NCBI GenBank assembly: GCA_028386065.3
Contig: JAKUCV010005543.1
Span: forward strand, 57,960 to 121,959
From: Turnera subulata
Lineage: Eukaryota > Streptophyta > Magnoliopsida > Malpighiales > Passifloraceae
Length of the DNA stretch: 64,000 nt
Reading direction: 5' to 3'
Shown: positions 1-64,000 of the stretch, piece by piece
How the letters are laid out: every line of letters starts with the position of its first letter
Position numbering within the stretch: position 1 is the stretch's first letter
Translations under genes and position numbers: made by a program
The notes under the pieces: model-generated
What the model was told of the DNA's origin: nothing
Seen by the model: the letters and a program-made list of their open reading frames with translations, nothing else
Databases searched by the model: none

Positions 1-2569
1 CTTTTTATTTGGATGAAGTTAATGTTGCAATGGATGATTAGTTAGCTAGCAAAGTTCGTTGTATACAGATATGTTAGGAACTTTAGTACTATTCTGCTAA
101 TTGAGTATTCTAAATTAATTAAATTCTTGGAAAGGCAGATAATTGTTGTCTACAACGTGTTTGGTTCACTAAGACGAAGAACAAGATACTCGAAACTGTC
201 TTTGATTTCAGTTCAAGGAATACCTGCAATGGTTTAATGTAAAAAAGGAGGAGAAGAATAAAGAAGAAGAAATATTCTTGAGATTTTTCATACTAATGAT
301 GCCAATCCCAAAATATTTTGTACATGAAACGGCATGGTCTCCAGTAATTAAAGCTGGAGTACGTGTGTATATCTATGGAGAGAGATATCAAGTCTCCCAC
401 TAATAGAAAGTTGAAACTGCATCAATCGTAAATTTTCTCAAATCACTAATAATGGAAGAGATGGGGTCTGAACAAATTTGAAATATGAATGAACGCTATA
501 GCCAAAAGAAACCAAGAAAGTGACATAAAAGAAAGCTTATGAAATTACCCATTAACATTTTACCAGACAACCTTCACATAATAATTAACCATTGAAACAT
601 CCATCAAAGGGGGACCAACCTTTCCCCAGCTAAACTCAAAATCACGTGCAAAAATGTCCAGCTTAGTTTCTTACTACATCGTCCTAGTCAATCTGACACT
701 TGCCACTTATCATGGTTGGCCTTGGGCATTTCAGTCTCAAATCACCTGTATTAATAATGTGCCTCTGGTTCCACTACTTAACATTATCTTTTTATGGAGG
801 CAGAGAGGCGAGGCGATACCTCACTGTCGAGATATAAACTGCACATATAGCCTTGTATCTCGCGACAATCAATCCCCCTAATAATACAGTAACGATCTCG
901 TCTTGTACTCTTGTTGATGTTCAATGCATTCCTAGACTTTTTTGTTTCTTCCGTCAACTCAATGCATGTTGGGAAATGGCGATTTCTCTTTTGTAGGAGT
1001 GGCTCTGTGTTTTCGTTTTTTGTATAGTCTGCTTTTGAACAAAAGCCATAATTCGGTACTCCTCTTAACTAGTAAATTTAAAATATAAAATGATTTTTGT
1101 TATATTTGCAGTGTAGTTTTTGGTATTTGAAGAAGCTTGGCACTTTTGGAACCACACGTGAGAGCCTCAGCCCGCTCCGTCCTGCTGGGCTCCATTTGTA
1201 AACTCGGACAAGAGTCGGTAATAAATTAAAACACCGCGTTCTTTCCAGTTTTCACTCAACTTAAACCACCGATGGAGGCGCAAACCTAACAGCCTAAACA
1301 GTAACCAATTAATTACATTGTTCCCGTATTATGCGGTATGCGCTCTAGCCATCTCCTTCAGGATTGGAAAGGTCTGGCCCATACTGACATGAAAAAGCGG
1401 GACAAGATATCCGGCACCACCAAGCCCACATAAATTCCATGTTTGCTTGACAATTCTGATCCCTGATAAAAAGTCGTTGTAAATCACCAAACCCACCATG
1501 GAATAATTTCAATTCATGGATGACCAAGTCACCCTCTCGATCGATACCTCTTAAAAGCATGTCCTTGTAGATTGATGAATCGTTAGCCGATACAGAGAAC
1601 AAAATGAGGGGGGGAATTGCTGGACACACGCATGGCCACAACCTATTCCTTCCTTTTCTATCGCTTAATTTGATTGATAACCTTCCTTTCCACGCCATAA
1701 GTGAATTATTGTTGCATGCACACACACTCATGTACACCAATCTACCAAGAACTTGACCCTTCACTGTAGAATTATACAGACATTACCAGAATCAAAGATC
1801 TAGGAGCAAATCACACACGTCACTTGAGGCGGGCTATTAGCATCAAAATAAAAACTTGAGGCGGGCTATACCTATATAGCAATGTATGCATAGTATATCT
1901 ATCTTTGTCCCTACTTCCCGACAGTTCTTGTTCCATTCGATGCACTCGTGCAAGTTATGAAACCATGCATATATGATTCATACAGTAGTACTCCACTTCA
2001 TTTATTGGGATTCCTAAGCTCAATTATACATAGCGTAAATGTGTAACGCATGATTATTCCTAGCTAAGCCATTGGTGTGCACGCATATGTGTTCAAATGA
2101 AGTCTTCAAAAACATATATGACGTGGCTGCCTGATGATGATATCGCCGCAGACAAGCTAGCTAGCCAATCCTGAATCCTGATATCTTCTTGCTTGCTTAA
2201 TTTCTCCCATTAATCACCCTAGTTCCATGGAAGGGATCAAACGGCCGGTACTGAGACTTAATTGAGGATATTTGTGCGTGTAAGTTAATAAAGTTTGCCG
2301 AAATAAGTATTTTAAGGATATCAGAAAAAAATTATCCTGCTATAATGTATGAGAGACTACAGTTTGCCAACACCACTTCTTGCGTTCTTCTTCTTCTTCT
2401 TCTTCTTCTTAATTGTGGTGAGGTTAATAAAGATTTCCCAGTTTGAAGTTTCTGACGACAGCAACACATATTTGACATTAACCTAGTAAAATTCAGGGTT
2501 TGATTCCAACTTTTCAAGCAGCAGTATTCACGTCTATTGGTAGTATATATTGCGCGATTTCACACAGCG
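1..2569. other. AT-rich intergenic DNA without a recognised gene
   Basis: No reading frame here resembles a known family. The longest open frame is 139 codons on the minus strand (1764-1345); it has ordinary composition but no motif I recognise and no clear splice partners, so I do not call it a gene. A 16-base phrase (acttgaggcgggctat) occurs twice, near 1821 and 1854, a 33-bp direct duplication. The stretch ends in a TTC microsatellite and then the MITE pair. Confidence 0.6.
2385..2410. repeat. TTC trinucleotide microsatellite
   Basis: An almost perfect run of TTC units covers about 26 bases. It reads as poly-Arg or poly-Glu in chance frames, which explains the short arginine-rich frame over it. 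No functional role is claimed. Confidence 0.85.
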
Positions 2570-2571
2570 TA

Positions 2572-3142
2572 CCCTCCGTTTTTCTATTAAGTCTCGTTTT
2601 AGAAATTTTGATTTGTTTCAAATTAATTGTGATTTTAGAATTCTAAAATAATAATAATTTCTTAGTTTCTAATTATATCCCTTCCAATTATGTATAAGTG
2701 AAAAGATTTAATAAATAATTTTTTTAAAGAAGGATAATATAGTCAAATAGTATTGTTATCTTAAAACTTAAGTTATTTTTGTTGTCAGGACCGGCCCAAT
2801 GGGCCAAGCAGTTCAATCTAGGGCTTAGGGCCACCAAATATATAAGGCTTTTAAATTTATAGTCTATGGGCTTATATATAGGATGGGCTGGAGTTTGGAA
2901 CTGGGCTATTAAAGAAAATTCTGTGGGTTTCTACTGTCCGACTTTTTAGTTTTAATTCTGAAAGAAATTCAAAATTAGGGAAACGAAGAGTTGGCTATGA
3001 AAGGGCCTCATTTTTTTTTTCGCTTTAAGCCTCTCAAAAGCTTGAGCCGGCCCTGTTTGTTGTGATAGTATTAAAAGTTATTTTTATTGTGATATTTGGA
3101 ATGCTTGCTTAAGCACACTTAATAATAAAAAAACGGAGGGGG
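2572..3142. mobile_element. Stowaway-like (Tc1/mariner) MITE, interrupted
   Basis: The left end reads TA then CCCTCCGTTTTT and the right end reads AAAAAACGGAGGGGG then TA. These are inverted termini of the CTCCCTCCGT class flanked by the TA dinucleotide used by mariner-type transposases (2570-2571 and 3143-3144). The two ends differ by two bases in the number of terminal C residues. The interior is AT-rich and non-coding, and without the inserted hAT element it would be about 290 bp. It is non-autonomous. Confidence 0.75.
2786..3055. mobile_element. hAT-type MITE nested in the Stowaway-like MITE
   Basis: The 270-bp element starts CAGGACCGGCCC and ends GAGCCGGCCCTG, imperfect terminal inverted repeats of the CAGGGCCGGC type typical of plant hAT elements. 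It is flanked by a perfect 8-bp target duplication, TTTGTTGT, at 2778-2785 and 3056-3063, the duplication length expected for hAT transposases. There is no coding capacity. Removing it plus one duplication restores a continuous Stowaway-like body. Confidence 0.85.
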
Positions 3143-3559
3143 TACTAGTATTTACTTTAAACACGTTTAATTTTTCTCATTGTGGCGATGAATGTATTAT
3201 ATCCGTCTTCTTTATGATACTACTTTACCTCCCTTAATGTTCTGCCTTTATAACGAGAGACGCAATAGAAGTTGGTATGCGCGGGTTTGGAATGCGGGCA
3301 ATGCAAATGCAAAAGGTGTGCCTTTTAAGAACTCGTTCCGGGACTCTTTAATAATCTATATACTATATAAAAGCACCAATTTTAGAAAAGCCGACAAATT
3401 GATCCCATTATCCCTCATTAATTAAAAATGACCCAGCGACACTAAAAAAACACATGAGTACCATATTCAATTTTTTTTTTTGCTCCTACAACTTCTACGA
3501 CTACTAGCTTTATTCCTATCCACAAATTAAACCTAATTAACATTAATTTTTGACTGAAA

Positions 3560-4640
3560 AATCTATATAAAATATATCTATCTACATCATAAGTTCTTCT
3601 CAAGAAAATAATTATAAAGCTTTGTTTATATTTTCTCAGCAACTATGATGAATTATGAAAGATAATTATTATTGAATAATAATAAAACTATGACGAAGAA
3701 ATGCCGAAGAGTCAATGAAAACTATGAACAGGAATAACATCAGGGAAAAAGAATAACCATAGAGAAGAATAATTATAAGAACTCAAGACATATATTTTTT
3801 TTAATTTATTACCAATAAGAACTTTGGAGAAGAAAATTTGATTTAGAAATTTCTATTCTAATACAAAAATTAATTCTAAACAATTTGTATCCATTTGTTC
3901 AGAAAAAAAAATTATTGTCTACATTATATATAAGTTCTTCTCAAGTTAATGATTAATATATAAGTCTTTATTTATATTTTCTCAACTATTACCAAGAATT
4001 ATAAAAAAACAATATTGTTTGAAAAAATAATAGAAATACAAAGAAGAACATTCGAAGAGTCAGCGAAAACTACAAACAAGAACAAAGTATATATATAAAA
4101 AAAAAAGAATAATGATAGAGATGAATAATCACAATAACTTGTTACGGATGTATTTGTAGTTTATTGTCAACAAGAACTATGAAAAAGAAAAATCGAAAAA
4201 CAGTCGAATGGTCAACAAAAACTACCAACAACAACAACAATGGCTATGGAAAAAATAATAACATAATTTAATAATCCCCTTCATTAGTAATATAATTTAA
4301 TAATTAAAATTATATAATTTAGAATATTAAAGAATTAAAAAATATAATTACCAATAATCAATATATACAATCTTATTCTAATAGAAAAATTAATTCTAAA
4401 CAATTCGTAGATTATGGAATTTTTTTGTCTACATTATATATAAATCCTTCTCAAGAAAATGATTAATATATAAGCCTTTATTTATGTTTTTTCAACAACT
4501 ATCAAGCATTAAGAAGAATAATAATTACTGAAAAAACAATAAAATTATCAAGAAGAATAATTGAAGAGTCAGCGAAAACTATAAACTAGAATAACATCTA
4601 TCAAACAAAATAATCGTGGACAAGAAAGAGAAACCAGCGA
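3560..4640. repeat. Degenerate direct repeats in the 5' part of the Helitron
   Basis: A block containing 'ttcttctcaag', then an AT-rich stretch, then 'gaagagtcagcgaaaacta' recurs three times (starts near 3593, 3933 and 4443; partial copies near 4207). Spacing is about 340 and 510 bp, so copies have diverged or been interrupted. All lie between the Helitron 5' terminus and its first recognisable Rep codons. No protein is visible. Confidence 0.6.
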
Positions 4641-4649
4641 CATCGATAA

Positions 4650-4737
4650 TTAGATGCAATGACTTGGGAAACCAGATTTGTTTATAACAATAACATGCAA
4701 TCCAAAATGGCAAGAGGTAAAGGATGAGTTGAAATAT
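4650..4737 (+). pseudogene. Helitron Rep domain, N-terminal fragment
   Basis: Reading from about 4660 gives LGKPDLFITITCNPKWQEV, which matches the highly conserved segment just before the HUH nuclease core of plant Helitron RepHel proteins. Two in-frame stops lie immediately upstream. The fragment is cut at 4737 by the solo LTR, and the frame resumes after it at 8160 (Lys-Tyr then Gly-Gln-Thr), so the LTR inserted into an already existing Rep gene. It is non-functional. Confidence 0.8.
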
Positions 4738-7700
4738 TGAAACACCCTAACCTAAATTCACCCGACTAACAGTAATTACAGCAAACAGTACCACCACGTG
4801 GCCAACATATCATAAAAGCAAGAACACATATTAACAAAAGGACAAATAGTCAATCAAATTCACAATTATGTCACCTTGTGGGGACATCAACATTTGCACA
4901 GCGGAAGCATTTTCTAGATATTCAGTAACATTTTATGCAAGACACAATGCATGCTATTGGATCCGAGTCTTGTCCGAGGTAACACCGCAGCCGCCGGTAT
5001 GCAAACCTAACCTGCAGGAACTGTGTGAGGGGTGAGACCAACCACTGTCTCACCGATAAACAAATAAACCACAGTATACATACAACCGCAAATACACCCA
5101 AGCCAACACACAACACAATAGAAGTACAACAGGCACAAACATAGTAACGGTATCAACCTACCTGAACCAACTATACGTCAAACTTCTCATGGTTAAGCTA
5201 ATCTCATAAACTCACCGACACTTGACGATAGACTTACCAATTTAATTATTAGGGCCCTGTCACGTAATAAGTACCGGCCGTGCCTGGTAGCCAGGTTAGC
5301 TAACCCGAGGGTACTCCCCGTTAAATATCACAATCATATCACAAATAACCGAGTCCCGCAGTCCTTCCTATAGCAAATCCACTGAGTCCCGCAGTCCTCA
5401 GTCGGGAGTCCACGCAGTCCTCCCTATCAAATCACAAATCACAGGGCGACTACCATCTGGCCGTACCAATACCTGTCACGTGACAACCTAGATGTCTAGA
5501 TGTTATTACCACTGTTTATTATTATTTCTTATTCCACTGTCCAACAGTAACTCATCATATTCACATTCCCGAGCAGGCTCTCAGCCTCACAGCTCCTCTG
5601 GGAATCCAATCACAATGTCAGGATACCGGGTCACTATCACTATTAACTCAATATCTCGTATCTCGTATAGTCATCACAATATTCACATCAACATCACAAA
5701 GTTCAATAATCAATCACAGTAGTCATCAAACACATAACAATAATCACAATAGCAGCCAGCAATAACATGACAGGCACAACAAGATAACATATAAGAAAAA
5801 TGATCAATCAACATTCGGGGTACCACGGGCAGCATACCGAAGTTTATAAGTTTATATCCTCACCTGATACTCCTTAGAAGCCGATATCTGGTTAAGCCTC
5901 GATATCCCTATATTTAGAACAACAAAAATCACTTACAGTGCACAAACAAGGACGATCATGCATGATGCTAGTTTTAGTAATTATTATACGGCTTGCCTTA
6001 TACCATATTTATTTTATTATTTCAATAATTTCCTTTACTACGGAATTAGCGTTTCCAATTAATTGAGGATTAGCTTGTTATATGTTTTCAACCGATTTAC
6101 TAGTTATACTTAATTTTAAATTAAAACTAAAATCGAGCATTCAAGCCGATATACCGGCCCTATAGTTGCTAGTGACAAGATAATATATGTATACATATAT
6201 ATACTTATAAATACTTATACAAGGTAATTCATACATAGCCTTTTAAAAAAAATAATAAACAAATCATATTTTAGCCAAATATTATTTTAGCCATTGGAAA
6301 GAGCGGTAATACGTTATAGCTGTCAAAGGTGATGTATAACAAATGTAGCTGATATTTCATATACGTGGTTAATTAATAATATAGCATGTAAGGTAACAAT
6401 ATGGCATTGGTCGTGGGCCTTTGGATTTTCGCACTGGGTTTGAATTCGTGTTATATGGTAGTCATCTTTGATGGGAACATATACTGAGAAGGTAATTGAT
6501 TAAATAGTCCAGCAATAGAATTTCTGTTTATTTCATATTATTACTATCCTGTTCCTTTCCGGGTTATTAAGTCATTATCTATTTTTGTTAGTCATAGTAT
6601 TAGCCCATATCAAAATACTTGTTAACTGCGATATTAGTCCATTCAAAGTTATTAGTTGAGCAATCCTTGATTTGTCAGTCATACTAGTCCATATACTAAC
6701 TATTTGTAATAATGGCCAATTTGTTAACTGAGTTATTAGACCATTGCTCACAAAGTTAATACAGATTTTCTTGCAATAATAACCATGTCATGCTAAGCCC
6801 ATGAAGTAACTCAAGATTGCCCAAGCCTGAGGACGGCGTCGTTTTCTTACCTAAGGCATCGTCTTCTTCAATCGCAATTTGTGTTGCCGTGGACAAGTTT
6901 TAAATCCACAACCAATCTCATGGCTGCAACCCTTGAATTAATTCAGGACAGATTTACCATCAATTCACCATTCCAACAATAGGTTCCAAATCAACTTACC
7001 AACACAATCCACACGGTCGATTCCATCTAAACTGGCCTATGAACACTCACCGTCGTCTTACCTCAGCGGCGTGGGCGGCGTGATGCGAAGGAGGTGGAGA
7101 AGAGGGATCCGGCCTTCCGTGCACTGCGGTGGCTCGTGTTCTGCGACGGCGAGAAGGCTGGTCACGGCATCAGCGCCGGCTGCCGAAGAGAGGAGGTGGA
7201 AACGAGTCGTGGTGGCGTTGCAGCAGCTCACCCCAGTTGCTCCTCTGGCGCCGACGAGAGAGAAGGATTGAGCCTTCACAGCCAAGACTCGAGCTCGGCT
7301 GGGCGACGGCAGCGTCGTCTTACAGCAGCAACTGTTAGGTGGCTTCGACGAGGAGGAGGAGAAAACAGGGCAAGGGCGGCGATGGAACTTACAGCGGCGG
7401 CGACGGGTGGTAGGAGGTGAAGCGGAGAGAGAAGGCGGCAGGGGAGAGATGGTATCGGGTCTGTTGGCGCAGGAAAGGAGGGAAGGAATGGTTGTGACGG
7501 CGGCGACGATTTGGTGACAGGGGCAGTGGAGGAAGGGGGAAGAAGGAGGAAGGATGTGGAAGAGATAGTGATTGAGGGAAGAAATAATTGATGGAAATGA
7601 TTATGTGGGGAAAAGAAGATAAGGAAAAAGAAAAATAAAGAAGGAGACAAGAGGAGTGGCCCGGCAGGAGAAAAAAAAAAATCAGGGGACAAAAAAAGTG

Positions 7701-8159
7701 GAAGGAAAAAGGAAAAAGAAAAGAAAAAGAATAAAAAAATAAAATATCTATCAATTCTGGAAAAATTTAATCCTGCAAAAGACCTACATGCCCTTCATGC
7801 TTCTCTTGTGTTCCAAAATATCCCAGGGGCATAATCGTCTTTCCGAAATTCGTCCCGGTTCCGAAATTACAACTTAGGCTCGGAAAATCCAATTAACTCT
7901 CACGAGCGTTGCCCCAAGTCTCGGAATTGAAAACCGAGGCTCGGTTAGCCGTGTAGAATTCTCAAAAGTTAATTCTGAGGCTCGAAGATACTCCAAACGT
8001 CGTATATCCTTGGCAATCGAAATGAAGCTCGGTTACTCCCGGTAAAACTCGGAAAACTCTGTGCGGTAGAATTCACGGTTACAACGATAGAATCTATTTA
8101 CCGTTGTAAGAGTTAAAATGACTCGGCAAAATCTCAAAAATTTTACCCGGGTCGTTACA
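4738..8159 (-). mobile_element. Solo LTR (family B, Ty3/Gypsy-type) inside the Helitron Rep gene
   Basis: The unit starts TGAAACACCC and ends CGGGTCGTTACA (minus strand TGTAACGACCCGGG...), the long-LTR format of Tekay/Del-type elements. A perfect 5-bp duplication AATAT flanks it (4733-4737 and 8160-8164). No internal coding region is present, so this is a solo LTR left by LTR-LTR recombination. It is about 3.4 kb. A purine-rich block at about 7440-7740 on the plus strand is a pyrimidine-rich tract on the element strand. Short open frames at 7058-7754 are products of that skewed composition. Confidence 0.85.
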
Positions 8160-9995
8160 AATATGGACAAACAAAAGAAACCGGAGTTAGTAGATAAAGT
8201 GTTGTAGGCCAAATTTCAAGATATCAAAGATCAAGTAATTAAAAAATATATATTTGGAGAAGCCACAACACATTCTTTCATCACAGAGTTTCAAAAAAGA
8301 GGAATGCCACATGTACATTTATTGCTTATGCTGAAGGAAAGCTATAAAATTACATCTCCATAACAATTTGACCAATCGTTTTGTGTAAAGATTCCAGACC
8401 AGAAATAAAGTTCTTTGCTCTATCACTTAGTATCAAAGTGTATGATGCATGGGTCTTGCGGTGAACTTAACAAAAATTCCGGTTGCATGGTGCAAGACAA
8501 TATTGATAAAAAAGTCGGCAATGTCGATTTCACTATCCTAAAAGATTTAATTCATCAACAACTAAAGGAAAAGATGGTTATCCAATATATAGACGAAAGA
8601 ATAATAATCGGATCGTGATAAAGAAAGGTAAAATGCTAGATAACCAATGGGTTGTACATTACAATCCATATCTCTTGACAAGATATAATTGTCATATTAA
8701 TGTCGAGATATGCTAAAGTATATGTTCTGTAAAGTATCTTTACAAGTGCATTTATAATGGACACGACAAAGTGACAGTGCATATTGCAGAAAACAATGGG
8801 AGTACATCGACAGATGAGATTCAAAATTTCCAAGAAGCAAGATTTGTATCTTCATAAGAGGCAGCATGGAGAATTTTGAGCTTAAATTTATATGAAATCA
8901 TTCCCTCAGTTATTAATTCAAAATTGCACTTACCAAGGAAACAAGTTGTTTATTATTAGGAAAACGTAAATTTATCAAATGTTATTAGTTGGGATCATAT
9001 AACAAGAACAATGCTCACAGAATTTATGGTGATGTGCTCCAAAGAAGAAAGTGCCCGTAAATTTCTCTACAGGTATTAAATCACCTCTTACCATAATTTT
9101 ATTGAAACATTTTAAATTTTGTTTTCCTATAATTTTAGAAGAAAAAAAAATTAACTTGCCCTGCAAGTAGTAAATTAAATTCCATCATATATTTTTAATA
9201 TTTTTTGGGGCAATTTTCTTATATTAAGAAAGAAATAATATTTATTTTAAGAAAATTGACATAGTAACATTAAATGAAATATAATATATAGTAACAAAAA
9301 GTATTAAGTTTAAAATACTTTTTACTAAAAATTGCCAAATTTATAGGGAATCTCTGGAACAGTATATGTGGAAAAGCAAAAGAGAAAGCGTAGACTCTGA
9401 GAAAGAGTAAATTCGTTGTTGACCATGCAAATTCGTCAAACCCAAAATAAGGTGAAAAGTACTAGCTTCGACTATTTTTTAATCATGTAAGAGGACCAAA
9501 ATCATTTCAAAATCTATTGTCTGTCGCTGGAGTACGGTACTCAGCATTCAAAGAAGCAGCACAAAAAGAGGCCTTTTGGAATCTGATGAAGGCATATCAG
9601 AATGTATGAAGGAAGCTGTCAAGTTCTAAATACCACAAGAGTTACACAGACTTTTTGCAATCATTTTGGTGCCCTATAGCTGGAAAATGCGAGGGTACTG
9701 TGGGCTATTTATTTTGAACCAATGTCTGGAGATTTCAGAAGAAACCAAAAACACTCCACTGAGGTTCAAGTTTTATTGAGACTCGAAAGTGTCAATTATT
9801 TTTCAGGAAGTATGGGAAAAAAATATCTATGAATATAAGCTATTAGAATCAAATATTTATTTTCTTGAAGATCAATCAACTCTCCTAAGAAAAATAACTT
9901 AGGAAATGTCAATTGATATCCCTTTAGAAGATTTGAAAGCACATACCAAGTTAAACCTTGAATAAGAGAATATTTTCATGATGATTATGGAAAGA
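8160..9995 (+). pseudogene. Helitron Rep/helicase (RepHel), central part, degenerate
   Basis: After the solo LTR the plus strand continues the Rep domain. At about 8284-8330 it reads FQKRGMPHVHLLLML, containing the HUH motif (His-Val-His, codons 8310-8318). Further matches are NQWVVHYNPYLLTRYNCHIN near 8643-8700, VKYLYKCIYNGHDK near 8732-8770 and the DEIQNFQEAR block near 8813. A GT..AG intron-like gap lies at about 9069-9346, followed by YYLRLFFNHVRGPKSF-type sequence and VAGVRYSAFKEAA. At least eight stops and one or more frame changes are visible, so it is dead. The segment ends in the codons Glu-Arg-Ile just before the Tekay insertion. Confidence 0.85.
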
Positions 9996-10000
9996 ATACA

Positions 10001-12648
10001 TGAAACACCCGTGTCCCAATTTTACAATAAAATACTTAAACACAAGGAATTTACCAAAATGCCCCTGAAATCCAGGACACGAAATCCAATACCAAAACAT
10101 TATCCAAAAATCTTAATAATCCGAGATGTCATAAAGAACAAAAATAAAACAAACCGGCTAAACAAGCCATAAGTCAACCCGGAATCCAGCCGATACATCA
10201 TCAGGTGTCAAATCCCGGCAACCCGCCGATAAAACAATCAAAATAAAAAATGAGATCTCAACGAAATCCAATGCAGCGGAAGATAAGGATAAAAATAAAA
10301 CAAAAGTAGAAGATGATATGCAAGTCGGCTCTATGGATCCAACCGGGAGAAGAAGCACAGCTACCTGCTGGGATAACCACGTCCGTACTTTGGAAAGGTA
10401 GAAAAAGACTGCACGCTAACTAAGAGTCTGAAAAACAACGGTGGCGATTATGTGAGTCGCCTACTCACTGAGCAGTATAAATCTAGTTATGTAGGTGTGC
10501 AAGGCAAGTTCGAAAGGAAAGTAGAGAAACAAGACAAGCATGCAAACATACAATAACCAGTACTAACATGCCAACAACATACAAGCAAACAGTTTATCAT
10601 TTTCCATCTGTTGTGTGTTAAGTTTTCTCATTATATGTTTTTTATTCACGGCCCCCTACTGTGTGCGTCGAGCTCGGTCCCGTCTCATGAGATAACCAGG
10701 CATAAGCCAAAAATAACCAGGCATGAAGCCCAACCATAACGATAAAGAGAGAGAGAGAGAGAGAAAGAGGGAGATAGAAAGGGGAAGGTAGAAGGAGGGA
10801 GGTAGAACCAGTCATCACAGACCCATATGCTAAACCGCATATACCATACTATTCCGCATGCAAACCCGAGGGGTATCACTTCCCGTTCGAACCAACCGGT
10901 CATCAGCACACAGTAGCCTATCTTCTACTGTACATTATTCGTATTCATAAATTATGAGTTCATGTGTGCCAAGGGTTGTGATTTAACAGGGTTGTGTGAA
11001 TTATCAACTCAATCAAGTATCCGGGTCTCCGACCCACAGTACATCACACGAATCACCAAAAATCACTCCACATGCTATATTCCATAACAATCTAAAAGTC
11101 ATGCTCATCTAGTAAATAGTAACACATAGGCACACAAGACGGATCACAGCATGTTAGCAAACAGGGCATGCAACTCAAACAAACCAATCTAACAAGCTCA
11201 TGCATACAAACATAAAAAAAGACTTATAAAGTCACCTCAGCGACGATTATCCTGTGGAGCTTTCCCCATGACAGATCCTCCAGCTCCCGAGGTATTACCC
11301 GTACCTGAATACCGGTACACACAATAAATTACAAACAATTACAAAGCCGTGCATGCATGATATTAATATGTTCAACTGAATAGAACTTGACCCAATCTAC
11401 CCGGTTAAGTAATTTCAGGGTCTAAGCCCAAAAGGGTAACTCCAAAGAGTTTGGGACCTAAGGTGCCCCGGGCTTAAGCCCAACTAAGTCCATAAATAAT
11501 TTCTCGGACTTATGACCCATTCATTATGTCCTTAACGAGTTCTCGGGGCCTAAAGCCCATCTAAGTCCAATACCGAATCCCGGGCCTAAAGCCCATTATG
11601 AAGTTGGGCTTAAAGCTCGTTACCCAAGTCCAAAGATTATCAGTTTAAGTCATAAAATCTCATTATCGAACTTGGGCCCGATTTAGACTAATTTCCATTT
11701 AAGGGTTTTACCCGAGCCCGAGTTACCGTCCTAAAGGTTCTACCCGCGTCGGACAAACCGGTCACAAGCTACTCGCTTCCAACTCTCGGTTTCTACTATA
11801 TATAAAATACAATTAATACAACCCAATTCAGAACACATAATACATGCCATGAGTGCACAAATTATACACCAAGGTAATACCGTTAAATGCCGGAACAAAA
11901 CCCGAACCTTCGCCGGAAAAATCCCGAGTCGTTCGATTAAACCACAACAACAACAACTTAAAAGCAATCGAATGGAAGCGGAGGAAAGGGAGGACAGCCG
12001 CTTACCAGTTCAAGGTCGACACAACGGTGACGACACCCCGAACTCGAAGCTCGAGTTTTCTGCCCAGAACCCGTCAGAGGCCAAACCCGACCTCGGTCCT
12101 TGTGGTTCAGTCTATGGCGGCGGCAGCTCAAGGAAGAAAAGAAGAAGGTAAGGGTGATGGCGGCTGGGAGAATTTTGTGGAAAGGCAAGTGAGAGAGATG
12201 AGGGAGAGAGAAGAAGAGGGAGAGGAAGAGAGAAGGGAGTCGGCGGCGTGGAAGAGAAAAGAGAGAAAGAAGAAAAAGAAAAGAAGAGGGAGGGGAGAGA
12301 AAAGAGAGAAAAGAGAAGGGATTTTAGGGTTGAGCCGGCCTCAGTTCAAAACGACGTAGTTTTGGACTGAGGCGCAGTCAACCCGCCCTCAGTCAACTTT
12401 TTTTTTTTCTAAGACTCCAAAACGACGTAGTTTCAGTGAAACTACATCAAAGTTTAATTCTCAACTCCGAAACCCGATTAAACTCCAACGAAGGCTGTAC
12501 CCGTCATACTATCGACTTAATTCCGACATAACCAAGGTAAAATAATTTATTTCCTAGCTCAAAAATCCGGAAATTCCTCAAGGGCAAAAATTGGAATAAA
12601 AATTCCAAAAATTTCAAAAATTAATTTATGAAAATCCGGGGCGTTACA
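10001..12648 (-). repeat. 3' LTR of the Tekay element
   Basis: Begins TGAAACACCCGTGTCCC and ends GGGGCGTTACA on the plus strand, so it reads TGTAACGCCCC...GGGTGTTTCA on the element strand. It is 2648 bp, 492 bp shorter than its partner. Relative to the right LTR it lacks a block corresponding to about 19449-20022, but it keeps about 80 bp of GA-rich sequence near 12175-12260 that the other copy lacks. Confidence 0.95.
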
Positions 12649-12690
12649 GTTCTACCCCACTTAAGAAAATTTCGTCCTCGAAATTACAAG
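12649..12690 (-). promoter_or_regulatory. Polypurine tract region of the Tekay element
   Basis: On the element strand the sequence just before the 3' LTR reads AAGTGGGGTAGAAC then TGTAACGCC. A purine-rich run directly abutting the LTR is where plus-strand DNA synthesis is primed in LTR elements. The preceding AATTTCGAGGACGAAATTTT segment is typical of Tekay/Del elements. Confidence 0.75.
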
Positions 12691-12699
12691 ATATGAAAA

Positions 12700-13080
12700 T
12701 CAGAACAGATGTGGATACTGCTCTCTCATTTGGGACTCAACCTCCCAAGTAGCCTCATTCGGAGAATGACGGCTCCATCTGAACCGAACCATAGGAATGG
12801 TACGACTCCTCAATTGCAGCACCTCCTGAGCCAAAATCTCCACCGGCTCCTCAACATAGGTCAAATCCTCAGAAATCTCCACCTCTGTCGGGGATATAAC
12901 ATGACTAGGATCAGACCGGTAACGCCTCAACATTGAAACGTGGAATACATCATGTATGCGCGACAGCTCCTCCGGTAAAGCCAACCTATAGGCCAGCGGA
13001 CCAATACGCTCCATGATCTCATAAGGACCAATATAACGAGGGCTCAACTTGCCCTTCCTCCCAAACCGGATAACACCTCT
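12700..13080 (-). pseudogene. Integrase C-terminus and chromodomain of the Tekay element
   Basis: The frame reads a [20 protein letters not shown] block, then [14 protein letters not shown], then a chromodomain-like end: [33 protein letters not shown] and a short tail. The aromatic and acidic positions fit the C-terminal chromodomain of plant chromoviruses, which targets integration to marked chromatin. It is in the same frame as the integrase at 13081-13557 but separated from it by a TAG (13081-13083), most simply a Trp codon changed by one transition. Confidence 0.9.
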
Positions 13081-15214
13081 CTAGGGAGCAACACGGAGGA
13101 AAACTCCGTCACCTACACTGTACTCCATCTCCCGACGATGCTTATCAGCAAAACTCTTTTGCCGGTCCTGAGCAGCTCTCATGCACTGCTTAACCACCTC
13201 GATCTGATCAACAGTCTCCTGGACTAGATCCGGACCAACCACCTGTCTCAGACCTTCTTCATCCCAACAGATCGGACTACGACACTTCCGCCCATACAAA
13301 GCCTCATAAGGCGCCATACCGATTCTAGAGTGATACCCGTTGTTATAGGCAAACTCAACTAACGGTAATGTCTCATCCCAAGAACCACTGAAGTTGAGCA
13401 CACATGCTCTAAGCATATCCTCCAGTGTCTGTATAGTCCTCTCTGACTGCCCATCGGTCTGCGGATGGAATGCAGTACTGAAATTCATCTTAGTACCCAG
13501 AGCTGACTGTAAGCTCTTCCAGAAATGGGAAGTAAACCTCGGATCCCTGTCCGACACAATGGATAGTGGAACTCCATGTAGAGGGACAATACCGACACAT
13601 ATAACCTCGCCAGCTTATCTATTGTATCCGTCTGCTGAATCGATAGGAAATGAGCTGACTTGGTCAACCTATCAACAATGACCCAGATGGCATCATGTCG
13701 ACCCCGGGTTCTCAGTAACCCGATCACAAAGTCCATAGTGATATGCTCCCACTTCCACTGCGGAATGGTCAAAGATCTCAACTTGCCGGTAGGAGCCTGA
13801 TGCTCGGCTTTCACCTGCTGACAAGTCATATAACGAGCCACAAACTCCGCAACATCCTTCTTCATCCCGGGCCACCAATAATGACTCTTCAAGTTCTGGT
13901 ACATTTTGGTGCTACCCGGATGCATAGCATATGGCGCATTATGCGCTTCATCCATGATCCATCTCCTCAAATCATCGACATCCGGAACACACAACCGATC
14001 ACCGGTCATCAAAGCGCCATCCTCCCGGACATAGAAACTAGTACTCTCTCCACCGAGAGCCTTATCCCGCAACTCCGCTAGATGGGGATCACCATACTGT
14101 AACTCCATGATCTTATCCCGCAAGGTCGGCCGGATGCTCAAACTGGCAAGCAACGCCCCAGTAACACCCACCTCCAACAGTGCATCCAACGACCTCAACT
14201 CCACTAAGGAAGGTAAAGCATAAGAAACTGAGTCCTCATCCGCAGAAGCCACTCTCTTCCGGCTCAATGCATCTGCAACAACATTGGCCTTGCATGGATG
14301 GTACTCGATAGTATAATCATAATCCTTCAGAAGTTCAATCCAGCATCTCTGCTTCATATTAAGCTCCCTTTGGGTCATGATGTACTTCAAACTCTTGTGA
14401 TCCATGAAAATCCAACACTTCTCACCGTATAGATGGTGTCTCCAAATTTTCAAAGCAAAGACCACCGCAACTAACTCCAGATCATGGGTCGGATAGTTCC
14501 TCTCGTGAGTTCTCAACTGCCTGGAGGCATAAGCAATCACCCGACCCTCCTGCATCAAAACACATCCCAAGCCCAAACCAGAAGCATCACTAAACACCGA
14601 GTACTCCACTCCGGGTCTCGAAATAGTCAAAACCGGTGCAGAAGTCAACCGACTCTTCAACTCCTCAAAACGCTTCTGGCAACGGTCATCCCACACAAAA
14701 GTACAGTCTTTCCTCAACAGCTTAGTCATGGGACCCGCTATCAAGGAAAAACCCTCAATGAACCTCCGGTAATAACCAGCAAGTCCAAGGAAACTCCGTA
14801 TCTCAGGTACATTCTTCGGTGGCTCCCAATCCATGACTGCCTTAATCTTGGCCGGATCCACCTTAATACCCTCACCGGACACAATATGCCCAAGAATGCG
14901 ACCTCATCCAACCAAAACTCACACTTGCTGAGCTTGGCATAAAGCTGCTCTTCTCTCAACCTCTGCAGAACCTGTCTCAAGTGGTCCTCATGTTCGGCCT
15001 TACTACTCGAGTAGACCAGAATATCATCAATAAACACTACCACAAACCGATCCAGAAATTCATGGAAGACCTGTTGCATCATACACATGAACACTGTCGG
15101 TGCATTCGTCAGCCCAAATGGAACAACCACAAACTCATAATGACCATACCGAGTGCGGAATGCAGTCTTTGGTATGTCTTGCTCTGCAATCCGAACCTGA
15201 TGGTAGCCAGATCA
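13081..15214 (-). pseudogene. Reverse transcriptase (2nd half), RNase H and integrase of the Tekay element
   Basis: From 15211 downward the frame shows the RT core [12 protein letters not shown] (catalytic FIDD at about 15040), the [10 protein letters not shown] segment, then a 1-base frameshift near 14900. After it come [14 protein letters not shown], RNase H ([34 protein letters not shown]) and integrase ([33 protein letters not shown]). A second frameshift near 13580 is followed by [33 protein letters not shown] and [11 protein letters not shown]. The 15212-15214 TGA follows KIDL, where an Arg codon is usual. All domains are present, but the broken frame means no full polyprotein can be made. 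Confidence 0.95.
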
Positions 15215-16198
15215 CAGGTCAATCTTCGAGAATACGGATGCACCCTGCAACTGATCGAACAAGTCATCGATCCTGGGCAAAGGGTACTTGTTCTTCATAG
15301 TCACCCTGTTCAACTGCCTATAGTCCACACACATCCGCATACTGCCATCCTTCTTCTTCAAAAACAAGACCGGGGCACCCCAAGGTGAGATGCTCGGTCT
15401 AATAAAACCCTTATCCAACAACTCCTCCAGTTGTTTCTTCAACTCCTGAAGTTCTGTCGGAGCCATTTTGTAGGGCGGTATAGATATAGGTGCAACTCCC
15501 GGTACCAAGTCAACTGTATACTCCACCTCCTGCTCCGGAGGCAACCCTAGTAGATCATCAGGAAATACATCAAGAAACTCCCGAACAATCGAAATATCCT
15601 CCACTCCAGGTACTTGTACCGAAGAATCGACCACATGAGCTAGAAAAGCATCACAACTCTCTCGGAACATCCTGAAAGCTTGGATGGCAGAGATACAACA
15701 CGCCATTAGGGCTCTTCGCTCTCCAACGAACACCAATCTACGCCCCGACAGAGAAGACAAAGAAACTTCCCTGGCCCGACAATCAACTACTGCCTGGTGT
15801 CTAGACAACCAATCCATGCCTAAGATAACATCAAACTCTCCCAAGTCCATGACAGCAAGATCAGAAGGGAAACTCTCACTATCATACTCTATCGATACAT
15901 CTCTACAAACTCGATCAACAACTACTATGTCACCAGTGGGTAACCGGACTCTCAGGGGTCTACCAAGATTATCATCTTCTATGTTATGAGTGGTCATGAA
16001 TGCACGTGATACAAAAGAGTGTGTTGAACCTGGATCAACTAAAGCATGTGCATATTGACCAAAAACCATAAATGTACCTGCTATAACCTCTGAAGCATCA
16101 GCAGCCTCCTCCCGGGTGATGGCATAAACCCTAGGAGTTGCAGCAGACTGAGTCGCACCCCCGCAATTCGGAGCTCCAGAATCCCCACGACCTCGACC
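15215..16198 (-). pseudogene. Aspartic protease and first half of RT, Tekay element
   Basis: The frame continues directly from gag. It carries the protease active site region [13 protein letters not shown] (Asp-Pro-Gly-Ser, the substituted triad common in plant chromoviruses), then [17 protein letters not shown], and the start of [50 protein letters not shown] and [14 protein letters not shown]. It stops at 15212-15214 inside RT. No frameshift separates it from gag, so the family encodes gag and pol in one frame. Confidence 0.92.
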
Positions 16199-17242
16199 CT
16201 ACTGTCCGCCACCCCTGCTCGGCCCAGAAGAAACAGCACCACTAGCCACAAAACTCTGTACTGTATACTGTGAACCATTGCCACCACTATCCTTAATCCA
16301 CTTGTAGCAAGATGACTTCTGGTGTCCCGACTTGTTGCAATACCAACATGTACCCGAGAATCGTGCTGAGAAACCCCGTCCCTGAGATCCAGACTGATAG
16401 GACCGTCCTCCCGAGGATTTTCCTGGTCCACCCTGATAACTCTGTCCTCTGGACTTCTTCGAATCTCGGTAAGAAGAACCCTGTCCACCAGAATAATCTG
16501 CATCTCCAGCATCAGAATACTGCCTCATCTGTCCTGAAGCTGATGACTGCTTCCTCTGCTTGGCTGTCCGAGCCTCCTTCCCGATCAACTGAACTCTCTT
16601 AGCATCAAAAGCAGCCTCACAAACTGCCTCCCAAGTCTTGTGCCCTCCACCAGCCACAGCTAACGCCAACTCTGTACGTAAGCCGTTAACAAACCGCCTA
16701 CACTTAGTCACCTCATCGGGCACAAACTCCCTAGCATAAGAGAGAAGAATGCTGAACCGGATCCTAAAAGCTGATACTGACTCATCTAGTCCCTGCTTCA
16801 CCTCAAGAAACTGCTTCTTCTGCTCCTCCAAAAAACCAACAGTGAGAAACTCCTTGTAGAATTTCTCCTTGAAATCCTCCCATGGCATCTTCACAGGCTT
16901 CGGTAGGTTGGCCACAAGTTTCTGCCACCATGTCAATGCATATCCCGAGAACTTGTCTGTCGCAAATCGAGCCCTCTGCTCAGGTGCACAGGTGAACTTC
17001 TCCAGAACATTCTCCACCTAGCGAAACCAATCATCAAACTCTTTGGATTTGCCCTCTTCACCAGAGAATTCCTTCACTGCTGACTTATCAATGTGTTTGT
17101 AACCACTCTCCATACCACCTGCCGCAGCAGGTGCTACCGGCTGGGCACCCTGCTGCTGCTGAAACTGCTGGAACTGTGGCCACTGCAAAAAGGCCTGATA
17201 CTGCTGGAACGCTGGGTCCACAACAGGTGGTACGGGTGGCAC
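16199..17242 (-). pseudogene. Gag of the Tekay element, with two internal stops
   Basis: ATG at 17242 opens a Pro/Gln-rich N-terminus. The capsid-like core follows (FATDKFSGYALTWWQKL, MPWEDFKEKFYKEF) and then a Gly/Ser/Arg-rich tail with one CCHC zinc knuckle (CWYCNKSGHQKSSC) that would bind the genomic RNA. A TAG at 17018-17020 falls where capsid sequences normally have Trp (after DDWFR), and another TAG at 16199-16201 interrupts a Gly/Gln/Arg run. Each is explained by one transition, so the ancestral frame was probably continuous from 17242 to RT. Confidence 0.92.
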
Positions 17243-17504
17243 AACATTCTATTCTCCTCCACCTGCAGCATTATTCCCTGCTGCATCATCGTTCCCCTAA
17301 CCAATGGGAACCTGCATCACCGACACATTGTCGGAGACATGAGTAACAGCGTCATCCTCAGCATTGTGCTGCCCCTGGTGATCCATATCAACGCCTATAT
17401 GAATGCAAATGAGTCAAAAACACTTTTAAAGTCATAATCCAGAAACAGGCTTAAACACAGAAATCACTTTGAAAACAAAGTTTAAAACACTTTTAAAACC
17501 AAGA

Positions 17505-17530
17505 ATCTGAAGCTTGCTCCGCTACCAAGC
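17505..17530 (-). promoter_or_regulatory. Primer binding site of the Tekay element
   Basis: On the element strand the sequence right after the 5' LTR reads GC TTGGTAGCGGAGC. Plant initiator-Met tRNA primes from TGGTATCAGAGC, so this is that site with two substitutions. The same variant core, GGTAGCGGAGC, follows the 5' LTR of the unrelated gag-only element at 49446. Confidence 0.7.
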
Positions 17531-20500
17531 TGAAACACCCGTGTCCCAATTTTACAATAAAATACTTAAACACAAGGAATTTACCAAAATGCCCCTAAAA
17601 CCCATGACACGAAATCCAATACCAAAACATTATCCAAAAATCTTAATAATCCGAGATGTCATAAAGAACAAAAATAAAACAAATCGGCTAAACAAGCCAT
17701 AAGTCAACCCGGCATCCAGCCGATACATCATCAGGTGTCAAATCCCGGCAACCCGCCGATAAAACAATCAAAATCAAAGATGGCATCTCAACGAAATCCA
17801 ATGCAGCGGAAGATAAGGATAAAAATAAAACAAAAGTAGAAGATGATATGCAAGTCGGCTCTATGGATCCAACCGGGAGAAGAAGCACAGCTACCTGCTG
17901 GGATAACCACGTCCGTACTTTGGAAAGGTAGAAAGAGACTGCACGCTAACTAAGAGTCTGAAAAACAACGGTGGCGATTATGTGAGTCGCCTACTCACTG
18001 AGCAGTATAAATCTAGTTATATAGGTGTGCAAGGCAAGTTCGAAAGGAAAGTAGAGAAACAAGACAAGCATGCAAACATACAATAACCAGTACTAACATG
18101 CCAACAACATACAAGCAAACAGTTTATCATTTTTCATCTGCTGTGTGTTAAGTTTTCTTATTATATTTTTTTATTCACGGCCCCCTACTGTGTGCGTCGA
18201 GCTCGGTCCCGTCTCATGAGACAACTAGGCATAAGCCCAAACTAACCAGGCATGAAGCCCAACCATAACCATAAAGAGAGAGAGAGAAAGAGGGAGATAG
18301 AAAGGGGAAGGTAGAAGGAGGAAGGCAGAACCAGTCATCACAGACCCATATGCTAAACCGCATATACCATGCTATTCCGCATGCAAACCCGAGGGGTATC
18401 ACTTCCCGCTCGAACCAACCGGTCATCAGCATACAGTAGCCTATCTTCTACTGTACATTATTCTTATTCATAAATTATAAGTTCATGTGTGCCAAGGGTT
18501 GTGATTTAACAGGGTTGTGTGAATTATCAACTCAATCAAGTATCCGGGTCTCCGACCCACAGTACATCACACGAATCACCCAAAATCACTCCACATGCTA
18601 TATTCCATAACAATCTAAAAGTCATGCTCATCCAGCAAATAGTAACACATAGGCACACAATACGGATCACAGCATGTTAGCAAACAGGGCATGCAACTCA
18701 AACAAACCAATCTAACAAGCTCATGCATACAAACATAAAAAAAGACTTATAAAGTCACCTCAGCGACGATTATCCTATGGAGCTTTCCCCAAGACAGATC
18801 CTCCAGCTCCCGAGGTATTACCCGTGTCTGAATACCGACACACACAATAAATTACAAACAATTACAAAGCCGTGCATGCATGATATTAATATGTTCAACT
18901 GAATAGAACTTGACCCAATCTACCCGGTTAAGTAATTTCAGGGTCTAAGCCCAAAAGGGTAACTCCAAAGAGTTTGGGACCTAAGGTGCCCTGGGCTTAA
19001 GCCCAACTAAGTCCATAAATAATTTCTCGGGCTTATGGCCCATTTATTATGTCCTTAACGAGTTCCCGGGCCTAAAGCCCATCTAAGTCCAATACCGAAT
19101 CCTGGGCCTAAAGCCCATTATGAAGTTGGGCTTAAAGCTCGTTACCCAAGTCCAAAGATTATCAGTTTAAGTCATAAAATCTCATTTGCCAGACCTGAGC
19201 CCGATTTAGACTAATTTCCATTTAAGAATTTTACCCAAGCCCGAGTTACCGTCCTAAAGGTTCTACCCGCGTCGGACAAACCGGTCACAAGCTACTCGCT
19301 TCCAACTCTCGGTTTCTACTATATATAAAATACAATTAATACAACCCAATTCAGAACACATAATACATGCCATGAGTGCACAAATTATACACCAAGGTAA
19401 TACCGTTAAATGCCGGAACAAAACCCGAACCTTTGTCGGAAAAATCCCAAACCTCGCCGGAAAATTCTCGAGCCTCGCCGGATTCCGGTCAACTCGCCGG
19501 AAAAACTCCACAACAACCAAGACAACAGCCACAACAATTCTGTCACAACCGGAATCATCCAATTCAACCACAAAATCCACTAACAAAGGAGAAACGAAAG
19601 AGATAATTATGCATCGCCGGAAATGCTTACCAGAATGCGAATCCTAGCTGCCAAAATCAAGTCTGGATCAAATCCTCAATCGAGAGCAGCCACAACAATT
19701 CTACTGCCTCAGTCTGGAACCAAACCCAACACCCGATTCATCTACACTATCCTCGCGGCATCACAATTCGTAATAGGAAAGGATTGAGGTAGTGAATCCT
19801 TACCCGGACTGGAGGAGGTGAACTGAGCCAATCTAGATTCGCCCGGATTTTTGTTGAACGAAAACAAAACCAGAACCCCGCTGCCATCGACCAAATCGAT
19901 CACAGACACGGCCCGCAACACACCAACCGACCACAGCAAAACCGTCACCGGCAGCAAACAACACACCACAACACAACCCCACACGCCCACCGAAAACCAC
20001 CAACACAAAACCCCCAACAACCCGTTCGATTAGAACCACAACATCAAGAATTTAAAAGCAATCGAATGGAAGCGGAGGAAAGGGAGGACAACCGCTTACC
20101 GGTTCAAGGTAGACACAATAGTGACGACACCCGAACTCGAACCTCGAGTTGTCTGCCCAGAACCCGTCAGAGGCCAAACCCGACCTCGGTCCTTGTGGTT
20201 CAGTCTATGGCGGCGGTAGCTCAAGGAAGAAAAAAAGAAGGTAAGGGTGATAGTGGCTAGGAGAAAAGAGAGGAAGAAGAAAAGAGAGGAAGAAGAAAAA
20301 GAAAAGAAGAGGGAGGGGAGAGAAAAGATAGAAAAGAGAAGGGATTTTAGGGTTGAGCCGGCCCCAGTTCAAAACGACGTAGTTTTGGACTGAGGCGCGC
20401 TCAACCCGACCTTAGTCAACTTTTTTTTTTCTAAGACTCCAAAACGACGTAGTTTCAGTGAAACTACATCAAAGTTTAATTCTCAACTCCGAAACCCGAT

Positions 20501-20670
20501 TAAACTCCAACGAAGGCTGTACCCATCATACTATCGACTTAATTCCGACATAACCAAGGTAAAATAATTTATTTCCTAGCCCAAAAATCCGGAAATTCCT
20601 CAAGGGCAAAAATTGGAATAAAAATTCCGAAAATTCCATAAATTAATTTATGAAAATCCGGGGCGTTACA
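17531..20670 (-). repeat. 5' LTR of the Tekay element
   Basis: It is 3140 bp with the same termini as the left LTR. Compared with that copy it keeps an extra segment (about 19449-20022) with repeated CTCGCCGG phrases. The element promoter should lie here, firing leftward. A CT-rich tract on the element strand (plus-strand GA-rich 20255-20345) and an intron-like layout are common in such LTRs, but no start site can be fixed by eye. Confidence 0.95.
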
Positions 20671-21183
20671 ATACAATTTGAAAACAGTGGGATATTTTTT
20701 GTAAACGGCTTGAGAGGGACAGGAAAAATATTTTTAAATCGTTTATTACTTGCAAATGTTAGATCTAGAGGGATGATAGCACTTGCAACTGCAACATGTG
20801 GTGTCGCAGCAGCAACTATGCCTGGTGGATGAACTGCTCACTTAGATTTCGATATATCGATCATCACTGATGAAATAACTTTATGTAAGATGTCAAAGCA
20901 AGACTCAACAGCACAATTGATGAGAAAGGTAAGACTTATTGTGTGGGATGAAGCACCAATGGCAAAGCAGTTTGCAATAGAGACAATAGATGGGATACTT
21001 CGTGACATAATGAATAGTGAAGGACCTTTTGGGAGGAAAAGTTATCGTATTTGATGGTGATTTTCAAAAAGTATTGCAAGTAATTCCGAGAGGTACAAGA
21101 CAACTAATAACAAAAAGGATAAGAGATGCTGCAAAATTTACATATGGGATATACAAAATATGAATATTTTAACTGCAACAAAA
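20671..21183 (+). pseudogene. Helitron Pif1-like helicase fragment
   Basis: The plus strand resumes the Helitron protein after the Tekay insertion: FENSGIFFVNGLRGTGKIFL contains the Walker A lysine (GTGK, 20717-20728), followed by RSRGMIALATATCGVAAATM, an in-frame stop in the usual GGRTAH segment, and the Walker B region LIVWDEAPMAK. A frameshift follows near 21035. These are Pif1-family DNA helicase motifs as fused to Rep in Helitrons. A GTAAGT donor at 21184 ends the block. Confidence 0.9.
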
Positions 21184-21267
21184 GTAAGTATATAAGTTTA
21201 ATAATGTTAATATATATACTTTCACAACAATATTTGTTTTATTAACCAAAATATTAAATGTATGTAG

Positions 21268-21890
21268 GTCCTATATTGTTTATTCCAAGCTAAAATTATG
21301 AAGGTAATAAACAAAGGAAAACCATGGTATCATGCTTGAAAAAGATGTGGAAAGAAAGTAGATGTTTTAGACAACAAATCACGATGTGAAGGAAAAAAAA
21401 TTACAGGGGATATGATGGATACAAACCAAGGTATGAACAAAATAAAAATCAAATAATGACTTGTCTTCGCTAAATATTTACATTTAAAATTATGATTAAC
21501 ATATCCAATTCATATCTTATAGGTACATGTTAAGTTGCGAAGTGTCTGAGGAAAAAGATAATGCATTGGTAACCATATTCGATAAGGCAAAAAGGATAAT
21601 TAGTTGCAATGTGACTAATTATATTATGATGTTGGGAAATGGGTTAAATAATGAATGATAAGAAAGAACTTATCTATTTTGGAATAGGTATTGACAAATC
21701 TAAGTTTTTATTTTATAGGCAAAGCAACAAAAAGAAAAGTTGATCGATTGTGAAAACGAAGAATACATTTTCTTAGTAAGGATGAACAATGCAAACGACG
21801 AGAATAGAAAAAAAGGACGATTTTTTTTGCAAAGGAAGTGCAAAAGGCAACTGCTGAAGAATAAAATGAAAAAAAAAAACTTGGATTTGT
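21268..21890 (+). pseudogene. RPA-like single-strand DNA-binding protein remnant in the Helitron
   Basis: After an intron-like gap (GT 21184 to AG 21267) the frame reads AKIMKVINKGKPWYHA, a stop, then KRCGKKVDVLDNKSRCEG, an intron-like gap (about 21431-21522), then KLRSVSEEKDNALVTIFDKA. This order resembles the C-terminal OB-fold and zinc-ribbon domain of the large RPA subunit, a gene commonly carried by plant Helitrons. Two of the usual four zinc cysteines are recognisable. Frame breaks make it non-functional. It could belong to the same transcript as the helicase or be a separate gene. Confidence 0.7.
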
Positions 21891-22284
21891 ATTGAGACGA
21901 AGAAAATCAAATGCAACCAGTTCTTAAAAAAGTTAAACTGGAAAAAAAAAATTAGAAGTGTTCTATTTCATACACTTTACTTTTCAAAGTTTGTGTTAAC
22001 TCAATATTTAAAAATGTCAAAGTTTTTCATATAAACTGCATTCATGCTTAATATATTACAATTTAATTACAATGCAAAAAAAATATTATTAAAAGAGGTA
22101 ATTATTTTATTGATGCTAAATATGAGGTAATTATTATATTAATAATTTTTAGTTTATTTACGAAATTTTATAATTGAAATATTTCACCTATTTTAAAAAA
22201 TATTTACAAAATCTTCTAATTATCAAAAAAATTATTTTTAAAAATAACAAAATTGTATCACATCGCACGTGGACAAAAAACTAG

Positions 22285-22333
22285 TGCTTAGAAAAACAGA
22301 AGTATGTGTTTGAAATTGCTTGAAATCAAAGTA
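22285..22333. other. Short spacer between Helitron and next LTR
   Basis: Forty-nine bases of unassigned sequence separate the Helitron 3' end from the next LTR start. The 5 bases before that LTR are AAGTA; I could not find a matching duplication downstream. Confidence 0.4.
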
Positions 22334-24200
22334 TGAAGCGCCCCGACCCGTATTTACCGTACACAGTAAACACGTGTCGGAACTGCGACAACCCAACCCA
22401 TTAAAGCCCAAACAACAGTGTATAAATCAATAAATTGGCCAACGGCCCAATAACAAAACTGGAAACCGGCCCTTCGGCCCAACATGAAACTCGTCACCCG
22501 AACCTCGGGGACATCAACAACAATAACTATCTGGCCCAATGGCCCATTACAACATATACACAGCAGAGAACATAACAATATGCACAGCGGAAGACTCTTA
22601 ACTCACATGACAACATATGCAAAACCCATTACGACTAATGGATCCGAGTCCTGTCCGAAGGTACGCATCAGCTCGCCCGGTACGTTCCTGCACTACAAAC
22701 AACTCATCCTACGGGATGAAACCCCGCAGGCGAGGGGTGAGTCCGAAGCGCTCACCGACAAAAGATAAACAGTGATATATAATCAACCATAATACTTTCG
22801 AAATAAACACAACAATCACAACAACAAATACATACAATCACATCACAAGGATACGGCCATAACAACTAACACATACTTCACGACAGAGGAATCCAGCTCA
22901 AACAACACATCAAAGGAAACCAACACGAACAGCATAACAGAGGAAACCTACTAAGTCATATCAAGCCAAGACCAACTGAATACTCATTAATTTTTAATAC
23001 CAATTTTATCTTCCGGGCCCCGTCACTGGACAAGCTAGGGTCGTACCAGGTTATCAATTAATTCCGGATGCTAGGTCAAGAACCAATCTACATATCAGAA
23101 CAACTGGATATTTGGCATATCCGAGCCACTGCGGATATTCGGCATATCCGAGCCACTGGGTATTTGGTATACCCCAACCTCAGACAACATCATACCAACC
23201 AGATATTCGGCATATCTGAGCCACTGCGGATATTCGGCATATCCGAGCCACTGGGTATTCGGTATACCCCAACCTCAGACAACATCATACCAACCAGATA
23301 TTCGGCATATCTGAGCCACTGCAGATATTCGGCATATCCGAGCCACTGGGTATTCGGTATACCCCAACCACAGGCATCAACATGCCAATCAAATCAAGTA
23401 TCCAAACCAAGTAACCGACCATAGCATCCTAGAATTAATTTTCAAACCATCGGGTCGTACCACTACTTCCCACATATATCATCATCTCATATCAATTCCA
23501 ATTCCAATTTCCAATTTCCGTTTCCCAAATACCCACAGTCAATAATTTATTCCAATTATCCAATCACAACACAATATCCAATAAACCAACAACAGTCATA
23601 CAACGGTTCAATCAAGCAAATCAACATCATAGCAACAACAACAACAATAACCATAGCTGCCAAATACCCAATACAATTCCATATTACCAAATATCCACCA
23701 ACAGTACATATAGCACCAATTATTCACAATCAACAATTCCTCACAATATCCACACAACCAATAGCACAGTCCAACAACAGCAACATCAATAACCATAACA
23801 GTTAAATATCCGATAATGACCCTCTCAGTAGTTCATTCAAACAGCAAAACACACAATTATCCACATTGACCAGTTCATCATTATTTTCAACACAATATCG
23901 CAAATCCAATATCACAGTCTAAGATCAACAACAACGACAACATCTTAGCAGTCAAACAACCAACAGTAATCATCTCAGCAGTTCAATCAATCAACATAGC
24001 AAACACAGTATTACGGGCACATATCAAGGGTTATCCATCCTCACCTTGGCCGATTACTCAACTTCGGAAACAATGACCGGTCCAACGCCGGCTCCTCGGG
24101 AAACTGCCCGATATCCAACCTATACCACAAATCAATATACACTCACATAAATGCACATAAGAGTATGTCATGATGCCAATTACGTAATATACCCATCCCG
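22334..24200 (-). mobile_element. LTR fragment, family C (Ty3/Gypsy-type), truncated
   Basis: Starts TGAAGCGCCCCGACCCG and shares its first 65 bases almost exactly with the LTR at 63692, so both belong to one family. It has the layout of the other long LTRs here: a CAGCGGAAG phrase, a TGGATCCGAGTCC phrase, AC-rich repeats, then CCGG-rich text near 24050-24110. The sequence loses LTR character around 24200, and neither a terminus nor a target duplication is visible, so the right end is approximate and probably truncated. Confidence 0.6.
23107..23375. repeat. 95-bp tandem repeat within the family C LTR
   Basis: A unit starting GATATTYGGCATATCYGAGCC begins at 23107, 23202 and 23297, an exact 95-bp period with about 2.8 copies. 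Each unit contains two or three copies of a shorter phrase, CGGCATATCCGAGCCACTG. Units differ at only a few bases, so the expansion is recent compared with the LTR. Confidence 0.9.
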
Positions 24201-26388
24201 GTTCTCATCTTATATTATTATCTTTTATCGAAAATAATTATTTCTCGCACTCCAAATCCCTAATTCCCACTGTCGTCTCTCTACCCTTTCTTTCTGTTTT
24301 CACTTGCCATCAGCATACCTGCTCTCTCTCCTTCCTCGTTTGTTTTGATCTTCGATTCCCTCTTTGTCTTCCTATTTCCTCTTCCGCCTCACTCTCTCTT
24401 CCTCTCCTTCATCGGCGCCCTCCTACTTCGTTGTGACAAACGCCCCCCATCGCCGCCCCTCGTGATGACAACAGGTCGTTCCTCATCCCTTCCCCGACCG
24501 AATATGCCAAGATGTTGCAACTATTTGCTTCTTCTTCTATTTCGTTGTTGTTTGATTTTAACTTCATTCCTCTTCATGTCTTGTAGTTCTCTGTGATTTA
24601 CGAATCGGCACTCCATTATCTCTTCTCTTGCGAGTGCTTAAGCAGGTAATCTCTCTCCTCCATCTCTCTTCTATCCCTCACTTCTTCTTTCATTGTTTGC
24701 TTTTATCCTCAGTGTTTTTTCTTGTTTATTTACATCGTTGATGTGATTTTGTCATTTTGTTCTGGTTTGAGTAGGATTTGGATAGTTTCTATAAAATGTG
24801 TCTATGAAAGCTGGGTATTCGATAGTATGTACAAGTTCTAACATTGAATATGTTCGACCATTGTTGGGGCCTGAGGGCCAGTGCTTGTATTTCAATATAA
24901 TTAGTGGCGGTTTGGATATGAACATCACTATATGTTAATGACACAGGTGATACTGAAATTTTGCAAATTCATGAGTTTGTTTGTTATGTTGTATCAATTC
25001 TTGCTAGAGTGCCATTAGTCTCCATTAGTCCTTCTGGATGATCCTGCAGTCTATTTTTTTAAAATTTTTTTGAGTGATGCTCCTCTAAGTTTTGGTGGGC
25101 AGTCTTCTGAGTTTGAATCTATACTTGTTTAAGTGTTTAATTCCTCTCTTGTCTTTAATTTGCAACTTGAGTCACTGATCTCTCTTTTTTGTCCTGCATG
25201 ATGTACTAGATTGCTTTACTTTGGGGACATTGTTAACAATTTGTCTTCTCCAAACTCAAAGCCCAAAAAGAAAAAGAGAGCAGCTCCTACTTAGAGAGGA
25301 AGCAACTTAGAAAGTAAACAAGTTGGTGGATTCTCTTGTTACCCATTCATACACACCAATAATGCATGCTTTTCTTCTTACAAAATCTGCCATACTATGC
25401 TGCATTTTTTAATTAAATCAGTCCTCTCCTCTCGTCTCATTTTTAATTAAAGAAAACCAGAAATTTACATCTCCTCATTTACGTGCAGCTTTCCTCTTTT
25501 TTTCCCTTCATGTGCACTTCACTTTGTGTGTATATATAAACCCATTCACCACCTCCATAACATAAAAAACATAAAAGTAACATTCTAGGCTAATATTTCA
25601 GAATCCTGCAATTCAAGGGGACAATCTGATGGCTAAGTGGGGTATTTACATTGGATCATTATTGCTTGATGTTATTTGTTTATTTCAGTAGCATTATTAA
25701 TTTGTCTTGGCTCTGGCATGAAGCTAGTTAAGGATTGAATGATGTATGTGATGATGTATTAAGCTTCTGGGCTACAAGAGAGGTTTAAGGTTAATATTTG
25801 GGCATGAATCACTCGTGACGTATGATTCCATCATATTAATCTTCTTATTTGAAAGGGAGGCTTATATTCTTTGCGTGTAGATTTCTGAACCTGAAAGATT
25901 CCATTTCTAGAGACCAAGATGTATGTGTATGAGCTTACGGCTTGCATATATCACAAATTAAGTTATAACAAAGTGTACTTTTATGTTACTTTATCTTCGA
26001 ATCAACTAGAATTATACACATGGCAGATCAAAATCCTGCAATTCCTACTCTCTATCTCTCTAATGTTTCACTCTCTTTTTCATTAGATACAAACTGATAG
26101 TATCCATTAACAATGGCAGATCAGAATCCTGCGATTCCTACATACTTTCTGGTCCTGATATTGTACATAGTCTGGTCTTGTAAGAAGAAGAGAATAAGCT
26201 CCCTTTTGACGATAATAGTTCTCTCTCGATCTCAAGATAGGTTCCTTTTTCTCTCTTCGGTACTTGATATCCTGAAAGTGTGATATGTGACAACATGTTA
26301 AATCTGCCTTTTTAATGTGTTCTTCTCATTCTGAAAGTGTTTGTCTTATACGGTATTAGTAATAATATGTCTTGTTCTTGTAGATATC
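24200..26388 (+). other. Non-coding upstream region of the CACTA transposase gene
   Basis: CT-rich sequence at 24250-24720 resembles a 5' leader, followed by AT-rich DNA that could be a leader intron. The phrase ATGGCAGATCARAATCCTGC occurs twice, near 26020 and 26113, a local duplication of about 93 bp. No CACTA 5' terminus (CACTACAAAAAAAGC expected from the 3' end) was found, so the left boundary of the transposon is unknown. No protein is recognisable. Confidence 0.4.
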
Positions 26389-28583
26389 ATGGATAAATCT
26401 TGGATTGCAAAACCGAGGAACACCGACGAATACTTACTTGGTTTAGAATCCTTCTTAGATTTTGCCTTTAGAAATGCATCTCTTAGGAATAAAATTCAAT
26501 GTCCATGTCCTAAATGTGAGTTTTCAAAGTGGCAAACAAGAGATATAGCGTAAGAACACTTAATTTGCAAACCCTTTCCCCAAAATTATGTCACATGGTT
26601 TCTCCATGGTGAGTTGAATGAGGTAAATAATTTACCTAACATAGAGGTCCCGCAAGAGGCATCACATCCTCAAAATCCCATAGAGTTGTTAGTGAATGAA
26701 GCATTTGGAGACTTAGGGCATGAACATAATCATGAGAGTCCATCTAATGTAATGGATGAAGGAGAGATTTTTAAAGATGATCATGGTCCAGAATATAGGG
26801 ACTTCTTTGGTCTACTTAAGGATGGGCATGAAGCATTATTTGAAGGGTCAAAATATTCTAAGCTAGAGCTTTTGTTAAAGTTGTATCATATCAAGAGTTT
26901 GTGTAGGATCACAAACAAGGGTATGGGAATGATAATAGATTTGTTGAGAGAAGCCTTTCCATTCGCAAAACTCACTAAAACCTTTTATGAGGCTAAAAAA
27001 ACCATCAATAAACTTTCCTTGGGATATGATAGAATTGATGCTTGTCCAAATGATTGTATGTTGTACTGGAAAGCTGATGCTAATGAAGAGAAATATAAGG
27101 TTTGTAGTACAGCTAGGTGGGACCCCAAAAAGAAGAGCAAGACTCCAACGAAAGTTTTCCGTTATTTTCTATTAAAAAACGGTTGCAAAGGTTGTTTATA
27201 TGCTCTAAGACTGCAGAGTATATGAGATGGCATAAGGAGGAGAGTAATTCGGATGGAATTTTGAGGCATCCTAGGGATGGTGAGGCATGGAAGAAATTCG
27301 ATGCAAGTTTCCCTGAATTTGCATCGGAACCTAGGAATGTTAGATTAGGTCTAGCAAGTGATGGTTTTAACCCTTATGGAAACATGAGCACTTCTCATAG
27401 CATTTGGCCTGTTGTTTTGTTCCCTTATAACCTTCCTCCTTGGTTGTGCACCAAACAACCAAATTGTATCCTTTCAATGATCATTCCAGGACCACAACTA
27501 CTCGGGAATAATATTGATGTGTACCTTCAGCCTCTTATTAAAGAGTTGGCTGAGTTGTGGAGTGAGGGGATAGAGACCATTGATGCATCTAACAACAAAA
27601 TGTTCACGATGCGGGCTGTACTTATGTGGACTGTTAGTGATTTTCCAGGTCTGGGAATTTTATCCGGGTGGAATACTCATACCGGGTGTGCTTATCCTGT
27701 TTGTAATTTTGATACTGAACCATGTTATCTGCCCCACAGTAGAAAGTGATGTTTTCGCGGTCATCATCACTTCTTAGGAAGGAACCATAGGTTTAGATTG
27801 ATGAGGGTTCGGTTTGATGGCAATACGGATGAGAGGAGCCCGCCTAAGAAGTTATCTGGGGTAGACATTTTACGGCAAGTAGATCATATCAATACTACAT
27901 TCGGGTGACAACCAGCAGAAGAGAATGGACAGAAGAAAAGGCATAGACGTAGAAATGTTGATGAGGGTGAAACTCAACAATGGAAAAAGAGAAGCATTGT
28001 CTTCCAACTTCCATATTGGGAAGTAAACTCTTTACATCATAATTTAAACGTAATGCATATGGAGAAAAATATATTTGACAATGTCATACATACATTGCTT
28101 AATGACAAAGTCAAGTCAAAGGATCATCTCAAAGCTACAAAAGATCTGCAAGATATGGGTATAAGGCGTGAACTTTGGTCAGATGAGAATGGGCGGTTCA
28201 AATCTGCCCTCTTCACAATTCCAACCTCTAAAAAGGCGACATTCCTCAAAACATTAAAGAATGTATCGATGCCAGATGGTTATTCTAGCAACATTTCCCG
28301 TTGTATTGATCTCAACCAAAAGAGGATTTTTGGCTTAAAAAGCCATGACTGTCACATCATCATGGAGCAGTTGTTACCTATAGCCATTCAAAATTTGTTG
28401 CCAAAGGAGGTAGTTGCGGTCTTGGTTGAGTTTTCTTCATTTTTTAGACTCATTTGTCTAAAAAATTTGAGCATTTCAGACTTGGAAAAGTTGCAAGAAC
28501 GAATTGTGCAGACCCTTTGCCATTTAGAAATGTTATTCCCTCCATCGTTTTTCACTGTGATTCGGCTAAAGAAATCTGTGTAA
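26389..28583 (+). pseudogene. CACTA (En/Spm) TNPD/TNP2-type transposase, degenerate
   Basis: ATG at 26389 begins MDKSWIAKPR, followed by RNKIQCPCPKCEFSKW, the Cys-rich N-terminal domain of CACTA transposases. Later blocks are YSKLELLLKLYHIKSLCRIT and CPNDCMLYWKAD, then, after a frameshift near 27170, FDASFPEFASEPRNVRLGLA, DGFNPYGNMSTSHSIWPVV, DFPGLGILSGWNTHTGCA, NLNVMHMEKNIFDNVIHTLL and DCHIIMEQLLPIAI. The last recognisable block, HLEMLFPPSFF, is the start of the C-terminal DUF4218-type domain, so the protein is cut short. In-frame stops lie at 26551, 27747 and 27907. The enzyme would bind the ends and cut the element; this copy cannot. Confidence 0.92.
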
Positions 28584-28680
28584 GTAATATGAATTTATGA
28601 TTACTAGTTTGCATATAAGTTGAATTACTACGAGTACTGCAATTTCCTTTGATGAAAACTAATCCTCTTGTTCTACATAG

Positions 28681-29022
28681 GAACAACTTGAGACTGCTTT
28701 AACTCAAAGCACTGCTGATGAGTCGATAGTTGGGTCTGATGATACTGTTGCTAAGATTCTAGGAAAAGAACATTCAGGAAGGGTTCGGTGTTTAGGAATT
28801 GGTGCTATTCCATCTACTTCTTTCAAGCGTACAAGGTTTCAGTGTAGTACAAGCACTAGTGTTGAAAATGATTCTGCATCCTATGCTGAATTGCAAGATA
28901 AATACAAGCAGCTTGAGCTTACTTGTATTGGACTTGTGAATAGATTGAAGTCATATTTTATAGCAAAGGATGGGAGGGTGCCTAATGAACTTGTTGGAGT
29001 ATTGCATGCTCAACTTACATAG
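28681..29022 (+). pseudogene. TNPA-like (plant transposase, Ptta/En/Spm family) C-terminal exon
   Basis: After an AG acceptor the frame reads ETALTQSTADESIVGSDD, then VAKILGKEHSGRVRCLGIGA, then YAELQDKYKQLELTCIGLVN and a TAG at 29020-29022. The Gly-Lys-Glu-x-x-Gly-x-Val-Arg-x-Leu-Gly motif followed by a coiled coil is typical of the second CACTA protein, which binds subterminal repeats. It lies only about 100 bp after the truncated transposase, so the middle of the element is missing. A possible donor (AG/GTAAAA) overlaps the stop. Confidence 0.65.
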
Positions 29023-30410
29023 GTAAAATCCGTAATATTCTATGAAATCTTTTTATGTGCTACCTTCTTGCTGTGTGTATAGAGGATGTCTGTGGGGAAG
29101 TTATTGCTATAGGTTAGTGGTTAGTAGCTCACTGCTTAGTTGTGGCTTTCGCTTTTTTATGTGCTTTCGCTTTTTGTGAGGATTATTGGTCACTAATGAA
29201 AGATATATGAATATATAATTTTGTGTAGATATATAATAAGTTTTCAGTTTTTGAGTTTTGGTTTATGATTGGTTTGTGTGGCTGGTTAGATTAGCTTATG
29301 TTCTGTATTTTTCTTTTCATTTTAGTTTATTACTTGTTTTGATCTTTGTAGAATTTGATAACCCGTTTTACATTTGGAACTGTGCGTGATAATCCACATG
29401 CTTTGGCCTCTGTCCTGAACCTAATAGTCGAAGCTTATGTTTTTACCATCACCTTCTTGGTTAACTTGGTTGTGGTGGTAGTTAGTTAACTTTTTACTTT
29501 TGGATGTGGCGGTGGCAAATTTTTGGATATGAGAATAGAGCTAAGATTTCTATTTGTTGAGTTTAAGAATTTTAATGATCGTGCTGCTAGTGTCTTTGTC
29601 TTCCACCCTCTAGTGACAATCAGTGATTTTGATTAACGTGTTTTTGTACCTTTTGAAGGAAAAAGAGAATTCGATCAGTGAAATTCTGTACAGAAAGTTT
29701 TTTCCATTAGGCCAAGAAGAATTCGTATTACTCGTCATAGTTTTATATTCTAATAATCATTGCAAGCACTTGTCATTCGAAGTTGTAGGATATTTGATGT
29801 TCATCAGTACTCAAAAGCAATCTTTTTATGTGCTTTCTTCTTGGTCTTTCAGTTTGGTGTTGCAAATGTTCTTTCTGATTGTAAACGTCTGAGTTGCTTT
29901 TGAGTTTATTTTAAGGCTGTCACTGTTACTTTTGCAATGCTGCTGGTGCTGTCATTGTTATTATTCTGTGGATATGATGGATTTTGTTTGTCTGAAACTT
30001 TCTATATCTCTCTCCCAAAGCTTTTTAACGGATTGTTGAATTGTAATTTCTGTCATTGTAGGTAAATGATGAACATAGTAGTCCTTCCACTCCGGTTGAT
30101 GGTAGAAGATCATCACATGGTAGCACGTGCATCCCGAGCCACCAAGAAGAAGTTTGAACATTCTTCATTTTATTAAAGTAGTTTTATATAATGAGTATGA
30201 CAATAACTCATTTTGTGTTTATGATTACCTACTAGGAATGCTTAAATTCTCATGTTAGGTATGTATGACTATGAATGCTTGAACGTTTGTCTTATGATTT
30301 ATATGATTAATCAAATGTTTATTACCTTCTATCAATTTATGTCTACTGAATTCCGTAGGATTTGCTATTACGTACTACAACTGAAATATAAAGTTAAAAT
30401 GGCCAACCAA
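29023..30410. other. Non-coding 3' part of the CACTA element
   Basis: AT-rich DNA with TTTTATGTGC phrases repeated near 29053, 29155 and 29825 and no conserved protein. Short open frames (for example 29623-29892) have no recognisable motif. It probably contains transcript 3' sequence or introns of the transposon. Confidence 0.4.
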
Positions 30411-31041
30411 ATTGCGGGGGGCATTATGAAAATAGGGACCAAATTGCGGGGGTTGAAACTCGAATTGCGGGGGTTAACACCAAATCGGGGAAGCAAATTG
30501 CGGGGGTTGAAACTCGAATTGTCAGGGTTAATACGAAATCGGGGGAACAAATTGCGAGGGTTGGGCTTCAAATTGCGGGGGGCATCATGAAAATGGGGAT
30601 GAGATAGCGAGGGTTGAAACTCAAATTGCGGGGGTTAGTAAGAAATGGGGGATTAAATTGCGGGGGGCATTATGAAAATGGGGTTCCAATTGCGGGGGTT
30701 GAAACCTAAATCGCGACGGTCAGTACCAAAAAGGGCGCTCGAATTGCGGGGGTTGAAGCTCAATTTGCAGGGGTTAAGGTGCCATGGTATGCATCGATAT
30801 CACGTGAATTTGCGGGGGGTTGGAGCTCATATTGCGGCGGTCGATATAACCCCCGCAAATTAATTTTCCAATTTGTGGGGGCTGTTGCAGAGGTCACCTT
30901 AACGACCCCCACAAATTGTTTGTGAGAGTGGTAACAACGGGGGTTTTTGAAACCTCCGTAAATTGCAGCAAAGTCAATTTACGGGGGTCAAAACCTCCGC
31001 AAATTGTTCAAAAAAACCTCCGCAAATAACAGCTTTTTTTG
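30411..31041. repeat. CACTA subterminal repeat array (AATTGCGGGGG units)
   Basis: The phrase AATTGCGGGGG and close variants occurs more than a dozen times on the plus strand, then in inverted form (CCCCCGCAAATT, ACCTCCGCAAAT) toward the end. Clustered short motifs in both orientations just inside the terminus are the binding sites for the CACTA accessory protein. Spacing is irregular (about 16-60 bp). Many units carry runs of five or more G. Confidence 0.85.
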
Positions 31042-31046
31042 TAGTG
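31030..31046. mobile_element. CACTA 3' terminus
   Basis: The array ends AGCTTTTTTTGTAGTG; the reverse complement starts CACTACAAAAAAAGC, the defining terminus of the superfamily. The 3 bases after it, CAT (31047-31049), would be one copy of the target duplication. The matching 5' terminus is not in the window. Confidence 0.85.
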
Positions 31047-31049
31047 CAT

Positions 31050-33935
31050 AGATGCAGCAAAACTGTAGCTTAATAGTTAATACTATAAAGGTATAAAATC
31101 ATTTTTAGGATCTCGTGGAACATATATATACTACAGTTTAAATTTCATATTGAATTAGTTCTTCGCATAACGGAACAAAGCAGTAATTAATTATTACTAA
31201 ATAGTCGGAATATTCGAATAGTGAGGTGAAAGAGTATAAAATTATTGGTATTTGGATAATAGTTATAGCGAGAGATTGTGAGAGGAAATTGTCCTCGCAT
31301 ATATTCGCACCTATGCCCTAATAATGAAACAATCATATTTTAGTGTTCTAGCTGAGACTCACCACTTAGGATCCGTTTTCGAAGTGAGTTTTGGGTGCAA
31401 AAAATGGAAAAGTCGGTCTAGACCACCAAGAGTGCATGATGTTTTTCTCTTGACCACTCTCCTTGGTGTTATCCTTAAACAATTTGACTACACTCCTTAA
31501 TCTCTACAACCACCGGCCCCTCGAATAACCAAACTATAGTAGTAGTATATTATTATCGCCAATCAAACAATAATCAGTGAGCAATTATTGTATGTGAAAA
31601 AACAAAAAAAAATATAAAAGCAGAAGTGATCGAACAACGGCAAACAGGATTATATAATTAGAAGCGCAGACCATTATGACCATTGCGGGATAAAGCATGC
31701 CTGAAACCTACCTATTTATATATAGATATATTTGTAGGGCAAACAAGTGTCAAGATATTACAAAGTGATCTTAGGACTAGAAACCGTAGATCTTCATTGG
31801 CGAGTAGAGATTGAGAAGGAAAATTGAATAGGATGGCACGTTTGGGGGTCGGTTTGTTAGTTGATTCTCTCTTTCTTTCTTTTCTTTTTTTTTTTTTTTC
31901 TTACAAACTGGTTGGTTAGTTGATGATACAATCTACAAAGGAAGATATATATATGTGTACAAAATACCTATACAAATAAAAAGGAGGGGGTTGTTAAGTG
32001 GGATACCCTGCAGCGGCGCACATGGGATAGGGTTTGACACTTGGGCGACACAACCCCATGAACCGACAAGCTCACATGCAAAGCCCCCAATGAATCTATG
32101 CACATGCCTTTTCTCCTCCCCTGGGTCCCTCCCCTTCTTCTCAACCAACCATGGAGGAGATGGTGCACACTACTCATCCCTTTAGCTAGTATTATTATAA
32201 CCCTTCGTTCTTGTTAGAACTCTAAAATATTTCTCCTAATTTGGGGCCTTGCTTTTTTTCTGGCCAAACGATCCTTTTAATAATGCTGAAATTTGCTGAT
32301 CCTTAGTATATCATTTTGTTTCCTTCCCGAAAAGGAAAAAAGAAAATCAGTTATGAGAGAAAATTTATGGTTGGTCAATGATAGCAATCGGCTAGAGTAC
32401 ATTACAAATATATATAGTCACAGTTGAAATCAAAATTCAAAAACTTGAACTCGGAATTCGAAAATGTCATACGAAGTGGGACTACAAGAAAGCTTAAGGC
32501 TGGTCGACGTCTAGTTTTCCCGTTTACGTTATTTGTTGTCCACTGTATATGGCTTGCAGCTGGTCCATTTAATTTGCGGCTTTGGCAAATTAATTTGGAA
32601 CGTGGTATGCATGTACCTATGCATGCAATTTTAGACAAGCAACTCACAGGCTGACGCAGAAACACGTTCGTAAATGCTTAGTAACAAACATTTAGGAAAT
32701 GCCTCACATGATTTAGCATCTGTTAATTTGACTTTTAATTCCTGGTGAGATTAATTATTTTGGTAAAACGGGAATTTGAACAGTAAACTTTGAATAGCAA
32801 TTACTAATCGTAAGAAATGATACTCAAATGAAGACACAGGAAACACGAAAGTTTATATTTTCAAATTAAATAAAATTATCAAAGTATATCATCACCATGA
32901 TGCATAGATATCAGAACAGGAAAAGAACCACAGCCATTTTATCAATCTTTTACTTTATTTCCGGAATAAGCAAAAAGAATGCAACCTTGTATTTTTCTGA
33001 AAAGCCTAGTGCGACGTTGTGTGCCACAGAACATGATTTGGATGTCGAAGTCGAAGGTACTTAAATAAGAAAAAGGACCACCTGCACATATATTATTTTC
33101 ATATTAGCTTTAATAAGCACTCCTGACCATTATTTTGAGAATGTTCCTGATTTGGTATCGTTATCAAGGACCATGAGCAGCGAAGTCCTGATGATAAAAG
33201 CTATACATACATATATATGAGTTTTTAATTATCAGGATTCAATTATGTATGGCAGTGGCACGATGCACAAATCATTTATGGCTAGTGTAAACGGCATCAT
33301 CATGTGAAAGATAAGGGTACAAAGAAGTCCAAAATTGATATAGATGAACTAGTGTATTTAAACAAAAAGAAATTTATAAGAAAGGTTTCGATTAATCTCC
33401 GATGAAGATGGATGCACCCACATGAAGATGCATGAAAGAAGAGGAACAAATAACGAGAAGGCAAAAAAGTCAAAAAGGGATTCTGCAAAGCAGAGATGAT
33501 TAAAAAAAAAAAATTAATCTTTCACTCTTTTCGTATAAACCACGAAAAATGTGCTTGATTTGATCATTGTAATCCACTCACCCAAATTGACTAATTTTGC
33601 ACCCAAACCTGATTATTCAATTTCATTACTATTTTTCACTTCTATTCTACTTGAGAAATCTCTTCAAGAAGGTATATATACGTACAGGCTTTTTGTCATT
33701 AGAATTTCCTAAACACATAAACACCTTTTGTTGCTGAGGAGATTTATACTGTCCATCGATCGACGTTATATGGAAGGGGACCTCCACTTTACGAGAATCC
33801 AATTCATAATAAAAGCTCTTAAAAGCGAAATAGTATAATCTATATATGATTAGCGCATTACCAAAAGAAAAGGGAAAGTAGTGACACAAATAATTGGTGA
33901 TGCGAGTTCGGATTATGATCATAATCCATTGGCAT
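31050..33935. other. Intergenic region, no recognised gene
   Basis: Mostly AT-rich with a poly-T run near 31890. The exception is a GC-richer island at about 31980-32175, where open frames of 69-76 codons exist on both strands; none resembles a family I know. The rest (32200-33930) shows no coding signal or RNA gene. Confidence 0.5.
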
Positions 33936-33947
33936 ATAGTATATATC

Positions 33948-34796
33948 TTTTTTTTTTTTTTTGTCGAAAGTTAAATATCATTAATTATAACATAAAATAC
34001 ACTTGGATAGATGCTAGAGTTGGTAACTCTAGGACTCCAAGAAAATTACAAATACTCAAATAAGAAGAACATAACACAGTGAACATATAGGAGAGACTAA
34101 ACAATCTAACAAACCGAAGTAAATACTGATACCGGTCTTCCGTGGAGCTAATCTGCAAGGACTTAGAAGATTTGAGTGTGGCCCAAAAAGCCACGGGTTG
34201 TCGGGGAAGTAAGAAAGCGTTCTTCACGAAGAAGGGTCCTGTAGATGACAGGATACACAATCTAAACAACTTTTGGAAAGAAAAGTCGTTCCCATAGGCC
34301 GAACCCAACGGCACTCTTGAATCAAAACTAACGGCTCTTACAGAGGGAAACCACCCAAAGAAGACATTAACAACGGGATGAAAGAGACGTGAGAACTCCC
34401 ACCCGTATACTAAAACTTCACCATAATGCTTCGCCTCGCCTCCCACTCGAAGTAAATCACCAACACGAGAACAAGATTCTCCCATCCGTGACTTGCTTAC
34501 CGGAAAGCTTGACCTTGCCCATGGGAAGAACAAAATACTCTCACAAGGAGAAACACTCTCACAAGGAGAACAACTCTCACAATGAGAACAACTTTTATTC
34601 CCATATAAGGGTACTAGATCTACAACAATACTAAAAGAGTAAGAAGATGAACTAGAGAAGTGGGGGGGTTCACCATGGATGGTGAAGGAACCATCCATGG
34701 CAACCCCCTTTTTGAATTTTGAAGAAGAGAAAAACTAGAGAGAAGGAGGAGCCTCTCTCACTAGAATTTGAAATTTGAAATTACTATACACCATCC
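33948..34796 (-). mobile_element. Short LINE-like retroposon with poly-A tail
   Basis: An 849-bp unit is flanked by a perfect 12-bp duplication ATAGTATATATC (33936-33947 and 34797-34808). Its plus-strand left end is a T run of about 14, that is a poly-A tail on the minus strand preceded by ATGATATTTAACTTTCGAC, a form seen at plant LINE 3' ends. Poly-A plus a long variable duplication indicates target-primed reverse transcription. A 237-codon frame (34698-33985) spans most of it but shows no RT or nuclease motif. It contains three in-frame copies of an 18-bp repeat near 34548-34600. It is either an internally deleted LINE or a retroposed transcript. Confidence 0.8.
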
Positions 34797-34808
34797 ATAG
34801 TATATATC

Positions 34809-35302
34809 ACACGAAGTGGAATTATTGATTGTATGGATGTTACTAATGTGTCTACTTTAATAATTTTGAACCCAAAAAGCTAGTTAAAAATAAATAGGTG
34901 GGCCAACAACTAGTGAAAATGCCTAGAGCTCATGTCAACAAGCCACAGACAATCATAGGAAGGTTACAACCTCAGCATTTTGTCACCATTTCCAACAAAG
35001 GGATTTTAAAAAATTAATCCAGCTCAGACAATTCTCCACGTGTCCTCGTCCCATTAGCCAACACCTGCAGTTGGACAAGAGCCCCCAAGACCCCATCCGT
35101 ACATTAATACCCTTTAAGGCATCATCAAGCCACAACATACACCTCTGTTAAGTTACCGTCTCACAGAAAAGACTTCACTTCTAATTTGTCCCGAGAGCAT
35201 TTACCCAACCTGAATCCAAAAAAGCGCACAACCAAGCTATTACGACAAGAAAAGCTAGCTTGAGAGAGAAACCAAAAAGGTGACTTTAGGGAGAGAAAGG
35301 TG
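34809..35302 (+). promoter_or_regulatory. Promoter and 5' leader of the Aux/IAA gene
   Basis: About 490 bp separate the retroposon from the start codon. A G-box CACGTG lies at 35037-35042, overlapping a TGTC core (35041-35044), with an inverted GACA at 35027-35030. TGTC is the core that auxin response factors bind, and a paired, oppositely oriented arrangement suits ARF dimers; spacing here is 10 bp. The full TGTCTC element is absent. A leader of roughly 150 bp is likely, but no TATA box is obvious. Confidence 0.5.
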
Positions 35303-37413
35303 ATGGAGTTGGAGAAGGCAAAGATGGGGTTTGAGGAGACGGAGCTGAGGCTAGGGCTGCCTGGGAATAGTGGAGGGAATGAAGGAGATCAGGCAGCAAG
35401 GAAGAGAGGGTTCTCTGAGACTGTTGATTTGCAGCTTAATCTTTCTTCCAAGGAGGACGGGATCGATCCTGATGTGAAGGGTAAGAGTTTTCAAAAGGAA
35501 AAGAACCTGGTTGAAGCTGATCCAGCAAAACCTCCAGCTAAGTAAGCTATAACATGATTTCTTCTTCTCTTTCTCTTGATATTATTGTTTAAACCTTTTT
35601 CTGGCCTGTAATGGTGGTGGCGCATAATTATAGCATGTGATAGTGATAGGAACATAGGTTTAAGCACATCATGTATTTATTTTTCACATTACTTGTTGGT
35701 ACGTGTGGTCGAGGGGGAGGGGCTGAAAGAGGTAACCCAGCCTTCTATCTACAGTATTTTATGTCATCTATCCTTGGCTTTGACATAAACTTACAACTGA
35801 TTTAAGTGATCAGGGATAAACTAGTCCGTTGTCATGGATGTTTGTTTGAAAGAATCTTTTCTCTTTCTATAAGCAACCTTGAGAAATCCTGAATCGTGTT
35901 TATTCATTTTATGTGAAAAGTGTACGTGAAAATTAGTGACCTCTTAGCAAAAAGTGCTTGCTCCTACATATATATGATGATGATTTCTCATTTCTGGACT
36001 GGTAGGCTGTACATAAGTCCAGCCAAGCAAACCTAGAAAATGGTTATCTTTTCCCTCCATCACGCTAGTCTTCTAGACATGTTTAAGTTCTACGGAGTGG
36101 AAAGAGAAATTTCGTTGTGTTATTTATTTCTATTTATGAAATTAAAATTCTTCATTTTATTTATACCTCCACCGAAATTTACAGACAGAAAGCATACTGT
36201 TGGTGTTATATGTACAAATACTACTGTGTATATATATTTACAAGAAAAATGGAAGGCTGTCATTGTTTCCTGTTAGAGTATGTAGAGGGAAAGAATAAGT
36301 GAAAGTGAAAGTGGAAAAAGCGACAACCAATATATACATTCTCTAATAATTGGAACCAAGAACTGTCAATAGTCCCTCAATAATTAATACAGTTTTAATT
36401 TATTGCATATATATCAGCAAAATAAATGAGTGAATTAGTTGATGATGCTATTATACATATAGCTAGCTAGGCACTAATTAATGAAGGAAATAAATTAATG
36501 ATGGTTATAATAATTCAATTGTAAAACCTATCTGGTTAATGTTATTAGGGCACAGGTGGTGGGTTGGCCACCGGTCCGGTCATTCCGGAAGAACATGTTA
36601 GCCGTCCAAAAGAGCAACAGTGAGGAAAGCGAGAAGGCAGCCTTCGTGAAGGTTAGCATGGACGGCGCACCTTACCTGCGTAAGGTGGATTTGAAGATGT
36701 ACAAGACCTACCAGGAGCTCTCTGATGCCTTGGGCAAAATGCTCGGCTCCTTCACTTCTGTTGGTATGAGTTGATTGTGTACAAAATTCCTGTTAATTAA
36801 GTATATATACATACATATGATTCCCATATGGATGTATATGTTGATTTCCAATTGATTAATGCTTATATATCAATTAGGCAATTCTGGATCCAACGGAATG
36901 AAAGATTTCCTTAACGAGAGCAAGATCGTGGACCTTCTTAATGGCACTGATTATGTTCCAACTTATGAAGATAAGGATGGAGACTGGATGCTTGTTGGGG
37001 ATGTCCCCTGGGAGTATGTTCTAATTAATTCCATGATATTTCACTAAAAACCCGCAATTTCTAAGTAATATATGTGTACTGTATATATGCTGCTAGCTGA
37101 TTTTTATTTTTTTTTTTTTTCTATTGTCAACCCAGAATGTTTGTTGAATCATGCAAGCGGCTGCGGATAATGAAAGCAACTGAGGCGACTGGACTTGGTA
37201 GGTATACTTATTCTTATGTTTATAATTTCATTTACTTACGGGAAAATCAACTTCATATATAGTTGACTAGGCTTAATTAATTATTTGTTTCTACTGTGTA
37301 ATTTCCAACATTAAATATACATATATATGGTTTTCTTGAAGGCTTAATTTTCTTTCTTTTATGTGCCAGCACCAAGAGCCATGGAGAAATGCAAAAACAG
37401 AAACTACAAGTAG
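35303..37413 (+). CDS. Aux/IAA auxin-responsive repressor, IAA7/14/16/17 clade
   Basis: Five exons join without a stop: 35303-35541, 36549-36763, 36878-37013, 37136-37197, 37370-37413, giving 231 aa, all with GT..AG introns. Domain I is TELRLGLPG (residues 13-21, the LxLxL motif that recruits TOPLESS); [14 protein letters not shown] (34-47) follows. Domain [15 protein letters not shown] (83-95), is the degron by which auxin bridges the protein to TIR1/AFB. Domains III-IV form the PB1 fold ([17 protein letters not shown] from 112; acidic [16 protein letters not shown], 181-196) that pairs with ARFs. KRLRIMK (204-210) can act as nuclear signal. The ending [12 protein letters not shown] and overall length fit the IAA7/14/16/17 clade; orthology within it is unresolved. 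A GTG two codons upstream is ignored because the ATG at 35303 gives the standard N-terminus. AATAAT near 37686 may direct polyadenylation. Confidence 0.95.
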
Positions 37414-40400
37414 CTATAGCGACCCGGCCTGCTTCTTTTTGATCATCTGCTTTGTCTGGAGGAGCACTGCAAGAGCAAACAATCAAAGCCGAAGATGGAT
37501 TGAGCAGGCATGTTTAGGTGTTTACGTGTTATACTACTATCGGTTTGATATGTATAATATTGTGAGATACTCAAAAATACTATGATGGACACAAAGCATA
37601 AAAACTGTAATGTTCCCAGCCTTCCAGGATTCGCTATGTCTATTGCTTGTTTTGTTTGATGGTTTGGCCGTGAAGTAATGACTGCAATAATGTACCCGCT
37701 TGTTCTACCTAGCCCCGAAGTCTTTTTGTATATATATTGCTTAAATTATTTTATTCTTTCCTATAAAAGTCACTAATTATATCACTATAACTCTAACGAG
37801 GTACAACTAATTAAGGAAATGTTGCATCATGACCTTGTTGGAGTTTGGGTAGGGAACAAGATCATGTGCATGTTCGTGTAGCATTTACTTATGCCCATTT
37901 GGATAGGTTACTTGATTTGCTATTGAGAATTGGGAAAGAAATTTCCAAATCGATGCTAGCTAGCAAGTGTAGCATTGGTTTGTCCCGTTCTCATTCAACA
38001 AACGAAAATAAAAATTAGTGGAAGCAGGGAAAACAAGTCCACACCGACGTGTGAACTAGGCTACCACACACACAAACAATAATTAGCACATTTAGTACCA
38101 GTGACTCTGGCCCCTTATGTCGACTTCATCAGCTACTTGAATTTTGTGACGGTCATGGTCCTGTGCTGGCATTTGCTGTATTATGATATTAAGAATGCTC
38201 TGTTTGATCAAACATTAACTTATGGACGTATTGATGTTTAGTCTCTCGCATATATTGGATCTGACAATTCTTCAAATCCTATGCATTTTTTCAGCCATAT
38301 ATACATGGAAAATGCTAGAATATACAAGTTGCAAACATACAGGAAACAAGGATGATTCTTGGAGCGATCCAATAGATACATTTCTCGGAGAAAGTTTCTT
38401 TTTTTTCTTTTTGCACAAAGTCGGAGGAAGATTAACAGGAAAAGTGAACAATGAAGCGGAAATCAAATTCATATTCAAAGTTTTAACCCGCTAAGCACCC
38501 CTGTAGTTATGCTGCTATTTTCTTGCTTCCTGAACAATAGGTTAAATTTGTTAAAAAAAAAAAAGGAATTGAACATCTCATGTCAGAAATCACGGAAGAA
38601 GCATTTGTACGGTATGGCTGACTTATTGTCATATGCTGTCTCTCCCTCAAACAACATCCTATTATGATTTTTAGGCTTTCCAAATAACAAATGAAGAATT
38701 ACAGGGTATGCAGCCTGCTTGGACTTTGACCTGATAACTTCCGTGCAATCAAGCAAAATGAGTTGCTTCGTTGCTACTGTTTAGGTTCTTTCTTTGATCT
38801 CAGTCGACAAGGAAAATTAGTATCCGTGTCTGATGATGGTCAAAATTGAATATCCTCCAATCCTCCATGACCATTTCTATTCATCTATCCAAGGAGGGTA
38901 AGAGAAAAAGCAGGGGCTCTCCTCCCCTGCCCAAGCACAAAGAACATAGTGCATGATCATCTGATCTGACGGTCCAAAAGTAATAAAGAGAAAAGTATCA
39001 ATAGATGAATATTGAACTTCTCATAGTTAACCTATATCTTTTGTTTATAACACAGCCTAAATTTTTCATCAAACTTGAGTACAACATACTATAATTTTGA
39101 CTTCTTTCATCTTTGGATCTCTTCTCATTTGGTTTGGCAAACATGAATTCTTGCAAATATTGAAATGCAAGTGGTGCTTTCTACTGGAAACCTGGCCTGG
39201 TGGGAACTTGAGTGATTATTTAGTTATCTCTTTTTATTAGCCGTTCCTGTTCCTTTTGTAGCAAGCCATATGCTGCGGGCTATTTTTAGATACCATATAT
39301 AGTAGCGAGCAGGAAAATTCCCACCTTCGAATTCTCTTTTCAGTGACCCGGATCCTCCTCAATTCTGTAGCTTCGTAGCAGTCTGGTGTAAATTCACTAG
39401 CTTTTTTGGAAGCAACGGTATATATTTCTGTATCCCTCATGCCATTCGGCTTCTGCAGAATGTTATATTGATCTTCCTTTCTCTCACATCCTAGAGAAGG
39501 AGATTTATAGGTTGATACTCTTGTGAAGGATAGTTCATCCGGTTGCTGACTTTCATTACTTGGAAGCAGGATGTGACTTCATTACTGCTTCCTTCCCTTT
39601 AAATTTTCTTCAATGTTAAAATGTTCTCTGTACATCTTGTCCTCATTCTTGCTGAATTTACCTCCTTTTTCTTTGTCAAAAGACCAATTCAACCTAAAAA
39701 TGTGAGCTATTGAGGTCCAAGGATGATTTTATACACATTCTTCGTTCAGTAATGTTTCTTCATCCATCAAAACTCAGAAAATTGGAGCGCACAGAATTCC
39801 TATTACTGTTGATCATGTTTAAAATGGGGAATTGTAGGTCAGTTGTCTAGTCGGCCTTGCGTTAAGTGCACGTCGTTTACTTGGTTGTCAACGACTAGTC
39901 TTTTGTACCATAAAACAATGTGAGAAGTTAGTTCCCAGGTAAACGACAAGTTGCATGGCTATGCAACTAGCTACCAATTGGCAATTACCATAAGCAACAC
40001 TTATTCCAAGAGATCGACCAGAAAGATTTACGAAAACGAAATAGAAGTTAAAATTACTTAGCTTTTGGCCTTAAATCTTTCTTGTCCATCTGATTTTAGA
40101 CAAAAGCCTTGACCAGGAGGGGAACAGCAAATCATTGAAGGCATGAAGACAGATAATAAACTCCTAAGATGCACAACAAATATGTTATCATGTTGAGATT
40201 TTCAATGTATCAGCAAATATGTTGTCATGTTAAGGCATTAGCGTTTCCCACAAAATGCATGGCAAACGAATTGGTAAAGCGTTAGGCATGATAAAGAAGA
40301 TTTACTTGCCAGGAATACTCAAAGAGTAGCTTCATGGCCAGTCCCTGTATAGAGTATCATTACCGAGAAACTCAAGAGGCAAGCATGTTCACCTCTATCA

Positions 40401-40681
40401 ACTCCAAAAGACAAAAACAAATGCGCAGGACACATCTTTATTTGATAATTAATAATAGATGAAGAACAATGTTTTACAGTCTCACAGTATCATGGTTACA
40501 CAAACTTAACAATTTGTTTGTATGATGGAAATTCTACAGAACAGCTGGCCCTAGCCATGTTAATTTGCAGGGGCACAAAGCCAAATAAAACCAATCAGTA
40601 GCAAGAGATTGCACCATGTACACAGGAAGAGTAATGTTTGCATCTCGTGTACAATGAGAATTGTATCTCACAAGCAAATGC
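37414..40681. other. Intergenic region between the convergent IAA and FBL17 genes
   Basis: The first 300-400 bp is probably the IAA 3' untranslated region, and the last 200-250 bp before 40682 that of FBL17 (minus strand). Between them is AT-rich DNA with short open frames (38222-38494, 39237-39440) lacking motifs. No transposon terminus was recognised. Confidence 0.5.
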
Positions 40682-43600
40682 TTAGTCTACAAGCACATTA
40701 CAAGGACGACTCGAAATCCTCTTCCGCTTCTTGTCATCGTCACAGGGCTGCAAGGGAGACTGTCCCTAATCAAAGTTAGTCCAAACATTGTCTTCTTAAG
40801 ATGGTGTAAATATGCTACTAAAATCATTTATTTGGTCTAGTTATGAAGCTTAGGCAAATATAAATATAGCAAGATTATAACTCGGGAGGCACCTACCTGC
40901 TGACTCAGGAAATTTGGGACCCGAATCCTCTTTGAGCCATCAGCCAGGCGTTTGCTTGGAAAATAGTTTTCCGTAGCAGCAACACTGTTACTTACCTGCA
41001 CGCGTGTGAAAGAAACAATTAAGGATATTGCAACGGAAGTATGACAACTCCAGTTTAGAATAATTGCTACAATGGATTCCTGGCCACTAAAGATTAACGT
41101 TTTAGTGCATTATGCTCCGTGATTAGCCTCCTAATAAGACAGCAAGAAGAATTCCCTGGTCTCTTCTGAAGTAGCTTCAGAGCTAAAAGACAGTGCCCAG
41201 GTCTCTTTTCAGTTAGCTAAAAAGAACAATTTTGTTATCCTCATCAATTTATTTCTGGAGTCAGCTTGTTATGCCCCTCTGATCACTTGGCAAGATTTTG
41301 AACATATGAAGATTAAGTTCTCAGTAAAGCAATCCGATAATAGAACTCCAATGGAATTAAGTATTCACCTGGCTTTGAATGGCTCCAATCAACAAATTGT
41401 GACATCCTGATGCATGCACACTTTCCAAACTCGGGCACTGAAGGAGCACTCTCTCTGTGAATAAAAGGCATAATTAATACGCCTCCAAAATTGAACACAA
41501 GAATCCAGGCTACTGCTTATGCAAAATTATGAACAGAAACATAGAAAAAAATAGCATACCAGGATGCAAGTTTTTACAAGAATTCAGATTCAGATCACCG
41601 AGTTCTGGGCAATTCAAGTACAAAGCCTGCATTTTAACTTCACACATTAAGAACCAGAAGAAGTGCACAAATACGTCAAAACGCTGTTGGGTCATGACAG
41701 AAGCTTACATCTAGGCCAGAACAACCCCATAAGCTGAGTTTTCTCAACCGAGCATGCTTGATAATGAGCTTCTGATATATGAGGTGCATTTGGTTTTTAA
41801 ATGTTGTTTGCAACTCAAATTCATCGGTTTCCTCAGAGGTTGGATATGGAGAACCTGGATCGCATATGCTCATTCCACAATCCATGAGTTCAAGATGAGG
41901 CAATTGTGCTGTTGCAAATTGAATCCCACCTGAAAACAATATAGTTAACAAGAGCTCTGCGGCAAAGCACATAAGAAACATGGGAACTCCAATTCGGAAA
42001 CAGAGCTTGGTCATGGAGATTACTGGAAGTGATATTGGGACATAGAGCAAGGAGGAGTCTTGAAAGGGTTCCAGGGAACACATTGCAGATCATTCCGATG
42101 CCACTATCACTGATGCTAGACCTGAAATAAGATTGAACTTTTCAGTAGTGCAATCTAACTAAATTAAGCTATGCAGGACATTCAATTTTGGACCAAATCC
42201 TAGTATCGGAGGGACCTGAAGCCCAATCATACCCGCTCAGATCAAGCAACTCTAGTTTTGAATAGCTTGAAGCAATAGCAGCAACAGATGCATCAGTGAT
42301 TTCTGTTCCAAGGACCAACGAAAGCATTCGCAAGCTCCTGAGTTTGCAAAACAGGCAATCGATAATCAGACAGTTATTCAATCACTAATGGAGAACCGGA
42401 GGTCTTGTACCATTTTTCTTAAGCTGAAAGTGGTAAAGAGTAAAAGGACTGCAAATGCTCTAACAGCCACTGCGTCTTTTGCAAAACGAGTGTTTGAACG
42501 CTACCATATGTTTAAAATAAATAAAACAAGCAAGCTGATAAAAAGTATTGTTTTAAGACCTCAAGCTTGCAGCCGTAAGCGCTAGAACAGCAGGGTGAGA
42601 AAGCCTCAAAGATGCAATGTGTATGTTTTGCAACCTCGGACAACCCCTTCCTAGGCCATCAGCCATGGCAACAAGATCAGTATTGTCATTTTCTTGACGA
42701 GAAAAATCAAGGGAAATCTCTTTCAAACTGGGGCAGTTAAAGACCTGCAAATAAAACTACAAATCAGAAAAAAAAAAACTCGAGTGCAAATGCATATATT
42801 TGTTCATAAGACAGAGTGACCAAACTCCATCACTCCTTACACAAAATAACACACTTGGAACCTGAAGAAACATCTTGCCAAAAAGTGAGAAATATGATTA
42901 ACAATTACCATTTTAGATAAGCAGTAAAGATCTGAAAGCCAGAGCGTAGAAAGACTTGATGAACAGACAACAAAACCACCTAGATTAGTGCATCCTTCCA
43001 TCTTAAGGCTTGTAAGGCAACGCCTATCAGCTACAAAACGACCTAGCTCATCGCTGCATATAAAAATTACAAAAATGAATTAAGTTTATAAGTGCAGCAC
43101 GTCAAGGCAGCTTCTCATTTTCGCCAATGATGATAACATTAATGGAAAGCAGAAAATGCAGAGGTTTACGATTGAACAATGTATAATCACACTGCTTCAA
43201 GCAAATGAGTGCTGGGAAATCTAGTAATGAAAGAAGCCTCCAAAAAGTTCCCAAAACAAAAGGCACCTTAAAGACTCTACATCATTTCTATAGCAACCAA
43301 AATCACAGTCAGTAATAAAACGTTTGTTATCATCTATAACTACAGACACGTATGGACAAAAGTGCCCATAAAACAAGCATAACTTGGACCGATGATCTGC
43401 TCCCAATTGAATTTAGGCCTCAAAACCAATATAGTACGTCATAAAGTGGTGGCTACAAGGACCATCCATATGCAGCACACAAACGCTACAAATAACAAAA
43501 GTAGGCAAACACAACCATACCCAGTGATCCGGTTGACTGCAGTATCTGACATAGATATCTCCATGACCTCCAGATTAGGGCATGAGAACGCAATGCAAGC

Positions 43601-44684
43601 CAGCATCGTCGCATCCACATCACTGCAATATCCAACCAAAAATATATAATCAACCAAATAGCATAATACTGTCCAATATGCCTAACTAAACTTTTTAACC
43701 CAGAAATAGCGACAACAGTAACGTTCACAATTTATTAAAACTAATGAGTAAATTGTACCCTCATAAAATTCAGAATCCCAAAACTTAATCAAACTTATTT
43801 AGATCTTGACCGTAATAAAAACCTGGTGTAGTATACTGTACTGCATTGACATTAATAGATCGAGCAGTACGATGATACATGACAGTGTCATTTCGCAGTT
43901 ACTTTTAGAATCGAGGCCACATTTCTGTTTATTGCCACAAACTTTAATGATTTTTGTTATGTTAGTCCATATCGTTAACGTTCATCGAATAGAGCTAAAT
44001 CCGATCTCTGCAATCCCAGATCTGATAGAAATTAGAACCAAACGGAGCTCTGTCAAGACAAAACCCTAACCTTTCCATTCTAAGATTGAGCCTAAGCAGT
44101 GCAGGGCACTTCTGAAGCAAGGATCCAACAAACCCGAGCTGCGCCCTGGGTGGAACTCTAAACCTGAGCTCCTCCGCCGCCCTCCACAACCTCCTCGTCG
44201 TGTCTCTCCAACTCTTACACACCCCAGCCGCCGCCAACAGGCTCGCCGGCGGCAGCCTCCTCAGCACCTCCCACATGCAGCTCGCAGGGAGCAGATCCGA
44301 CTCCGACTCGTCCATCTCCGGCTCGGGAGAGTCGCAGCGAAGGTCGATATCGTCGAAGGAGAGCGCGCGGGGGAGGCGGGAGTGCTGCTGGCGAGTAGCA
44401 GCCGGGGGCCGGTAGGAAGGGGCGGAGGGGGTGGCGGTGGATATGGCAGAGGTAGGGGTGGCGGCGGAGGCGGCGGCCGGAGAGGCGGCGGATGGAGGAG
44501 GGAGGTGGCAGACATGGCCCTTCTTCGGGAGGCCGCAGCGGCCGCAGTTGTAGCTGCCGCGGTGTTTCTTAAGGGGGCGTTGGGGGAAGTCAAAGGAGGC
44601 GGCGGGGGAGAAGGAGGCGGTGGAGCCGCCGGGGGTGGCGGGGGAGATGTGGGGGAGGGCTTGGTTGGCGGTTTCGTGGTGCAT
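40682..44684 (-). CDS. FBL17: F-box/LRR-repeat protein 17-like, SCF substrate receptor
   Basis: Eleven exons join in frame on the minus strand: 44684-44071, 43622-43521, 43053-42909, 42744-42560, 42337-42233, 42121-42024, 41929-41709, 41626-41560, 41454-41369, 40995-40897, 40765-40682; total 601 aa. The N-terminus has RGSYNCGRCGLPKKGHVC (42-59, a Cys/His cluster characteristic of FBL17 proteins) and an Ala/Pro-rich linker. The F-box is at about 131-171 (LLPASCMWEVLRRLPPASLL then VCKSWRDTTRRLWR). LRRs fill about 185-560, with phrases such as CPNLEVMEIS, CPSLKEISLDF, LELLDLSG, LRKLSLWGCSGLD and CPELGDLNLNSC. KKRKR (586-590) is a likely nuclear signal. In Arabidopsis FBL17 works in an SCF complex that degrades KRP inhibitors of CDKA, allowing S phase in the male germline and in somatic cells. 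Exon 10 (99 bp) starts with a donor-like GTAAGT. Confidence 0.95.
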
Positions 44685-44860
44685 TTCTTTTCTTCTTTTT
44701 TTTTTTTTGTTGTGTGTGTGTGTTTGTGATTTGTGTTAGGTGAAGCAAAGTGGATGAGTGAGTGAGTGAAAGGGGGGGAAGTGAAAGTGAGTGAAATTGG
44801 GGGAGAAATAAATGGAGGGAAGGAAGGAATTAGAGGGGGGGGAAGGCTGGAAAAGGGAAG

Positions 44861-44888
44861 GCGCGGGAGATTTGTGACCGTTTCGCGC
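44861..44888 (-). promoter_or_regulatory. Paired E2F-type sites upstream of FBL17
   Basis: GCGCGGGA (44861-44868, reverse TCCCGCGC) and TTTCGCGC (44881-44888) lie about 180-205 bp upstream of the FBL17 start codon. The second fits the E2F/DP consensus TTTSSCGC; the first is a near match. Arabidopsis FBL17 is known to be under RBR/E2F control, so the pair fits cell-cycle regulation, but binding is inferred. Confidence 0.65.
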
Positions 44889-44899
44889 CTTTGTTATTT

Positions 44900-46534
44900 T
44901 AAAGTGATAAAATATTGGGGAGGAGCGTGGGTTTGGGGGATAAGTAATTGACGCTATTACCCTGCCGTTAACGGGTGAAAAACGTGGTGCCTTTTGTTTG
45001 CTTCCTCCTATGGAATGTTCTCCCATGGGTATCCTCCCCTCCCTGTGCAAATCGCACTCTCCTGTTTTCTTCCTTTTTGGTTTTTTCTTTCCACCTTTTT
45101 CCAAGATTTCGTTTTCGTAATAGATAGATCACGATTTTGTTGTTGTTGTTGTCTTTGGTTGATTATCTGAATGCGGTAACCTTGTTGTAATTTGTTTGCT
45201 AAAATGCCAAGTATGGTTCAGAATTTGTGCCAGAAATAATATTAGTAAATTTTTTTAGAAAAGAAAAATGGAAAAGGTTGAATCAGAATACCAGATTCAA
45301 CAAAAATTTAAAAAAAGGAAAAAAAAAAAATCAGATGGCAAAATGTATGTGAGGTCCATAATTGCATTAACTAGGGGGCCAGATTTAAACTAAATAACCT
45401 GCTCTTGTTCATTTCGTAGCTGGGATTACTAAAATGGGTAAATGGATCCAAGTGATCATAAACTTCATCGCGAACTCGATTAAATTAACCGGGGTATTAC
45501 AGTTGTCAGTTTTGTCACTTACCAACTCAGGAACACGTCATGCTCACGAGTCAACAACATTTACACAGTAGTCGTTCACTCATACTTGTTGAAAATCTAA
45601 CATTGGTGCGTCCTTAATGCAGAGTCCCGATGACTAACAAGGCAAACCCGTCATTCAAGAGGTTTACTACGATACTTTGTGAAAAAAGTTGGGATAGCTA
45701 ATCAGGATTGACGTGAATGATTAGATATGTACAGCCATGCATGGAGGTAGAGATAAGGGATGAAGGAGGAACTGCACTTGAGTTAATCCTAGTTATACGT
45801 AACGTGCATAATACGGGGTCCCTTGACTTGTTCCTCTGTGTCAAGGATGAAACATAAGATTCATAAATCAAAAAAATAATAATAATCATTTATTTAATCG
45901 AAAAAGGATCCAGTCCGAAAATAAATTTCTGCCGTTTCTTCATTAAATAACTCAATTCAACTGTGATAACAGGAAAGGTTATATGGGCCAAAAGGGCCTG
46001 TTGAGTGTTGCCCAATAATCTCATGTCTCGGACCAAAACATGGAATTCCGAGAAACAGTTTCCACTAATCCAAGTTCGTCATAAACCAGATAAAAAACAA
46101 ACCCAAGCTAGCCCAGTACGACCCACCCCAACTCATTTTTTTTTCCTTTATTTTATTTCAAACCGAAACATATATATTCAAGGCCCACAAGACAAGGCAA
46201 CAAAAACATAGGTTATGGCATTTCTATTGGGCTCAAGTTATGAGTTGGATTCCACCTAATTTTCATCATTTTTATTCAAAAAAACATCTTTCACGCAACA
46301 CAACCATAAAAGCAATGTGACAACGTGAGGAATTTGTATAAGTACAGAAAAATAAACGAGAAAAAAATACTTTTTAAAAAAATCACTCATCGAGTGTGAC
46401 AGATCAGGAATCGTATTGTACATTGTAAAACATGTAACATTTACTAATTTATTAGTTGTTCGTTTTAGCTAAATATTTCCAATTGTTTGGTCAAAACCCA
46501 TAACCAATCTATAATCTATTCGGTCTTCAAGGAC
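44900..46534. other. Intergenic region upstream of FBL17
   Basis: AT-rich DNA with poly-A and poly-T runs and a CT-rich block on the minus strand near 45050-45100. No gene, transposon terminus or RNA was recognised. Confidence 0.5.
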
Positions 46535-46539
46535 CAAAA

Positions 46540-46976
46540 TGTCAAGGACACAGGATGGCGCAGCGGAAAAACACCCAATATCCGTGCGGCTCTAGGTTCG
46601 CAACGATACCTAAATCAGTCTAAGCAAACAAAATTATAAGAATACAGTATTTAGGAGAAATCTCCGTAGTATTATTGCTCAAAGAATACAACAACACACA
46701 CAGCCCAACGCCTCCCCTCTCATGCTATTTATACAATAACACTTGAGTGCTCTCCAAGTAATCCTAAGAAAACCCACTCACACTAGGTTTCTTATCCCCC
46801 ACTCCTATTCTTTATGGACAAGGATTAGTCAATTCCAAGCCCACAACGATACAAGCCCATTACATAATTAAGTGACTAGTTTAATTAAATAACAAACCCC
46901 TCACCATCAATCCAATATGCACACGGATTTGGCCTACACTAGGACTTTGTGTGCCTAAAAATCCCAATGCGTGACA
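46540..46976 (-). repeat. 3' LTR of the gag-protease-chromodomain element
   Basis: It is 437 bp, TGTCAAGG...GCGTGACA on the plus strand. On the element strand the adjacent purine-rich GGTGGTGGAGAA, immediately before TGTCACGC, is the likely polypurine tract, and the gag stop codon (46988-46990) nearly touches it. Confidence 0.9.
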
Positions 46977-46987
46977 TTCTCCACCAC

Positions 46988-48970
46988 CTATTCAGGCAAT
47001 GCCCTCATTGCCTTCCGTAGATAGGAAGCCACTTGCCGTCCAAACCGATTCAGCTTGTCCTCGTGCACCCATCTCGCTTCAGGTTGATCCCTCCACTTGA
47101 CTAGATACTCGAACACAACAGCATCCTCCGTACATCGAACAACCCGGTGTGCCTTTATCCACATGCGAGGTGGTTGCCTATCCATAGGAACTTCATCTTC
47201 CTTTGGTATTGCCTTTACCTCTGCCTCGTTTGGTTTTGCCACACTAGTTTGCCCCGTTTCCAAAGCCATCTTTGCCGCTGATATTGCTCCCAAGGTTGAT
47301 TCCCGCATAGTGCTCAAGACGCAGCGTGGCTACACACCATCAAGTACAATCGAACCCTCTTTGCAAAAGATCAACGCTTCATTTTTATCCAAGAACTCCA
47401 TGCCAAGTACCATAGGATAATCATCAAGCTCCACCACAGTAAACTCTAGCCGTCCACACCAGTTACCAATGCGAACCTTCATGTCATATGCTAACCCCAC
47501 AATAGGTTGTGCCTCCAAGTTCACCGTTTTCATTGTAGTTGTGCTCTCTTGCGGCATGTACCGAATCCCCAATTCTCTGGCCGTCTTGGCTTGTAGAAAA
47601 TTGTGAGTCGCACCTGTGTCAACCAAAGCATCCAACTCCGTACCTCCAACTTGAACTCGAACGAACATCCGTCCCTTCTTGCTTGGCTTAGCCGCAGCAT
47701 CTATGGCTCCGAGTCTTTCTAGTGGTGCCATTCTGACACTATGTGGACCCTTGCACAGAAAACATTCCCACGGTTTGTTATCATCACCTTTGCCTCCTTT
47801 CCCCAATTTGGCGTCACTTGACTTGGTTGATGATGTATAACTCCCGAACTTAGCCTTCTCTCCACCACCTTTAGAATCGCCATCCTGGTGATTAGAGCTT
47901 TTCAGCTTGTCTCCCTTGTAATCTGCTAAGGACTCCGCCACTCGAATAGCATCGACTAAGGTCTCAACTTCACGTCTATCGACCTCCATTTGTGCCCAAT
48001 CTTGCAAGCCTCCAACGAACATGTCCAACGCTTCAGAATCTGGCATGCGTGGAATTTTGAACTTCAGCTCTTGAAATTCCTTCACGTACTTTCGAATACT
48101 ATCCCCCTGCTTAAGGCTGCGCATTTTCCTTCTCGCCTCCTTATCAGCATACTTGGGATAGAACTATGCTTTCAGCTCTGTCACGAACTCGTCCCACGAA
48201 AGTCTCTTCCTTTCCGCCTCCAAGGTCTCTAGTCTTTGTTTCCACCAAAGCAAAGTAGCACCCTTGAAGTACCTAGAAGCAATTTGCACTTTCCGGTCCT
48301 CATCTGTAATCCTCATACCTGCAAAGTATTGATTCACACTAAACAAAAAACTGTCAAGCTCCTTAGCCACTCGCGTTCCATGATAGGTATTTCGCTTAGG
48401 TATGTCAATTTTAGGTAGTGCGTGTGCAGATGCACCTCCCTCTCCACTTGCAAGCACTCTTCTACATAGAGTCAGCTCTTCCTCCATGCGTATATTCCTG
48501 GCCTTCAGTTCTCGTAACTCCTGGCCTTGCACATCGAGTTGCTTCGACTGCTCATCAATCTGTTCTTGCAATTCAGCGATTGCCCTCTTGAACGATTCCT
48601 GTAGCTTGTCGAACTCCTCCCTAAGTGTTTGAGACCCTACATTCACTTTCGTGTGAAGGTCTGTGAGCTGTAGCCTCAACACCTGAACTTCATCCGTTCT
48701 ACCTTCACCGCTAGCTTCAAATTCATCAACTCGCTTCTCGAGGCCATTCAACCGTTCTTGAATTTTCTCACAGCGTTGTTGAAGGATCGGAACAGCAGCT
48801 TCCACTGTCGGATTTCCCGTCTTCGCTGGACCCCTACTCTTGGATCGGCCCCTATCAGCCTTCTTCTTCGGGTCAGCAACCTTCGGGTCATCCTTATTCA
48901 GATCAGACATCTCTTGAGTAGTAGTCTCACTCGTCTCTTGTTCCCCAAGAGGCGGCTTCTCTTTCGTCAT
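46988..48970 (-). pseudogene. Gag - protease - chromodomain polyprotein with two stops
   Basis: One frame of 661 codons runs from ATG at 48970 to TAG at 46988-46990, broken only by TAGs at 48164-48166 (codon 269, most simply from CAG) and 47330-47332. Order: a Lys/Arg-rich N-terminus; a long coiled coil (about 60-170); a capsid-like core (PKIDIPKRNTYHGTRVAKEL, YFKGATLLWWKQRLETLEAE, then KMRSLKQGDSIRKYVKEFQE after the stop); a degraded zinc knuckle (CFLCKGPH near 403, final Cys missing); protease LDALVDTGATHNFL (Asp-Thr-Gly near 451) with YPMVLGMEFLDKNEALI; and a chromodomain-like end (AVVFEYLVKWRDQPEARWVH near 617) with a short tail. The uninterrupted frame across the missing pol region shows the deletion was in frame or selected. 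Confidence 0.88.
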
Positions 48971-49167
48971 CCTTAACCAAAGATCTCAACACAAATCGCA
49001 ATTGGCAAAAAAGGAACAAAACAATTCGGGACCAAACAACAAATCACAGGAACCAAGCCAAACAAATCCACAAGCTCAACAAAATCCCACAAGTCGACTT
49101 TTATAATTAATAAAATCAAACCTGACTTTGAGGAACCCTCCTTGTCCAGCAACCCACGCTTCTAATT

Positions 49168-49420
49168 TGCTTCTGCCCACCAGCAACACCAAAAAGGCGC
49201 GCCCAGAAAACGCACCCCTGCCCAGTCGAAGGCGCGCCCAGCAATGCACCCAGGTTAGGTCGGTGGCGCGCCCCAGCAGCGCACCAAGGCTAGGTCGGTG
49301 GCACGCCCTAGCAGCAACGAATGCGCACCCTGCCAGCGACGAAGGCGCACCCACCAGCGACGAAGGCGCACCTTCCAGCGACGAAGGCGCCCCTGCCAGA
49401 AACCAGAAATCTTCTGCGAA
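49168..49420. repeat. Minisatellite-like leader of the gag-only element
   Basis: Between the primer binding site and the gag ATG, a GC-rich stretch carries about four copies of CCAGCGACGAAGGCGCACC (about 19-27 bp period, 49335-49395) preceded by looser copies of TAGGTCGGTGGCGCGCCC. It lies in the untranslated leader, where packaging signals usually sit. Open frames on both strands over it are products of the repeat. Confidence 0.75.
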
Positions 49421-49429
49421 TAAACACGA

Positions 49430-49445
49430 ACGCTCCGCTACCACT
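49430..49445 (-). promoter_or_regulatory. Primer binding site of the gag-only element
   Basis: Directly after the 5' LTR the element strand reads AGTGGTAGCGGAGCG. The core TGGTAGCGGAGC differs at two bases from the site complementary to initiator-Met tRNA and is identical to the Tekay element's site. Confidence 0.7.
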
Positions 49446-49882
49446 TGTCACGGACACAGGATGGCGCAGCGGAAAAACACCCAATATCCGTGCGGCTCTA
49501 GGTTCGCAACGATACCTAGATCAGCCTAAGCTAACAAAATAATAAGAACACAGTATTTGGGAGAAATCTTCGTAGTATTATTGCTCAAAGAATACAACAA
49601 CACACACAGCCCAACGCCTCCCCTCTCATGCTATTTATACAATAACACTTGAGTGCTCTCCAAGTAATCCTAAGAAAACCCACTCACACTAGGTTTCTTA
49701 TCCCCCACTCCTATTCTTTATGGACAAGGATTAGTCAAGTCCAAGCCCACAACGATACAAGCCCATTACATAATTAAGTGACTAGTTTAATTAAATAACA
49801 AACCCCTCACCATCAATCCAACATGCACACGGATTTGGCCTACACTAGGACTTTGTGTGCCTAAAAATCCCAATGCGTGACA
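49446..49882 (-). repeat. 5' LTR of the gag-protease-chromodomain element
   Basis: It is 437 bp, the same length as the left copy and differing at about 10-11 positions, mostly in the first 130 bases. It contains CTATTTATACAATAA on the plus strand near 49632, a possible TATA-like stretch in either orientation. Confidence 0.9.
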
Positions 49883-49886
49883 AAAA

Positions 49887-50397
49887 GGGGGTGGAATTTG
49901 AACAACAGTAGAACATGCTTGCTACCTTGGCCGGTACTTACTACTTAGACCTAATAGTAACAACTCTCGTCTCTAATCACATGGCTACTCAGGCAGAAAT
50001 AAAAAAAAAAATCCTCAATGAACTCTCATACAATTTGGGGGCAAAACTAGTAAAACTTGTGAAAAATGTTAATATTTTCAATGAGCAATAATGGCGATCT
50101 TGGAATGTTGGAATCAGAGATGAAAAACGTGTTGTAGCTAGAAAAGGCAGAAAAAACAAACGTCGTTATTATTGCAACGAAAATAATCTCCTTTTCCTTC
50201 ATTTAAAACGCATTTCCTAAGACATAGGTCGATCTCACTCATGACTCATCACAATAGTAACGGAGATGATAGGAGAGAATGGGTGTAGTCACAGCATGGA
50301 TAAATTAGTAAGTGTATTAAGTAAGTGGCAAAATGATCAAGGTGTTTGGACACAAAATTAGTGTTGTCCCTTAAGAATATGTAATGCCCTTTATTCT
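49887..50397. other. Intergenic DNA
   Basis: AT-rich sequence between the gag-only element and the Mutator-like MITE. No gene, repeat or terminus recognised. Confidence 0.5.
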
Positions 50398-50406
50398 AAT
50401 GAATTT

Positions 50407-51004
50407 GGGGACTGCTCACTTCCAGTATGAATGCCTCAAGTCTCTTCCTGTGTGTGGTTGAGATTTGCCCACATCACTTGAAAGTAATCTAACGGTCTTA
50501 TTTTGTCTTATTTTGAATAATTTTTTCAATTTTTCTTTTTTCCATCTCCAGGCGCTTTGTCTTTTTTTTTTTCCTTTCCCCTTTGAGGTTTTCATAGAAC
50601 CAACAAAAAAGTTGGTGACACTATACCTTGGATATCAAAGAAATCCCAAACTTTTATAACTATACCCAATCATATGATACATAATTTTAAATATATAAAT
50701 TTATTTTTGATAAGATAGAAGGGAAGAAAAATATTTTAATTATAAATGGGGAAAGGAGAAAAAAATAGAGGCGCCTGAAAGAGGAAAAAACAAAGATTGG
50801 AAAAATTGTTGGTTCTATGAAAATCTCAAAGGGGAAAGAAAAGCAAAAAGGACAAGGCGCTGGAGGAGGGAAAAAGAAAAATGAAAAAAATTATTTGAAA
50901 TAAGACAAAATAGCACCATTAAATTATTATAAAGTGTTGTGGGCAAATCTCAACCACACACTAGAAGAGACTTGAAGCATTCATACTGGAAATGAACAGC
51001 CCCC
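50407..51004. mobile_element. Mutator-like MITE with long terminal inverted repeats
   Basis: The left arm from GGGGACTGCTCACTTCC and the right arm, whose reverse complement starts GGGGGCTGTTCATTTCC, pair over roughly 200-220 bp at about 85% identity, around a spacer of about 180 bp. The flanks are AATGAATTT (50398-50406) and AATGAATTC (51005-51013), a 9-bp duplication with one mismatch, the length made by Mutator-type transposases. It has no coding capacity. If transcribed it would fold into a long hairpin. Confidence 0.85.
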
Positions 51005-51013
51005 AATGAATTC

Positions 51014-52724
51014 ATCTCCAACATCTAAAGATTAAAACCGCCTCCAGGCTATCTGCCAAGATTGGGTGGCAAATTCAAAGAAGAAGATGCATTAAGAAAA
51101 AGATATGGCAAGACTATCGCATCAATAGGCTATGACATGACACAAGCCCAAATAACGATGCCCACCTTAATTAATAAGTAAGCTGATCCAAATCCATGAG
51201 AGATTAGTCATGTCTTGATGGGAAAACTCCTACAATATAAAAATAAAAATCCCATGATAACCATGAAACATTAACAGTTCTTATACATGTCTACTGATTA
51301 AAAGCCTGTATATAACTAATTTTGTGAGAGTTATGATTTAAATTGCAAAATAATTCGTGTATAAAACATTTATTACAATAATTACTTCTGTATCACTTTT
51401 TATTTTGTATGAATTTCTTTTTATTATTATTATTTTCAGCACCAGTATCCAAAATATTATTGGATTCTATGTACCAAAAACAGTTCATTAGGCCTTTGCT
51501 TAACCTACACAAGTTCGGTGTAGGCTTACTAAAGAATAAACCTGTTTAAATGTTGATTTCTTTAGTTCGAAATGTTATACAAGATTTTTCTTTTAATAGA
51601 TTTTGGGGATTCCCTTATAAATTTATATGGATTTAGATTTCTTATCGTTAGATGTTTTGATTGTTATTGATTTAACACAACTTTCTGTATTAAATTACAA
51701 CAATTCGTTCTTAAATTGGAAGTATAATGGTATACAAAATAGAAAAATATAAGAACCTAGCAAGACAAATTGTAATTGTTTGGTCTCCATCAATATGCCT
51801 ATCAATCTGAAGCACGTTTTTCCTACGGAATGATGTTTTATGGATTGTGTATACTTTTCGAGCCAAGCTTGAACAGCAATTTAGACCACCCGTTAATACT
51901 GGACAACCTACTACAGAATGGTCAGGAATATGTGATGGGAACGAACCGATTATCTCCATGTCTTCTACTTACTGGAATCCTCAAACCAATTAACATGCAA
52001 AACTAATTTGCAGAAAGTTTTCCTTTTCCCATGAATTATCAATAAGCTGGGCCATCTAATCCTTTGTATATAGACAAGTTAGAATGAGGAATGATTAAAC
52101 AAATCCCTAACTTTAATAACACTTTTGGTTTACGTCTAATATGAAACCAATATTGAATATCAAATCTCAAACGTGAAAACCGAATACTATATGAGTTTCA
52201 AGGCGTGTAAGAGCAAAAAAATAGCAAAGCTGAAATTAGCGAAATTAACCCATGATAACAATATTCCAGTGGTCCGTGGAGAATTGATTTCTGATAATAT
52301 AGTCTGATTCTTGCTCAACTCAACCCCTCGTAGGTAGAGGAGGATGGAAGGAAGTGTCTAAGAATTGGAAACGCAACTAACGGGATAAATTGGTGTTTTT
52401 GGCACCTTCTTAATTCTTTAGGATTTTTTATGGTTTTAGATACTGCCATTCGATATTGTTGGAACACAACACAAGTGTGAGCCTTGTATCTAGATCGGAA
52501 AGAATTAAAGATGTTAAAGTGAGTAATGTATAAGTGGAGTGGACTCATATACTTAATACCTTAAGGTTTTAAGGTTACTATGATGTCCATATTCACTATT
52601 AAATCTCACTTGGGCCTAACTTCTGATAGCAGAGCTAATGGTCCGAATGAGATTGAATAGACTCGCAACATAGTGATGCTCTGGTGTTTGTTGCCCCTAT
52701 GTGAAAAGAAAAGTGGTTGGGCTC
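51014..52724. other. Intergenic DNA before the Copia nest
   Basis: AT-rich and without a recognised gene. Text near 52560-52720 has the look of degraded retrotransposon or untranslated sequence but carries no diagnostic motif. Confidence 0.4.
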
Positions 52725-53292
52725 TGTTGGGAAAACTCGGGTAATTTCCCCACTAAACAACTAGTGAATTGAACTGATTCGATAATTCCCAAAAAAGATG
52801 GCCTAGCCAATCTCCTTAGACAGAATTATCATTCCAAGATAAATCCCCAGGAAAGATTGGAGGAACAGAGGTTCACTTAAAACCCAATCTCCTAGATAGG
52901 ACTTACTTGCACAGTGTATTAATTCACAACCTAAACCCGAACAAAGGCGGCTTAGCCGGCCAACAAAAGAGACAAAGGCGGCTTAGCCAGCCAAATATTG
53001 AATACTAAATAAATGCAGAAATTAAAGGCGGAATATTAAAAAGAGAACTCAAAACTTGATAACGGAGTTCGGCCAAAATTTTGCCTACGTCTCCGGAGCG
53101 CCTTTATAGAATAGGCTTGCTCAATTTTTACTAAGAGAAGAGAAGTATTTAGTACAATTGTATGGAAACAATTATACTCTAATTTTTCGGGATGACTTAC
53201 TAAGGCAGGGGGAGTTCTATTTACAGCAAAACAAAACCCCCCCAAGCACTTTCTCCATGATGTGGGATGGAATAAGCAACACTATTCCAACA
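52725..53292 (-). repeat. 3' LTR of Copia-1
   Basis: Runs TGTTGGGAAAACTC...ATTCCAACA on the plus strand, a 5-bp-plus inverted TGTTGG/CCAACA end pair. On the element strand it is preceded by AAGGTGGAGATT, the polypurine tract. GGCTC (52720-52724) would be one copy of the target duplication; the other is outside the window. Confidence 0.88.
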
Positions 53293-53396
53293 AATCTCCA
53301 CCTTGTTGCTATTCAAATCCCACCAAGTACTAATCTTCTTAACCAAACAAAGAACAACCTTCATAGTGCTTCCAACTTGTGCCAACTGGCACCATC

Positions 53397-55636
53397 TCAA
53401 AAGCGCAGGATATTGACCAAGTCTAAACAATGTTCAAACTTGGCCCTAGTCGCCACCTTGGTCAGCATATCTGCAGGATTCTCCGAAGTCAAAACTTTTT
53501 GGAGAAGTATCTCTTCTTCTTTGAGAATCTCCCTCACCAAATGATAGTGAAGATTGATATGCTTCGTCCGTGCATGAAAGACTTGATTCTTTGCCAAATA
53601 AATAGCACTCTGACTGTCAGAATATACTACAAGTTGTTTCTGACCAACTCCCAAGTCTTTTAGCAACCCATGAAGCCAAATCGCCTCCTTTACAGCTTCT
53701 GTAATAGCCATATGCTCTGCCTCTGTAGTAGAAAAAGTCATCGTTGATTGTAAAGTGGACTTCCAACTAACCGGGGCTTTTGCTAATGTGAACAAATAGC
53801 CCGTTGTCGATCGGCGCTTATCCAAATCTCCTGCATAGTCTGAATCATAGTATCCGACCACTCCTTGACCAAGTGATTCATCCTGCTCAAACATTAAACC
53901 AACATCTACGGTATCTTTGAGATACCGAAGAATCCATTTCACAGCTTGCCAATGACCTCTGCCAGGATCATGCATGTATCTGCTCACAACACTAACAGCT
54001 TGTGAAATATCTGGTCTTGTACACACCATCGCATACATCAAGCTTCCAACCGTATTGGCATATGGGATCTTCACCATGTACTCTCGTTCTTCTTCTGTCT
54101 GTGGAGATAACTGGCTGCTAAGTTTCAAATGAGGGGCAAGTGGAGTACCTAGAGATTTTGATTCCTCATTCATACCAAAACGTTGTAGTACTTTCTTTAA
54201 ATACTGCTTTTGTGTCAGCCAAAACTTGCCTCTCTCTCTGTCCCTGCTTATCTCCATCCCGAGAATCTTTTTGGCTTCTCCCAAATCCTTCATCTCAAAC
54301 TCTTTACTCAACTAAGCCTTTAGCTTGTCAATTTCAACTTGGCTCTTTGCAGCTATCAACATGTCATCAACATATAAGAGTAGGTAGATGTAGGACCCAT
54401 CTTGAAGTCTGCTCAAATACACACAATGGTCGTATTTACTCATTGTGTACTTCTGACCCAACATAAACTTATCAAATCGTTTGTACCACTGCCTTGGAGA
54501 TTGCTTCAATCCGTACAACGACTTGTCTAGTTTGCACACCCAATTCTCTTTACCAGCAACTTTGTATCCATCTGGCTGAGTCATATAGATATCATCTTTC
54601 AAGTCACCGTGTAAGAACGCGGTCTTTACATCAAGTTGAGCTAGCTCCAAATTCAACTGTGCTACCAAGGCCAACAGAATTCTAATGGAGGAATGCTTCA
54701 CAACTGGAGAAAATACTTCATTATAGTCAATTCCTTCCTTCTGAGCGTAGCCTTTAGCCACCAATCTTGCCTTGTAGCGAATATCATTCTTGTTAGGAAA
54801 TCCTTCTTTCTTTGCAAATACCCATTTGCATCCAATTGCCTTCTTTCCCTTCGGTAGTTGTGTCAACTTCCATGTCTTGTTCTTCTGAAGAGATTTCATC
54901 TCCTCCTCCATAGAATCTTTCCATCTATTACTTTCAGAACTTCGAATGGCTTCTGAAAAAGTAGAAGGAACATCATCAATGACTGGAAGTGCATAGGCCA
55001 CCATTTCAATAAGACGTTCTGGTTTTCGACTTTCTCGTCTTGTTCTTCGAACGGCAATTGACTCCATCTGCTGTGAAGGTTCTTGGGTTGGAACCTCTTC
55101 TTCATTAGACTCTTCTTCTATCAATTGAGAGTCACTATTTGTGTTTCTAGCTGGGATCACCATGGTCTGCTCAAGCTCCACCTGCTTTGGAACACACTCC
55201 ATCTGCTGTGAAGTATCATCAGCTTCTTGATTCACCTTAGTCAACATGGCAGATTCATCAAAGGTAACATCTCTGCTGATAACTGTCTTCTTTATTTCTA
55301 GACACCAAAGACGGTATCCCTTTACTCCAACATTTAGACCCATAAACAGAGCCTTCTTTGCCTATGGATCCAACTTTGATTCATTCATATGATAGTATGC
55401 GATAGAACCAAAGACATGCAAAGAATCATAATCCATAGTAGGTTTCCTAGACCAAACTTCCAAAGGGGTCTTGCCATCTAAAGCAGATGATGGCAACCGA
55501 TTAACAAGATGTTGAGCATATGTCACAGCCTCAGCCCAAAAATTTCTGCCTAGCCCAGCATTAGACAGCATACAAAGAACTTTCTCCACCAATGTCTTGT
55601 TCATACGCTCTCTGTAAGTATTCGGGCATGCCAACT
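53397..55636 (-). pseudogene. Copia-1 pol: integrase end, RT and RNase H
   Basis: From 55636 downward: integrase C-terminal sequence (ERMNKTLVEKVLCMLSNAGL, FWAEAVTYAQHLVNRLPSS, DSLHVFGSIAYYHM), a TAG at 55362-55364, then a linker and RT (KTWKLTQLPKGKKAIGCKWV, GIDYNEVFSPVVKHSSIRIL, LDVKTAFLHGDLKDDIYMTQ, LYGLKQSPRQWYKRFDKF, catalytic YVDDMLIA). A second TAG at 54312-54314 is followed by RT end and RNase H (MKDLGEAKKILGMEIS, YANTVGSLMYAMVCTRPDI, STTEAEHMAITEAVKEAIWL) to a natural stop at 53397. Apart from two stops the frame is intact, so this is a relatively young copy. Confidence 0.93.
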
Positions 55637-57028
55637 TGACAATCAAGTGCAGCGGAAAAACCTGGAAACCTTGGAGGATCCAAGTGAAGCAACTAAATCG
55701 AACAACAAAATGAACATACCTGAAACGGTTAGGATCTTTCACCTAACTGAAGAACCGAATCAGCTAGAGCCGGAAGGATATCCTACTCCTCTACGGTATC
55801 CACACGAACCGTCAATCACAGGCCGAAATCGTCTCACGATCTCCAACCCCCGAGCACTCCCGAACCGTGGTGCTAGCTACGGATTTCCGGGAGCTATGTG
55901 GTGTTTGATGTGTTCTACTTTCTTCCTCAAAGAATGGGTGTGAGTGTGTTCTTTTTCAAAACTGAAACCTCTCACTCTCAAGTCTGAAAAATCTGATGGC
56001 CATAGCAAAATGAGCACACACTAATCAGATTATTCACACCCACTAATCCCACTCACAAAAGTGTTAGACAATGGCCAACACACTTGGCCATCATGATTAG
56101 CCTTTTGTCCAATCATGTCTCCACTAGTGCTAATGGGATTACACATCACTAGGCACCAGGTTTGGCTCAATAATTCTGACAATTATTGAATCAAACCAGC
56201 CCAAAACGACACTGGTCCAACCACAGTCCAACCATGGTCCAACCACAAACCGGTTCAACTACGGTCCAACCATGGTTCAACCACCTGCTCGAATCAACGA
56301 TTCTAAGTGTGTGACCCTGTAGGTACTTGTAACGTCCGACAATAATTGTAAACTCATTTACAATTATAAGCAAAGAGCAGCGTCTAGCAACACATCATTG
56401 CTACCCGAACGACAAGATCAGTACTGATTCTATATGCCTCGGAAATATGTCATCGTCCCTTCGTCCCATTATCAAGATTAAGCACGAGACATGGAATATG
56501 TCAATCTCGCATATGTTCAATCTCGGTTTCTTGATCCTCGAGTTAACCGCGTAAAACGGATACCTATGATATCACCATATCATAATCCGAGCATGGCCAT
56601 GCATTTACGGTTCAACTCTATCAAGAAACCATCCGATAATATACCCGTTATATGGGTTGGACGAATCCCCTCTGGATCATAATTGATGATCTCAGGTCTA
56701 AGGACAATACATATAAGAACCACTAATGACAATCATATAACGTTCCATGTAGGGTTCTTATGTGGGTCGGTCCAGTCCACAAGTTCTCTAACTTGTACCC
56801 GTATGTAGAATTCATATCTCATATAATTCTCAACATACGCTAGTCTTAATTTATTATTACAACTCATCCATAATAATAATCGACTAGGGACATTTTAAGA
56901 ATACAAATTATTCTAGGGTTATAAATATGTGCAAGTGATTATCTCATAATCATATTTATTGGAATAACCTCAATGTATATACATGACTACAATCATCCAT
57001 TGATTGGCTTTTGGGCATATTACTAACA
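55637..57028 (-). repeat. 3' LTR of Copia-2
   Basis: It is 1392 bp; on the element strand it starts TGTTAGTAATATGCCC and ends TTGATTGTCA. The preceding GTGCAAGTGGGAGAT on the element strand is the polypurine tract. Inside, near 56217-56287, variants of GGTCCAACCACAG / GGTTCAACCAC repeat about five times (period about 14-16 bp). Confidence 0.85.
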
Positions 57029-57041
57029 ATCTCCCACTTGC

Positions 57042-57923
57042 ACTAAAGCCAATCATCCATGTATCTAATACCAATGGATGTTGCATGACCATCATGCTTC
57101 CGCTGTGTGAAAGGCTCAGCCAAAAGATCTGCTACAAAGTTCTCAGAAGGAACTTTGTACAGCCTCAGTTGTAGAGTTGGCAACTGTATCTTACTTAGAA
57201 CTCTTCCAGCTCATAGCACCATCTCCAAGACAAAACACATAACCTGATTGCGATCTAAAGTCATCCCTGTCAGTTTGGAAGCTAGCATCTGTGTAACCCT
57301 TTACAACAAGCTCATCCATGCTTCCGTAAACCAGGAATACATCCTTAGTCCTTCTCAAGTACTTAAGGATGTTCTTAACTGCTGTCCAATGACTCTCACC
57401 CGGATCAGCTTGGTATCTACTTGTGACACTCAAAACATAAGCGACATCCGGTCGAGTACATAGCATGGCATACATGATAGATCCTATTGCCGAAGCATAA
57501 GGGATCTTACTCATCCGCTCTCTCTCATTCGATGTACTAGGACATTGATTCTTTGAGAGAGAGATGCCATGTGACATGGGCAAGAACCCTTTATTGGAAT
57601 CTTGCATGCTAAACCTCTTTAGCACCTTGTCAATATACGTACTCTGACTTAGCCCGAGAAGCCTTTTGGATCTATCTCTATAGATCTTTATACCTAACAC
57701 ATAGGCAGCTTCTCCTAAGTCCTTCATCGAGAAATTCTTCCCCAACCAAGTCTTTACAGACTGTAGTGTCGAAATATCATTCCCAATGAGTAGAATGTCG
57801 TCAACATATAACAACAAGAAAACAACAGTGCTCCCACTAACCTTCTTGTAAACACATGGTTCATCTTCATTTTTAATGAAACCAAACTCTTTGATTACTT
57901 CATTAAAACGATGATTCCAACTC
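57042..57923 (-). pseudogene. Copia-2 pol, RT end and RNase H with internal deletion
   Basis: Reading from 57923: SWNHRFNEVIKEFGFIKNED, catalytic YVDDILLIGND, MKDLGEAAYVLGIKIYRDRS, YASAIGSIMYAMLCTRPDVA, DFRSQSGYVFCLGDGAMSW, then ANSTTEA. Immediately after, with a frame change, comes YKVPSENFVADLLAEPFTQ and IRYMDDWL with a stop at 57042-57044. The central RNase H segment (normally about 60-70 residues with catalytic acids) is absent, so this copy has a deletion near 57165. Confidence 0.9.
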
Positions 57924-60900
57924 TGAAACACCCGTGTCCCAATTTAACAATAAAATACCAAACTCAAGGAAATTACCAAAATACCCCTGAAACCCGGGAC
58001 ACGAAAATCAATATCAAAAACAATATCCAAATCCTCAATAAAACGAGATGTCAAAATGAACATAATAATCCGGCTTAACAAGCCACAAATCAACCCGGCA
58101 TCCTGCCGAAACATCATCAAAACATAAACCCGGCAACCCGCCGAAAATGTAATCCAAAATCAATAGACATCTCAAATAAGAAAACCAATGCAGCGGAAAA
58201 ATCAAACGGAGTGAAAGTAATAGAAATAAAACAACATGCATGTCGACTCTATGGATCCAATCCGGGAGAACAAGCACGGCTACCTGCTGGGATGTCCACG
58301 TCCGTACTCCGGGAAGAGAAGAAAGTGTCTGCTCGCTATCTAAAGTCTGAAAAACAACGTTGGCGATTATGTGAGTCGCCTACTCAGTGAGCAATATATA
58401 TCTAATTATGAGAGTGTGCAGATCAGGTCCGAAGGGAAAGCAGAGTAACAAAACATGCATGCAACATACAACAATCAGTACTAACATGCCAACACAATCA
58501 ACAAACGATTCATTAGTTTCCATCTGTTATGAGTTAAGTTTCTCTTATTACTTTTTATTATTCAGGGCCCCCTACTGTGTGCGTCGAGCTCGGTCCCGTC
58601 TCATGAGACAACCAGGCACGAAGCCCAAATAAACCAGGCACGAAGCCCATATAAACCAGGCACGAAGCCCAACATAACCATAGAGAGAGAGAGAGAGACA
58701 GAGAGAAAGAGGGAGGTAGAAAGGGGGAGGTAGAAGGAGGGAGGTAGAAACCGGTCATCACAGACCCACATGCAAATCTGCATAACACTTGCCAATCCGC
58801 AAGCAAACCCGAGGGGTATCACTTCCCGCTCGAAACAACCGGTCATCAGCACACAGTAGCCTAACTTCTACTGTACATTATCTTTATTCACAGATTATGA
58901 GTTTATGTGTGCCATTAGCTGTGATCTAACAGGGTAGTGTGATAAAGGCATCTCAATCAATTAACCGGGTCTCCGACCCACAACACATCACACAAGCACC
59001 CAAAATCACATCACATGTTATAATCCATAACAAATCCAACATCCTGCTCATAAGCAAATAATACAGCAAATAATACACTTAGGCACACAATACAGATTAC
59101 AGCATGTTAGCAAACAAGCATGCAACTCAAACAAACCATTCCAACGAGCTCATGCAAACAAACATAAAAAGACATATAAAGTCACCTCAACGACGATTGT
59201 CCTGTGGAGTCTTTCCCAAAACCGATCCACCAGCTCCCGAGGTAACACCCGTGCCTGAATACCGGCACACACAACAAATTACAAAACAATAATCACAACT
59301 GTGCATGCATGGTACCTATATGCTCAACTGAGTTAAACCCGTCCCAAGTTAGTCGACTATGTAATTCCCGGGTCTAAACCCGACTTAAAGTTCTCATCAC
59401 CAAACTCCGAGTAACGGGACCTAAGGTTCACCGGGCTTAAGCCCAACTAAGTCCAAAGTAATTCCCGGGCCTATGGCCCACTCATTATATCGTTTATGAA
59501 TTCCCGGCCTAAGTCCAATCTAAGCCCAATATTAATTTCCCGGCCTAAGTCCAATCTAAGCCCAATATTAATTTCCCGGGCCTAAAGCCCACTTCCTTAA
59601 GTCCTTAATTAACCAATAAAAGAATTGGGCCTAAAGCCCGTTACTTAAGGTTCAATATCAATCCGAGTCCAAGTCCATCCCGGCCTAAGGTTCTACCCGT
59701 GTCGGTATTTACCGGCCTAAGGTTCTACCCGTCTCGGTTTCCACTAATCATAATTAAATACAAATCCCAATTCCGAATTAGTACATGCCGTGAATGAATA
59801 CAAGTTACACATTAAAGTATACCGTTAAGTGCCGGAAATAACACCCGAGCCTTCGCCGGAAAATTCCCGAGCCCTCGCCGGAAAATTCCCGAGCCTTCGC
59901 CGGATTCCGGTGACCTTGCCGGAATTCACCCCAAAATCACCAAATCAACCCCAACAAATCTGCCTACACACATCAACCATCCGTTCAACAATCAAACAAC
60001 ACAAATCTAAACAAAAGAAGTAAGAAGAGTCGCATTCCTTACCCCGGAACCCACACAGATTCGCCGAGAACCACCCTCTGCCCGGAAACACACACGGCAA
60101 TCCGAGCCACAGTAACAAAAACGAACCTCCTTCCTCAACAATTGCTGCCGAACCCCCACAAACGAACCTCCTGCCGGAAGCAACACGCAGCAACAACACA
60201 AACACCACACAGGCCCGACCACCACACCACGAACCCACCGTCGTCCGACCACCCCAAGCCAACAACAACGAAACCAACAACACAGTTAAACCCAAAAACC
60301 CGATTAACACACCGGCCCGAAAAAGAACAAAAACAAAAAAAAGACAACAAGAGAGAAAGGAAAGAAAGAGAGGGGGGTCGGGCTTACCCGACTACGGCGG
60401 CGGTGACGGCCTGCAACACGTGCAGCGGCGGCTCGACGGGGAGGAAGAGGGGGAGAAAAGGAGAGGCGGCCGGAGTGAAAGGAGAGGACAGAACCCGAAT
60501 CGGGAGAGGAAAAGAAGAAGAGGGAGGAAGAGAGGAAGAGAAGAGGGAGAGGAAAAGAAGAAGAGGAAGGAAGGTAGGAGGGAGGCGGCGGGAGAGAGGT
60601 GAGGAAGAAGAGAAGAAGAGAAGAGAAAAGAAGAAAGAAAGAAAAGAAAAGTGAAAAGAGAAAAGAAAAAAGAATGGGAAAAGAGGGGTGACGGCTAGGG
60701 TTTGGCCGCCCTAGTGAACGACGTGTCGTTCCACTAGGCGCGGTCAACCCCCGGTCAACACGTTTTTGTTTTTTTTTTTTTTTTTTTTTGTGTAAAGCCA
60801 AAACGACGTAGTTTCGAGAGAACCCACGCTAAACCTCACGTTTCACCCCGATTTCGAATCCGTTCTCCACGGGACCCGAACCATGAACCATACCAACTCA

Positions 60901-61029
60901 AAATCGACATTTCAAAGACATATTAATTTATTTCTTCAACTAAAACCTCGAAAATAGCCCAAGGGTAAAATTGGAATAAAATTTCAAAAATTCCGAAAAA
61001 TTCAAATTTTGAAAATCCGGGGCATTACA
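57924..61029 (-). mobile_element. Solo LTR of the Tekay family inside Copia-2 RT
   Basis: Starts TGAAACACCCGTGTCCC and ends GGGGCATTACA, matching the LTRs at 10001 and 17531 along its length, including the CTCGCCGG-rich segment, the GA-rich stretch (60430-60670) and a T run near 60765-60790. At 3106 bp with no interior it is a solo LTR. It splits RT after Gly-Leu-Lys-Gln-Ala-Ser-Arg. Target duplication copies read AACTC and GTCTC on the plus strand, agreeing at 3 of 5 bases, so one has mutated. Long open frames over the GA-rich part are compositional. Confidence 0.9.
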
Positions 61030-62412
61030 GTCTCCTAGAAGCTTGCTTCAACCCATAGATGGATCTTTGCAACTTGCATACCATATTAGCATTCTCTAGA
61101 TCGACAAAACCTTCAAGTTGTGTCATGTACACATCCTCTAAAAGATTTCCATTAAGGAAAGCGGTTTTGACATCCATTTGCCATATCTCATAATCATGGT
61201 ATGCTGCTATAGCCAATAGAATCTGGATGGATTTAACCATGGCAAGTGGTGAGAAAGTTTCATCATAGTCTATACCATGAACTTGTTTGAAACCTTTCGC
61301 AACCAATCGCCCTTTATAGGTAATCACATTACCATCCATGTCGGTCTTTTTCTAAAGACCCATTTGCACCCTATGGGTTTTACCCCTTCGGGTGGATCAA
61401 CCAAGGTCCATACCTTGTTTTCATACATGGATTCCATTTCCGAATTCATGGCTTCTAGCCACTACTTGGAGTCCGGACCCGTAATGGCCTGCTGATAGGA
61501 AGTGGGCTCATCCTCTTCTATGAGCATCACGTCTCCAGTATGAGTCATGAGAAATCCATATCTCTCAGGCTCGTACCGAGTCCTATCCGACCTACGCGGT
61601 CCATGTGTTACAGGCACAGGATTCTCATCCACAACACCTTGTGGTTCCTGTCCTTGTTCCATCTTTGCCTCATTATCTCGAACTTCTTCGAGTTCTATTT
61701 TCCTCCCACTGATTCTTATAGAAATAAATTCTCTTTCTAGAAAAAAAGCAGTCCGAGCAACAAACTCTTTGTTCTCGGTGGGATTGTAGAAATAATACCC
61801 TTTAGTTTCCTTAGGGTATCCTACAAGAGGCACTTGTCGGATTTAGGGCCGAGTTTATCTGAGGCTTCACGTCTCACGTAAGCCTCACAACCCCAAATTC
61901 TTATAAAAGACAAATTGGGACGCTTCCCAGTCCATATCTCATATGGTGTCTTTTCGACGGATTTAGATGGAACACGGTTAAGTGTAAATACAGCACTCAA
62001 TAATGCATGTCCCCAAAATGAAGAAGGAAGGTCAGCTTGACTCATCATCGAACGAACCATATCTAATAAGGTTCTATTCCTCCTTTCAGATACACCATTC
62101 CATTGAGGCGTACCTGGTGGAGTAAGCTATGATACTATACCACATTGCTTTAGATGATTAAGAAACTCTCGGCTTAAGTATTCACCTTCTCGATCAGATC
62201 GAAGCATTTTAATACTTTTACTGAGTTGATTCTGTACTTCATTCTTGAATTCTTTGAATTTTTCAAAGGATTCTGACTTGTGTCTCATAAGATACACATA
62301 GCCATATCTACTGTAATCATCAGTAAATGTAATGAAGTATTGAAAACCACCTCTAGCCTGTGTAGACATAGGTCCGCATACATCAGAATGTATAAGACCT
62401 AATAAGTCCGAA
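61030..62412 (-). pseudogene. Copia-2 pol, integrase and first half of RT
   Basis: From 62412 downward: LIHSDVCGPMSTQARGGFQY (integrase core with the first catalytic Asp region), YFITFTDDYSRYGYVYLM, SKSIKMLRSDREGEYLSREF, a stop at 62127-62129, VRSMMSQADLPSSFWGHALL, TPYEIWTGKRPNLSFIRIWG, a stop at 61821-61823, the connecting segment, a stop at 61462-61464, then RT (VWTLVDPPEGVKPIGCKWVF, a 1-base deletion near 61350 in an A run, GRLVAKGFKQVHGIDYDETF, QMDVKTAFLNGNLLEDVYMT, SIYGLKQASR). It is inactive. Confidence 0.92.
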
Positions 62413-63691
62413 TGTAACAGCCCGGGTAAAATTTTTGATTTTTACCGGGACTGTGAAAGTCTTTTTACCGTGATTTACTGTTAAATTAATCTTGGGTAAT
62501 TAATTCAAGGTAAATCGGGCGTCGTTTTTCGAAACCGAGAGTTTTCCCGCGCTCGTAATTTTTCCGTGGATTTTTCGGACCTAAGTTGGTATTTTTCGGG
62601 TTTCGGAATTTCTCGGGGAATCACACCGGAAAATAACTAAGGGGGTATCAGTTATTTTCTGGTCCGGACCGGACTCGCTTAGTAATGCAGACAAGCTCCA
62701 TTATTAAGGAGCTCACACGCTGCATAGTTAATCACAGGATTAACAATATCATCAGGTCTATAAAGCAGAGGAAGAAGAAATCAGAAGAGGAAGAGGAGAA
62801 GAGAAAAAAAGAGAAAAAGAGAGGAAAAGAGAGAAAAGAAGAAAAGGAAAAAAAATAGGAGAGAAAAAAAAAGAAAAGAAGAAAAAGAAAAAAAAAGTGA
62901 AGAAAAATCAGAAAAAAAGAAAAGAGAAGAGGAAATGAAAAAAAAGAAAGAAAGAACCAATCAGAAAATAGAAAAAGAAAAAAATGAGAGAAAAAGAAAG
63001 GAAAAGAAAATAGAAATAAAGAAAATGCAGGAAAATCGGAAAAAATATGGTGAACAGTAGTCACCCGGAGACACCCCTGTCACTGTTCACCTCGAGACGC
63101 TCCGGGCCGAGTCTCGTGCCACCGCCGCCACCAGCCCCTTCGTCACGCCGTCGCGATTCCAACCCCGCCGTCTCCGCCTGACGCCGCCGCCTGACGCGCC
63201 TGTGGAAGGCGTTGACCCGCGGCGAAACCCGGCGGATCTGTCTTTCCTCACGCCTGCCGCCTCACGTCGACGACGCAGCGCCGCCGTTCCGCTGCCCATG
63301 GAGTCGCCATCATCCACCGCGGCTGCAGCTGTGCTCGCCCTTCCTCCCGCGCTCGCTGCCGTCGTCGCCAGCATCTGCAACCCGGAGGTAAGACCCGGTT
63401 TGCTAGGATCCGCTTCGTGTAACGGGTCGTGTGTTTGGGTTGATGATAGCTTGGGCTTGGGCTGGCGGGCTACAGGCTGCGCGCGGGCCTGCTGCTGGTC
63501 TGCCTAGGCCTGGCGCCTGGGCCTGTCCTTGGGTTGGGTCTGGGCCGCACTATTCATGGCCCGGTCCGGTTTAAAAAAAAACAAAATATATATATGTATT
63601 TATTAATTAATCTGATATATAATTTTGGAAAAATTGTATAATTATTTTGAAAAAATTATTGCCACTTTAATTCTGGTATTTTGAGGATAAT
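62413..63691 (+). mobile_element. LTR, family B-like, plus orientation, partial
   Basis: Starts TGTAACAGCCCGGGTAAAATTTTTG, and its first bases match the reverse complement of the right end of the solo LTR at 4738-8159, so it is a relative inserted in the opposite orientation. It cuts Copia-2 integrase; CCGAA (62408-62412) would be the left duplication. A very purine-rich block (62765-63050) and a GC-rich block (63090-63390) follow. It is interrupted at 63692 by another LTR before any terminus is reached. Confidence 0.7.
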
Positions 63692-64000
63692 TGAAACGCC
63701 CCGACCCGTATTTACCGTACACAGTAAACACGTGCCGGAACTGTGACAACCCAACCATCAAACCTAGCATACAGTGTAAATAATGGAAAACTGGTTCAAC
63801 AGCCCAAAATATAAAACTCGTATATCTGGCCCCTCGGCCCAACAATAAAATATCATAACTGGCCCAATGGCCCAACAATAACAAAATAGTGCACAGCGGA
63901 AGACTTTAAACTCACATAAACACTGTATGCGACACATGCAAACTATGGATCCGAGCCTGTCCAAGGGATAACGCTGCAGCCTGTCTGGAATGCACCAAGC
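63692..64000 (-). mobile_element. LTR, family C, cut by the window end
   Basis: Starts TGAAACGCCCCGACCCG and runs parallel to the LTR fragment at 22334 through the CAGCGGAAGACT and TGGATCCGAGCC phrases. ATAAT (63687-63691) precedes it. Only 309 bp are visible; whether it is solo or part of a full element cannot be told. Confidence 0.75.

What the first reader, a model, noticed from the sequence alone, without database searches (positions are those of the whole stretch)
46540..49882. Compact retroelement coding only gag, protease and a chromodomain in one frame
The interior runs gag, aspartic protease (Asp-Thr-Gly) and a chromodomain-like end in one 661-codon frame with two point stops and no RT, RNase H or integrase. 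A random pol deletion would rarely leave the frame intact with the chromodomain next to the protease. The two LTRs are equal in length and about 97-98% identical, so the pol-less form moved recently. TR-GAG elements are described, but keeping protease plus a targeting chromodomain suggests a parasite that makes its own particle and steers integration while borrowing RT and integrase.
Basis: partly seen in the sequence, partly recalled or inferred. Interest (0 to 1): 0.75.

Follow-up and report, generated by a model that had tools for sequence, protein, structure and literature searches.

The report
Pol-less Gag-protease-chromodomain plant retroelement
A short plant jumping element has lost its copying and insertion enzymes but kept a shell protein, a protein cutter and a chromatin-reading domain; database relatives, mainly in water lilies, suggest that this stripped-down layout arose more than once.

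Summary
Window 46540-49882 (minus strand; Turnera subulata) is a 3.3-kb element with two 437-bp LTRs (427/437 identical). One 661-codon frame, broken by two in-frame stops, codes Gag, a DTGA protease and a C-terminal chromodomain, with no RT, RNase H or integrase. The chromodomain is below Pfam's cut-off but folds as one (AlphaFold; the 50 listed PDB matches are all chromodomain or chromoshadow proteins, best E 0.12). This copy is dead: two stops, and a zinc knuckle lacking its last cysteine.

Whether it is a family in Turnera could not be tested: 14 genome searches did not complete. The architecture does recur. Of 187 listed relatives, 11 carry protease plus chromodomain without RT or integrase core, one of them this locus. 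Six Nymphaea models share one junction. A Victoria cluster of 37 sequences has another, and an enzyme-bearing sister. A single origin is rejected on the protease tree (AU p 1.8e-5), so at least two origins. The Nymphaeaceae cases are gene models that I could not check on DNA.

Best reading: a semi-autonomous chromovirus derivative, mobilised in trans, a variant of TR-GAG / GAG-Pro elements. Chromatin steering is plausible but unproven.

The parts
49446..49882 (-). 5' LTR of the element (437 bp)
   Evidence: 427/437 identical to the other LTR; TG...CA ends
46540..46976 (-). 3' LTR of the element (437 bp)
46536..46539 (.). AAAA flank, weak 4-bp target-site duplication with 49883-49886
   Evidence: read from sequence
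49883..49886 (.). AAAA flank, weak 4-bp target-site duplication
49432..49443 (-). putative primer binding site, 2 nt from the LTR, similar to the initiator-Met tRNA type (10 of 12, consensus recalled)
   Evidence: sequence printed; consensus from recall; PMC3605345 passages say Beta chromoviruses use tRNA-Met with up to 3 nt spacing
46977..46987 (-). purine-rich tract next to the 3' LTR, abutting the last stop codon
   Evidence: sequence printed
48164..48985 (-). frame piece 1: Gag N-terminal coiled-coil region and start of the Ty3-type capsid; ends in an in-frame stop
   Evidence: Ty3_capsid 0.0036, below its cut-off
47330..48163 (-). frame piece 2: rest of Gag capsid, damaged zinc knuckle (about 47726-47764), aspartic protease; ends in an in-frame stop
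   Evidence: (Retrotrans_gag 3.9e-7; gag-asp_proteas 2.5e-14)
47387..47662 (-). aspartic protease domain, DTG at 47612-47620
   Evidence: residues 168-259 of piece 2
46988..47329 (-). frame piece 3: linker and chromodomain up to the last stop
47003..47164 (-). chromodomain fold (three strands and a helix)
   Evidence: (residues 56-109)

Best explanation
A semi-autonomous derivative of a plant chromovirus. A deletion joined the linker after protease to the stretch just before the chromodomain, removing RT, RNase H and integrase but leaving one frame, Gag-Pro-chromodomain, with LTRs, primer-site-like and purine-tract sequences kept. The element's family supplied its own Gag and protease and was reverse-transcribed and integrated in trans by a related enzyme-bearing chromovirus (inferred). 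It was inserted about a million years ago (LTR divergence); this copy has since decayed (shown: two stops). The chromodomain, now on Gag-Pro instead of on integrase, may still let the co-assembled particle or processed product bind chromatin where the partner inserts (inferred, about 30%).
For: LTR pair and pol-less interior. Frame open against 35.9 expected stops. Chromodomain by PDB sequence match, by AlphaFold and Foldseek, and by a home-made profile of relatives that excluded this locus (27.9 bits). An independent relative, P0004, is protease plus chromodomain (Chromo 1.1e-11) on a 2286-bp contig, too short to hold a pol between them. Six Nymphaea models share one protease-chromodomain linker, P0126 standing for a cluster of 8 sequences named from N. 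colorata. Victoria P0135 (cluster of 37) is Gag-Pro-integrase C-terminal domain-chromodomain; its protease region is 78% identical to the RT- and integrase-bearing Victoria protein P0151, and the two are sisters (99/94). One origin for the 10 chromodomain-bearing rows tested is rejected, AU p 1.8e-5, or 3.2e-9 without P0132. From protease motif to chromodomain core it is 171 residues here, 167 in P0043 and 177 in P0004, but 150 in P0132 and 276 in P0135; from that motif to the RT start it is 167-169 in P0009, P0011 and P0151, 143 in P0012.
Against: No second copy and no partner seen in Turnera: host genome search unanswered 14 times. The copy has two stops and a zinc knuckle lacking its last Cys, whereas the knuckle is whole in 8 of 10 chromodomain-bearing relatives checked (the other two start after it). 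Nine of the other ten relatives with this layout are gene models from two water-lily genera; N. thermarum models splice variably (8 of 187 proteins read Gag to chromodomain without detectable protease), so some junctions may be annotation. Within the main Nymphaea family the chromodomain is no better conserved (82%) than the linker (82%). Forms that keep only the tail after the chromodomain exist. The protease tree puts this locus on a very long branch (2.44), whose place is unsure.
Confidence: 0.65

Rival explanations
1. A one-off internal-deletion copy mobilised passively; the chromodomain is an inert leftover, kept because the 3' end of the element (purine tract, LTR) must be kept and the join happened to be in frame.
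For: Single copy in the window; broken frame; chromodomain below the Pfam cut-off; tail-only relatives; chromodomain no better conserved than the linker in Nymphaea; chance of keeping frame is about one in three.
Against: Same layout in multi-member groups of other genera with at least two origins; the fold is still predicted at block means of 82-94 pLDDT; no relative listed, apart from P0001 itself, exceeds 46% identity, so it is not a fresh deletion of any enzyme-bearing relative in those lists.
Confidence: 0.27
2. TR-GAG / GAG-Pro type element in the ordinary sense, whose only contribution is Gag and protease; the chromodomain is carried along without a role. (This overlaps the best explanation and differs from it only in the chromodomain step.)
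For: GAG-Pro elements without RT and INT are known in wheat (RLG_Sabrina_SA, RLG_WHAM; PMC9744471 passages); Inpactor counts GAG, or GAG plus AP, as TR-GAG (PMC6022998 passages); chromodomain and linker equally conserved in Nymphaea.
Against: Neither description, in the passages I read, includes a chromodomain; the chromodomain persists in frame in 11 of 187 listed relatives.
Confidence: 0.37
3. A domesticated Gag-protease-chromodomain host gene.
For: Annotated as a host gene, Tsubulata_014177, named chromo domain-containing in UniRef.
Against: Two near-identical LTRs, primer-site-like and purine-tract sequences, two in-frame stops; the gene model starts inside Gag, after the first stop, and skips the second.
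Confidence: 0.03

Closest known systems
[quoted passage not shown] Chaparro et al. 2015, not held; described in PMC8704663 and PMC6022998, passages read)
   Same: LTRs, Gag (optionally with AP), no RT, RNase H or INT; one Arabidopsis TR-GAG was seen to transpose (PMC8704663 passages)
   Different: Here a chromodomain follows the protease in the same frame
RLG_Sabrina_SA and RLG_WHAM of wheat, semi-autonomous GAG-Pro (PMC9744471, passages read)
   Same: GAG and protease kept, RT and INT absent, thought to be part of a complex with an autonomous element
   Different: No chromodomain mentioned for them in the passages read; grass elements of other families
RLG_Quinta with partner RLG_Cereba (PMC11302176, passages read)
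   Same: GAG-coding non-autonomous partner of a chromatin-targeting Ty3 element
   Different: Quinta has GAG plus a domain of unknown function; targeting is ascribed to the CR domain of the integrase
Sunflower TR-RT, TR-RT-RH, TR-RH and TR-INT-RT elements (PMC9784723, passages read)
   Same: LTR elements reduced to one frame with part of the proteins
   Different: Other protein combinations; the paper's main text has no occurrence of 'chromodomain'
Plant chromoviruses (Galadriel-like by recall of the Gag/protease type; PMC3350952, PMC3605345, PMC6317226, passages read)
   Same: Gag, protease and chromodomain sequence; purine tract beside the 3' LTR; Met-type primer site
   Different: Chromoviruses carry RT, RNase H and integrase, with the chromodomain on the integrase; here these are missing

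Membership tests
LTR retrotransposon | two directly repeated LTRs with TG...CA ends | tested here: met
LTR retrotransposon | target-site duplication of 4-6 bp | tested here: inconclusive
   AAAA on both sides, 4 bp in A-rich flank
TR-GAG | Gag present; RT, RNase H and integrase absent | tested here: met
TR-GAG | only GAG, or GAG and AP (Inpactor rule, PMC6022998 passages) | tested here: not met
   an extra chromodomain is present; the quoted rule does not mention chromodomains
TR-GAG / semi-autonomous | mobilised in trans by an autonomous partner sharing LTR ends, PBS and PPT | not testable with these tools
   The genome search unanswered
chromovirus | chromodomain at the integrase C-terminus | tested here: not met
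   no integrase in the interior; the chromodomain follows the protease
chromovirus | Gag and protease related to enzyme-bearing elements of this kind | tested here: met
   P0012 and P0151 align to Gag-protease and protease; clade with P0011, which runs into RT, at 98/99
Galadriel clade | placement by RT or integrase | not testable with these tools
   the element has neither; the clade name rests on recall
chromodomain | sequence profile above the curated cut-off | tested here: not met
   Pfam 17.8 bits against 25.1, E 0.0032
chromodomain | fold: three-stranded sheet with C-terminal helix | tested here: met
   the 50 listed of 462 PDB matches are chromodomain or chromoshadow proteins, best TM by target 0.76, best E 0.12

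The most novel reading that the evidence does not exclude
Gag-Pro-chromodomain is a recurrent, selected design: plant chromoviruses repeatedly shed RT, RNase H and integrase while transferring the chromatin reader from integrase to Gag-Pro, giving satellites that build particles, borrow enzymes in trans and use the chromodomain to tether particles or complexes to the chromatin where their helper copies live and insert.
Probability: 0.27. Interest if true: 0.75.

Novelty: new variant of a known kind. Interest (0 to 1): 0.5.

Why it matters
Non-autonomous LTR elements are usually sorted by what they lack. A pol-less form that keeps a chromatin reader, apparently more than once, would separate two roles of the chromodomain (integrase targeting versus particle or RNA tethering) and offer candidate helper-satellite pairs, such as Victoria P0151 and P0135, in which to test them. 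For this window alone the stake is small, since the copy is dead.

Tried and rejected
Own-genome search: 14 identical requests, none answered. Domesticated gene: disfavoured because of LTRs and stops. Single origin of all chromodomain-bearing forms: rejected by AU test. Turnera plus P0004 as one origin: not rejected (p 0.114); Nymphaeaceae forms as one origin apart from P0151: not rejected (p 0.324), so I claim at least two origins, not four. Long branches (this locus 2.44, P0132 1.71) weaken all placements. Chromodomain constraint inside the main Nymphaea family: no excess over the linker; against P0132 it is 45% against 23% for the linker, but P0132's Gag is 82% and its protease 46%, which looks chimeric. 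RT, RNase H or integrase remnants in the interior: none at E 0.01. Foldseek on the Nymphaea model P0134 listed 50 proteases and no chromodomain; its chromodomain part was read only from the AlphaFold strands and helices at residues 167-215. Literature: ten searches (two searches were for other questions), in which I saw listings with abstract starts and, for 13 papers, passages only. Nothing I saw there described a Gag-protease-chromodomain pol-less element, but the library lacks most subscription papers and Chaparro 2015.

Full report
What is there. Window 46540-49882 is an LTR element read on the minus strand. The LTRs are 437 bp each and identical at 427 of 437 positions, with TG...CA ends; the flanks share only AAAA. 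The divergence (K 0.0232) gives about 0.9 My at 1.3e-8 or 1.7 My at 7e-9 substitutions per site per year (rates recalled, the first also quoted in PMC5818461). After the 5' LTR comes a primer-site-like stretch close to the initiator-Met type (consensus recalled), and a purine tract abuts both the 3' LTR and the last stop codon. blastn finds no other copy of LTR or interior in the 64 kb.

The host. The public protein P0001, Tsubulata_014177 of Turnera subulata, is 100% identical over 86% of the middle frame piece, so the window is from that plant (Passifloraceae). Its genome paper (PMC9862265, passages) reports 53.63% repeats.

The coding part. Between stops lie pieces of 273, 277 and 113 aa. 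The frame has two internal stops where shuffles of the same stretch give 35.9 stops on average and never under 15 in 1000. I kept the pieces apart. Pfam finds Retrotrans_gag (3.9e-7), the aspartic protease (2.5e-14) and, below their curated cut-offs, Ty3-type capsid and Chromo (0.0032). The C-terminal piece matches cpSRP43 chromodomains by sequence (2.9e-5 over two weak stretches). AlphaFold gives three strands and a helix at residues 56-109 (block means 82-94 pLDDT over residues 51-110); the 50 listed of 462 PDB matches are all chromodomain or chromoshadow proteins, though the best E-value is only 0.12. Its last 40 residues align to the end of a Hevea chromodomain (18 of 42 identical). Proteins with RT, RNase H and integrase from relatives match only Gag, protease and linker in the interior. 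The Gag zinc knuckle lacks its last cysteine.

Relatives. Three protein searches listed 187 distinct proteins; one search had 335 hits, of which the best 120 were listed, and one search scored only the 7997 candidates sharing most words. The set is also limited by the tool's length window and, by queries that contained a chromodomain, so the share of chromodomain forms is inflated. In a profile census 11 of 187 have protease and chromodomain without a match to my RT profile or to the RNase H/integrase part of P0151: P0001 (this locus), P0004, eight Nymphaea models and Victoria P0135. P0135 does keep the integrase C-terminal SH3-like domain (PF24626), which the census query lacked. Eight more, all N. 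thermarum, join Gag to chromodomain without detectable protease. 46 match the RT profile (14 of these also RNase H/integrase, 2 also chromodomain); that profile includes the linker before RT, so some of the 46 may hold no more than that. 9 have protease with RNase H/integrase, 2 protease with RNase H/integrase and chromodomain, 87 protease only, 24 none of these.

Junctions. P0004 sits on a 2286-bp contig, so no pol can lie between its protease and chromodomain. Six Nymphaea models (P0043, P0125, P0126, P0128, P0129, P0134) share one linker and a whole chromodomain; P0134 starts at the protease and its motif reads DMGA. P0127 has the linker with a cut chromodomain, P0132 a shorter linker. P0135 joins the protease linker to the integrase C-terminal region; its protease part is 78% identical to the RT- and integrase-bearing Victoria protein P0151. 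From protease motif to chromodomain core it is 171 residues here, 167 in P0043 and 177 in P0004, close to the distance from that motif to the RT start in P0009, P0011 and P0151 (167-169; 143 in P0012); P0132 (150) and P0135 (276) do not fit this spacing. So in three of these five the chromodomain sits about where RT began. An AlphaFold model of P0134 shows strands and helices of the chromodomain type at residues 167-215, but Foldseek listed only protease matches for that model.

Origins. On a protease tree of 54 rows this locus groups with P0003, P0008, P0009, P0011, P0014 and P0032 (98/99), on a branch of 2.44 changes per column. Six Nymphaea models (P0043, P0125-P0129) group with P0135 and P0151 (98/97), with P0135 next to P0151 (99/94); P0132 lies apart, unresolved. 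Holding all 10 chromodomain rows together is rejected (p 1.8e-5; 3.2e-9 without P0132). Turnera with P0004 (p 0.114) and the Nymphaeaceae rows without P0151 and P0132 (p 0.324) are not rejected. So at least two origins; long branches make finer placement unsure.

How it most likely works. Shown: pol-less, LTRs close to identical, Gag-protease-chromodomain frame, now broken. Follows from the biology of LTR elements: its last insertion needed RT and integrase from elsewhere. Inferred: an enzyme-bearing chromovirus served as helper, Gag and protease were supplied by this element's own family, and the chromodomain, moved from integrase to Gag-Pro, tethers the complex to chromatin. The last step has the least support: the chromodomain is conserved no better than the linker inside the main Nymphaea family, tail-only forms exist, and plant chromodomains of this kind mostly lack aromatic-cage residues, their role being little known (PMC3350952, PMC6317226 passages).

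Known kinds. TR-GAG elements and wheat GAG-Pro elements (RLG_Sabrina_SA, RLG_WHAM) are the nearest. RLG_Quinta with RLG_Cereba is a helper pair of this type, and sunflower has reduced elements with other protein sets. In ten literature searches nothing I saw described the Gag-protease-chromodomain form; that is weak evidence, since I read listings and passages only and the founding TR-GAG paper is not held. Hence 'new variant of a known kind'.

Limits. Host copy number and partner are untested. The Nymphaeaceae cases are gene models; N. thermarum models are spliced inconsistently, so the shared junction needs checking on DNA. The clade name Galadriel is recall.

Noticed in passing
P0146 (ENA, 846 aa) and P0148 (Cucumis melo, 988 aa): Gag-protease proteins whose RT is worn by substitution (no Pfam RVT_1 at 0.1, yet a relatives' RT profile scores 8e-24 and 2e-13) while the frame stays open; P0146 still ends in an integrase C-terminal domain and a chromodomain. 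A possible intermediate of pol loss.
   Followed up: partly
P0137, P0140, P0143, P0152, P0156, P0157, P0162, P0169 (Nymphaea thermarum): Eight gene models join Gag to a chromodomain without detectable protease; real deletions or splicing by the annotation.
   Followed up: partly
P0132 (Nymphaea thermarum): Gag 82% but protease 46% identical to the main family, so perhaps a recombinant, as reported for RLG_Quinta GAG (PMC11302176 passages).
   Followed up: no
P0013, P0025, P0139 (Citrus, cluster of 12): Gag-protease proteins that keep only the short Gly-rich tail seen after the chromodomain of P0004.
   Followed up: no
window 10001-19448: A larger Ty3-type element, minus strand, with about 1.9-kb LTRs 96.8% identical (10001-11925 and 17531-19448), protease, RNase H and integrase zinc domain in frames at 13485-16198 and RT by tblastn; related repeats at 20023-20670 and 57924-59871.
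   Followed up: no
window 53397-55361 and 57191-57943, minus strand: Ty1/copia pol fragments (RVT_2 at 53397-54311 and 57191-57943; 54312-55361 judged from its translation).
   Followed up: no
window 43995-44735, minus strand: F-box domain reading frame (F-box-like 1.5e-7), a likely host gene about 1.8 kb from the element.
   Followed up: no
window 27909-28583, plus strand: DUF4218 frame (3.3e-10), of the type seen in CACTA transposons (recalled).
   Followed up: no
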